64,000 nucleotides of DNA from Ceratodon purpureus. Its lineage: Eukaryota; Streptophyta; Bryopsida; Pseudoditrichales; Ditrichaceae. Both the position numbers and the translations under genes were made by a program. The notes beneath the pieces are model-generated. The model was not told the origin of the DNA and searched no databases. It saw only the letters and a list, made by a program, of their open reading frames with translations. Of this stretch, positions 1-64,000 are shown one piece after another; the stretch's first letter is position 1; every line of letters starts with the position of its first letter. The stretch is from the NCBI GenBank assembly GCA_014871385.1, contig CM026428.1, forward strand, positions 4,950,820 through 5,014,819, read 5' to 3'.

Positions 1-182
1 CATTAAGCGGATCGATCATCTGAAGTCGCCTGCCATCTTCAAAGAAGATTAACCGACTAAAGGAGAATTCGAGTATATATGGAAATGTGAGTCTAGCGGC
101 GAGAGGGCTAGAAGCGGTGAAGCTAGATGGTTCTAGAAATACATGAACTATAGAGGTTCTAATGAAACACTTGTCCCAACAA

Positions 183-964
183 TTACCATAAGCGCGGTTC
201 ATCGTCGTCGCTGTCTTCGTCGCTGTCGTCAGAATCATCGTCATTGTTTGGGGGTTGGATCATCATGCCGCGCGCCATCTCGTTAACGGAGTTGTATGAA
301 TCGTCGTCGAAGCTGCGCCAGTTCTCGTTGTACGAAGGCTGCGACGCGCTGGCATAGTTGCTACCGGAGCCAGTGTAAGTGATGTCTTCCACCTCGTCGT
401 CGCCGCTGTCGTCGGAGGACGCCGAACCAGGCGTCATGAAGTTGCTGTATGAAAACGGGCGGCCTGCTGATTGTGCGGCCGCAGCAGCTGCCGCCGCTTG
501 GATCTCACGAGTGGTGTAGTGGCCGGGAGTGCCGGGTGGAAGACGGTAGTTGTGGTTCGGGAAGTTCAGATTCTGTGTCGAGCCACGAAGGCACAGCAGT
601 GCTGCATCATAGGCGTGTGCCTGTCAACCAACCACGAGACGGACACTGAAGTTAGATCGATTGAGTACTATCTTCTTTTTTGGGAAGCAAATGAAAGAGA
701 ATTCGTTGCAGAAAAAAGAAGTACAAGCCCTCATCGGACTGAGTCCAGGGCACGATTGAGCACTATCGGTGGCTCAGAATTCTGAATTAGAGTTAAAAGG
801 ATTGATTGGTAGCTACATACCGCTTCTTCGGCCGATCGGAATGAACCGAGCCAGATTCGGTTGGAGCGGGAGTCTCGTCGCTGAGGCTCTCTAATCTCTG
901 ATACCCACTTTCCCCAGCGCCTCATTCGGACACCGCGATACCGAGATGAACCGCTTCCTGACAT
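183..964 (-). CDS. DREB-type AP2/ERF transcription factor, two exons
   Basis: Predicted 193-residue DNA-binding transcription factor of the nucleus. Exon 1 is 821-964 and exon 2 is 183-620, joined in phase 0 by a GTATGT donor and a TTGACAG acceptor. The AP2 domain (about residues 8-65) starts with [20 protein letters not shown] and runs across the intron through [13 protein letters not shown]. Val and Glu in KWVSEIREP match the DREB-type pair. After the domain come an alanine run (about residues 85-92) and a strongly acidic Asp/Ser tail ending PRLW, a plausible activation region. Most AP2/ERF genes lack an intron inside the AP2 domain, so this structure is unusual. The ATG at 964 lies only seven codons before the domain; a TGTCAG just after it could instead be an acceptor, giving a longer N-terminus from an upstream exon. 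Family assignment is firm; the start is less so. Confidence 0.85.
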
Positions 965-3900
965 AATGATACCTTAATGATTGACTGGGCTATCCGAATT
1001 CTACTAGAAAATCGGACCTTCCAGAGTGCCGCGGGATCGACCAAACTGATACAATTGCTTTGACTGTGCGAAGCTGAAAACCTGCATTCATGTTCACGGT
1101 GAGTTACCATCATTCAGCTGAAATGCAGAATTGATGAGAGGCCAATGCAACCACTTCGTTGTCATTTTGCCACTAGTACACTCTAACTACAACGGAAATT
1201 CTACGTCGGTGAAGAGATGAGCATTGCAGAGAAAGTGAAGTCTCTTTGATTAATCAAATTGAAAGCTAGAAACTGCACTGATGACATTAAAAGAGACACC
1301 GGACGGCTTCGGGAAAAACTATCTCTCTCAGTCGACTCTACTCTTCTGATCGTTCATTGTTGATGTTCGCAATTCAGTCTAATGTTTACTCCTGAGAATT
1401 CCGAATGACTCTCCAGTTTGAACGTACGCTTTCAAAGATTACAACAACTATTTGACTTCAGTTATATTCCATAACAGTAGTCATGAAATTGTGAACTTTT
1501 GATAGACTGGACTTACGCACCGGACCTGATAGACTCCCACTACTTATAAGCGGCAAGCTTTTGAACTGGAATACTGGAGGTCCATTCATATTTTCATCCC
1601 AGTTCGGTAGCACTGTAGCCACTTACCAGTGAAATGCAAGGAGACAAAGAAGGCTCCGTATATAATGGCCTCTGCTCTTCAATCCGAATTTTGGTGTGCC
1701 TACGTCGTCGCCAGCTCCTCACAGGCCCCGAAATATCAGCACTGCTAAGCTGCAATGTGCAATGTGAAGAATGCTGTGGGCTGTGAATCTTCGTGGGAAC
1801 TCTGAGCCTGTTACGACAAACAAACCCCGGAGCTCTATTTAACGTCCTCCAGCAGCCGCAAAACGACGCGATGACGCACTCGGGCTCGTCCCCTTTTCAC
1901 TAATACCTCGCCCTGCTTTTCCCCTCTCAAGCCCCATGATTACCCCTACCTGTTCCACAAAACCTCCGTGGGCACATTTCTCTCGCTGGGTCCCTCCTGA
2001 AAGGTGATCTCGGACCCAACAGATTCCGAGCACACACCGATCACCGATCTCTCTTTGCTAGTACTCGTGTAAAGATCATCCCACGGTGTTCGGTGAATGA
2101 ATCCAAGAGCCTTGGAGCTGCAGAAAACACTTGTCTATTTTCACCAGTCCCTTTTTACATGTTCTTCACCGTCTCCTCTCCTTTCCTCCCTAAGTCGTCT
2201 GTCTTTAACTGTATAGACAAAAGTAAGTTACACCTCAACTGTAAGCTAATGATTAAGAATTCGGTGGCCATTCCAAGATTCTGCATGAACCAGCTGGACT
2301 CTCATGTAAATTATAATTAGTGTAGAGAAAACCACGTCTGGGTAAATTCGGTGACGATCTTCTACACACCTGAGTAAATTCGGTGACCTCTACAGGACTT
2401 CCAGAATATTAGCATCGAAATGATTGCGGTACATATTATTTAGTTCATGGAAACAGCAATCGTAGCATGAAAAATCGTGATCTTCCAATTGCAAAGCCTT
2501 GCTGCAAATCTCGACGTTTCATATTAATTACAATTGCATTCAGTTTGACTTGTGAAAGCGCATCGTTTCTAGAAAAGTTACTGTCGTCAGAATAGGGAAT
2601 CGGACCTGTAAGATACTCAAGCTTGAATCCATTTGTTTCAAAAGAGAAGCAAAAGGGAAGCAATAATTTAAGCTCACACAACTACTCAGTGTGCACTTCG
2701 AAGTCATACAGAGTAATTCTTACTCCCAAAAAATGCATCAAAGCATGCACTTCGTTACGGTCCGTCCATGCTGGACACAGACTGACTTGAAAGCTTAGCG
2801 AAAAGCTCCATTGATCCCGGAGTTAAGCCCAACTTCGAACGAAGTGCAGCACCCGCGGCCGCAAAAACATAAATTCCAAGAGAATAACGGCTTTATGACT
2901 CCACAGACGCGGCAACTCACTCGCACACACAAGCATGTTGCGAAACGCACAGCCGTGTGCCAACGCACTGAGACTGAGCTTTCTGAAAGCTAATCACAAA
3001 CTCACTAGAAATGAATTCAACTGGGTGGGTACAAACCGGTAGCTGATGGGCCACCGATAACAATATAAGAAAAAGAATGGGTCGAAACCGAGTCCATGCT
3101 CCTCCTTGCTACCTTGATCTTTTGGATGCGGAGTTGGCAGCCTTAAGTTAAAACTAACTTTAGTTGTTATGATCCATTGCCTGCGTGAGCCTCGGTCCAG
3201 CCTTGTGATGCCCATGCCAGAACATCCACTGTTCACACTCCCCCTCCCAAGGAAATGCCTACAGGAAAAAAGCATCCCAATCTAAAATCTCATAGGATTC
3301 TTCATGAGAATGTAGGGTGCTAGTACATAGTATCGGCTCTAGGGGCACAGACAGTAATGCTAATGGGCAAAAATAAAAAGGAAAAGAATTACAAAATGAA
3401 AAGGAACAAATTAGAAAATAAAAGGAAAAAAACCTTTTCTAGTATGAGCAATACCGCGTTCATCCGGTGGCCTTGTACTAGAGACAAATGAGGTGACAAA
3501 TTCCACACAGAAAATGCTTACTCCTCGTACAGCTGGCGGTCCCTCTAGCCCAATGCATGGTTAGTTCAAGTACCGAGCTTGGCTGTGTCAATTCTAATTG
3601 GCATAGGTAATCTTAATTTTAGGGATTTTGGTTTTTCTGAGTTATGAGATTCTACTGGAGTGTCCCTTTGATTGGTTTGTTAGGCTGCTGAGAAGTTCTA
3701 TCCTTTTGTGCTAGACTGAAAAGTGGGCACCTGGCACTTCTTCACAAAAATTCATCGGCCTCTCCTCCAAAGTCCGAATGGAATAACAATCTCTCCATGC
3801 AGAGTGCATGCTTGTATTTTCCTTTGTAAAGAGAACGAAGAAAACCTCGGATATGGTTTATCATTAACTTTTGGTGTCTACGATGGTGTCAATTTCACTT

Positions 3901-4484
3901 GTGTGTGGCTCAAATTGATGGCTGAATTTGCTGTTCAGTTGACGTCTGCACTCAATTCAACTATAAATTGTCGTGATTCTCAGTCTGCGCAGCTTTCCAC
4001 ACTTTACATGGAACACTAACAGTGCATGCTCATTGCATTGGCATAAGCAGATCCAAAATTTGATCCCTATCCTTTTGCGTGATGAATGGCACCAGAAAGG
4101 GAAAAATACGTCCATTATTTCTTATTTCAAAAAATTTATACCAAATGAAATTGCCAACTCCAATACATGTCAATTTTATCACGGCCCCAATTTCACCATA
4201 TACCATACTATGAACCCATGGTTATCAAAGAAGGTCATCAGGTCATTATCTACAACGAGCATAAAGTTATTAACTCCAAAAGGACAATTGTCTAAAAATC
4301 AATAATTTGGATCTGAATAGATTCTTAATTTATGTTTTTAAATTCCCATTTTCTTTTGTAGATTTCAAATTTCTGATTATACTAATCGACACAGATTTGC
4401 TAATTTAACCCAGAGATGCTCTTGATAATTTGCCCCAGTCCTACTAAGAATCCCATGTCCAAAGTCAAAAATCACAATATGAGG
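965..4484. other. Intergenic, no gene seen
   Basis: Upstream flank of the AP2/ERF gene followed by unremarkable AT-rich DNA. Open frames here are under 115 codons and show no recognisable domain. The only small structure noted is a direct repeat of GTAAATTCGGTGAC at 2341-2354 and 2374-2387. Confidence 0.5.
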
Positions 4485-4488
4485 TTAA

Positions 4489-5439
4489 TCCCTAAAGTTC
4501 CTTAAACCCTAAAGGTCCAGGAAAGCCAAAATGGCTTTTTGCTATTTTGGGCAACTTAGATGAAAAGGTTAAAATTAATATTTTTGCCTAAAATTTTTAC
4601 AGGATGCTCCTTTTACTACAATGTGTATGTGGTAAAATTTTCATAATCAAATTTCAATTTTAGAACCTTCAGCTAGAAATTTTAGATTTCAAGTCAACTT
4701 TGGGAAGTTTAAAAATAGTTATATTTTCAATTTTTTTAAAAGAAATATATTCATATCCAAATCACTACTCAGAATCCAAAGTGATCCAAGTCAAAAAGTT
4801 TACCAATTTTACAAGGGCAGCCTCCCAAAATTACATGAACAAGCTTCAAAGTTCTTTGTAATTTTACATTTTCTCCTTTCAAAAATTGTTAAAATTTGAG
4901 ATTCAGGAATTTTTCAATTTTTTTTTCTTCTAAAATTTATAAACTCATAGTTGTAACTTCTCACTGTTCACTTTCTTTCCAAACCAAAAATCTTTAACGT
5001 TATTAAAGTTTGAAAATATTGTGGGTTTTGTACCTCCTTCTCAAAAATAATTTGCATGAAGGCCAAAAATCAAAATAAGTCTCAAACATTTTGCATGAAG
5101 ATGCCCAACTTAGTTACCTACATGGAAAAAAATATGAGCAAAATGTTTGGGGAAATAATCATCAAGTCTCCCTTGGCACCATTTAGACTATGCCTTTCCA
5201 ACAAAGCCCCCCCTCCAAAAAAAACCAGTATACTTTGAACATTATAATCTCACAAATGGTAAAGATCCAACGGTTGAAATTTAAGATGGTGTTAGTGCAA
5301 ATAGCTAAGTTGAAGATCGTACGGTTAGAAATACTAGAAAAGCAAATTGTATTGAAAACATACATCAATTTCCATAAGGTGGTCAAAATCTGCAGTTTTG
5401 GGTTTTTTGAGGTCCCAAAATACTGTGGACCTTTAGGGG
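4489..5439. mobile_element. TTAA-flanked MITE, CCCTAAAG ends (951 bases)
   Basis: Bounded by TTAA at 4485-4488 and 5440-5443. The left end reads TCCCTAAAG and the right end CTTTAGGGG, an inverted pair; a second CCCTAAAGGTCCA about 20 bases inside the left end matches the right end (TGGACCTTTAGGGG) better. No coding region inside. TTAA target sites with CCC-type ends are typical of piggyBac-like elements (Kolobok also uses TTAA). Similar right ends (TTTAGGGGTTAA) occur at about 28028 and 41870. Confidence 0.55.
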
Positions 5440-5443
5440 TTAA

Positions 5444-6226
5444 CTATGTTTCACCAAAAAACGCTTCAAAACTACCATTTCCAAAGAAAAAAGCATGAAT
5501 GACTAAAAATCATTATTTTCTAATTCTAAACGTAAGATCTTCAAATGGATTATTGTCGTAGATAACTCAATATATTTCATCATAATTGACCGTAGAGACT
5601 AGAAGATCATAATGATTGAAATTTAAAAATAAACTTTTTTGACACAATTTTTGAATAAGTCAACATACTCTAACTATTTTTTCTTTAGGATTTTTGCATT
5701 ATGGATTTTGGCGGTTTTGGTGCATGACAAAGACAACTATGCCAACTAATTGTACAAAAAAATTACACACAAAAGACAAGTGTAGCATGTTGAAAATAAT
5801 ATTTTTATTAAGTTTAATACAAAAAAAATGCTATTTCACATTTCTTTCATAGAAATTCCATTATGTTATAAAGTCCCAATCCAAATGGTCAAAGTAAAGA
5901 TTGATGTTCATACTTTAAGTGAAAAACAGAAGAAACCTAAAAAAAAATAAAAAAAAATAAAAAAATAAAAAAAAAATCTAACTTCTATGAAGGATAATTT
6001 TTTTTTTTAGTACACTCTCTAAAACAATGAAAAAACTATGGCAGTGTGGAGTGAACCTTTTGTGCTGAAAGAAGAATTTTTTGGAAAATCTCAAAGATGA
6101 CAACATTAAATATTTATAGAAAAAATCTCTGAGGTAATAGATATATTTAGCATGGCTGCCCAAACTGCCCGCCAAGCACCACATTTTACTTTGAATACCA
6201 TAACTATTTTTCAAAATGTCTAATTG

Positions 6227-6265
<39 letters not shown>

Positions 6266-7009
6266 CAAAGTCCTTGCTACGGCAAACATTCACAAAAAAT
6301 TTCAAAAAATCTCAACTTAAATTGAAGTCATAGGGATATGCCCGAATTCTAAAAAAGCCCAAATGTGGAAGATTGTCCTTTAGGGATTAAATAAATACAA
6401 ATAGACTACCTATAGTAAGATAGCCATCTGGACCTTCTTTTGTGATAGACTAGGAATGGAATTAGATTGTGGTGGAGTGTGAGAATCTTGACATTGAAGT
6501 TGAGTAGTATAATTTATAAAAAATATATATATATTTTTTTTGTTATTGATTTTTTTTTATTTGTATTTTAAAAAAAAAATCTACTATGTAGATTATAGTG
6601 AATAAAGAGTTTATTTCTAGAGGAATAGCATGTATAATCTACAAATAATTCTAATATGCTACCCTATTTTGGTCGTGATGGATTAATTTATTTGGCTAAT
6701 ATTATAGGATTTGTGCTATTTTAGCTTAATGTACGACTAAAATCAATACGGTGAAGGACACAATAACTCCTAGCTTAAACGGAAAGTCTCTTTATATAAA
6801 GCAACAATAGCCTCTACTCATTTTAAAATCTAATTAAGCGCCTTGGTTTCATTTCTCTCGGAGCTCTCTTTCAATCACATTATCCATCAAGCTACTTTTG
6901 ACCTATGAATGCACTAACTTATTGTTTGCACCACAAACTTCTCTTTTGAGTTTTTTAAGCTACCTACAATGATGTTATTCATTTACAAATAATTGTGTTG
7001 TATAGAATC
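5444..7009. other. AT-rich intergenic DNA with poly-A tracts
   Basis: No gene recognised. Contains A-rich tracts near 5940-5976 and an uninterrupted 34-base A run at 6227-6260, which produces a spurious poly-Phe reading on the minus strand. Confidence 0.5.
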
Positions 7010-7260
7010 AAGGGCACCACGGCCTCGGTGTAGTGGTTTGAGTCATGGCATACCGGTTAGGTGATTATGAGATCAAATCGTTATGCCAACGTGATGCCTA
7101 TTACCATAGTCTACCCAACTATGGTGGGATCTTGAGACCTCATTGTAATGGGTACCTAAATAGACCTTGGGGGGTTGACATGTCCATTTTCTTCAAGGCA
7201 CTTAGCGTAGAAAAGTGTTAACCTTCAAAAAGAGGGGGCAACTCTAGATTCATTATCCTT
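7010..7260 (+). repeat. Possible tRNA-derived SINE
   Basis: TCGGTGTAGTGG near 7033 resembles a Pol III A box, and GAGATCAAATC about 45 bases downstream resembles a degenerate B box. A tRNA-unrelated body follows. The B box has several mismatches, no clear target duplication was found, and the call rests on pattern only. Confidence 0.3.
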
Positions 7261-7718
7261 TGTTCCATGGCCATATGATTAGTGACCTTCGAAGTCGGAG
7301 TTTTTCTTCTTTTGTCGTAGTATTTAGAATCCAAATATCTTTCGGAACCGGAGTTCTTTTTCTTCGGTAGTATAGAATTTAGAATCCAAAAATCAAATAG
7401 ATTTCTTTCATCATTTTTGAATAATGTATGAATATGTTTTCATATGATATTACAATAAAGAAGTATTAAAAAACTATTAAGTAGACCAATTATGCACCCA
7501 CTCTTCTTAAGCAAGAAGACCTCCACAGCTTTTGTATTTCAAAAATAAAATACAATGATACAACTACTGCTACATGTTGGAAATAATGTCGTCATTAAAC
7601 AATTTATATACCCCTAAAATAAGGCGGATTCTACGGTTGCATGGTTACTGGTGTTGTTACTTTAGAATTCTTGTAAATTCAAAGCTATGCGATAGTAGGG
7701 TCGTTGCCATGCAATCAT

Positions 7719-8154
7719 TCTGAAGGAAGGATGTCTCAAGTACTCAGATGCCAATGGAATGAATACTATTGGATTCTATGAACACAGAACCCAGAATAAG
7801 AAACTGATAAATGACACACCTTATAGGCAGTTCATATTCAAAAAGCTGCATGGTCCCATGGAGAGGAACAAATAACATTGAAGACTTTAGGGAATCTATG
7901 CAGTTCGTGAAGTTGTGATGAGTTCACCCAAGTCAATGGACATTCCTTCTCAAATCTACTTGAGATCATCTCCAAGAATTGTGGTGGGTGCATTCTTGGT
8001 TGACAAATATTTCAATGATTCTGGTTACCGAAAGTTTGGAAAAATAGATTTCCCGCCTGAGTTCCGAAGGTATTTGTTGAAGTATTTGTTTGACAAACAT
8101 GTCGAAAAAGGGATAGTATCATGGTACAGCCTCAATAGTCAACTCCCCTGCTAG
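7719..8154 (+). pseudogene. Coding-like fragment of unknown origin
   Basis: Two short open stretches read like protein: about 7732-7878 (ends HGPMERNK, then stop) and 7915-8154 (79 codons, including PPEFRRYLLKYLFDKHVEKG). They sit in a setting otherwise full of stops, so they could be two pieces of one broken gene or transposon gene. The family is not recognised, and chance open frames cannot be excluded. Confidence 0.22.
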
Positions 8155-9664
8155 ACTTCAGCAATACAATGAGACAGTAAATATATAAATGTTTGAAACA
8201 TATCTATAGAGCTGCAATGCACACTTGCATTTCGGTGACATTCGCAAATATGATGACAATTACTGTAGCTGCTACTCTGAATTTTCATTCTAAATACCCT
8301 TTTTTATTTATGATTATTATTTTTAAATACCTTCAGATGATACCAATGTATACTCTCTTGATAAGAAACTCAGCCCACCATCGAGACTTTGAGACACAAG
8401 TGAATATTTGGTACAGAGTATGGTAAAAGGGTATTTCGTTCAACACAAATCACTTCACTGTTCTGATCTGTATACAGTGTGAACCAGATATTTGAAATTT
8501 CTACACAAATCAAATTCTACATTCCATCTCTCAGCAACACACATGTACTTGAAAATGAAATCCCACTCAAAACTTGACACATGAAAATTAGAAATTAGCA
8601 CAGACTAAGGTATACACACCCATGAGGGTTAATGAACCCATGACTGATTCATAGGCTTCCCCATTGCAGAGCAATGGAAAACCAGTAACCGATAATTGAT
8701 GAACAATAGATTTAGGATGCATCCTCCAATAGAATGCCTCTGTGAGTGTCATGGACATGTTGTTGTTCACTACTCTTGTTGTTATCGGTTATTGGTACAC
8801 CTATATGTCAATTATGGGTAAACCTAACTTTTGGACAAAAAAATTTGTAGTAATTTGAATTTTACTGAATTAATTTTGGAAAAATGCTCATTCTTCATGA
8901 ACCTTATGATACTACGCACGAAAAATAATTCCTTATTGAAAACCCAAGATTTACTATGCTGCAAATGCTTAAGTTATCGGTTATAGGTGTATATACCTTA
9001 TAGACAATAGTTTTTAATCCACCCTATAAGAAGTGAACGGTGTAGTTGTCAACTTGTGGGGACTCATATGATTGTGTGTTCTGAGCTCTAGATCAACCAA
9101 AGTTGACATTCACTGTACTTTCAGAATTTCTACAAAACATTCAACGGGACGCAGCATTCACTCGGATAAATTTTGCGGGGAACTTGGGCAGTGTGATGAT
9201 GTGTAATGAGTCATCATGTCCAGGGAGGCTAAGCTAGCCTATAAGGCCATGGCTGATGTGCAAGTCAATTCCAGAATAATCTGCGCGAGGAGTTTCTACA
9301 CCAACCAAAGAATTCTAGAATTTGCAATTTCTCAAGCAAGGCTCTTGTGACTCTACGAGATATCTATGACAAAAAAGAGTCAAACATCCATTGAATCATG
9401 ATATGATGATACCGTAGTATCTGAACTTCTGTAGAGAATTTCGGTCAGTGGGTAGTGGGCACTGGATGGTGGTAGATTGGTACAGTGGATTACAAAAGGT
9501 AAAATTCTCCGGATTCTAGAATCCACAAACTTCATTTATACGTATATTCAGAGATTTATATTCATCCATATTTTTCTCGTGCACTCTAATGGTTTTTTTG
9601 GAACAATTGAAACAAGAGCCATTTCTCTTCTGTTTTGACTTCTAGAAAGTGCATGCGTTTCATA
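8155..9664. other. Intergenic, nothing recognised
   Basis: AT-rich DNA without a supportable gene, RNA or clear repeat. Confidence 0.45.
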
Positions 9665-10135
9665 TCAAATAGAAAATAGATTCAAAAATCTATGATAAGG
9701 AAAATATGAAACAAAATTAACAAAACTAGGAAATATGATCCAACAATAGGAAAATAGGATCCTAAGCTAGGAAAGTTTGATCCAAAATAAGGAAAATTGG
9801 ATCGAAAAATAAAAAAATTTAGAAACAAAATTAGAAAAGTTGAATCCTAAATTAGGAAATTTGGATCTAAACAAAGGAAAATTGAATTCAATATAAAGAA
9901 GATAGGATCCAAATTAGAGGATATGATCTAAATTTAGTGAAATATGATCCGAAATTGGAAAAAATGGTCCAAAATTAGAGATTGTATTCCGAAATTGGAA
10001 AAATTTGATCTAAATTAGAAAATATGTTCCAAAATTGGAAAAAAGTTAAATCTAAAATTAGAAAACATATTACAAAATCGTAAAAAATTGATCCAAAAAT
10101 AGAAGATAGGATCCAAAATTTAAAAAATTGAATAA
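9665..10135. repeat. Degenerate ~20-base AT-rich minisatellite
   Basis: About 20-24 imperfect repeats of a unit close to GGATCCAAAATTAGGAAAAT, with spacing drifting between 18 and 22 bases. The same unit forms a second array at 13735-14060. Stops are frequent in all frames, so this is not coding. Confidence 0.65.
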
Positions 10136-13100
10136 CAAGACGTGGGGGACCACAAGGTTCACCTACAAATACAAAAGTTGCAGCAAGTTGAAACTAAAGT
10201 ATAGAGTTCAAAGCAGGAGTATGAACATATACAAGTAGAAAAAGACGTTCATCAAGCCTAGAACTTACGGCTTTGCATTTTCGGGGTATCATGGTCCAAA
10301 AATTTTGGGGCAATTTAGAAATATGAATATAGGTTTTACCATCAATGCATGTTGTGATACCTTAACAATATGATTTTTTCACTCCTGAATTTACAGTAGT
10401 ATACATTTTAACAATTTTGTCGCAGTTAAACAATTTTGCTTATAAGTTTGTAAAGATTGATAATCTAGCAATGTGTTGATGATTCAAAGTTGCAGATATA
10501 TTACTTTTGTTTCTTTTAGCTGTAGTTATCAAATTCTTGATATTGAAGATGAAATTGATGTTGAACTTCTTATCATATGAACTACAATTTGTAATTACTT
10601 TGTATATTAATCTTCTGAAGATGCTCCAACTCCCACCTTTAAATCGAAATTGAAAGCTTGACCAATATCTACATCTTTTTCAAACAAAATCATTCATATA
10701 CTCCACATTTTTTCACAAGCATTTACCTTAACTATTCTTTCATAACTTATACATATTTTATCAATAATTTGCATCAACAATTATAATAAATCACTATTTT
10801 TATGAACTAGAAAGTTATGTCATGTAATAAAAACAACTTAGCTAGCTATACATCCAGTTGGATTTCTCAAGTGGTATATCTGATGTATGACTAGACGAAA
10901 TGTTAAATGAACACTTTCTTCGTATCTTTGAATAGATTTGGTATTTTCAATCACATTGTTTTACAACCTTGCACAAGAGAATTGTATCAGAGCCTTTCAA
11001 AATGATAATGATTTGATGTGTCTAAGCACTTTTGGCTTTGGAACGAGGAGATCTCTCCACACTCCCAAATTAATATCTCAAAATCACTTATCTGCAAAAA
11101 ATAAAACAACCTATGATGGGTAGAATGATTGGTGTGCCTTGTTGCCATTGTTGGATTTTTTCTAAAACTCTACATAAAGACAAATGTCAAAAATAGGAAG
11201 TGGAAATGAAATTTTATTTTTAAGATAAAGTATGGATTTATTGTGAATTTTTGAAGTGTGTGTTGTCCAATTGACTCAAAAGAATCTCTATACTATTTGC
11301 AAACAAAGAATCTCTAATGGTCACTGCATGTGACAAATTCCAACTTGTTTGAACTATATTAAAAATCTCGTTTTGACTAAATATGAGTAATCACCCCAGT
11401 AATTTTCAATGCAATGGAATGATACACAACAATTTTTACGTTTCCTGATTAGTGCACACGCATGCACATGGAGACATTACGTTCATAAACACTGTGACAA
11501 CAAGAGTATTGGCATCATCAAAATGCTCATAATGCACATGTATTGGACTCTTCAATCACCTTGATCTAGCGATGACCGTGCTTTTCAAGGGTTATAAGAG
11601 AATGTTGAATGTTTATGTTTCCACCACAAATTTATTCTAATCCCTATGGATTCTTAAAATATATGTCAAAAGAATCTAATGTATGAAGTTATTCCTTGTT
11701 TTAAATTCAGTCTAAAATTTCTGGTGAACTATCAGCTTATCAGGCCTACTAATTTAGAATGTATTATGTTGTACGTCTTAAAAGATGAAGAATGAAATGG
11801 ATTATCTTTTGAACATGCCCAGCTTCTTCTTAAAGAAATGGACGACTCAAACACTATATCATCGGAAAAAGAAATTATACCGATTCCCGCTGCAATAAGT
11901 TCATCGTATTAACTAATAGAACTTCAACCTCGTTCTAAAAGATCTAGACATGAGACTCAGACGAGTGACAAATGTTCCAAGAATATGTTCTGATCAAACT
12001 TCATTGATCAATTTTGTAAACAATTTTGTATTTGTAATTTGTGGTGTGTAATTTCTACCTTGTGATGTTCCACTGAATCTAATTCTTTAAAAACAAATCT
12101 ATTGATTTGCTTCAATTGACTACGCTATATGATTTTGCTTCTATTTGATGTTGGCTTGATGCACTTCTTTCTCTACTTGTATGTGCTCATACTCCTATCC
12201 AGAACCCTTGTAATTCTCATAATTAGAAATATTTCCTTATCTCATTTGCTTCTTTTCTTTATTTGATATTATGTGCATTCTTGAATTCTTCAAGGATTCA
12301 GAGTTATACTGCTAAACTTGCTTCCCAACAATAAAAGACCAAAAGGTAATTGTGTTACGAGTAAATTTAAAAGATCCATATTACAAAACTCACAATCCTT
12401 CCAGCAATAACAAAGTTATCAATTAAATTTGAATATACCATTTCTAAGTAAAAATAGCAATATAAACAATATCTCTGTCCAACACTGGGCATGACATTGA
12501 TGCCACAAAAGTACATCAAAATAATTGTGAGAGAAGATTTCACAAGAATCCTAAGCGCAAAGTAAACGTGGCATTGAGACACAATTGTGAAAAAAAAAAA
12601 AAAAAAAACAATTCCTTCGAAGGTTTACATCGAGCTGCGCATTAAGCCTACAATCACTCCGTTTGTCATTGAAAACAGAGTCACAATAATAAAATTCCCT
12701 TCAAATGTGCAAGAGATGAAACTTGTTCTAATGCTAGGATTATCGAGCAACAATCTCATCACGTTTGACTCAATGCCATAATGACTTATAGTCTCTCTAT
12801 GAGATCCCACTATTTCACAGAATGACTTACAATCTGTCCATGAGATCTTATTATTTTACTATAACTCACCACAGACATAGACGTTTGAGTTCTCGTAAAC
12901 CCCAGTAGATAAACCTACATGTGAAATATATCTTAATTTTTTTAAATTCAAATACATCGTATAAATGCAAGATTGTAAATAAAATAAATATGACAATAAA
13001 ATTCTTTCACGAATAATCATATCAGGGTGTTGACATTTCAAACCCATTCCACTTGATCTTATTCCAAACCCATTCCACTTGATCTTACAAATAAAATGTC

Positions 13101-13529
13101 CATACCTCCAAGTCGTAGCCCGGACATTAACTTTTGATACCAAAATTAACTTTAGTTTTCATGTTTAAATTTGACATGCTTAAATACAAAAAAAAAAAAC
13201 TGAAATGTAAGTTCCAACTCAAAATTCAGTCTTGCAAATCCCCACCAGGGTTAGATAAAAATAGGAACAAGAAGCTTCAGGGGCCGGGAGCGAGGAAGCC
13301 GGTAATCCGTTGAAAACAATCCAAAGGGATTGAAAAAGTCACAGGACCAGTAAGGATGATATCCATCCGGACAGAGCAGAGCTCGGGAAGGTCCAATCTG
13401 AACAAAACCAAGAGTTCTTGAAACAGTGACTCACCTCAAACAACGTAGTCTACCAGGACATTGCAATGGAATCTAAATTAAGTCACCAGTACACTAAAAG
13501 AGAATCCTAAGTAATTGTGATCTTGAGGA
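10136..13529. other. AT-rich intergenic DNA, small tandem duplications
   Basis: No gene recognised. Two short tandem duplications are present: a 41-base unit at 12781-12862 (ATGACTTA...CTATGAGATC, twice) and a 26-base unit at 13039-13087 (CAAACCCATTCCACTTGATC, twice). A run of 19 A lies near 12590. On the minus strand near 13142, TGGTATCAAAAG vaguely recalls an initiator-Met tRNA primer site, but no LTR or gag reading accompanies it. Confidence 0.45.
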
Positions 13530-13625
13530 CTGAACACAACTAGGGTCGAACCCCCGACCTCCAAGCCCGCAACTTAACGCTCCTGCACGGTACGGGACAT
13601 CGCGTGAAAGGTTTAACCAGCGCAT
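13530..13625 (-). repeat. tRNA-like (SINE head or tRNA relic)
   Basis: On the minus strand GGGGGTTCGACCCT matches a T-arm/B box with a perfect stem (GGG/CCC), preceded by GAGCGTTAAGTTGCGGGC, which looks like an eroded D-arm and anticodon region. A full cloverleaf cannot be drawn, so a functional tRNA is unlikely. A tRNA-derived SINE or tRNA relic is the best reading. Confidence 0.35.
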
Positions 13626-13734
13626 TTTCTTTTGGACAACGTGTCATTTTTTGGGGATCTTGGGGAAGGCATGCCTTCGCAATGTTGGGAGCGTAGGAGC
13701 TTCCTTAAGGTCCCATAAAAAATTAAAAGAATAC

Positions 13735-14060
13735 AATTCAAAATCAGAAAAATGGGATCCACTATTAATAGAATATGATCTAAAATTAGAAAACATGATC
13801 CAAAATTGGAAAAATTGGACCTACAATTAGAAAAGTATAATTTTAAATTGGAAAATTGAATCCAAAATCAGAAAAAGTTTAATCCAGAACAATGAAAGTT
13901 GGATCCAAATTCGTGAACTACGTTCTAAAATTAGGAAAAGGATCCAAAATCAAAAAACTTGAATCCAAAATTACGAAAGTTAGATGTAAATTAGAAAATA
14001 TAATGTAAATTTAGAGAATATGAATCCCAAAAAATTGAAAAAAAATAAAAATAGAAAATA
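13735..14060. repeat. Second array of the ~20-base AT-rich minisatellite
   Basis: Roughly 15 degenerate copies of the GGATCCAAAATTAGAAAA unit also seen at 9665-10135, about 4 kb away. Confidence 0.6.
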
Positions 14061-15197
14061 GGTTACGTATTATCTAACATTGTAAAACATTCCATTAATA
14101 TTCTTGTATTTTTCATAGTATTCTACAATCCAGGACTAGTCTGTCCAACCCATGTCCTTCAAAGGTTGACATCCATGTATTTCTTGAAGCTAGACATCCA
14201 TGTATTTCTTGAGGTTAGACATCTATGTATTTCTTCATGGATTTAAATTTCTTATTCATAAATAATTCAAGTTCACAAAAATAAAAATGTGATTTGGCAA
14301 TGTTTTGAACGTCTTTCTATTGCAATTTGTTTTGAAAATGCTACATCTTTTTGATGCATTTGTAATTTGGAATATTATAGATAAAATGTGCTTCCTTGAA
14401 ACTCCAAAGAATAATCAAACTGAGTAGTGTAAACCATGTAGCCTACAAGGAGTCAAAGGTTTATTGATCCAATTTTGCAAGTTGTTAAATTAAAAAATAA
14501 AACATTTTTCTTTACTTAAAACAGTAAAATATTTCAATTCAAATGGTTAAAATTCTAAAGAAATTCCATGCATTTTTCTAATAGACTACTTTAGATCAAA
14601 TAGTTAAAGTCAAGAATAAAAACAATCTAGTTTCAGTTTTTTATGTGAACATTAGATATAGGAATTTAGAGTGTTTTTCATGGAATATAGCCAAAGAATT
14701 TTTAGAGGTAAAAAAAATTCATGATTGAGAAATTTAACATAATAGAAGTTGATTCATAAATTTGCTACTACACGACAAAACTCACCATTGGACTATAAAT
14801 TTGCAACTACACTAAAAGGTTCACTATTTTAGAACCATCAATTACATAATTTCTTAGAAATAGTAAAATTTAACTACTTTGGGTCCATCAAACCACATTA
14901 TCTTTGGATAACAACCAACCAATCTCAAGGTGTTTTTAGGATAATTCTAGATTCATTTTTCTATGCTTAATTTACATGTGCCTATATGGTTGAGCCCATT
15001 GGTAATACCATAATAAGTTTATTGATAAGATAAACTAGACTAATTCCAAATACATACCTATCTCCAAACACTCTCAAATCCAGAGAATTTAATAGACAAT
15101 GTAGACAAGAATGTACAAGTGCCAAACATAAAGTCTATATTCCTTGAAATATGTATATCTATAGTAACCATCTTAAAGATTCATCACACATTCATAT
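14061..15197. other. Intergenic, nothing recognised
   Basis: AT-rich DNA with one short local direct repeat near 14165-14235 (CATCCATGTATTTCTTGA, about three times). No supportable gene. Confidence 0.45.
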
Positions 15198-15558
15198 GGG
15201 GGAAGTACGGTAAAGTGGACTTCAAAGTGACACATGTGATCATTATGAAGTGATTATGAAGTGTGCTGTTTTTCAAAGCTCAAAGCTAATTTTGAGCATT
15301 TTGGTGTAGTTTCTGAGCATTTTTAAGGTGTCGAAGGTTATCTCACATGCGTCTACAAAGCCTTCGAACAATAACTTTAAAGTGTTTACATTGCGCGAAA
15401 CTTTTTTAAGTTGTAGGAAGACAAGTTGAGAATCTATATTATCCAAAAAAATTGAACTCGAGCACATCTTTCCATTACTTTTGTGCAATTTTTGCAAAAA
15501 GGCTGAAATTGACATTTAGATCAGCACTTTTTTGGTCCACTTTATTGTGTTTCCCCCC
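15198..15558. mobile_element. GGGGGG-ended MITE, copy 1 (short form, 361 bases)
   Basis: Inverted termini: GGGGGAAGTACGGTAAAGTGG on the left against CCACTTTATTGTGTTTCCCCCC on the right. The interior (TTTTGAGCATTTTGGTGTAG near 15292) is shared with longer copies. Its right half, reverse-complemented, reappears inside the composite copy at 32959-34347. The ends are diverged and no exact target duplication is visible, so this is an older copy. Confidence 0.65.
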
Positions 15559-15860
15559 ATGGTGTCTAGAAAATATACCACAAAATGCATTAAAATAATC
15601 TTTTACATGCAAATGGAATTTAATAGAAAACAATCACTTGTTGTTTTAACAGATAATTTTGAGTATAATTTTAAGAATTTTATAAAAATGAAATTTGCAA
15701 TTTTTTTTTGTAAATTGTTACCTCATTTTTGACGTTGGAAATGACATCATCCACTTTCATGAGGATGAAATTAGCAATTTAGTTTTTCTTGTATTTTACA
15801 TCTTATTTTATTTTACATTTTTTTGAAGATAAAAATTCATGTGTCTATTTTTTGAATCAT

Positions 15861-16594
15861 GGGGGGAGCACAATAAAGTGTACCATAAAGTGCAACATGT
15901 GACAGCTAATAAGTGAATATGAAGTGTGCTGTTTTTGAAGGCTCAAAGCTGATTTTGAGGATTTTGGTGTAGTTTTGAGCATTTTAGTCACTTTCTAGGG
16001 TATCGCAAGGTATCTTACACACATCTTCGTAAAAAGAACATCCTCAATTGAAACTAAATTTGACCCCAAATTCTAAATCATGAAAATGAACTTCTCCAAA
16101 GTCTTGATTTCTTCATTTGGGCCCTCTATTGTCTTTAGATGATGTTTTTTTCAATTTAAAAAACAATGCGGTGAAAAAAAAGTGACCAAAAGTATCGCGG
16201 AAAAGACCCTCTTAAAAAGCATCCTTGCGATACTTTTGGAACCCTAAATCAATCAATGAGTATATGGATTGACTATTTTAGAATACCTCTTAAACATACG
16301 GAGGGCCCCGCAAAATTAAAAGTGATTTCGGACAAAACCCTAAACTGTTTTGTTCACTTTTCCAACTGAGGCCATTCACTTTGCCCGAGTTCGACGTCTC
16401 CGTTTTCCATTGTAAACTCAATGTCTTCTACCGCAACTTTCGGAAGTTGAAGAAGATCAAGTCTACTTTCCGTATCCCAAACTTAATCTTACATAGACAT
16501 AACGTAGATCCCACTTTCTCTAGTGTTTACGGAAGGGGCTGGAATTGGGAAATAGTTAAACACTTTTTTGGTACACTTTATTGTGCTTCCTCCC
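15861..16594. mobile_element. GGGGGG-ended MITE, copy 2 (734 bases)
   Basis: Inverted ends GGGGGGAGCACAATAAAGTG and CACTTTATTGTGCTTCCTCCC, flanked by a perfect 4-base duplication TCAT (15857-15860 and 16595-16598). The body has no meaningful open frame. Same family and length class as the copies at 29017 and 34417. Confidence 0.8.
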
Positions 16595-16766
16595 TCATTT
16601 TACATAAAATTTCAATCCATTTTTTTAATTCTAAAATGTGAAGTTGTCCATTCTAAAATGGCAAAGCTTGTATTCTTTGGAAATTTAATAAAGATAAGAT
16701 TTCAACTTTTTTGAAGAATTTTAAAGAAAACTTATTTTTGAAGTTTAAATATTACGATCTTGCAAT

Positions 16767-16800
16767 CATTAGGGGAAAAATCAGATCTCCAACGGGCCTT
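16767..16800 (+). repeat. Left terminal inverted repeat of the 11 kb element
   Basis: CATTAGG, a partly matching spacer, then an exact 15-base block TCTCCAACGGGCCTT. Pairs with 27825-27858. Just inside, CAGCCC/GGGCTG (16807-16827) forms a small hairpin. Confidence 0.7.
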
Positions 16801-17657
16801 GTATGACAGCCCGGATTAGGTGGGCTGCCTGCCCAAAAACCCCTCTGTCGCTGTCAGCAGGGGTCTGAAACGCTGCCCGAAGCGGCCTTTTGGAGACGGA
16901 CGGGAGTTGCGTGGCTGGGTTTTGCCTCGTTGGCGAGAGGGCGTGGACGGTGGTTGTTGAGCGCCAAGGAGTGGAATTTATTGCTCGGCGATTAATGAAC
17001 TGCCTCGATCCGTTGCCTCGATCCACAGATTGTTCGAGTTGTTGCCACAACGGTCTGGGCGCGATGGCACCACCGGCTCTAGAGTCTACGCCGTTCAGCA
17101 CCAAGAAAACGAAGCGCCCTGTTCTGCTTCAAGCAAGTCGTTGTTGGCACTGTGGGAGGCAGAATCGTATGTGATTTGCTCCAAAGATTCCGAGTGGCGA
17201 TGGCGCCCCAGATCGGAGGAGCAAAATTGGGATGGCAATTCATTTCTTGGCAGCGTCCGCTGGCAGCGACGGCGGCGAGGGGTTGTTCTCAGTCGGCGAC
17301 CAAGGTTTCAACGAAGAGATGAAAACTGATGTACTTGAAGGGAAGGTAAGTTAACCTAATTCGATAAACCTTTGTGGGGTGTTCAGGGGCTAGTGGGTTT
17401 TTGAGCAATTTGAATTTCGATTTCATTAGCCCTTGCTGCCACAACGGCATAAGGCAATGTAGGTTTCGTGGTCGACAGCGCTTGTAGATGCCACGCAAGT
17501 CTATCGAATTAGGTTCGGAGTATTTGAGGTTGTGAATTTAGTTTTTCATTGGGTGTAGGAGGTGTCCCAAGATCATAACAAGTTCTCTCGAATAACAACA
17601 AATCACCAAGTGTGACCAGGGGAGATTCAATCAAGATTACCGACTATCAGGTCCACG
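16801..17657. promoter_or_regulatory. Left subterminal region / leader of the transposase-like gene
   Basis: About 0.86 kb between the left end and the first ATG of the transposase-like gene. Carries several TGGCAGC-type motifs (GCTGTCAGC near 16850, TTGGCAGC near 17248, CTGGCAGC near 17260). Open frames here are short and unrelated to anything recognised. Likely promoter and transposase-binding DNA, by analogy with subterminal repeats of plant transposons. Confidence 0.35.
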
Positions 17658-20600
17658 ATGGCAGCAAGGGCTGAACGAAGCAATCAGTACATTCCCCACT
17701 TTGCACTGGACACACGCTATGCCGCGGTCATGAGACGAGGTTCTACGCAAGTGGAGCTGTGCATGAGGAGCTCGTTTCCAACACGGAGGTTGCGTGGAGA
17801 CACGAACATTGACTTGTGGATCAATGGAGACATTTACCCTGTTGATCCAATGACAGGGAAGCCACCTCCAATCAAGTCGCTAAAAGAGTTCGTTGAATTC
17901 ATATGTCATGGAGAGCAGGGTCTTCGCGGATATACACACAGGCTGTTGGATCATTGTGTACATGGTCCTACACAGGAAGAGACGTGGATCCACTTGGCAC
18001 AGTTGAGCGAAGAAGTGCTTCAGCTTAGAGGCGAAGCTCTGGCCAGCAACTCAAGGGCAGCCCAAGATGTCCAATTGGGGAGAATGCGTTGCCTTGAGTT
18101 AGAGAAAACATGCACGGATTTGCAAGCTGAATTACAGGCTGTCCGTGATTGCCATGCCCAAAGGGTGGAGCAATTGGAGCGCCATGTGCGGGGCCTCCAA
18201 GAAGACGTTGACCGCTGCCAGCGGAGGGCCAGCTTCGAGAAGGAGACCCCATGGGGAGGCGAAATAGGAGGAGGGCTCTCAGAGGGATTCACGAGTTAAA
18301 ACCTGGATCAGGTGGATCAAAAGCAAGAGTGAAGCTTGTGCGGACAGTGCTGCAACCAGATGTGGTGCAGTTTGTTGTCGAAAGGAACCGAGAGAACCGG
18401 AAGTGCTCTCGACTTCGGGGGGATAAAGAGTCCCAAAATAGGACTGCAGTAGCACTAGCTCGAATTTTGTCACGGCATGAAGGTGTAGCGCTCGCTTCTC
18501 AGCCTGCAATGGCACATGTTCAGTCAGATATTGCGAAAAATGTGCTCAAATCGATTGGTAAGAGTATTGGACCGGACAAAATTCTTGCTGCTTGCGACCA
18601 GGCAGGGGTTTCCCATCGGGGATATGGTGCTCTCTACAAATCTGTGAAGGCTCCCATTGCTGGTCTGAACAAAGGAGTCTCCGGGAGTATTTTGCCGAGC
18701 CCCTATTACGTGAAACTGCTTCGGCAGGAGTTAAATGCAAACCTGCCACAGTATATTGGCGAATACTACCATGCTGAAGGTCGACTTACGCTGCCAGCAA
18801 GTTCTAAGAAGAACAAGAAGTCCGAGGACATGGTAAAGGAAGTCGTTTTGACTGAGAAGAATTCCCTATTCACAGACCTTGAGGTGGTCCAAAGGAGCAT
18901 GGTGATCTTCTACGGCATTACGGAAGAAGGTAACGTAATCACCTCAGACTGTTGTTTTCAGAGTTTGCTGTTAGCAGGGTTATTTATCAATTAACTGTGA
19001 CTTACACATCCACTCGCCATATTTCCACAGAGTTAAGAGGGGCACCGCTGGTATTTATCATGAAATTGGATGAGACCGAGATTGTCAATGGCAAGAAGTT
19101 TGAACGGGTCAGCATCACATTGATGAATAGGGCGCTCGACCCAGACATTCAGAGGAACCATGCCCTGTTTTTCTTAGTCCAGTCGGAGCAGGAAATCTGG
19201 CCAGTGGCAACCTTTCAAGTGGAAAAAGAGTCCTACGAAGTTCTGTCGTGGATATTTGGGAAATCCAAATTTCCATCTGTGATTGCAGCACAGTCCAGTG
19301 GCGAGAAACTCACGGTCCCTGAAGTTGGAGAATTCCATGTGGAGTGGCATCTCGCTGTGGACATGAAGACGATCAAGTGTATGTACGGGCTTCAGTCGGG
19401 GCCGTCGTGTGCGATGAACTGCATATACTGCGAGCAGAAGAGGGCTAAGCCTACCATAGGGACATCAAGCCAGGCGAGTGCTGCCATCAGAAAACGTGGG
19501 AAACCGAACTGGGTGGGGGGACTGTTTGCCAACTCTGTGGAGCCAGAACCATGTGACATGCGTGCACATACAAGGTGGAGGCCTATCTTGCCAATTCCGT
19601 TGCAAAGAGTGCACATTTGTACACTTCACGCCCTAATTCGCCTAGCGGAGAAGATTGTGCATCAACACATCATTTATGTCTGGAACATACAAGATCAAAG
19701 ACTGAGGGCTACAGCCATAGAGCAAATGGAGAAGTCCTTGTCAGCTATCGGGGCTCACGGTGGCAACGTGGAGATTAGAAAGGATCCGAAACTGAGTGGC
19801 AGCACAGGGAATGTGCCACAGAAGCCATCTTTCAATGGGGTTGTTGCTAGCAGACTATTTAAACCAAGCGTATGGTCTGGAAACGACAAGGCCTGGAAAG
19901 ACATATGTCAAGCAGAGAGCAATAATAGTGGCGGCGGTGCACATCGTAGGGCAAGGGCTGCTATGTGGCAAGCCTTTGAAGAGGTTCTACCATATTTCAG
20001 CGGCTTGGTGCTGACAGCAGAACAATGACTCCAGTTCAAAGGGAAGATAGAAACGTGGGGGAGAACATTTTTGGAGGCCTTTGGAGAGGAGCATGTGTCG
20101 CACTACATGGTGAGTTATATAAACAAAGTTTGGGATGAATTAGGGGTTGATGGCTGACCTCACTTTCGTCAATTCTCTATCCAAGACTAACCTTGGAGTG
20201 GCTGTTGACAGCATGTAATTGTCAGGCATGGCAGTTGGTTTGTGGAGGAATACGATAGTCTGGCCGTATGGAGTTGCCAGGGTATGGAGAAATCCCATCA
20301 TCAAGCGAAGGCAGCGAATCAAGCGCATACAGCTTACGGTGGTGGCAAAGAGCGCATCAGTGTTATTTTGCAACAATTCCAACATTGATACCGAAATATA
20401 CAGCATCGGTATAAGAAGAAATTAGAGTGCACCAGGGTTCTCAATACCCCGGATGATGAGGCCCGCATGGAGGCTACACGTAGAAGGCGAGAACAGTGGC
20501 ATCGATCAAATGCTGCCAGGGCTTTGGAGAATTGGCGGTCAAGGCGACGGCGTGTTGGCAAAGCTTGGGTGTGTGATAACACCGTTGGAGGTGATGGAGC

Positions 20601-20751
20601 CAACAATGATCAAGCAAGAGGATCTGCCAACGAAGATGACCCCGGGGAGGAGGGCAACAATGTGGATCTTGAGGAAGGACGCAACTCAACTGACGGTGAC
20701 GACGCTGGCAACAACGTGGACAGCGATGACGCTGACAACGAGCCTGTATGA
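17658..20751 (+). pseudogene. DDE transposase-like gene, frameshifted with two nonsense codons
   Basis: Reads as one protein of about 960 residues in pieces: 17658-about 18240 (coiled-coil-rich N-terminus), a shift consistent with a 1-base loss, about 18245-18929, intron 18930-19030 (phase 1), 19031-20109, intron 20110-20211 (phase 0), 20212-20751 (acidic C-tail). Stop codons at 20026-20028 and 20386-20388 lie inside otherwise continuous similarity. Core features: LDET (Asp codon 19069), VEWHLAVDMK (Asp 19360), a Cys-x3-Cys-x2-Cys knuckle (19408-19431), a TLHALIRL helix (19621) and WSCQGMEKSHH (Glu 20287). This order of acidic residues with a zinc knuckle between them recalls RAG1/Transib and a large family of uncharacterised cnidarian transposase-like proteins. 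Where those have Asp before TLH, this copy has Cys (19618-19620). Presumed role: cutting and joining of element ends in the nucleus. Superfamily uncertain. Confidence 0.6.
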
Positions 20752-21958
20752 ATTGAGTACAATGCGTTCTAAACTCATTGGATGGACATCTATAATGTAG
20801 CAAGTTTTTTTTTTTTTTTTTTTTTTTTTTGATCGGAGTAGACAGTGGTTCTTCTTTAACATGTTTTTTGGTTTCATTCTAGAATAGCCATTTACGGATA
20901 GATTTATCAAAAAATGAGGATTTTTTCGAGCAATTCTCTAAAATGGCTATGCATTGCTATGTTAATCTCGATAATTATTCAAGAGGCACCCATTGAGAAG
21001 GTAGTAACTCCACTGACGGAGAGGTCGCTGGCAGCAAAGAGGATAGTGACGACGCGAGCAATGGCCGTGTGTGATTTGAGAGCTCTGTGTCTTAGTAATT
21101 AATTTGTAGCTATGTAGAATGTGGCTGCCAACAATGTTCTTTTTTTTATTGGGTTAGACCATGGTTCTCCCTTAAACTTGTTTTGTGGATAACTCACGAT
21201 AGTGCCCACTCCATGCAATTAGTAATCTCCTTAATTAATGGGTCTTAGTAATCATATGTACCGGTCCCACTAAAATTAAGATTTTAATTTCTGAGATGAT
21301 TTTCTAAGTACCCACAACAAATGGGGATGTGCGGTTTAGGGCCATGGCAATGATTTCCATGGAGTGGCAATTAAGGGGGATATGAGAGCTTCCCACCAAC
21401 TCCGTAACCTCCCTTCATTAAACTGTACTTGAGACCCTGAACCCCCCTAACCAAGGACGCACAGGTGGTTGACTCCAGCACGGGTTCCCCTCTCAGTTCT
21501 TCTCTTCTTCCCACACGCCGCACGTGGTTGACTCCAGCACAAGTCCGCGCCTTCTTGCTGTCGAGGCCGCTCCCCTTGCTTCCAGCAAGCGCGCGAGCTT
21601 TACTTCGTTTTTCAATTGGAGTTGTGGGTGCCGGGGAGAGACCGTGGACACGAAGGAGGGCGTCTTCGTGCCGTTGCTGATCGGGAGCACGTGACGCCGA
21701 GGGCAGCAGCCGAGGAGTCTAAGAAACCGTTCGAGGTTGCGGAGTGCAGCTCGAAGGAGCTGCAGCGTGCGGCGCGGGCCGTGGAGGAGGGGGCAGCGGA
21801 GCTCGGGCGCAAGGGACTATCTTGACTAAGCTGCAAGGAGCTGAAGAGGGAGCTCCATTGCACGCTCGCTCAGGCGCAAGGAGCTGCGGAGGCGCAAGGG
21901 GTAGCGAAGAGCTGCGAGGAGCTGCGGAGGCGCAAGGGGCGCGAGGAGGCTCAAGGGG
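20752..21958. other. Non-coding spacer inside the 11 kb element
   Basis: Follows the transposase-like gene. Contains a 26-base T run at 20805-20830 and TGGCAGC near 21030. Small open frames look random. From about 21470 the DNA becomes G+C rich, grading into the tandem repeat. Confidence 0.45.
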
Positions 21959-22144
21959 CTGCGGGGGTGCAAGGGGTTGCGGAGGCGAGCTGCGGAGGGC
22001 AGCTGCAGAGGCGCAAGGGGCTGCGGGGGTGCAAGGGGCTGCGGAGGCGAGCTGCGGAGGGCAGCTGCGGAGGCGCAAGGGGCTGCGGGGGTGCAAGGGG
22101 CTGCGGAGGCGAGCTGCGGAGGGCAGCTGCGGAGGCGCAAGGGA
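21959..22144 (+). repeat. 62-base GC-rich tandem repeat, three units
   Basis: Three near-identical copies start at 21959, 22021 and 22083, each beginning CTGCGGGGGTGCAAGGGG. Diverged relatives extend to about 21840 and 22370. The period is not a multiple of three, so the long Ala/Pro/Ser- or Gly/Arg-rich readings on both strands are artefacts. Lies just upstream of the RING-type gene and may act as promoter or structural DNA of the element. Confidence 0.75.
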
Positions 22145-22607
22145 GGAGCGGAGGAGGCGCGCAGGGGCGAGTTGCGGAGGAGCAAAGTCGTAGCAGAGGT
22201 GCCGCGAGGCGCAAGGAGCGGAGCTGCAGACGCGCAAGGGGCGAGTCGCGGAGGCTGAAGAAAGGGTGAGCTGCAGAGGCGCGCAGGGGCGAGTTGTGGA
22301 GGCGAACATTTCTGGAGGCGCAAGAGACGAGCTGCGAGGCGCGAGGGGCGAGCTGGGGAGGAGCAACAACAATTCTGCTTTGGACTTTGGTGAGGTAAGC
22401 TGCTGGTTTTCAGCTCTCTCCTCCGAGCCTCCTCGCATGGTTTTTTTAATTAGCTGTTGGAGTGAATCGGCCATGGTGTATTCGGAGTAGACAGTGGTTC
22501 AGCCATGGCCGCCGGAGTCCTTAGTTCTACAGGATTTTTGGAGTGAAAATGTAACTAGTCTAATCCGCAAGAATAATACCCTGTCCGTTTCTCTCCTTTC
22601 AGCTGCC

Positions 22608-24643
22608 ATGCGCGATCCCCCAATCGTAAAACGTGTTGTTTTTGCACTACCAGCGCCAGGGATGTCGAGCCGTAGGAAGGGAAAGGCCGCAGCTTCTCGG
22701 GAGGAGGATCGCACTGAGAAGAAGGAGGCCATCGTGAAGAAGGAGGTCGTCGAGCTTGCTGACAGCAAGGAGGATGCCAACGATGTTGAGACGGGCCATG
22801 GGATGATGCGTTCGACTTGGAGGGCTTAACCCCTGCACTTCATGGACAGCTCCACCACCTCGTCCCATTTCTGCTGGGTAGGGAGGCTGCGGATTACGAT
22901 GAGGACTTCTTCGCCCGCATCTTGCAGCTCTCCAACAAGGGGTTGAAGTTCAGTGACCTCAGCAGCGAGAAGCACTGCAGGAAGAAGGACTTCATCGACA
23001 GATGGCCAGAGCGTTCTTCTGGTCGGCACTACGTTGCTGACTGTGAGGATCCGGAGGCCCACAGGAAGTACTTGGAGATGTACCGGTGGACCTATGGAGG
23101 TGACCCCGACAATTGGGCATTTGGGACCACCTTCCTTCGGGCTTGCCACCTCTACTTTGAGGAGGGCGTGGATGTCAACTTCGCCCTGAAGGCGGAGGCA
23201 ATTGTGAAGGGGCGCGAGAAGCTGCCAGGGCGTAATCCGCAGAAGTTGACACCCCCGGCCTTGAGGGAGCAGATTGAGGCCATCATCGACTTCCTCGCAG
23301 GCCACGTCCCCGGTGCTGTCAGCAAGGGCAAGGGAGGAGGGGCGGCTGCGAGCGGAGGAGCCAAGGCAGTCGGAGCCACCTCCAAGGCCATCACGGCCGC
23401 GGAGGCGAAGAAGGCAAGGGGTCCTAGATCCGTGCCCGCCCCTGTCAAGGCCGTGGTGGAGAAGAAGGCCGTGGCTGAGAAGAGGGCCGTGACGACCCCT
23501 GCTGCCGCTGCCATCAAGGTGCAGCCCTTGGTGGCAACGGATCCGAAGCAGGTCCTGGAGCAGCAGCGCCTCAAGAAGCAGTCCTTGGAGGCGGCACTTC
23601 TGAAGGTGGAGGCCAGCCGGGACCGCGTGAAGGTCGACCTTGCAACCCAGCGGGACTACATCAAGGCCGAGGAGTCCAAGCTCTACGACGACATCTTCTC
23701 CGCCCGCGAGCCGCCAAGAAGGCCGCGGCTGATGGCAACGATCAAGAGAAGAGGCGCTTTGATCAGGCGGCCCGCTTAGGCCAAGACAAGCTGGGGCTCG
23801 CAAGCAAGGCACTCCTTGAGGCCCAGGCCCGCATTGACAGGGTCTACAAGAAGTTGGAGGAGATGGAAGCCGATGAGCAGAGACGGCATGCTGAGGTCTC
23901 CGCGCTGACAGCGGAGATCTCGGCCTTGGAGTTGGCATCAGCTTTCTTGCGGCCGCAGAAGGTGTTGGCTCGTTACCCCCGGGAGTTCCAGGTGTTGCCA
24001 ATAGCCCTCAACGACCCATGCCCCTTCTGCGAGCGTTACTTCGTTGACACCTGCTGCGTGCCTTTGTTCTGCGGCTGCTTGGCACATCCTCATTGTATGT
24101 TTGAGGCAGTCTTCTCTCAAGACGCCCGATGCCGTCGATGCGAGCGGGGGATGACTGGAGGGTGGCTTGGGCAGTGGGGCTTCGACCTTGACTCCAAGGC
24201 CGCGGAGGAACTACGCCTCACGGAGGAGGTCCTTCTGGCCGAGCCCGCTTCACCACGTGCTGGCAGCAAGAGGCCCGCTGCCCCCTCAGTGGCCGCGCTT
24301 CCGTGGAAGAAGGCCAAGGGCGACCAAGGTTTGTGGCCCCTCAACCCATCTACCCATTTCTTGTTGCCTGCCTCGTTGTTACATTTACATTTTCTTCTTT
24401 TCTAACTCTTGTTTGTTGCCAGCAACTGCAGAGGATGCTCTCCCCGACTCAGACTCCCTGGCGTTCGATCCCACGCAACGCTCTCCTCAGGAGACCCAGG
24501 CAGCCCTATCTGGAGATGGGAACAAGGACTCATCCGCCACCACGCAAGGACCACCTGAAGCAGAGAAGAACGAGGACGACACCAACATGGAGGGACTGTC
24601 GAGCCTTGTTGAGGCAATTGCCACAAACGCAGCCGTGGAGTAG
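22608..24643 (+). pseudogene. Coiled-coil/RING-finger accessory gene of the element, frameshifted
   Basis: Basic, lysine-rich N-terminus (MSSRRKGKAAA at 22662, in frame with an ATG at 22608), then a globular region (22790 onward, including YRWTYGGDPDNWAFGTTFLR), an Ala/Lys-rich linker, a coiled coil (about 23540-23940) and a zinc finger at 24016-24150. The finger has Cys-x2-Cys (PCPFC), a central CGC-x2-H-x2-C (CGCLAHPHC) and a final Cys-x2-Cys (CRRC), a RING-like layout. A phase-1 intron at 24329-24422 leads to an acidic tail ending NAAVE. The frame slips near 22790 and near 23705, each consistent with loss of one base, so this copy is broken. RING fingers often give E3 ubiquitin ligase activity, but the role in this element is unknown. 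Start uncertain: CTTTCAG before 22602 may be an acceptor of an upstream exon. Confidence 0.5.
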
Positions 24644-25923
24644 ATACCCACCTTGGATAGTTTTGTAGGCCGGGTTAGGGGTTTGCTGGCAGCGACTTTT
24701 GGTCCGGAATTTTATGGGCAACCTTTCTTAAACTTTTTCGAACTTGAAAACAATTTGCCTCTGGACTGCCATGTCTCTTTGAAAGATATGGCATTCTTGT
24801 AACCCTTCCTTTTTATTGGCAACTGTATTTCTTCTTTATTGTGGACTGCCGACAGCAAGGGCTGCTCTTTAGCCGCCATTTTATCTTTCGAACTGTTGTT
24901 CTCTTCAAGCCCGCGCTGTCTGAGAGCATTGTGCCCTCATCGAAGTTCTTTCCTTTGTATTTCCCTTCTTCTATGCAATCAGGTTGCATTTTTTATTTCA
25001 CCGCTGGTATTTTTTTTTTTTCTTATTTCATTATTCGCCACCATGGTCCCTTTCAATTTTGGCCATTGTTGTTATTTACCATCTGCGACCTACTTCATCT
25101 CTTATGTACAACTGTTTTTTATTTTTATCTTGTTCTATTAGAATCAAGCGTGGTTCTTTTTTTATTTGCAACCTTCCTTTTTTCCTCTTTGTTGGCACCA
25201 AGGGCTGCATTGTGCCCGCCATTGCCAGTTCAGAGCACCAGGTTCACGAAGGAGCCAGCCTCTTCGGAGGAAGTAACAAACTTTACATTCCTTCCTAATT
25301 ACTTCATATTTGTTAAGTGCCAAACTCCATTTTGTGCCTCTGAAGGGTCATGTGCTCTATTGTATGCAATTGTTTTTCTTTTCTTATTTTGCGCTGGCAG
25401 CAGGCTCCACCGTCAATGGCGCCACCACAAGTTCGAAGCAATTTTGCGATTCAGACCCAGGCCCTCTGAAACCCCGGCCATTCTTCAGACTTCTTGTATT
25501 TTATTCTATTTTTCATTTTGCACCCTAGGATTCACCACTGGTAATTGTAACTGTTCTTCTTTTCTATTTCCGCTGGCAACACGAAGATCAAGGGTACTTC
25601 AAATTTGCCTCCATATAACACGTTAATAGAGGATGTCCCACAGAAAGTCCTGAATGGTAAGCAAAACCACTACCTGAACTCGTTAACGACTTCGCGAAGA
25701 ACCTAATGACTTCCCACATACTGTGACTACCCATCCCCGAAATCACTTTTCCTACAGCTCCACAATCTTCATCCTTTTGGGAACCGTGACATCCGCAGCT
25801 GTAAGGTGTCTCTCATGGCGCTGGTTGATCTGCATCCAACAAATCCTGTCATTTTCGTTTGCTGGCAGCAAGGAGCTCTGAACAGCCAATTCCCAACACA
25901 TCAAAACGACTACATGAATTCGG
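24644..25923. other. T-rich spacer between the two accessory genes
   Basis: Pyrimidine-rich on the plus strand, with TGGCAGC or close variants at about 24688, 25191, 25395, 25570 and 25862. A 261-codon open reading of 24841-25626 is Phe/Leu-rich simply because T/C-rich DNA lacks stops. A possible last exon of the minus-strand gene lies near 25806-25835: an AATGACAG acceptor, then a reading ending DQPAP. Confidence 0.4.
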
Positions 25924-27090
25924 CTAGACTCGTACCTTTTTCTCACGAACACCGTTGGCCTCTATAAAAACCAGGTTGTACTGCCCAGGTACGTCATCTC
26001 CAAGTGCCATTGCAATTTCGTGCCGCAGGTGGGATACTGGCCAACCGTTGCCAACTGCGAATGTTGGCAGCAAGTTCCCCCTAAACATACAAGACACTTC
26101 CACCATCACCTCCTCTGGTAGGTGATCCAACGCTTCCCACTGACTGTTGGCAGCCCCCCTATACCTTGTATACATGAACCTGGTGTATAATGTTTGTCTT
26201 CCCACGTGATAGCGGAAAACAATGCTGGTCCTGTTGGCAACGCACTTGATGACATCTTGGCCAATGTGGAACTTCTCGTTCCACCCTGGGTTCATTAGAA
26301 TGCTCAGCAGAGCCTCGGATGGACTACTCAAAACAAACAATGTAGGTGTCCGCCTAATGCTGTCAGCAGCTACCGCAAACAAATCAACCATAACATGGAT
26401 TGGCCTAAACCATTGGTGGTGGACGAAGCTGCTACCAGTTGTTGCTTTCATAGCATTTGCAAAATCGAGAGTGAGCTTTGTTCTAAACGCCTCAGATGTG
26501 TGCATGTCTGGCAAAGGCCACTCCACATCGTTGAACCCTGGAAGCGGGAGTGCTTCAACCTTCCCGTACAGCGTGTCACCTGTTGGAGGCAAATACAGAC
26601 CACCAAGAAAGAATGTACCTATGTCCAGCAACTCCGCGTGGCTCTATCGATTCCGTGTTGCCTCCCCAATCTCAACATGGAGCACAAGAATGGGACCAAG
26701 GATAGATGCAGGATGTACCCAATCCTCCGAAACCGACGCGTACAGGTAGTTTGCCATTCCCAATTTGGTTGCTGCCTCCGCAGGATCCAAGCGCAGATGC
26801 CTTGGTTGATATGCATGTTGCACAAGCACCTTATCGAGGTCGCATGCTCCATGCTACGTGGAGATCCAAGAGAAATCTGTGATCTGCGCTTTGAAGGCCC
26901 CCCGAAAATTTTCTCCACCATGTCGCCTTGCCTCTCTACCCCAAGGCCCATCCGACGCTGGTTGCAGCATAACCCATGAATCACGATCCACCCTCATGGG
27001 GATCCAGTTGCCCTCCAAGTCTTGAGTATTATGCAGAATGACACTCTGTACGAGGGAGTTTGGCCGTGAAGCCATACCACTAGAATGCAT
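25924..27090 (-). pseudogene. Third gene of the 11 kb element, unknown family, two stop codons
   Basis: A single minus-strand frame runs from ATG 27088-27090 (MHSSGMASRPNS) for 388 codons, interrupted only by TAG at 26854-26856 and TAG at 26644-26646. Both fit CAG (Gln) to TAG changes. The segments between are clearly protein-like, e.g. LLDIGTFFLGGLYLPPTGDT and FVHHQWFRPIHVMVDLFAVA. The C-terminal part (HLRHEIAMALGDDVPGQYNL) could be a small ubiquitin-like or PB1-like fold, but this is a guess. AAG|GTACGAG at about 25937 may be a donor to a short last exon. No signal peptide, membrane segment or known catalytic motif was seen. It converges on the RING-type gene. No known family is recognised. 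Confidence 0.45.
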
Positions 27091-27824
27091 GAAATTTTCG
27101 ACTGTGAACTCAAAAACTTACAAATGCTGTCGTCGCTGTCATCAACCGCCAGAACTACACGCTGTCAATACACCCTCCGCCATCACGAACGGCTAAAACC
27201 TGCGTCCACGGCCTCGCAACCAAGGTACGACCTACCCTAAAACCTCATCCCGAAACCCCAATTCCCAACTCAGGTACTCTCTCCAACCTATGTGGATGGC
27301 AGACCGCTGGCAGCGTTTGGAAGACCACTACAGCTAAACCCTAAATCTCTATTGCACAATGCGTGACCACCCACAACCGAAATCGAACAACTTCGCCCAG
27401 CCTTTGGAGGCCTCCACCGCTCCATCCTGCTTGACAACGCAACGACGACAACTCTCTCAGGGGAACGCATGAGGTTCGGAATGACCGTTGGCAGCATTTC
27501 GACATCAACACCTTGTGCACGTTGCATCTCAAAGGGGGAGCGGCAATTCGATTTCGGTAGGTGGCCTGTGGAGTCAGTTTTGAAGGAGTTCATAAAGCCC
27601 ACCACCGCTGACACCCTTCTGCAATGCTCGAATTCCGTGCGCGAAGAGGCTCCGTTCTCGACCTGCGGGACTACACGCGCGGGGGAGGGAAGCCTTCCTG
27701 CGCGACTATTGGCCGGACCCCCTCATTCGCGATTTGGCTCGCTTTTGGCGACCTGCTGGCACAGTTGGTGCCAGCAGGTAAAGTGCACGGGCATAGCAAA
27801 AATTTTGGCACAGAAAACATGGAA
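27091..27824. promoter_or_regulatory. Right subterminal region of the 11 kb element
   Basis: Upstream of the minus-strand gene and next to the right end. Holds TGGCAGC copies near 27305 and 27488 and the perfect hairpin at 27752-27778. A 108-codon minus-strand open frame (27288-27614) shows no recognisable domain and may be leader. Confidence 0.35.
27752..27778. repeat. Perfect 10-base hairpin, motif palindrome
   Basis: CCTGCTGGCA, seven-base loop, TGCCAGCAGG. The arms contain the TGGCA core of the element's scattered motif in both orientations, 80 bases from the right end. A likely protein-binding or structural site for the transposase (inference). Confidence 0.6.
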
Positions 27825-27858
27825 AAGGCCCGTTGGAGACCCCAAACTTCTCCTAATG
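27825..27858 (-). repeat. Right terminal inverted repeat of the 11 kb element
   Basis: Inverse of 16767-16800: AAGGCCCGTTGGAGA exact, then a diverged spacer, then CCTAATG. Confidence 0.7.
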
Positions 27859-28586
27859 TGATTTTGTATTTAAGTCTTATATTTTGAACAAGAATGTATC
27901 AATAAGTTGGCTATAAGATCCAACATAGTTGGATATTGCCAAAAAATGTTATAAAATTAAAATATTGCTTTACAAAGAGGTGTTGAAAGGCAACTTTGGG
28001 TTCAAAATCATTGTGGGGATTTAGGGGTTAATTTGGTCTCATGCTCCCACCTCATGAGCTATGACACCCCTCGGCGATAAACTGTGCCCTCATTTTAATA
28101 ACAAAAGCCCCTAAAAACAAGGTTACATGGCATTCATTGGAGTAGGCAAAAAGCCTCTTATAATTATTTTGTTGATGAAATGAAATGATTTTTTAAAATA
28201 AAAAAATACACAAATTAACTAAATTTAAACAAACAAGTTCCCAATGAGGGCCCAAAGGAAGGAGGAGGGAGAGGGCCGACATCCACTAGTTTAAACCAGG
28301 ATACATGTATACAAAGCGGGGATACAATTTGCACCATTTGTAATTCTAATCTTGTAAGGGCTCTATGCCTCTCTCCGAGCTCACTTCCACTCACATGAGT
28401 AGTGAAGTTCTTTTGACAAATACAGAATTCCAAGGTAACCTTAACAGTGTACATGGATAGATCATAGCCTGGGGCGACAATTTCCGGATTAATCTTGTCT
28501 CACATTTTTACAACTGATGGCATAAAATTTGATTGCAAAAACTTTTGAAATATTATTCAAGGATAATACATGCATCAAGAACATGT
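27859..28586. other. AT-rich flank with a stray MITE end
   Basis: No gene. TTTAGGGGTTAA at about 28020-28031 is a right end of the CCCTAAAG/TTAA MITE type without a visible partner; GGTCTCATGCTCCCACC follows at once and matches the terminus of the foldback at 30657-31298. Confidence 0.4.
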
Positions 28587-28590
28587 TTAA

Positions 28591-28939
28591 TCCTTAAATG
28601 ATAATTTGGGTCCTGAGTCAGCAGCCCAGAAAGAATCTTAATTTTTGAATTTTGGAATTTTTTCTTCTTCTTCAGAAACGGCTCTGCGCTAGCACTATAG
28701 CATTCTAGCACTACTGAACTTTAGCTGCTCCAACCTCAAAACATTTTCAATTTGATAACTTTGATTGCTTACCAACGATTCCACAATCTCTCAACTGAGG
28801 CAAAAATTTGGAATCTAGATCACTTTTTCAGTAGCTTTCCATCGCAAAAAGTCTCGCTTGATTTGATTGAAAAATGAAACTTCTTTCTTCAATTATTCCT
28901 TTATACCAAGCCCGTAGGGTTGGCTATGACGTTTAAGGG
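28591..28939. mobile_element. TTAA-flanked MITE, CCCTTAAACG type (349 bases)
   Basis: TTAA at 28587-28590 and 28940-28943 flank inverted ends TCCTTAAATG and CGTTTAAGGG. Related to the better preserved copy at 59551-59910. No coding content. Confidence 0.6.
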
Positions 28940-29016
28940 TTAACAATCAAGAACAATTTTTTGGATTTGTCTTATCAACAACGTGTAATCCAAAATAATC
29001 CACATTAATTCTTTAT

Positions 29017-29751
29017 GGGGGGAAGCACAATAAAGTGGACCACAAAAGTGCTTAGCTCATTGCCAATTTCAGCCTGTTGTGTAAACACGCTAGAAAGTGG
29101 CATCTAAAACTTCTTAATGGGAAATTAAGTTTAGGATATAGAAAGTAGGCTTGATGTACTACAACTTCCAAAATTTGTGTTCGTAGTTGTTGAGTTGAGA
29201 CACCCTATGAACACGACAAAGTTGAACAAAGTGAATGCAGTCATTTGGAAAAGTGACCGTATTACATTGTAGTTTTGACAGAAATCACTTTTGACTTTGT
29301 GGGGCCCTTTGTTTGTACATTACGCTTGTAGAAATGATCCGGGTGGCCGTGTTTGCAATCCTGGATTGGCAAAAAGTATCCCCGGGACGTTTTTAAAACA
29401 CTGTTTTCGGTGAAACTTTTTGTGAGGTTTTTTTAACCGAACAGTGTCTTTTAAATTGGAAAAAAATCCTCTAAAGACAATAGAGGGCTCCAAATGAAGA
29501 AATTAAGACTTTGGAAAAGTTCATTTTTATGATTTAGAACTAGAGGTCAAATAAAGTTTCAATTGAAGATGTTTTTTTCATGGAGATGTGTGTAAGATAC
29601 CCTATGACACCTTAATAAGTGACTAAAATGCTCAAAAACTACACCAAAATGCTCAAAATCAGCTTTGAGCTATAAAAAACAGCACACTTCATATTCACTT
29701 CCTAGTAATCACATATTGCACTTGGTGGTCCACTTTATTGTGCTTCCCCCC
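29017..29751. mobile_element. GGGGGG-ended MITE, copy 3 (735 bases)
   Basis: Ends GGGGGGAAGCACAATAAAGT and ACTTTATTGTGCTTCCCCCC, flanked by the 4-base duplication TTAT (29013-29016, 29752-29755). Nearly identical over much of its length to the copy at 34417, implying recent movement. Confidence 0.85.
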
Positions 29752-29755
29752 TTAT

Positions 29756-30146
29756 AGTAGCTGAGGGCAAGAGTGTTCTCAATGATAAAAAATTTAAAAT
29801 CTGTATAATCAACATTGATTTTATTTTATCTTTTGATTATGAAAATCTTTTGAATTCTTGGTAATTTTTTTAGCTTTATTCATATATTGGTATAATTTTT
29901 AGATATTAGAATAAATCTTTCCAATTTAATCCAAATTATTTGGATTAATTAATAAAGAATTAAAAACACTTACAATAACCAATGTCCACACCTCGTAGAT
30001 TAATCTGGGAGTTGCTGCACTGGGGCGGATAGACTTTGATTCTTGAACTTTGACTTTAATGCACGTAGAACGGTGGATAGGCTCTGAAATTTGAATTCAA
30101 TGACGGGGCCGAGGTTTATTGTCAAGGCTCGGCACCAAGATTGGAG
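29756..30146. other. Intergenic, nothing recognised
   Basis: AT-rich spacer between two MITEs. Confidence 0.4.
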
Positions 30147-30149
30147 TAA

Positions 30150-30587
30150 GAGCCTCCCCAATGAAAACTCGCTACAGCCATGGTGGTCGGTCCATCCTCC
30201 AAACGCCCTTTGGGGGGTCATAGTAGCGAGACGGATTTGGCGTGAGCTCGCCTCAATGGGCCTTCTTTAAGACGTGCCTAGATCAAACCCTTGCTCCGAC
30301 GTGTCAAACCGTGAGAGGTTGCTTTCGCTGTGGACTCGCGATATATTTTCGGGCCCCACCGCATGTCAGAGCAGCATGCTTGATGAGTGGTGAATGCGCC
30401 ATTGACTCCGTTTGGCGAGGGATATTTATCTCTTTCTATAAACAAAATATTTGGCGAGAGCAGGCAATTTTTGGCAAGGCCCACTAGGATGGAGTGTTCA
30501 ACACAACTCCCATTGGAGCACCATTTTTCCAGAGGGCCCACCAAGTGTCGTTGGCGCAGCCCGGAGGTGAGCGCATTAGGGATGCTC
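30150..30587. mobile_element. Tourist-like (PIF/Harbinger) MITE (438 bases)
   Basis: Inverted ends GAGCCTCCCCAATG and CATTAGGGATGCTC, flanked by TAA on both sides (30147-30149, 30588-30590). A 3-base TWA duplication with GAGCATC-type ends is typical of plant PIF/Harbinger MITEs. Non-coding. Confidence 0.75.
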
Positions 30588-30656
30588 TAAATGTGCTTTT
30601 TACCACCGGTGACTAATAACTATGAAGTGGCGCCACCGGTGATTGTAGTAACTTGG

Positions 30657-31298
30657 TCTCATGCTCCCACTTCTTGACTAGGAATAAGCTGGTTTACCGT
30701 ACTAAGGTCCGCTCCTCGGCTGGTTTACATCTCCTGCTGCAAGGTGAACTCACCTTTTTCCCTATGAATTCAGCCACTTGGACAGGACATCCCTCAGGCT
30801 GGGACTTACGTAGTGCTACGAGCGTTTTTCGGAGGGGCAGGGTTCATGAGCCCTTAGTTTTTGGTTTTTTATTTTAAAATTCCTAAGGGTGCCACTCTAG
30901 AGTAATTTGGGGCTGCAGGCCTCATTTTTGTATTCAGAATTACCAAAAATGATCTTGGGGGGGTCCAAATTGAAAATTTCAGGGTTTTGGAAGAAAAAAG
31001 CCAACCAATAGGAGTGGCTCCTAAAAACGCTCGTAGCACTACGTAAGTCCCAGTCTGAGGGATGTCCTCTCCACGCCGAATTCAGCAGGGAGCCTAATTC
31101 GGAATAGGCTCCCTGCGCCCGCAAGCAGGAGATGTAAACCAGCCCACTGCAACACCGCAGGCTTGGGCAGGCACAAGTGTAGTAAAGGAGGCCAAGTTAC
31201 TGCAGTCACCGGTGCAGGCTTGGGCAGGCACAAGCGTAAAGGAGGCGGAGTTACTGCAGTCACCGGTGCAGTCACTGCAGTGAGGTGGGAGCATGAGA
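30657..31298. mobile_element. Foldback element with long inverted arms (642 bases)
   Basis: Outer arms TCTCATGCTCCCAC (30657) and GTGGGAGCATGAGA (31285-31298). Inner arms of over 100 bases (about 30717-30835 against 31018-31150) share GGTTTACATCTCCTGC, GGACATCCCTCAG and GGGACTTACGTAGTGC in inverted order. The right arm holds a tandem repeat (31157-31273). No target duplication identified. Confidence 0.65.
31157..31273. repeat. Two-unit tandem repeat in the foldback arm
   Basis: Units of about 57 and 54 bases, each starting AGGCTTGGGCAGGCACAAG and ending GCAGTCACCGGTGC. Confidence 0.6.
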
Positions 31299-32958
31299 GC
31301 CATGGGCCATTCGGTAGACAACGTCGCAGCGTGTCACGCCAATCTCGATCGATCTAGATCTTGCAGGCACGCTCTCCCAGGTGACTCCAGTCTCCTCCGC
31401 AGCAGTTTAGATTTCGGCGCTGCCATCTGCTAGCTCCCAGCTCTTGCTCGGAAGAATCTCCCGATTTTGTCTCTTTGTACTGAATCCAAATGGGTAGGTA
31501 GTTCATTGTAGGTAGCTCATTGATTGCAAAGGGTTCGTTGAGCCCGGAGCCTCGGACTGGACGATTCCCGCTGACATTCGCAATGTTCTCTGTGGTTCGT
31601 TCTGATCTTCCACCTTCACCCATTTGGAAGTTGCTACTTCACCTTCAGTACCGCCTCTGTTACTTGTCTCTTGCACTTCATCCTCGTGATCTTCCCCGCC
31701 TTAGTTGATCTGCAGTCTTTGGTCACCATTCGCCGCATTCGGTGATCTCCAGGCTCTTCACGTCAGCCGTTCTGGAATGATGAATCGGTAGAGCAAATTG
31801 GTCTGTTTTTCCGAAGGCCGTTTGTCTTCGTAGTATCATTCTTCACCGCGTTTCGCATTTTCCGGTCCTGTTTCCGTTACTCGTGTAAACGTCGTAGCTA
31901 GTTGGAGATCTTACGCTTGCCTGAATTATTCTAATCCGCTCTGCTCTCTGTACCAACACTTTCTTTGTGAGATGTTCTGTGCCGTAAACAAGTATACTTC
32001 AAGAATTTTTGTGGAATATTTGTTTATGGAGAACAAGTACTTGTCTTTCAAAGAGAACCGAAGAGGCAAAGGAACACTTTCGTTGAATCTGTATATATCA
32101 AAGTACTAGATTTCCATCTTAGCACTAGTTGCATAGCAATCATGCCTGGATACAAGTTTCTTGAGTATATGGATTCAGCTCGAGCTAATGTCTGCGTTAG
32201 GGAGGAGGCTGATTTCGTTTACTTCGTCTGTAAAGCACCAAATTCTCAAGGTTCTCTGTAAGAGCCTCACTTCAAATCACTAATCATTGTACCTGAAAAT
32301 GTGGTTGACAATGTGAATGTTTCAACTACATCGCCAGTTTTTGAAATACAATTTAAGAATGTATCATATTTGAAATTTAAGGCATCCATATATCCGTATT
32401 ATACATATCCATATATGAATCATTCAAAATCCAGCGCAGAATCACACAGTTTGCAGATGGTATTAGGTTTCCATGCAAGATATGCAATTCTATTGAGTCT
32501 CCCATGTTTTGTAAGAAATTACTCCCGAAGTTGCTTCTAAAATGGTTTTTAGCCCGTTGTCTTTGTGCTCGGAAAGATCATTCGGATTGATCAGAAACAA
32601 GAAGAGTGTGCTTGGAGTGTGCAGGCAAAATATATGAAACACACATTTGTTGTTATGTTTTCTATATAGTAAAATGAAGATCATTTCTGTAGATTTAGTT
32701 TGATGTTTGTTTCAATCAAGGGAGGTGTGCACTCAGTTACTGCTACGAACTTTCTACATTCTCAACCTATGTCATGAAGGCATGAAATCTCTACAAAAAT
32801 TCAAGATGTTTCTTCTTCTACCACGTTTCTGACTTTTTTTTTTTAAGTTACTTATTCTTCATATTTAGCTATGATTTTTATACTGCATAAACTTTCATTT
32901 AACAGTTAAAGTTTTAGGTGTTTTGGGAGCGAAAACTGCCAAAACCATAGGGAGAGAA
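31299..32958. other. Intergenic; leader-like DNA, no clear gene
   Basis: 31350-31770 is moderately G+C and pyrimidine rich, like a plant 5' leader, and a short 39-codon frame begins at about 32142 (MPGYKFLEYMDSAR). No longer exon or domain can be built onward, so no gene is called. Confidence 0.35.
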
Positions 32959-34347
32959 GGGGGAAGCACAATAAAGTGGACCAAAAAAGTGCTTAATATC
33001 TTTTCACCAATTTCAGCCCCTTCCGTAAACACTAGAGAAAGTGGGATCTATGTTATGTCGATACAAAATCAAATTTGGGATACGGAAAATAGACATGATC
33101 TTCTTCAACTTCCCAAAGTTACGGGAGAAGGCATTGAGTTTACAATGGAGAACGGAGAGGTCAAATTCGGGCAAAGTGAATGGCCTCATTTGGAAAAGTG
33201 AATATAATGATTTAGGGTTTTGTCCGAAATCACTTTTAATTTTTGTGGTGCCCTCTGTATGTTTAAGAGGTATTTTAAACTAGTCAATTCATATACTCAT
33301 TGATAGGTTTAGGGTTCCAAAAGTACCGCAAGGATGTTTTTAAAGAGGGTCACTTCCGCGGTACTATTTGTGCATTTTTTTCCACCAAACTTTGTTTTTT
33401 AAATTGAAAAAAAAATCCTCTAAAGACAATAGAGGGCACCAAATGAAGAGATTAAGACTTTAGAAAAGTTCATTTTCATGATTTCGAACTAGTGGTCAAA
33501 TTTAGTTTCAATTTTGGATGTTCTTTTTATGAAGATGTGTGTAAGATACCTTATAAAACCCTAGGAAGTGACTAAAATGCTCAAAAACTACACCAAAATG
33601 CTCAAAATCAGCTTTGAGCTGTAAAAAATAGCATACTTCATATTCACTTGTTAGTAGTAATTTCAGCCCTTTTGCAAAAATTGCACAAAGTGATGGAAAG
33701 ATGTAATTGAAGTCAATTGTTTTTGCCAATATGGATTCTCAACTTGTTTTTCTACACTTGGAAAAGTTTCGTGCAAAGTAAACACTTTAAAGTTATTGTA
33801 CGAAGGCTTTAAATCCAAGCAAAGTAAATGCAGTCATTTGAAAAAGTGGCTAAAAATAATCAAAAACTATCTAAAAAAACACTTTTGATGAAGTGGTGCC
33901 CTCTGTATGTTTAAGAGGTATTCTAAAATAGTCAATTCATATACTCATTGATTGGTTTAGGGTTCCAAAAGTACAACAAGGATGTATTTTTAGAGAATCA
34001 TTTTTGCGGTACTTTTTGTGAGTTTTTTCACCGAAGATTATTTTCTAAATCTAAAAAAACATCCTCTAAAGACAATAAAGGGCATCGAATAAAGAAATTA
34101 AGACTTTGGAAAAATTCATTTTTATAATTTAGAACAAGTGGTCAAATTAAGTTTCAATTGAAGATGTTTTTTTTTGTGAAGATGCCTATAAGATACCTTA
34201 TGACACCTTAGAAAGTGACTAAAATGCTCAAAAACTACACCAAAATGCTCAAAATCAGATTTGAGATTTAAAAAACAACACACTTCATATTCATTTCCTA
34301 TTGATCACATGTTGCACTTTGTGGTCCACTTTATTGTGCTCTCCCCC
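32959..34347. mobile_element. GGGGGG-ended MITE, copy 4 (composite, 1.39 kb)
   Basis: Family ends at 32959 (GGGGGAAGCACAATAAAGTGG) and 34347, but the body is about twice unit length. At about 33657 the sequence switches from long-form family DNA to the reverse complement of the short form (compare 15273-15515), then back to a second long-form right half (from about 33893). No target duplication. Best read as a recombinant or nested pair of copies. Confidence 0.65.
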
Positions 34348-34416
34348 TGTAAGCGCCCGACCTGTGTCATCTTCTCTCATCCTCTCTCGTGATCTCTCTT
34401 ATGCGAACATGTCTTT

Positions 34417-35146
34417 GGGGGGAAGCACAATAAAGTGGACCACAAAAGTGCTTAGCTCATTGCCAATTTCAGCCTGTTGTGTAAACACACTAGAAAGTGG
34501 CATCTAAAACTTCTTGATGGGAAATTAAGTTTGGGATACGGAAAGTAGACTTGATGTACTACAACTTCCGAAATTTGCGTTTGTAGTTGTTGAGTTGAGA
34601 CACCTCTATGAACACCACAAAGTTGAACAAAGTGAATGCATTGTATTTTACCGTATTACATTGTAGTTTTGACAGAAATCACTTTTGACTTTGTGGGGCC
34701 CTTCATTTGTACATTGCGCTTGTAGAAATGATCCAGGTGGCCGTGTTTGCAATCCTAGATTGGCAAAAAGTATCCCCGGGACGTTTTTAAAACACTGTTT
34801 TCGGTGAAACTTTTTGTGAGGTTTTTTTCACCAAACATTGTTTTTTAAATTGGAAAAAACATCCTCTAAAGACAATAGAGGGCCCCAAATGAAGAAATCA
34901 AGACTTTGGAAAAGTTCATTTTCATGATTTAGAACTAGGGGTCAAATTAAGTTTCAATTGAAGATGTTTTTTTCATGGAGATGTGTGTAAGATATCTTAT
35001 GACACCTTAAAAAGTGACTAAAATGCTCAAAAATTACACCAAAATGCTCAAAATCAGCTTTGAGCTATAAAAAACAGCACACTTCATATTCACTTCCTAG
35101 TGATCACATATTGCACTTGGTGGTCGACTTTATTGTGCTTCCCCCC
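34417..35146. mobile_element. GGGGGG-ended MITE, copy 5 (730 bases)
   Basis: Inverted ends as in copy 3, flanked by a perfect 4-base duplication CTTT (34413-34416, 35147-35150). Lies 70 bases from the composite copy. No coding potential. Confidence 0.85.
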
Positions 35147-35439
35147 CTTTCTATAATTATCTTTGCATGGCATAGCATTGCAGGCTGTTTAATTGTTTCT
35201 CTATTCACTACTTTGGTCATGCATGTAGGAATTTTCATTGAATTTCCGTGGACAGCTTGTGCAGGGCTTGCAGTGCTTAGAATCTATTTTCTATTTCTAA
35301 TTGTGCTTTTGACAATTAGGGTTTGAGTTGAAGCAGAAGCTAAATGGCATTCTTACGAGTTACTGCGCGGTCGACGTGCGGTTTCTAGTATGATGCCAAT
35401 GCGGGGCAGCGCATCACTGTGGGAAGCATGAGACCTTTC

Positions 35440-35620
35440 CACAAATAGAGTTATCCTTAAAGTCACCTTGTGTTTTAAAAAGATACCATGAGTTTTGCAT
35501 TATAGTATAATTTTTTTTTTTACTTCAAATAGTTGGGAGGCATGGAAGAACTTGGTGGTCTCACTAAATTCCGTGTGTAAGAGCTTGGTGGTCTCTAAAC
35601 TCAAGGGAAAGTAGTTTTGC
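35440..35620. repeat. Dispersed repeat, partner at 42425-42610
   Basis: Shares ATCCTTAAAGTCAC, ACCATGAGTTTTG and AACTTGGTGGTCT in the same order with 42425-42610. Diverged and non-coding; origin unknown. Confidence 0.5.
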
Positions 35621-36857
35621 CGTCATTCCATCCTTCATTTGTTTGATGTCTTAATACAAAATGCAATTCAGATGATGGGTTTATCATTCCCATCTGCATA
35701 CTTGAGTCCAAATGCAAAAGGACCTATCATTCTTAAAGGATTTTAAACTATGCTTCAGTTGTTGGGGGCATCAAGATTTAACTGGCTATAATTATGTAAG
35801 TTGTTCAAAACAAGATAAGTGACCCTTCAGATTGCGAAGATCATATAGATGCAATTCTAAATTACGAATCTTATGGCTGGAAATGTTGATTAGCGTCATT
35901 CTCATGATCTTCATAATATGGTGAAAATGCTGATCAAATTGTTTCTGAGGGTGTTGTAACGCTTTAACATTGTATGGCAGATTGGAAGGATAGGACTGAA
36001 CAAACAATTGGAGTACCTCACAAAAACAAGACCAGATTTTGTTGGTCTGGTTGGAGAAGGGAAAACAGTTACTAGAAATCTTTGCCAGGGCGTTCTGGTA
36101 CATCACGTACAATTTTGCGGTGAGAATCAGTTTGTGGTGATGTCTGGAATGTTGAATTCTTGGTGAATTTGGATATTTGGTATGTGTGGATTTGGCTGTT
36201 TGTAAGTATGTATGGGGTTGTGTTGAGGGTTTGCATCATGAGGTCAGATGATGTGTTTGTGAGTTGAGTTGGTTGGTGGGGTAATTTAGATCATTTTGTA
36301 CTGAGAATCAATTTGTCGTGATGTGTTGAGCGGTGATGTTTTAGTTTGTGTGCGTTATGTTGTTTGTCTGTGTTGAGAATTAGCTGCTGATCTTATGGTT
36401 TGGTGTAGCTAAGATTCTTAGTGGGAGAGTTTTCTTGAGGATTGTGTGGATTTGGTTAGAATGAGATCTTCAAGTTGATAGTTTCATGTGGAGGCAATGT
36501 GGGGTGTGATTTGTGGATAGGAATGGGTAGGGTGTTGTCGATGGCTTCTGTGATGGGAAATTTTGTGCAGAGTATCTCCACAACCTGGAGTAGGCTAAGA
36601 GGAGGGATCATTGGAAGCTTGGCCAGCAGCAAGAGCTTTTATTTTTCCACGAATTAAGGTACTCTTTAATTTCAGCCGTTACTTTGTTGCCAAGCGAGAT
36701 CATATTTCAACATTATTTTGTTGGGTCTAGTTGTAGGTGTAAATCCACTTCATAGTATAGACGAACTCTAACTCCAAACGAGGTTCAGTATCCAGAAGCA
36801 TAATTCAACACTAAACTTCAACAATAAAGCATCTAAAAGCATTAAACCATGTCTCAC
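35621..36857. other. Intergenic, nothing recognised
   Basis: G/T-rich in 36120-36620. No exon of the neighbouring Pol III relic could be found here. Confidence 0.4.
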
Positions 36858-37814
36858 CTGAGGTGTTCGATCATGTCTTGGAAAATGAGGTAGGGTACAA
36901 TCAATGAATCTATCTGGAGCACGCTTGCCACCGACAGATTGCTGACCAACGCAAGCAACCATCTCACTGATGTTGATAAAGGAGCCTTTGGAGCCACATT
37001 CAGACATGATGAGGGGGCTGTTGTGCCAATGCAATTCTTGTTTACACACCTGCAGAACATCAACACAAAAGGTTGCCTTAATAACAAAATATGAAAATTA
37101 TGAAACTTACACTCCAAAAGATAAATTAAACAGCTTTTCCAATGAAAAAATGGAGCCAAGAAAAAGTGCAGTGCCCTACGTTTCCAGCAGCCTCCCGAAT
37201 TTTGTTGAGCTCTCTTGTGACTGAAGACTCAAGGATCTGGAGCTCTATTCCTAGCAAGCTTCATGACAACGCATACCTTTAGTATACAAGGTGTCGGAAG
37301 ATCAATTATCTCTGCAGCGTCAAACATGTAAACGCTCGCCTGTGTAAACGCACGCCCGATGTACATGAAGTTCATCCTCTTTGCAAATTCATCAGATAGG
37401 TTATTGAGCACTCTGTGCTTAATTTTAGAGGCTGAATTATTGATACTGTTCGGATTTCAACGCTATTACCTAACACTACAAAACAGATACAAACCATGGT
37501 CCCAGGAAGTTTTAACTAAACTGCGAGCTATGACAGAGCTACCACAGGGCTTGCATAGGAACTACAGCTTAAAGCAACATGAAAATGCACCATCTCCACT
37601 AAAGGTCGGATCGCCACCGGGGAAATAATTAAGTTCGTGATAATCAATTTCTCAGGCCTTTCTGCTAAATCTAGCACCTCGCAATCCTGCATAAATCAAT
37701 GAGGTCAATGAACTTGCAAGTGCTGCAATTGTGAATGTCTTGTGAAAGTGAGAGAAAGCTACATGTTCCACCATCGCTTCAAAAAGCTGGAGAACTCGGA
37801 TCGGATAAGGTTGT
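36858..37814 (-). pseudogene. NRPC1: RNA polymerase III largest subunit relic
   Basis: Five exon-like pieces keep the gene's order on the minus strand: 37763-37814 (PIRVLQLFEAMVEH, just after an in-frame TGA), about 37595-37686 (DCEVLDLAERPEKLIITNL), about 37277-37411 (EIIDLPTPCILK), 37180-about 37243 (LESSVTRELNKIREAAGN) and 36858-37049 ([20 protein letters not shown], then [19 protein letters not shown]). The last two match the conserved cleft region of the Pol III largest subunit, normally 1,300-1,400 residues. GT/AG sites survive at most borders, so this derives from genomic DNA, not a processed copy. Large blocks between the pieces, including the active-site NADFDGD region, and everything after [10 protein letters not shown] are missing. 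Conserved residues are changed (DGF to DRF, DRT to DCT). No functional product is expected. Confidence 0.75.
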
Positions 37815-38098
37815 CAAAATTGCGATTAACTCAATTCTTCAACTCAGGCTTGGACTTCATGGCATCGTTACTGGATGGAGAATGTTAGTACTTGCACACT
37901 AGTTCCCATGAGCCTGATCACAAGAAAATGTACCTTTGAAAGAATGTCGGCTAATATTTGATCTATGATTCAATGAGACGATTCAATTACATATTATCAA
38001 ATAAACTCTGATTTGCATTGTTGGATAGACAGGTTAATACTGTACACACATATATTGAAAATTACCAAGGTCTTTAAAAACAAATTTGATATTCTAAA
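37815..38098. other. Spacer between Pol III relic and protease gene
   Basis: Probable 3' untranslated and terminator region of the protease gene; no motif stands out. Confidence 0.35.
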
Positions 38099-39070
38099 TT
38101 ACTTTCTAGTTTGTCTAGAAGATACCATATGCCCAGAGAAGAAACTGTGAGAGGATGAAGATGATGGAAACCTAGTGATTGACATAAGTTTGTGCTCAAC
38201 AAGAAAACTAGCAATTGAAGAGGCAAACACAAAAATTCCATGAGAGGATTTGTGTGTCCGGTTTCTCTCTAAAAAATCCAACTTTTCTGCATTGCTCTTT
38301 CCCTTCATCTCTTCTAAGTAAGTTGCTTCGGTGTGAATGCCAATAAGTTTGTTGTTGGAGATAACTGCACCACCGGAGCTATTGGAGAAGCATGTGTAAT
38401 CTCCTGAACACTGAAAAGGATTCAAAACACTTGCCACTTGACCATGAGTGACGGTTGGAGTACTCATCATGAATTCCTCCTTTAGCATAAACGGATACGA
38501 AATTAAATGTATCTTCATATGTGGAAACAACATGTAACCCAAAGAAACAAAATCAAAATCGATGCCATCACCATCTGTTATCTGCAAACATGCAATATCC
38601 AAATCAGCATCTCGAGCCAAAATCTCCACTTGGTGATCACCAACTCTTAAACGCTTGTCTTTGGTTCTCATTCTTGCAGCTTCCAAACAATGATTTGCTG
38701 TTAGGCACATCCCTTTTTTATTGAAAATCACAACTGTGCCATATGTGACCAATTCTCCTTTCTTTACCACCTGCAACCTCAAAACTGCTTGTAATATTTT
38801 GTTATCTAATCCTGTGGTATCTGAGATTGCCACATCAGAATGTTGATAAATGTATTCAGTCTGTGACAAATTCTCCTCTTGAGATGTCACAATTAGGTTT
38901 TCTTCTCCCGCATGGACTAACACTCCTTGAGGAGGAAACATTTGCGCCATATACTTCAAAACCTTGCCATCCTTGGTTCCCTTCTTAAATTTTATCTCCT
39001 TCTCACCAAAAGTCACGGTGATCATCCCCTCATGAGACATCTGCACATCACCAACCAATATATTCACCAT
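38099..39070 (-). CDS. Trypsin-fold serine protease, intronless
   Basis: A 323-residue protein with a chymotrypsin/DegP-like peptidase domain at about residues 93-250. The triad is complete: His127 in TANHC, Asp158 in DADLDIACLQI, Ser232 in SNSSGGAVISNNKLIGIHTE. The spacing suits the trypsin_2 / S1C-like group. Residues 1-90 form a separate N-terminal part (ITVTFGEKEIKFKKGTKDGK) that may be a small beta or ubiquitin-like domain. There is no signal peptide, and no PDZ domain follows, unlike classic Deg proteases; the C-terminus is a serine-rich tail. An uninterrupted frame among intron-rich neighbours suggests a retrogene or a lineage-specific family. The ATG at 39070 is the first in frame. 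Predicted soluble and cytosolic or nuclear; substrate unknown. Confidence 0.75.
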   Translation of the reverse strand: MVNILVGDVQMSHEGMITVTFGEKEIKFKKGTKDGKVLKYMAQMFPPQGVLVHAGEENLIVTSQEENLSQTEYIYQHSDVAISDTTGLDNKILQAVLRLQVVKKGELVTYGTVVIFNKKGMCLTANHCLEAARMRTKDKRLRVGDHQVEILARDADLDIACLQITDGDGIDFDFVSLGYMLFPHMKIHLISYPFMLKEEFMMSTPTVTHGQVASVLNPFQCSGDYTCFSNSSGGAVISNNKLIGIHTEATYLEEMKGKSNAEKLDFLERNRTHKSSHGIFVFASSIASFLVEHKLMSITRFPSSSSSHSFFSGHMVSSRQTRK

Positions 39071-40364
39071 CCTCCATCATCAATACACAAAATACTCCTT
39101 CAAGAAATGACTAATTACAAAAACCCTAAACCTTAAGGTTACATGCTAAACGTATTGAAGGACTAGAATTGAACAAGAAATTCAAAGACACCTATGATGA
39201 CTAGCTCAGATGAATGAGTTGGGAAAGCACACTCAAACACTTTATTTACCTTGAAATTGGAGCTCAAGAACTTTAAGTGAACACAGCTTGAACTAAAATG
39301 CAGAACTTCACAACAACGAAGCCTTTGAGAAAATGATACTTCAACTCCCGCATACACGCCCACATCCACAACCACAATCTTGAAAGCCCCTAAAACCCAA
39401 GTGCCGCCAAGTCAGAGTATTTCTGCACTTCCGCAATGTCTGAAATGCACACTCCCATAATGTCCTCACAAGGTGATGAACTGCGTGAACCTATAAGGGA
39501 GTATGAAAAAAGGAAACTACTCATGTACTTGCACTCCTCCTCCTCTCTAATTGAGAACAAACTTGCTTCGTAAAATCACACAAACCTGACGACTGTTTCT
39601 TCTGCCCCACGAACCTCTGGTGCTCACCTTCGGTTATGCCTGCCGGCTTTCAATCTTCCAGCAAACGAAGCATGCAAAATTTCCAAGGGTTGAGGGCAAT
39701 CAAAAAATTAAGAGTTCTTTTTACTTGTATATTCTTAGATATTTTATATATGTAGACATTTTTATTTTTTACTTTAACCTGATTTAATTTTAAATATGTT
39801 GTTGACGTAATGTAATTTTTCCTTTGTTCCATATCTAAGTTTGGAATGTGTACAAAACATCAATGAAGATTGCAATGTTGGAAATTCTCATGGACGTGGC
39901 CAAATTCTGAATTAATGAATCCACTCACATAATCTGCATCAGCACCGCCTATCCCTGCTCTTGTCTCTTCCTGCTCCACCAATTCGAAGTCTATTCACCT
40001 GCCAGCATATTTATCCATCAGAACGTGACAGGGCAGCACATGAAAGGAATAAACCCTAATGGTACCACTGCATCAAGTGCACGTAAAAAGCAATGGAGAA
40101 CCTTGATCTGAGACAACAAGTACTTGCTACAAACCCGCAGTATAACAGATACCATCACCAGATGGCGTTTGCAAGCCAGGTACGGTAATTACTCTAAAAC
40201 GATCGCTGTAACTGAGAAGATGATCGCAGAAACCAGTACTTTATAAGCTTATGCACACAGCCTCGATAGTCTTTCTATCAAAAAATATCGTTGATCCTAG
40301 AATGACACATGGAAAAATGCGACAACACTACTGTAAGTGAGTCGGACAATGTCAACCTGAACTC
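39071..40364. other. Upstream flank of the protease gene
   Basis: No gene or clear repeat. A short AT-rich stretch at 39700-39830 gives only chance open frames. Confidence 0.4.
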
Positions 40365-40960
40365 GAGAACTCCGATGAACTACTTGACAACCTGTGCGGG
40401 TCAGAACCAAGCCTACTCACATGAAACACTCACTCGAAAAGCTTAACTCGAATTGAAATGTGAGAACCTTAGCTCCACCATCTCCACAAAACCAAATTGT
40501 CCTCACACCCGCTAGAAAGGTCCCATAACACAATTCTGGTCAGGTACTCCGACACACCGCAATTCCACGAGATTCGACCGATTGAATGTTATATCATCTC
40601 ATCAGCTTGTAAAGTTGATTAATAGGGTTTCTAGGATAAAGAATTTTAAAATGGATATGATTTCTAGGAATTCTGAAATAGTACCAAGAAATCTCAGCTT
40701 AGCAACTTAGGTGACATTGTGAATGACTCCAATGACCTGCTTCCCGGTCACTACCAACCCTACTCACAAACAGTAACTCGAAAAGCTTGCGATTCAAATT
40801 GAAATGCAGGAATCTTAGCTACACAATTTCCAAAATAAACCAACCACGGAAAGGTATGGGGTCAACTCCACCGGCAAAAACCAGGCCTCGTACTCAAAAC
40901 CGCGAGAATTCTACTGATTTCACTGATTTTATCATCTCATCAGCTTGTAAAGCTAGAAAA
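40365..40960. repeat. Diverged tandem duplication, two units of ~250 bases
   Basis: 40365-40625 and 40720-40960 share, in order, CCTACTCACA, CTCGAAAAGCTT, AATTGAAATG and ATCATCTCATCAGCTTGTAAAG. The spacing between matching points is about 340 bases. Non-coding. Confidence 0.6.
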
Positions 40961-42424
40961 GGAAAAGGGTGCATTAATTCTCAAATCCACCAAGCAACTG
41001 TGAACCTGTGACATTGTGAGGCAACTATAAAAGCACTCTGGCGGTATATAATCGTAATCGCAAATTAGGGTTCAACGAGGGTTTAAGGATTGAGCGTGGA
41101 TTATAGAAAAAACAAAGTAAGGCACAATTGGGGACCTCGCACCTCGAATTTTTTTACGAAATCAGGTTCAATTCGCTCGACGGGTTGCGAGAATCCGACA
41201 TGATCGATTGTGATTGAAATTGGGGGCGAAGGAGTCAATCCATGAGCAAGAACTCTTCGTCAGCGGTGTGGGACCTGGGTTGTTGGAGGATTGCAGTGAT
41301 TGAAACCCTAAAATGGACAAAACAACTTCAAAAATCTTCGGTTCATGCGGACAATTGAATCCTGGACACTTCCTGGTGAAGGCTTCTGTTACAGAGCTCA
41401 GACAAAAGGGAAAAATGAAAAATGAAAGTGTGTAGCCTTCTTCAGGCTGCTCTTATTTATTGCCTCATGGGTGGTAATTTCAAGGCTCTTTGGGTGATAA
41501 CACAGAGAGATTAACTGTGACTTACTTATTGTTCTACTCTACTTTAGTCTAAGACACCTGGGAGTTGCATGTCGGTGCTCCCGAGGTCGCATCCTTCTAG
41601 AACCTTTCTAAAACCTTTCTAGAACCTTTCTAATAAAGGCTTCAACCGCAAGTGCTGCAAGTGAAGGCTTCGGGCCATCCTGTTTACGGCACTTCTTCAT
41701 CCATCATCCATCCAATTAGATAATTGGTCTAATCTAAGCATTAAGGAATTCATATTGTCTTTAGGAAAAGACTTCATACGAGTTAGGGAACTCATATTTT
41801 ATAACACATTTAAGTTTTTTTTCACATTTCATAACACACCTAAGTTTTTTTCCACACCCCTTGGGCCTTTAGGGGTTAAAATTGGTATGATTCTCCAAAT
41901 TTTTGAACAACTTCTTTTTCAAAAAGATTTCATAATTACTTCTCAAGACGAGTTTGCAAAGTGTAATTTTTGGGCATCAAAACTTAGATATATTCTCCGG
42001 GCAATGTCAAAAAACACTTTTACAATGACTTCAAACGTTATAATCTTGCAATTTGTAGAGTGGATTATCCTCAAAATTGATATACACCTTTTTGAATAGG
42101 GAAATTACAAGATCCTATGGTTAAATATTCAATGGAATGTTTAAATATAGAAAATAGTATGTTTTTATCAATAAGGATATTTTTGGGCAGTTTTTGCTCC
42201 AAAGACACCAAAGGCCTTTAGAGGTTAAGCAAAGTTGTTTGAAACATTCATATCAATCACACCAAGCAAAAAAATTGTTTGAAGACAACAAAAAGAACAA
42301 TCAAAGAATTTTTGTTCAGATGAGAGTGCATAAGGAAGAAAACCAGATGAATGTCCTAAATAAAGCCTTCAAACTATATTTACCAAAATACAACTTTAAT
42401 TTCAACATATTTTTATATATTTGA
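40961..42424. other. Intergenic with stray MITE ends
   Basis: No gene. Two CCTTTAG(G/A)GGTTAA-type right ends lie at about 41866-41879 and 42211-42225, both in the same orientation, so no complete element can be bounded. Confidence 0.4.
41595..41636. promoter_or_regulatory. Heat-shock-element-like repeat
   Basis: TTCTAGAACC occurs at 41595 and 41617 with an intervening TTCTAAAACC at 11-base spacing. TTCnnGAA is the core of a plant heat-shock element. No gene starts nearby, so it may be only a short minisatellite. Confidence 0.25.
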
Positions 42425-42610
42425 CCTTAGAGTCATCCTTAAAGTCACACTAAGTTTTTCAAAGAGACCATGAGTTTTGATTAAACATGATTTTATTTCC
42501 TCACTCTAAATTACTAATAAAAATCAATGAGCCTGGTGGTCTCTGCACATAAGAACTTGGTGGTCTATTTTCCCTAAACACTTAGTGGAGCTCTAGTTTC
42601 CCTTAAAGCA
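42425..42610. repeat. Dispersed repeat, partner at 35440-35620
   Basis: Same block order as 35440-35620 (ATCCTTAAAGTCAC, GACCATGAGTTTTG, AACTTGGTGGTCT). Confidence 0.5.
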
Positions 42611-43540
42611 AGGGTCCCAAAATATAAAGCGGGAACACATTCTCCACCATTTCTAACCCTAATCTATGAGAGCTCTCCACCTCTCTCAGAGCTCTCCTCA
42701 ATTCACAAACATCATCAAATAACCTCTGAGAACAATAACCCCGAGGTAACCTCGACATTGAGCACGGATGGGCGCACAAACTCCCGGTTTAAGTGTAGAG
42801 ACCATAGAGATATTAAACATAGAATACAGAGACCAGCAAGCTCTCTATTTCTCTGAGACACTTGATCACGGTCCGAAGCAGGAAGCATCTCCAGACCTGT
42901 GCTCATCTCTCATATTCAATTGGTGTCCAACCCACAGATGCATGATTTCTGTGTACTGTTTCCTTAAACCAATAGGCACACAATGTAGAATATGATTAGG
43001 AACAAGCCCACAACATAGAGAATTGACAGCTTAACTCATGTTTCAGCAGCCGAGTGAAGTCAATCTCAAGCTCGAATCAGCATAAACTTCGCCCAAGACA
43101 TTGGACCGAAGTGAATGCCACAAGGTGAAAAAATCATCCTATCTATTCATCAGACATGCATCATTGCTTTGCTGCATGCTGCTCCACACTCAAAAAGAAT
43201 GCGATCATGATACAAAAGGTGACCAGTAGCACGAGCTTCAGCATAGCAACCGAGCTCCGGTGTTTACATGGTATACCTTACTATGAAAGAAACACACGCT
43301 CAACAAGATAAAAATGCTGCATAACTACACGATGTCTCCTCCACTGCCTTGCAAAACATGGACGACCACAAGGCAACCAAAAGAATCACATGCCACTAGC
43401 ATTAAGTAGTACATTGTTCCTCACACGGGACCAGAAATCCTCCCCATGGCCATGGCTTATTAGGCAGTGGCCTTATGGTAATGCAAATTTACCAGGTCAT
43501 ACTTGTCACGTCAGGAGGACCATGTAGTTGCTCATTCTCG
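42611..43540. other. 3' flank of the CDPK gene
   Basis: Probable 3' untranslated region of the kinase gene near its stop at 43541, then intergenic DNA. No other gene seen. Confidence 0.4.
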
Positions 43541-47035
<3,495 letters not shown>

Positions 47036-48577
47036 CTTGCTGGGCGCCCAAAATCATACCCCCCTTGAACTACTTCGGGACTCCCTGCCCTGCTAGAGAT
47101 TCTGCAAACTTAACTAGAGATTCTCCTGCATGCCATCCTGTTAAACAAATTGGTTGATGTCGTCGTGGCCAGTGATGTTCATGGCCGCTCAAACCTGATC
47201 CTCCCTGGGGCCGTTTCCATAACCATTCCACATACTCGATTCAGCACGTGAGTTCCCTGCTCACCGTTCCTAAGATTTATTTTACACCTCGTACACAAAC
47301 CAACCGCGTCGATCCCCAAGTCTCCACACACAAACGGACTAGAGAAATTTAAAAAGGAATAAACTGCTTTTAAGCCCAGCTGCCTTGCCGCTACAGCCCA
47401 AGAGCAACAACCAAGACGATGAATCGTCGCCAATTCTAGCTACAGTACGATTCTCAACCGGGATTATTCAAGTGGGATACCACATCAACACCTAGATCTC
47501 GCCCTGTACAGACGACCGGCGACACACAAGATTCATCGAACGGCAACAAGCAGCTTCCACTATCCCGTCCAGCCCGATCCCTGCGCCACGAAAAGCGGAT
47601 CCACGGGCGAACTATCCCGCTAGTTCTACATTGGCAAACACTCGCCTTCATTCAACGCTAACACCTCCACTTCACCCAGCCCCCGCCTCCAATCTACATC
47701 ACGACGTCAAACACCATCTCCGCAGGCTCCCATCCCCGAACCAGCGACCTCAACTCCCCAACTTCTCCCGCACTTCGCCAAATCCCGACTACACTACCCG
47801 TCTACATCGTCCAATCCTCCCTGCAGTCAAAATCCGAGCACTACCCAATCCGCGTACTATCCGACTGCCCGACCAGATGACTCACTATCCCACCTAGCTA
47901 GTACTAACCAACGAACGCGCCCTGCAGCGTCGACGCAGACTCCATGCTAGATTCCAATTACAAATGGCTAGCGTGCTAGTCCGTTACTAGGCGAGCTGCC
48001 CGACGTCGGACTCCGCCTAGCTTCACGCGGGATGGTGGACTTTGCAGGATTAGTTCTAGCTTAGCTACTGATCGATCATCGTTCGTCCGCTCGTCACCCG
48101 CGATGCGTCCTCAGCGTCGTCTATCCTGTTTGTTCGATCTCCTTTCGCCGCAGCACCCGCGCCGGGCTGGAGCGGACCGGGCCGGGCAGGCAGGCATGCA
48201 GGCAGGCACCAGACAAGCTCCTTTCCTTCCGCGTTTCGCGAGGAGCTCCGATGCGTGCGTTTCTCCAGATCGTGGGCCCCGGCGCGACGGCGTCACGGCG
48301 CGAGTAAGTCGAATCCCAAGTCCCCACTTGCACTGTGTCGACCGATGATCGATCCCCGTGCCTGATCTCATCTCCTCGCATCCCTCTCTCGTCGACTTCG
48401 ATCCATTCGATCGTCGATCTCGAACCCGATCTCAGCTTCCGGGCTCCCACTGTCGACGCTGGTGACTTGGCCACTGGGTCATCCGGTCGTCGTGGGTCGT
48501 GCCACTATCGCTCCAAAAGTGGCTAAATTTCGCTCGGTTAGAATCGAAATATTCGGGCTTCTAAATCTAAAAAGAAA
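47036..48577. promoter_or_regulatory. Upstream region of the CDPK gene
   Basis: Probable promoter and 5' leader of the kinase gene on the minus strand. It turns G+C rich at 48050-48520 with many CG dinucleotides and a (GGCA)n patch near 48180. Open frames here on both strands lack recognisable domains. Confidence 0.4.

Positions 48578-48618
<41 letters not shown>
48578..48618. repeat. (AAT)n microsatellite, about 13 units
   Basis: Uninterrupted AAT repeat, followed directly by two copies of TGTAGTCAGA. Confidence 0.9.
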
Positions 48619-48639
48619 GATGTAGTCAGATGTAGTCAG

Positions 48640-49772
48640 ATTTTACATCATGTTATGAATTTGTATGATATGGTTTCCACAAATTAATATCATCATGGTA
48701 TAACCTTACTATCTCAAGAGTATCACAGAATATCGTAGAGTTGTTGTGTGTAGTGTATGCACCAGATAGACTAAGTAGCTAACATTTATCATGGGAGGTA
48801 GCATCATGGGCTGAATATCATTAAATGGTTCTGGAATCACTGCTGCAGCGGCGTGTCGAGGTCTGTTCATTTTGTTCACTAGTAACTGACCTTGCGGTGG
48901 CTCTGTTGTCGTGAGTTGTGTTGGGAAAGGGGCTGTGGTGGGAGCTGGGCATGGGATTCGTGTCTGTGCTTTCAATTTCGATGGGCGTTTGTAGGCTTTG
49001 TGTGTGGGTTGAGACTTGAGACTGCCGTGGAGTTGAAATATGTGACGACTGTGGAGGAGTTGACGAAATGTTTCTCGTGTACAATGTGAAAATATGTAAG
49101 TTAGGTGCTGTGGAATGAAAAGCTCCAGTTGTTTCAAATAAAAAAAGGGAAAAGAAAAAAAGGAGAAGTAAAGTGGGTGGGTACTGTCACTGGTTACTCA
49201 CAAATGGTTCGCTGTTTCCTGGCGCCTGGAATCTTGTTCGACCTGGATTTCCATGGGATATAGGATTTGAGTTACAGTATATTCCATGCTGGTGTATTAT
49301 TTTCTTGTCTTTTTCTTTTCTTTTTTCTTTAGTTTTCTTTTTTCTTTTTCATGCTGGTGTATTTTGACTTTTGCTTAGGCTTGGGAACATGAATTGCCAG
49401 CATAATAAGTTAGTGTATTAGTCTTGACTCTTACAGGTTTATCTTGTTAGCCCAATTCTATGTCAAAGTCTCTTACAAAATTTTGAGAGCTGAGAAACAA
49501 ACTACAACTTGATTTATAATATGCTTCATGAAATCTAAGCACCCCAAAAAATGGATAAAAAAATATAAGGGTTGTTTGGATGATGAAACCATCCAAGTTA
49601 GCATGTGGGTGTTCTGGGATTAACGCCTAGTAAAGAAGTGTTATCCGCTTAAATATTGAGGGGTGCTATTTCAGAAATGGATGTAAGGAGAATTTTATGT
49701 CAAAATTTACATCAATAAATGCCACCTTATTACATGAAATCTCAAACCACCATGTCATTGCCAACACATGAT
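48640..49772. other. Intergenic, no firm gene
   Basis: A 142-codon minus-strand frame (48709-49137, including AAAAVIPEPFNDIQPMMLPP) looks mildly protein-like but has no recognised domain, start context or exon partners. Confidence 0.3.
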
Positions 49773-50325
49773 TAGTTTTTATTTCCATTTGTCAACCAAA
49801 AAATTAAAATTCAACAATCTTCAAGTATCTTATATTCAATGTAAAAAGTAATTTAGATATTTAAATATGGATTTGGATTCAAGACTTTTGCATCTGTGCG
49901 CAAAATTGAAAAGTACAAATTAAAAAGCTACAATCGAGGATTTATTATTAATTATGGTAATATAAAATGTCAATTGTGTAATATTTAGACATTGCTATTT
50001 TCTTTTTATATGTTATATAATTTTAGAAAATATTTAGTTTTTATTTCCATTTTTTAACCAAAGAAATAAAATTCAACAATCTTCTAGTAACTTATATTCA
50101 ATGTTCTAGTAACTTATATTCAATGTATATAGTAGTTTAGAGATTTAAATATGGATTTGGATTCAAGACTTTTGCATCTGTTAGCAAAATTGAAAACTTA
50201 AGTATAAACCAAAAAGCTATAATTGAGGATTTATAATTTATTATAGTAACATAAATTGTCAATTGTGTTGCTTTTAGACATTGCTATTTTCTTTTTATAT
50301 GTTATATAATTTTAGAAAATATTTA
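49773..50325. repeat. AT-rich tandem duplication, two units of ~262-290 bases
   Basis: Units start at 49773 and 50035 and share TAAATATGGATTTGGATTCA and TTAGACATTGCTATTTTCTT. The second unit also holds an internal duplication of TTCTAGTAACTTATATTCAA at about 50080-50125. Non-coding. Confidence 0.8.
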
Positions 50326-50874
50326 TAATAGTAACTTGCATTGCACTTAGACAAATCCAATTTTCATCATCAAATTGGTTGAATATTTTATGCAAACATT
50401 TTTGTTGTTGTTTAAAGAGAACAAACTAAAAATAACCAAAACATTAAGAAAATTGGACCATAACCGCAATTTTTTATGTGCCTCAACTAGATTATAAGTA
50501 GAAAATTTAGAAACATCTTTCAAGGTGAGATCTATTTCAAAGCATAAGTTTACAATATATTCAACGTTATTAAAGAATTTATCATCACTCTAGAATAAAT
50601 TAAGCAGTTTCTTCATCATGATTCCTAGACAATAAAATCATTACTTCAAATTTTGCCACCAAGTCTAAAATTCTATTTTAATGAGGATAAGCCAATGTTT
50701 AAATTACAACTAATCACATAAATGATTGAACAAAAAATAAGAATCATAATATTAGTGTATCTTTTTGGTACAACATTTTTAATAAGGAACAGACTGGCAT
50801 AGCCCTCGAGTCATTTGTGACCAGAGGAGCCTACGACCGTACGACGGCGTTATCGACGATCGGTGATGTGTCAA
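50326..50874. other. AT-rich intergenic DNA
   Basis: No gene or element recognised before the MULE-type insertion. Confidence 0.4.
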
Positions 50875-50883
50875 GCAAAATGG

Positions 50884-51214
50884 CCCTCGCTCTAAACCTC
50901 GCCCTCGTCTTAATGACGAGGCGGGCCCTCCCCCTCCTCCTCCCCTTTCTCCTTTCCTCCCTGATCTATTTTTAGGGGCCCTGCGGCCCCTTTTTAGTAA
51001 TTTTTTTATTTTTAATGAAACCGGGGACCCCGAATTAGTCTAAGGGGACCCACTAGATTAATTTTAGTTAGTTTATATATTTTTTAAATTTTTTTAAAAT
51101 TTTAAATTTTTTTTCATCAACATGCAAAATATAGGGGGCTTTTTGCCCCCTCCAATGACAGCCCTGGTTGGGGGGCCCTCGTCATTAAGACGAGGGCGAG
51201 GTTTATCGCAAGGG
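50884..51214. mobile_element. Mutator-like MITE with 9-base target duplication (331 bases)
   Basis: Left end CCCTCGCTCTAAACCTCGCC and its inverse on the right (GGGCGAGGTTTATCGCAAGGG), continuing inward through CTCGTCTTAATGACGAG, about 40 bases in all. Flanked by a perfect 9-base duplication GCAAAATGG (50875-50883, 51215-51223). Nine-base duplications with long inverted ends are the mark of Mutator-like elements. CTCGTC..GACGAG inside each end can itself fold. No coding content. Confidence 0.85.
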
Positions 51215-51223
51215 GCAAAATGG

Positions 51224-51839
51224 GTCGCCGTCGTTATCGATGGATAGATTGCAGATGACGAACACCGTTGGGAAGTGGAACCCTACTAGAGACTAGCAAG
51301 TGACTTCGACGACGACGAGGACGAGTGACGGCGGCGGGGTGGTCACAGCCATGATCTCATCACCTTTGTGCTTACTAGGATGTTGCTGACGCCAGCTGAT
51401 GTTCGATCTGAAGCTGCGCTCGTCGACGCAGTATTGAAGAATCTACTCGTTCTAGACGAAGGAAACTCCAGTTCGAATCAGTAGACATCCAAGCTCATTG
51501 CTTGCAAGTTCGTGGTGCAACGTTCTGAGCCTGACGCAACTTGCAAGGTGAACACGTAATTAGATAAATGGGTCGTGGAACGTTGAAAGTACTGGTTGCC
51601 GACCTATCTAGGTTTGTCGACTTGTGTTTGATGTTGGTTTCTGATAGTGGAAGCTGGGGAATGAGAGAGTTTAAAATTCTCTACTCGCTTGCCGATAAAT
51701 GATGGTACTTAGATTTTGCTTCCAATGTCACCCAATTCGCATGAATGTGTGTTGACGTTGCTGCGGCAGGGAAATTCGAGATTTAGTAGTGCATTGTAGT
51801 ATCAAAGCTAAAGACTACGGATATGGCTCGGTTGCGTTG
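51224..51839. other. Intergenic, nothing recognised
   Basis: No supportable gene or repeat. Confidence 0.35.
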
Positions 51840-52090
51840 ATAGCGTCCATGGCCAGTTATGACACCGTCGTGCACCCCAAAGACGGCCGACGGAGCAAGG
51901 GGAGCGAGTAAGGTCCCAGAATCCAGTAAACGGCGCCCATGGTCCTTTATAAGTAGATGTCTGATTCCATCGCCCGTCACCCATCGCCCATTCCCCATCG
52001 TCGATCATGCCTGACTGCGCGCCTATCTCCACTGTCTCCCTTTCCCGAACTATACCACACTGGAGCCTTGCATGATCTGCACTGCGAACC
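51840..52090. repeat. Dispersed repeat A, partner at 62020-62280
   Basis: Shares with 62020-62280 the blocks TGGCC.GT.ATGAC.CCGTCG, AAGACGGC, AAT.AGATC/AGGTC.C.GAA.CCAGT and TGACTG...CCTATCTCCAC in the same order and orientation. Non-coding in both places as far as can be told. Confidence 0.55.
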
Positions 52091-52609
52091 GTGGTATTTC
52101 GAATGTTTGCTCAATATGTTGTAGTACTTTTCTGTTTAAACTCTTGTGCAATTTTCACTGATGCAGAGTGTGTATCAGCATAAGTATTGATAGTTTTAGT
52201 GTAGCTCTCGACTTATTAGGTCATAGTCAAATTTTCGTATATTGATCTGAGCATTACCCGCACCAGCTTCAAGGTAATGCGCGGTAGTTTTGACAAGTTG
52301 CACCGAGCGTGTGCTGATGACTACACGAAACAAAGTAAAATGCATTCTCCCTAAGGTACGTTGATTAGGATAAAATTCTACAACTCCTAATTGAAGCCGA
52401 CAATGTGATAGGCACCTGTATGTATTGTCTACTGTGTATGATGTTCCAACGACGATGTGACTAAGATCGCGGTCACTTCATCAATGTTGCTTTCTTTTTC
52501 TATTGGGATTACTGCACAGTACATCATCCCCCACCTAAATCTCTACAAACTTGCGAGTAGACCATGCACATCCTCGGTCGACTATCGCTGAGCAGTGAGG
52601 AATGATCTC

Positions 52610-52880
52610 AATGTTGCCCCCCTGGTCCTCAGGGCTGCTCGCTAAAGCAACCAGCTGAACTATTATCATTTATCCCACCTCTGTTGGCAACTTGTTTAGC
52701 AAAAAATGGTTCAAAAGCTGAAGTTTGCAGACTTTCAGTACAATGATCCGGGTGCTCAGCACAGAGCGAACTGTTCTTTCGCCTTTTACTAAAGAATACC
52801 GTGCGCTGGGTACACATACCGGAATATCTCATTTTTTGGATTGCTCCTTTCGGGGCCCAACCAATGGCAAACCCAATCCG
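52610..52880 (+). repeat. Dispersed repeat B, copy 1
   Basis: One of three copies (also 58745-58871 and 62660-62960, both in opposite orientation). The core TACC.TGCGCTGGGTACACAT with flanking GGATTGC is strongly conserved. The frame reading KNTVRWVHIPEYLIFWIA stays open across the core in all three copies, but no family is recognised. Confidence 0.55.
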
Positions 52881-55800
52881 AAACCTTAAACACGACCACT
52901 GATGTAGTTAAACAGAGTTATATATTAAACTTGCATTGTCTCAATCGTGGCACGTTAATGGAACTCCTTACTTTGGAGTGTGAAGTACACTAGCAATGGT
53001 GATGGCTCAACGATGAGGCTTACTATGGAAATACTCGTGGGAAAGCTCACTTTCCCATGCTCAGAGTGTGGACCACGTGAGCAATTAGTGTACCTGAGGA
53101 TGAATTGTATACTGGTCATTCGAAGATCTACTTCACTTCGTCTCCCTTGAAGGGGTAATCCGACAGCTTTCCATCTGGCTCCACAGTTTGCACACACTGT
53201 ATGTGAGAGAGCAGACGGAGGGAAAGATCGTAATCTCTGGGGTCATATTGAATACCTGATCATATACATCCTGCCGCATGAAAAATAACATTTATATCGT
53301 GACAGGGAAGGTATTGATTTGTGAAGTGGTAAGATGACATTAGTGCAATCTTAAAGTCCCAGCTCCACTAAAGGTATGGACCATTCTGATTCGTTAAAGT
53401 GTTTGGAATGTCTGCTGTCAATCCCATTGCAGGACTAACTCCCAAAATTTGCCTCATGCTTTAGCTTAACAGAAATAATTTCTCGTTAACATTTTATTTT
53501 ATTTTATTTTGTTTGTATAGTACATTGTACTTTGATGTTATTTACAAGATTTCAAGATTAATCACTAGAATGGCGAACCAGGCCACATGGTGTAAGGGCC
53601 ATGGAACAAAAGGCTCGTCTAGGAGCACCTGCTGGAGGACAACCGGAAGGAACCATCCATTTAATTTACACATCAAGAGGTCTAAAGCATGCACAACAGG
53701 CGCCACTCAAGTCGAGCTTCAAGATGATTCAATTATCTACACAGTCAAAGTAATAGCTATTTCAGGTCAGGCTCAAGGTTGCCTTTATTCCAATAATGCA
53801 TAATGAATTAGTAGATTGAAAATTTCATGTGCAAACGGACTAAAAGAGGGATATTTTTTCACTATACAGGAGATATTAATTGGTTAGGTCCTTTTTCTTT
53901 GTGTGCGATGGAACAGGTTGTCACTGGATTTCATGGCGTGAGGTCAGTTATTGGAGGGTTTGAGGAGGCATGGCTGGTAGGTCAAGCTGCGATTCGAGGA
54001 GTGGCAGTCATTCCTGATGGCCACAAGTTTGAAGCTAAAGCTAGGCATTTCATAAGCAAAGGAACTTATTTTGCATTATTCCTATGAACGATGGGGTCTA
54101 CAGTTTCTTCTTCACAAAGGGATGAAAATTTGATCTAAACTCTATCACTGACTCACAATCACCTTGACTACCTGTAGATTGCCTACTTCTTGTTTCATGT
54201 ACACTGAAAAATCTGTAATAAAATATGATTTAATTTGGCTCTAGTAGGTCTAATGTAACGGATTAGGACGTTGTAAGTGTACAGAGAATTAGGTTGAATA
54301 TATGCAGCTGCTGCAGATTGGCAGAACTTGACTCCTGAGCATGTTCAAGACGAGACACTACAAGTCTCAAAGCCTTTCCATAACACCTGATCATCCAGAA
54401 TACTCATGTGAAGAATTTATGGAAAAGCACCATCTGGCGCCGGTTGGATTCAAAAACAAGTGAAAATTGGTGGTAGACAATCTAACAGTGGCAGGGGACG
54501 CTCGATACCCATACTTCCAAAATGTGTCACAGGGGAGGCTCCATGGCCTTGAAAAATGCAATCACAGAAGGTCCATGATGCACCCTAGAGAACCAGTACT
54601 GTCGTGCAAGATCACCACGAACAGGAAAGAATTCACAAAGCATTAGTGAATTTCCACAGCGAGCGGCATGAGAGAGCTTCTTCAAATGCGGCTCGTTCTC
54701 ACAGCATTGTTGTTTGTTTTTGAAACCTCAAGTACTTGAACACTGAGCCTTGTATTTGACTCAGAAGTAATTTGATGTTAGAGAGTTGCCCAAGTAAATT
54801 TGAGCAAATTCTTGGGAATTCTTCCAGTTTTTAAATAATGATATACCAGAAATGTGCTCACTTGGTTGGACAATTTGGTACCATATGTGTATATATAGTT
54901 GTAATCATTCAAGATTGAAATAAATGTCATTCACCTGTCATGGAGGCAGAAATGTGGCCACAATTTTTAAAGTCCCATTAATCAATTGAAGCACTTTCAT
55001 TGATCGATCCTCACTTTAAATAATCGCATCTTTTCTGAGATGTAGTGTGCATATTGAGTGAGGAAAATGTGATCACTATTAATGAGCCAACAGTAAATGA
55101 TATAGGAAGTCCCCAGTAAGCAGGCGCCGACAACGTTGAAGAATTGAGCGATGGCCAGGTGACCTCCAAGTGATCAGACAGAGGTGACGCTTGCTACACA
55201 AGAGTGATGAGATTTCACCAGGCTGCAGGTTGGCTTGTTGGGTTTCGTCTCAAAACGAAATTGAGAGCAGAGATGTCAAACATTTTGGACTGAACAGACT
55301 AATCCAGATCCTGTAAAGAAGTAAGACTAGTGAGTTTACGAGACTCTTACCTTGCACCACGCATGTCTACACATTTGGTGCATGTGTTCTGTTTTGAGTG
55401 GGACAACCATTTCGCAGAGCTAACAGGTGAACAATGAGCAGTTGAACGAGAGTTCGGGAAGCTTGGAGAGAAGTACCTGCTGTGCCTTCAGCTAGCTTCA
55501 AGATCAAAGAGAAATTAATTCCGATCTCAGTTGAAGAACTTAATCGAAGAAGTACAAGTATTATCTGGGAAGCTTAAGCTTCCTTGCATTTCCCTTCCAC
55601 ATGAAGACTTTCATATGTTCTCTGTACACCCTGTCCACATGTTTATTTCCATTACAAAGTGCGTACAAGCTTAGGCCGCTATTTCTCGCATCCACAAGTT
55701 ACAAAACTTGCATAAGTCTGAAGTCCTTGTGCAGAAGACTGCACCAAACACGTAAATAATTGCATACGTGAGACATACCTTTCACTACACAACTGCAACA

Positions 55801-55991
55801 ACCACCTTCCAACTGAGAAACAACATCTGCAGTACCATAAACAAGTTCCTAACCCCTCCACCGGACCACAATGATCACAGCAGATGCTTCCAACGCAGAG
55901 GATGATCAGGAGATAGACACTCAACAAAATTGGAAGTAGAGTCTGGTATAGAATCACGCTTCACTCAACAAACACCTCACTCGTCATGCAC
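52881..55991. other. Intergenic, no firm gene
   Basis: Weakly protein-like frames at 52955-53197 (minus), 53513-53803 (plus) and 53827-54087 (plus) could not be assembled into a gene. The rest, including the probable 3' flank of the LysM gene near 55680-55990, shows no structure. Confidence 0.35.
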
Positions 55992-56801
55992 CTAGAAGAC
56001 GAAACACTGCACTGCAATCAAAGCAACCACACCAAGCAGGTGAGCCTGGAAGCCTCTGGGAGCAGCAGACGGAGCCGGAGCAGGTCCAGCACCATTGACG
56101 CCGCTCCCCTCCTTGAGAGGCACAAGCACGGTGCTGAACGCATCAACAGTCGTGTTAGGCCAAGTATTTGCAGCTTGCACCTCTGCCACCGAAACATTGT
56201 ACTTCTTGCTGATGGTCGTCAGGTCTTCGTTAGGAAAGACAGCATAACTTAGCAAGTACTCCGTGCCGGCAAGTTGTTGTGCTCTTGTGGGGCAAGCGCA
56301 GCGCACCGGGATTTTCAGATTATCTCCGATCTGCATATTCTCCGGTACGATTTTCGGGTTGGCTGCCATGATTGCTTGGTAGCTCACGAGTCCCTCAAAT
56401 GTGCGGTTGGCGATGATGGCCATCGTGTCCCCAGCCACAACCTTGTAGGTTGTCGGCGACTGGTACGTGCCGTTGTAGCAGCCGCAAGCGAGTGGGATGG
56501 TGAGCCCGGTCGCATCTGCTAGAAGAGCGTTTGATGATGTTGTGTTGAGAGTACTTGCATTGGCAATTGCTGCGGCGGAAGTGTTGAAGAGCGTGGCGGT
56601 GGAGTTGAGAGTGGAATTTGTCCCCTGCGTTCGGTAGTAAGCGTACGCTTGACAGGTTTGCGCCTCTCCTGTGCATAGGTAGCCGGTGACGTTGTTGTAT
56701 TGTTGCTGCGCACTGATGGGTTGGAACTGGAGTGCCAGGATGAGCAGCGTGGCGATGAGCAGCGGCACTTGCTGCCTAGGAGCGTGCTCCGACATTGCCA
56801 T
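55992..56801 (-). CDS. LysM ectodomain protein, LYK4/LYK5/NFP type, no kinase, probable GPI anchor
   Basis: A 269-residue extracellular protein expected to bind chitin-like oligosaccharides. The start at 56801 has a good context (ATCACCATGG) and gives a signal peptide (residues 1-31, LLIATLLILALQ). Three LysM modules follow at about 43-103, 116-165 and 178-228. Six cysteines (43, 50, 106, 108, 168, 170) form the C-x6-C, CGC and CAC pattern of plant LysM receptors. QAYAYYRTQ, VRCACPTRAQQLAGTEYLLS and the final VLVPL match LYK4/LYK5/NFP ectodomains. Instead of a transmembrane helix and kinase, a Pro/Ala stretch (GPAPAPSAAPRG) leads into a hydrophobic tail ending at the stop (LLGVVALIAVQCFVF), a typical GPI signal with a cleavage site near residues 245-247. 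Single exon. It would need a kinase-bearing partner to signal. A truncated receptor is the alternative. Confidence 0.85.
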   Translation of the reverse strand: MAMSEHAPRQQVPLLIATLLILALQFQPISAQQQYNNVTGYLCTGEAQTCQAYAYYRTQGTNSTLNSTATLFNTSAAAIANASTLNTTSSNALLADATGLTIPLACGCYNGTYQSPTTYKVVAGDTMAIIANRTFEGLVSYQAIMAANPKIVPENMQIGDNLKIPVRCACPTRAQQLAGTEYLLSYAVFPNEDLTTISKKYNVSVAEVQAANTWPNTTVDAFSTVLVPLKEGSGVNGAGPAPAPSAAPRGFQAHLLGVVALIAVQCFVF

Positions 56802-58744
56802 GGTGATCCGTGTGCCTGGAGTGAGACCAAAGCTGTCAATCAAGTGAACTAAACCCAATCCTAGCGTTTCAAATTCAAGAGGTTTCTCCCAATGTTCCCA
56901 CTTCCTCTAGCTGCCGATTCTACTTCCAAAGCCGAGCATTTCATTTCCTAACTTCCAATCTACCCAAGTCTTAACTCATTTGCGGAACATGACCGTGACA
57001 ATTCTGACATCACGCAGGAACAAATCGCGAGAGCAGTCAAATGGTACGAAAACTCCAGAAAACCTAGCCATAGCCACCGAACTCGACCAGCAAACTAACT
57101 TGAGCAACCTTCGAACAATGTGTAACACTAATCGGACTCACATGCAACACTCACAGCGAAACAGAAACATCACCATCCAAGCCAAACCAAAACTCAGCAA
57201 ACATGGCAATGGCTAGTCACAATGTCGCTAGGATCTGCCGTTTCCCATCTCTCACATGGTAAAGAAACGAACTCAGAAACTTGGAACTGCCTGGCAGATG
57301 GATTCAAGGTTTCAAGGGCAATCACACACCTGAGATCGAGTTGCGCGAAGAAGGAGCCGCGGATCACGACTGGCGGAGCTTGTCAGGCAGGCGTGCTGCT
57401 GCAAGACCCGTTATAGAATGATCGTCCCGACCATTTCAACCTTCACAGCTCCCACAGCCAGAGGCACCATAGCCAAAAATAAGCAATTTCTACCGATTTT
57501 TAGCCTGACCGCACGGATTACATGACGTCCTCGATGGCTGGCTGGCATCACCGCAATCCTTGACCAGTTTAGAACCCCAGTTTAACGCTTCCACTCTGAC
57601 TCCAACAGATAAGTTAACAGCGTGTTCAAGGCTGTGCAGTGTGCACTGTGCAGACTCCGTGATTTGCACGAGAAGTGATGGAACAGTGAGATCATCTGTC
57701 CTCTTGTGGTCCCCTAATGCATTTAGTTGCATAAATTTCGATATCATTCCTCATTTTAATTTACCAGCTAACACTTGTCGCCAAACAACGCGACATTAGA
57801 GATCCGGAACTCGTATTTGAAATGGGATTATTAGTCCAGTCCATGAAAACTGAGAGAGAAAACATACTTTGGTGATTAGGTGACCAAATGCCGACCAAGT
57901 CCAAATGAGGTACTGTGTCATTGCTTCTTGATGAATCCATGAACCAAGTTAGTCAAGGAATGAGAAGCGCCCTGGAAAATCTAATGAGGCCGACGATTTC
58001 AACGCGCAGTGGGTGAACTAATTGGGAATCGGGATGCAGCAAATCCAAGACAGGGCTTGCTAGTCATGCTACCATAAATGTACCATTCAAATGTGCCGGA
58101 GGAGAACCGTACTTTGGGAAATAGCAAATACAGCTACCAAGTCACTTCTTCTGTGGAACGAACATGTTATGTCGGCCCGTTGCATCAATGGCTCTGCCCG
58201 GGTACAGTATATTTGTCGTCGGCATGTTTGATCATCGAGCACTCACTCAGTGCAAGTGGGTAACGTGGGCACTGGGTACTTCCACCATTTCCATCTCCAG
58301 AGCTGCTGCTGACGATGCTCAGTTCACAGGTATGAGTGTTATGCTGGAAGCTAACTCTAGCTGGAGCCGCACTAGCGCTTTCAGTTCTCATTCCCACACG
58401 TATTCTGCATCAGTGAGAAGCGCACAAGCGTTCCAGAAGAGATGGCCTTCTAGAACACCAAAATAGGCAAAGCCTTGAAATGTCACAAGTCGGATTAGGT
58501 TCTTTTGAAACTGACTTGCAACTTTCGGCTGAATGAGGCGGTAGAGATGGGAAGTCATGTACGCTCAATGGGCTATGGAGTCGGACCTCTAGCTAATATC
58601 GATGCTCACATGAGTTCACATGCTTGGTAGTAACCTGGAACGTTTCTTCGGATGATCAATGGTCTTAGGAGAAGTTTCACATCTTCTCTCGTTCCGGGCA
58701 TCTTGACACACAATGTTCACACTCCGACAAGCACCATGTGGTAG
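56802..58744. other. Upstream flank of the LysM gene and intergenic DNA
   Basis: Contains the likely promoter of the LysM gene. No further gene recognised. Confidence 0.4.
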
Positions 58745-58871
58745 CCATGACATCCAGATTGAGTTTGCATTGGTTGGGCCCCGTAAGAGGCAATCCAAAA
58801 AATGAGATATGCCGATATGTGTATCCAGCGCACGGTATTCTTTAGTAAAAGGCGAAAGAATAGTTCGCTCT
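58745..58871 (-). repeat. Dispersed repeat B, copy 2
   Basis: Inverse of 52740-52860, with GCATTGGTTGGGCCCCG, GGCAATCCAAAAAATGAGAT and GTATTCTTTAGTAAAAGGCG conserved. Followed directly by a tandem repeat. Confidence 0.6.
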
Positions 58872-58988
58872 GTGCTGGACACTCGGCTTTGTGATCTCCG
58901 GATTGAATTCTTCGAGCTTTGTATGATTTTGTGCTGGACACTCGGCTTTGTGATCTCCGGATTGAATTCTTCGAGCTTTGTATGATTT
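58872..58988. repeat. 59-base perfect tandem duplication
   Basis: GTGCTGGACACTCGGCTTTG... occurs at 58872 and again at 58931, identical to the end of the unit. A very recent duplication at the edge of repeat B copy 2. Confidence 0.9.
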
Positions 58989-59546
58989 GTTGCGGGACAT
59001 TCCACCTAAAGGGATGGTATAATTGGTGCATCACTGACATGACCCAGCAGCCATATCTACCATTTGGAGATGGATCCTCAACGATGAGTTGATTTTGAAG
59101 ACAGAAGCACATATTGCGGCAAAGATGGTGTTCTTCATCGATTAAGAGCCTCGCTTTTCCAAGTAGAGATGACGTGCCTCAGAGCATCCCTTCTTCACAT
59201 GTAATCGAAACACCCTGAATAGATCGGGAATTTTCAAACATCCAATTGAAAACTAGCACTCGGGAGCTCCGAAGAGTATCATACTAAATGTATATACTCG
59301 ACATTCGACCAATATTTGTTCATGAATAAGAGAGAATTTGCAGTTTACAATCTGCTCTAAAACCAGAAGAATGACAAACATCTGGTCGCCATGAGATGCA
59401 TAAAGTACACCTATAATCTGACCTGCACAACATTTATAGACTTAGGCTCTGATAACATTGGAACCTTTTCATCTCTTCTGAAAGGATGCAAGTTATACAA
59501 TGTGGTATCGAAGGGCCAATCATGCTAGAGCCTAATCAATACCATG
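58989..59546. other. Intergenic, nothing recognised
   Basis: No supportable gene or repeat. Confidence 0.35.
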
Positions 59547-59550
59547 TTAA

Positions 59551-59910
59551 CCCTTAAACGTCATGTTAACCCTTACCATGTCTGGCCGGGCAGCCCGAAA
59601 TTGGATCACGGCATCTTTTGTGCTTGGGCATCATGAATAGTGCATTTTTTGAACTTGGGCATCATGAATGAACCAATCAATGGTGAGCTTGCAACCTATG
59701 TGCAACCCCTACCTACCTACCATAATCCTTTCAAAGCACAAATCACTCATACAAATTGTGAATTGAATTGTAAAATTTCACTTTGAGAATGCACAATGAG
59801 AAGGTGATTAGAATGATATAAAAAAATAAGTGAAAAGTTGAGTTCAGTACGAGCTACAGAGAAGATTATCTGGAAATAGAGCCCCTCGGGTCATGAAAAA
59901 CGTTTAAGGG
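59551..59910. mobile_element. TTAA-flanked MITE, CCCTTAAACG type (360 bases)
   Basis: TTAA at 59547-59550 and 59911-59914 flank inverted ends CCCTTAAACG and CGTTTAAGGG. A second TTAACCCTTACC lies just inside the left end. Same family as 28591-28939 (shared GGCAGCCC/CAGCAGCCC block inside). piggyBac-like by target site and CCC start; no coding content. Confidence 0.7.
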
Positions 59911-60200
59911 TTAAACTTGCCACAGTATGATAGCGTCCCTGAGGCCGGTAAGGGCTTTCATCGTAGTGGCCCTCATTTTGATAATTGATAGTGCTTCATG
60001 ACCTGAAATTGTATCAATATGTGATTTTTTTACGTGAAAGTTGTCCTATGATATTCTCATCGCAATATTGAAGCTCGTCTTTAAGAAGCAAGTTGCCCAG
60101 CATGCAATGACACTGTCGAGCATCTTAAAGATGACATGGCGGAGCTCAAGGAGGGCATACGGTTCGATAATTCACTCCCAAACACAAGAAACCCTCTAAC

Positions 60201-60450
60201 ACCATATTCGTTATATTGAGACTTTTCAAAGTCTCAATTTAATGCTTGACTATAGCTTTTTCATTGATTTCTTGATTGATTCTATATTTGTCAAAAACTT
60301 TTTGACTATATATGGGAAGATTATCCTCGAGTCGAGGATAATCTATAATTAAAAAGTCAAAAAAAAGTTCAAATTGTCTAAAAACAATTGCTGAAATTGT
60401 AGGCAAAAAGACTCAAAGTTATGAAATTGTCTCAAAATAACGAATATGGT
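60201..60450. mobile_element. Fully palindromic MITE (250 bases)
   Basis: Ends ACCATATTCGTTATATTGAG and the inverse CTCAAAATAACGAATATGGT. The inverted symmetry continues inward (GACTTT/AAAGTC-type blocks) to a perfect central palindrome at 60318-60344 (AGATTATCCTCGA, G, TCGAGGATAATCT). The RNA would be one long hairpin. No target duplication could be fixed. Confidence 0.7.
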
Positions 60451-61773
60451 CATCTCTGTGATACGTACCTTTAGTCAGAGGAAACTAGCAACCATTTCCA
60501 TCATCTCTAGATGTCCATGATCATATGCTTGACTGCCCATATGCTCCAACGCCTCTGTACGCTCTAGATTGCATTTAAGCCCCATATAATCTCCACTTTG
60601 TATTGTGGCTTTAGAAGGCCTTGTTCATCTAATGCTATTTTATGTTAAAACACTTCAAAATGTACCCTTGTTGCTATAGCAAAATGAGAGTGAGGTCGAG
60701 CACTAGTGTAGCAAACCTATCACTCCTCACTTACTATTACGAGTAAAAAGAAATTTGGTGAGCAGAAATGGTCATAGTGGACAAGAAAAAGTTCACTTTT
60801 CCATGTTTTTAGTGAGTGACAAGCGACAAGTCTTTGAGTGAAGAGCAACATAGTTTCCAATAGGGGAGTGCCATGGTAATAGTTCTGGCCATATGGCTAT
60901 AGTGTAGTGTCAATAATTTAGAGGTAATTTTTGTTGATGAAAAAAAGTACCTATATGGTGGCCGGCCAAATAATTAGATTCAATGAATTGGTTACAATTC
61001 CAAGGTGGGGTCCTTCTCTTCACGTGTGAAGTTGCACAATTGGGGCATCAGGTTTAAGATCTTTTGAATGATTTCTTGTAGATGAAAGACACTACCCTAT
61101 TTGATGAAGACTGCAGACAGAAAATTGCAGACACTCCCTTCCAGCCCCACAGAGGACTCAGCACAATCCCTGTGCAGACTCCAACAGCACATTCCATGCA
61201 ACTTGCGCATCCAAAATAATTTTCGATCGATGCCCTTGATCTTCTAAAGAAAATTCTATGCAACATCTCACTAGTACTGTAACTTCACCACTTCAATCTC
61301 ATTTCCAAGAGCCTTCAGTATTCTCCCTTGTCTTCAGTATACCCCAGCCCTGATTAGAGAGAAACCTTCTTAACTCAGTGGACGAGCGCTGTGGCTCTCT
61401 GCACTTGGATCCATTGGTGCTGATAATCCGCATGTTTTCACTCTGAGGTCTATGTGAATTTTCTCTTTGAGGTATGCAAATTTTCTCTTAGGTAATTTGA
61501 TTCTTGTACATGTCTTGTTGATTTCCTACGATAGTGCAAGAAACCTTCTAGTCGTATACCGACAGATTGAAGAGCTTCACATATCTGTGGTGATGACTTT
61601 GTTTAAGTTGTGGTCCCAGCTAGCGTACTATATCTCTTGCTTGCTGTATTTGCTCTGAAGTTTATTGTGCTGTAGGTGGCTTCTGGTGTTACTCGATTGA
61701 CAGAAATGCAAATTGTTGTTGCTGTACCAGGGTCGAAGTACTGAAGTAGGGCATTGCGATACTGAAGCGGAAG
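60451..61773. other. Intergenic, nothing recognised
   Basis: No supportable gene or repeat. Confidence 0.35.
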
Positions 61774-62139
61774 ATGACGGCTTCGGAGATGTCTTCGGTG
61801 ATGATAGAGCTGTCTTTGGCATTTGCAGGGGGTATCCTTGTGATGCACCTCGTTCGTTGCCTAGCACTTCGCTTTCAACGTTGGCGTTTGGGAAAAAGGC
61901 CGAAGCTTACAGACGTTGTTGCCCAAAGTGGGAGAGTAGACTTTCCATGGCAATATGATCACACATGTAATTCTGGGATCTCTAGTAGAGTAGACTTTCA
62001 TGGAGAGCATAAAGAAGCGAATTGGCCGGTAATGACGCCGTCGAACATCCCGAAGACGGCGTTTGGAGCACGAGGAGGGAATAAGATCTCGGAACCCAGT
62101 CCCCAGACTCGAGCACCCCCGGTCTTCTATCGAAAGTAG
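61774..62139 (+). other. Uncertain small open frame (121 codons)
   Basis: Begins MTASEMSSVMIELSLAFAGG, followed by a hydrophobic segment and a basic stretch (ALRFQRWRLGKRPK), so a small membrane protein is conceivable. Its second half lies in dispersed repeat A (62020-62280), which makes a real gene doubtful. Confidence 0.2.
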
Positions 62140-62280
62140 CATCCGTTTCCGTCATCACTCGAGGTCCATGTCAACTCCGAGATGCATGACTGCCCTATCT
62201 CCACCGCCTCTATCTCCCGTGGATCGCATGAAAGGCTCGCGTTTTCTCCATTTAAGACCGTAGCTTTTCCAGGTGTTAAT
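62020..62280. repeat. Dispersed repeat A, copy 2
   Basis: Partner of 51840-52090, same orientation, diverged. Confidence 0.55.
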
Positions 62281-62659
62281 CATTTACAATTGCAACGCTA
62301 TCTTCAATGTGCGCTTTCCATTGCAGCAAGATGTGTTAGGACAAGAACATGATGGTGATTGTATTATTTGGTGTGGCTCTAGAGCTAGGACCTAGCACAA
62401 CATTCACAGACACAGCTTGAGCTGAGCATTATGAGCAGGCGCAGATCTCAAGAGGGAAATGTGCAGGCAGTAGCAACCTTTCACTGATGTCTTTAACAAA
62501 GCGCTTCGAACAATGTACAATACTCTGAAAAATATGTCATAATCCACCTTCAATTAACAAGAAATAAAATGTATTTACTTCTGATTCAAGTGCATGTGTG
62601 TGCCCTGAGATGTGATCTAATAATTGTTCGAAGCCAAATTTGCTACTCCTAGGCACAAC

Positions 62660-62960
62660 GTGATGAACTTGAAGTTTCAGCTTGGGGTTGGAATTAGCCA
62701 GGCTCCGGGAGGGGCAATCCAGAAATTAGGGTATGCCGGTATGTGTACCCAGCGCACGGTACTCTTTGATAAAGGACGAAATAATTGTTCGCTCTTTTCT
62801 GAGTACTCAGCCAAGTGAAGTGAATTTTCGCAGACTTCGGACATTGTACCATCCGTTGCAAGAGAAGCCGCCAATGGGGTGGGACGAATGGTCGAAGAGG
62901 TTGCTGGTACGAAGCCGGCGGTGCCAGAATTAGTTGGTTGAACCTCAGCATCAATTTCCT
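62660..62960 (-). repeat. Dispersed repeat B, copy 3
   Basis: Same core as copies 1 and 2: TATGCCGGTATGTGTACCCA and GCGCACGGTACTCTTT (plus-strand reading). It extends further, to AGAGAAGCCGCCAATGGGGT, resembling the outer part of copy 1. Confidence 0.55.
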
Positions 62961-64000
62961 GTGTTGTGTATGGTTCACTTTTAGTTGCAACTACATAGGT
63001 CTGATTCAGTTCGATGTCAAGGGATTGAACTTGGGCCAAGTGTGCATGGGAATTGGACTTAGGTGTGTGGGAAAAGGCATATGGAAGCCACATCTTCACA
63101 AGCAAGAATCAGCGAGGAAGATGGACGAAAAGGATTCAAAAGAATTTTCGAGAATGATTAGATATACAACTAACAAGCAAGGGCATGACGAACTTTGTAT
63201 GAACTTCTGAACTTTCATGGTGCCTAGTTGGGGGCAATCAAGACTCAAGTCTGTGATGGACAAATGAGCGAGTCACATGAATGACGATCAAAACTTTGCT
63301 TTTTCTGAAGTCTCGGTTGTGGCTGGAGGCTACAACTCATCTTAGGAGTCCAATCTTGTGAGCTCGGGTTCGATCAACCACTGCTCAGTCATATCACAGA
63401 TCATTTACAAGTCTGAGTTTTTTTTGTCCAAGTAAAGAGATCTCCCAATTCTTAGTATAATTTTGTAAATTGCAAGTAAGAGGCAGTCTCTGTACTTCAT
63501 CAGAATGGCGGTCTGACATGTGCTCAGAAAAAAATAGAATCATTCCGGTCTCACTCCTCCCCTTCTCAACCACTGAACCGATATGGTAAGTTATACACCA
63601 ACGGGTCAGGCTGGAGCAACAAAGCCACTAAGTCACACCACTTCACTGATATCCAACAATTGAGCTCGAGTGAGTGACAGCAAAACACCATAGCATCACA
63701 CCTAAGTAGTTCTTTAACAGAGTACTCTGCCATCACAAGGGTCAAGCATATCTATCTAAGCCACAACACACAAAGTATAAACAAAAGCAAAACCGTGTAG
63801 AGACATCTGCATCCTAGTGACAGGGCTTGACTTCAAATAGCGCTCCAAGATTCAATTCTTAATTCACAACACACCCGTCACAAAGCAGAGTTCCAAATGA
63901 CACTTGTCCAGTACACTCAAAATGAAACTTAGCACTCTTCCCAAACCGCTAACAGACGTTGTTCTCTCGCGATGCTGATACCAAGGCAGGGTAAAGTAAA
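62961..64000. other. Intergenic, no firm gene
   Basis: A 90-codon plus-strand frame at 62938-63210 has no recognised domain. Nothing else supportable. Confidence 0.35.

Follow-up and report, generated by a model that had tools for sequence, protein, structure and literature searches.

A decayed copy of a high-copy, three-gene DNA transposon in the moss Ceratodon purpureus, probably Lanisha, inserting without target duplication

What kind of mobile unit lies between the inverted ends of this stretch of Ceratodon purpureus DNA (64 kb, hereafter the window), and does it belong to a family already named? A sequence-only reading had proposed a multigene DNA transposon of an undescribed family, with intact copies elsewhere in the genome. 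Positions 16767 to 27858 of the window were identified as one decayed copy of a high-copy DNA transposon, delimited as follows.

16767..27858, + strand: whole element, 11,092 bp in the window copy, delimited by its recurring ends
16767..16800, + strand: left terminal inverted repeat, starting CATTAGGGG; recurs in the genome
21200..22600 (approximate borders), no strand: GC-rich, internally repetitive block lying upstream of gene 2; aligns poorly between subfamilies
27752..27778, no strand: inverted repeat CCTGCTGGCAC-n5-GTGCCAGCAGG near the right end, read from the sequence
27825..27858, - strand: right terminal inverted repeat, starting (inward) CATTAGGAG; recurs in the genome

The terminal inverted repeats (16767-16800 and 27825-27858) are 34 nt long and complementary at 27 of 34 positions (79%), including the exact block TCTCCAACGGGCCTT, just as had been claimed, and they are beyond chance because they recur. 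The left-end search scored 40 places, namely the window and 39 others at 96-99% identity; matches started at query positions 2-10, and 25 of the 39 started exactly at position 8, which corresponds to window position 16767 (hand count). The right-end search likewise scored the window and 39 others (96-99% identity). The exact end pattern was found 541 times (263 + 278) in the 362.5-Mb genome and its reversed control 0 times, so the ends are far from single-copy. Ten further copies measured 10,793-10,833 bp each and had the ends CATTAGG..CCTAATG in common. Among all 21 copies inspected (ten chosen by genes, ten chosen by ends, plus the window copy), each started with CATTAGG and finished with CCTAATG. 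MITEs of about 450 bp carry the same ends, and those with the right part available also have the CCTGCTGGCAC-n5-GTGCCAGCAGG inverted repeat. Copies C2a and C9b sit on two separate contigs, their flanks are dissimilar, and 3 substitutions separate them over 10,829 bp, which points to recent movement of the element. Giant elements of 93 kb and 120 kb, suggested by convergent ends, were discarded, as the fetched ends belong to separate short elements. As a side observation, 47 of the 112 scored transposase matches fell on a contig that looks like a moss sex chromosome, with dozens of copies there.

Three genes are enclosed by these ends, with exon borders predicted from splice signals in the sequence.

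17658..18929, + strand: gene 1 exon 1, coding for the N-terminal region, which includes a coiled coil; the window copy has a 1-nt gap relative to copy C2a; splice sites predicted
19031..20109, + strand: gene 1 exon 2, with C(2)C, H(4)H and the first two D residues of the presumed active site; the window copy has one stop relative to C2a
20212..20751, + strand: gene 1 exon 3, with an acidic tail and the E (GMEK) of the presumed active site; the window copy has one stop relative to C2a
22662..24328, + strand: gene 2 exon 1, encoding a coiled coil and Cys/His residues with RING-like spacing; frame broken twice in the window copy
24423..24643, + strand: gene 2 exon 2, C-terminal tail; splice sites predicted
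25924..27090, - strand: gene 3, protein of no recognised family, 388 aa long in a copy with an open frame; the window copy has two stops relative to C2a

Judging from motif order alone, gene 1 looks like a DDE transposase of 963 aa. In its protein D438, D535 and E810 are the presumed catalytic residues, and in the C2a transposase both C555-x2-C558 and H619-x4-H624 lie between D535 and E810 (located by eye; no profile match). Gene 2 is predicted to encode a coiled-coil protein that is RING-like by spacing only, with Cys/His residues arranged as C-x2-C-x13-C-x-C-x2-H-x2-C-x11-C-x2-C, an order which we take to fit the rule for RING proteins; a Pfam scan of the protein returned no RING-type match. 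A 397-codon gene 3 frame was listed in 87 of 150 scored rows (hand count). Gene 3 thus looks single-exon, and therefore the earlier count of three multi-exon genes stands for the number of genes but gives way to two multi-exon ones. A ubiquitin-like reading of the gene 3 C-terminus found no support in family searches and was dropped. The proteins of genes 1-3 had no family match above the curated cut-off and no PDB match supporting the naming. Viral contigs were scanned for close relatives of the transposase and of gene 3 pieces, and prokaryote genomes for close relatives of the transposase; neither scan found any.

The arrangement of the genes recurs, so that the proposed transposon with its transposase-like, coiled-coil/RING-like and third genes was borne out. 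Genes 2 and 3 were both downstream and in order at 83 of the 112 scored transposase matches, and neither lay beside 14 of the 112; the three genes are not scattered through the genome apart from shared ends. Genes 1 and 2 lay 3.7 kb apart, give or take 15%, in 88 of 112 cases, and genes 2 and 3 lay 3.0 kb apart with the same tolerance in 103 of 130; a wrong order within 30 kb occurred in 0 of 112 and 1 of 130, respectively. The window copy is broken relative to C2a, with a gap, stops or gap columns affecting all three genes (13 gap columns in gene 2 exon 1). The frames of all three genes were open in three of the four other copies inspected, in line with the intact copies that had been predicted. 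Comparisons of genes 2 and 3 against C2a gave dN/dS < 1 in 7 of 8 cases, the exception being gene 2 between C2a and C9a (1.14 on 12 changes). Taken as a whole, the element is mobile: its ends are fixed, its three genes travel together and it has short MITE partners.

As a rule, DDE transposons cut their target in a staggered manner, hence the target duplication. A constant duplication had been anticipated here as well, and none appeared. Specifically, an exact direct repeat of at least 3 bp flanked 0 of 21 copies and a 2-bp repeat flanked 1 of 21. The empty site of copy C1a was continuous and identical at 220 of 220 positions, that of C10a was continuous over 219 bases (99%), and a MITE empty site matched 120 of 120 at four places. 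The 800-bp joined flanks of C1a and C10a aligned gap-free, with 16 and 20 mismatches to their best matches. Insertion therefore neither adds nor removes target bases, as seen in the empty sites of two copies and one MITE. The empty-site relative of C2a has three mismatches immediately right of the joint. A frame of more than 100 codons crosses the joint in eight copies. For six of them the best reading, modulo 3, involves no loss or gain of bases; frames across the joint of C1c and C13a are longer with other offsets. Short matches at MITE joints measured 1 bp in 1 of 14, 2 bp in 3 of 14 and 3 bp in 1 of 14. No fixed motif marked the element joints in 21 copies, where the third base counted outward was weakly biased to A/T (34 of 42). 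A TA duplication inside a CATTAATG target was excluded by the empty sites.

The interior of the element is also marked by a 9-bp palindrome, GYTGNCARC, which was defined after seeing the data.

16850..27495, no strand: 26 palindromic GYTGNCARC sites spread over the window copy
First bases of sites 1-13: 16850, 17259, 18214, 18790, 20010, 20204, 20704, 20731, 21027, 21124, 22758, 23315, 23904
First bases of sites 14-26: 24259, 24415, 24685, 25393, 25572, 25861, 26047, 26063, 26146, 26233, 26359, 27306, 27487

There are 28 sites in C2a and 26 in the window copy, against shuffle means of 1.1 and 1.2 and a maximum of 5 (200 shuffles each); the remaining 52.9 kb of the window has 4. Coding DNA holds 13 of the 28 sites, compared with a mean of 1.03 and a maximum of 5 in 1,000 synonymous-codon shuffles. 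Enrichment in the element extends to other short words, most of which come from the GC-rich repeat block. The retention of the palindrome in coding DNA, against codon choice, offers a testable lead on self-recognition by large plant transposons. The palindrome could be the target of an element-encoded, VANC-like anti-silencing protein and not of the transposition machinery, a reading with some weight that we nevertheless hold somewhat improbable. On the one hand, VANDAL21 likewise has a short motif enriched along the element (PMC5735166), two further genes are present here, and GYTGNCARC is found 1-5 times in each of 14 MITEs, in clusters in 13 of them. On the other hand, retention in MITEs is equally expected if the motif serves transposition, and VANC21 sites are mainly non-coding (PMC5735166) whereas here 13 of 28 are coding.

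We are fairly confident that the window holds a decayed copy of an autonomous cut-and-paste DNA transposon with zero-duplication insertion, most probably Lanisha, whose relatives moved recently. The gene 1 protein, as the putative transposase, would bind the CATTAGG ends and excise the element with a D-D-E active site of RAG1/CACTA type. Both ends would then be joined to target bonds directly opposite each other, and therefore, as we propose, there would be no gap to fill and no duplication. GYTGNCARC may be a dimer site for an element protein (gene 2, gene 3 or the transposase N-terminus) that gathers or marks the element DNA for transposition, against silencing, or both. The fuller idea is more doubtful and is offered tentatively: a CACTA/RAG-clade transposase may have evolved blunt, zero-stagger joining, in an element whose DNA is coated or marked by way of a 9-bp palindrome, preserved even in coding exons and read by one of the two extra proteins. 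If true, this would be a self-labelling transposon without target duplication, and perhaps one that screens itself from silencing by the host. An element that moved recently, is present in many copies and has RAG1/CACTA-type motifs without a duplication would offer a natural system for learning how stagger is set, and annotation methods that insist on a target duplication could overlook such families or misplace their borders.

Whether the family is new is a separate question. Lanisha, a DNA transposon group put forward in 2020 (Maumus, McDaniel and Carey, Repbase Reports 20:2521), is described as EnSpm-like and as having C(2)C and H(3-4)H motifs (PMC12730594). That source gives the CMCT clade, including Lanisha, CA..TG termini "in most cases" and 2 to 5 bp target duplications (PMC12730594). 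By motifs, termini and host, and set beside Lanisha by description only, the element probably belongs there; the family is therefore probably not new, and the earlier suggestion of an undescribed one is doubtful. We consider it unlikely that the element instead stands apart from Lanisha as a new superfamily of its own, characterised by a zero-bp stagger. This reading is favoured by the fact that the only relevant paper found naming Lanisha states duplications of 2 to 5 bp for its clade (PMC12730594) and none occur here. That clade statement is hedged on termini and may be loose on duplications, the element is itself high-copy and CMCT-like, and the Lanisha authors overlap with the listed authors of the Ceratodon purpureus genome preprint (Carey and Maumus) and of the Ceratodon linkage map (McDaniel).

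An ordinary CACTA (En/Spm) element with decayed 3-bp duplications is very improbable. It would account for the CA..TG ends and the C(2)C and H(4)H motifs, and En/Spm elements carry a repeated short motif, as does this one. The reading is already contradicted: duplications are missing from young, near-identical copies, three empty sites continue exactly across the joint, the ends are CATTA, not CACTA, and the scan gave no PF02992 (Transposase_21) match at E up to 10 whereas, as a positive control, a CACTA relative in the joined flanks of copy C6b matched PF02992 at 6.7e-32. That genes 2 and 3 are host genes captured by chance in the window copy is hardly credible, and is contradicted by their recurrence in the same order and spacing and by their open frames in many scored rows, even if neither protein has a known family.

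In comparison with known systems, the moss element has the order D-D-E with C(2)C and H(4)H between the second D and E, as in the CMCT clade, and the 5'-CA..TG-3' termini of that clade are present as CATTAGG..CCTAATG in 21 of 21 copies. It differs from the clade in having no 2-5 bp duplication and in carrying two further genes without a recognised domain family. The transposase of Spy differs from that of the moss element. Absence of a target duplication is common to both, but insertion within AAATTT is not seen at the joints of the 21 moss copies, and there are three genes instead of one. Spy (PHIS group) is a known exception to the target-duplication rule, being described as a one-gene DNA transposon that inserts within AAATTT without one (PMC4482050). 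Like the VANDAL21/VANC system of Arabidopsis MULEs, the moss element is a plant transposon of several genes along which a short motif recurs, but its motif is unlike theirs, being a palindrome that is also found in coding DNA. The VANDAL21/VANC transposase and ends differ as well. VANC21 binds YAGTATTAY and methylation is lost along VANDAL21 (PMC5735166). Beyond a probable Lanisha, what this element would add is the zero-length duplication and the palindrome.

The inverted ends of the element at 16767-27858 (CATTAGG..CCTAATG) lie where the sequence-only reading had placed them, and they recur throughout the assembly searched (362.5 Mb in 151 contigs, with contig C6 accounting for 110.5 Mb, or 30%). 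The Ceratodon purpureus genome has been described as 360 Mb, with U and V chromosomes of more than 100 Mb each, ~30% of the genome (PMC8000587). Among the best-scored candidates, the window copy was joined by 39 others at 96-99% identity for the left end (best 40 of 713) and by 39 others, again at 96-99%, for the right end (best 40 of 835). A right end from these scored sets followed within 40 kb downstream for 18 of the 40 left ends, and the spacing fell within 15% of 10.8 kb in 15 of these 18. The exact end pattern matched 263 plus 278 places (541 in total; reversed control 0), a 44-base segment from the transposase core matched 210 places at up to three mismatches (control 0), and a 32-base piece from the interior of the MITEs, short elements of ~450 bp with the same ends, matched 287 places at up to two mismatches (control 0), all of these being pattern counts whose individual matches were unchecked. 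Pairing was examined for 100 of the 541 matches, those on contigs C1 to C3, where 37 convergent pairs less than 30 kb apart were found: 19 spanned 359-453 bp, 12 spanned 10.77-11.41 kb, and 6 had other lengths. Under this convergent 30-kb rule, 26 of the 100 ends had no partner.

Copies of a ~740-bp repeat family flank the transposon on both sides and account for the larger inverted repeats in the window, the neighboring features of which are as follows.

15861-16598, 29016-29751 and 34416-35146: ~740-bp repeat family with ~35-bp inverted ends (GGGGGGAAGCACAATAAAGTGGACCA)
inside 15196-15560 and 32958-34347: partial copies of the ~740-bp repeat family
9723-10131 and 49772-50325: diverged direct repeats
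38099-39076, minus strand: trypsin-like protease-like frame (identified by eye)
43541-47053, minus strand: calcium-dependent protein kinase-like gene (by eye)
55992-56906, minus strand: LysM-domain GPI-anchored protein-like gene (by eye)
52746-52858 (plus strand), 58776-58888 (minus) and 62700-62813 (minus): U5 spliceosomal RNA matches

The three U5 matches lie within ~10 kb, and one is much weaker.

The three genes of the element (transposase-like gene 1, coiled-coil/RING-like gene 2, and gene 3, for a 388-aa protein) recur together, as the sequence-only reading had proposed. For transposase exon 2, the best 112 of 1,094 candidates were scored; gene 2 was represented by 130 rows (including the best 129 of 1,432 candidates) and gene 3 by the best 150 of 932. 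Gene 2 (at 2-9 kb) and gene 3 (at 4-14 kb) followed downstream, in order, for 83 of the 112 exon-2 matches, and neither followed for 14; partners of genes and ends were missed partly because only best-scored candidates entered the comparison. Controls in the wrong order and on the opposite strand gave 0/112 and 6/112 for gene 1 to gene 2, 1/130 and 2/130 for gene 2 to gene 3, and 3/112 and 2/112 for gene 1 to gene 3. By hand count of the best-scored rows, exon 2 was stop-free in 67 of 112. In the same best-scored subsets, which are no census, C6 held 47/112 rows for exon 2, 59/130 for gene 2 and 73/150 for gene 3.

Ten full copies, chosen from the transposase matches and each retrieved as two halves, all shared the CATTAGG..CCTAATG ends and measured 10,793-10,833 bp. 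Pairwise identity was 94.0-100% among them and 92.1-92.6% between them and the window copy; copies C2a and C9b differed by three substitutions and no indel. Divergence was greatest in a GC-rich block that precedes gene 2 (~21.2-22.6 kb); here the window copy shared only 55-61% identity with the majority of other copies, and C2a was also unlike C1a or C9a. This block (window ~21200-22600 and the corresponding position in other copies) is either swapped or quickly rewritten between subfamilies, both of its sides being ~90-100% identical. Reading frames were listed in four copies (C2a, C12a, C1a and C9a). In C2a the putative transposase can be read as three open exons, giving 963 aa once joined at plausible splice sites, with open frames also in exon 1 of gene 2 and in gene 3; gene 3 is broken in C9a, and all three genes are broken in the window copy. 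Five coding segments from C2a were each compared with C12a, C1a and C9a: of these 15 comparisons, 11 gave dN/dS of 0-0.28, gene 2 against C9a gave 1.14 (on 12 changes), and three, which had no silent changes, gave undefined values. Five comparisons of C2a with the broken window copy gave 0.27-0.41. All these comparisons are non-independent and involve few changes. Separately, transposon pairs with identical or near-identical scores were seen at C10:4791899-4807395, C6:80929495-80953667 and C8:16436022-16568887, two of the three oppositely oriented, which suggests inverted or direct segmental duplications.

The constant target duplication anticipated by the sequence-only reading is absent. Joints were compared in 21 copies (ten full, ten via flanks, and the window copy): exact direct repeats measured 1 bp in seven, 2 bp in one and at least 3 bp in none, and tolerating one mismatch yielded 4 bp in 1/21 and 5-12 bp in 0/21. 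Empty sites, i.e., related loci without the insertion, were continuous. Those of C1a (C8:14628171) and C10a (C8:485756) matched at 220/220 bases and over 219 bases at 99%, respectively, and the 800-bp joined flanks aligned to them without gaps at 98.0% and 97.5%. A MITE at C2:8759269 had an empty site of 120/120 at four places, and a weaker one for C2a lies within the window (6263-6390, 84%, three mismatches adjoining the joint). Joining the flanks with nothing removed produced long open frames across the joint in C1a (386 codons), C10a (390) and C6b (158), which shorten when one or two bases are taken out or put in there; in C6b this frame hits PF02992, the family of CACTA transposases, at 6.7e-32, covering profile 56-207 in one stretch. 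Eight copies had cross-joint frames of more than 100 codons, six reading best at zero offset (modulo 3), with longer frames at other offsets in C1c and C13a. Since joints without duplication and empty sites assign CATTA to the element, CATTAATG was rejected as an insertion target. No fixed target motif was found at the joints of the 21 copies, where the third base outward was A or T in 34/42. One copy fetched via end matches (L043/L044, C4:11305133-11316450) lies in or beside a cytochrome P450-like frame, its joined flanks giving a 105-codon frame that matches PF00067 at 1.4e-07.

The MITEs are likewise without target duplication: across 14 fetched, exact repeats at the joints measured 1 bp in one, 2 bp in three, 3 bp in one and at least 4 bp in none. 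Thirteen retain the element's first 68 bp (94-96%) and last ~118 bp (80-99%). In the fourteenth, L087 (359 bp), 47 and ~100 bp remain; it represents a sister type whose ends are nearly symmetric.

Simple words aside, TGGCAGC is the commonest 7-mer of the element, with 22 occurrences inside it and 3 elsewhere in the window; the next commonest come from the GC-rich block. Its generalization to the palindrome GYTGNCARC was made post hoc, with the data already seen. This palindrome occurs 26-28 times per copy across 11 copies, the count being 26 both in C9a and in the window copy. By comparison, 200 second-order shuffles each of C2a and the window copy gave means of 1.1 and 1.2 (maximum 5), and five similarly built control palindromes gave 0-2 per copy. 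None occurred in 19.4 kb of flanks plus 16.1 kb of empty-site loci. C2a carries 13 sites in coding (5,752 bp) and 15 in non-coding sequence (5,077 bp); synonymous-codon shuffles averaged 1.03 (maximum 5) and reached 13 in 0/1,000. Of the window copy's 26 sites, 23 are present in 10/10 other copies, two in nine and one in none; given the overall identity, such retention alone does not point to selection.

Searches of Pfam, PHROGs and NCBIfam gave no match that names the proteins, those listed being weak, below cut-off and mostly coiled coil. Against PDB, transposase exon 2 alone had no match and gene 3 had a single, chance-like one (SPATA45, E 0.4). A match of transposase residues 290-362 to 'Linker L1' (E 0.0067) falls outside the catalytic motifs and was taken as chance. 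Scans with pieces of the transposase and gene 3 revealed no close relatives in viral contigs, nor did the transposase have any in prokaryote genomes. Naming gene 1 a putative transposase rests on the order and spacing of a residue series, which in C2a reads KLDE, ADMK, CIYC, HICTLH and GMEK.

Judged by title and abstract opening, none of the papers listed on TIR transposons without duplications, or on Ceratodon, moss or sex-chromosome transposons, describes the moss element. Lanisha, a DNA transposon group proposed in 2020, is reportedly abundant on the sex chromosomes according to the Ceratodon genome paper. Lanisha is treated in PMC12730594, the one relevant title among the listed papers that contain the name, which cites its original description by title; the C(2)C and H(3-4)H motifs given there for the CMCT clade, which includes Lanisha, fit the residues of gene 1. 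Spy is a DNA transposon group described as lacking target duplications (PMC4482050), as does the moss element.
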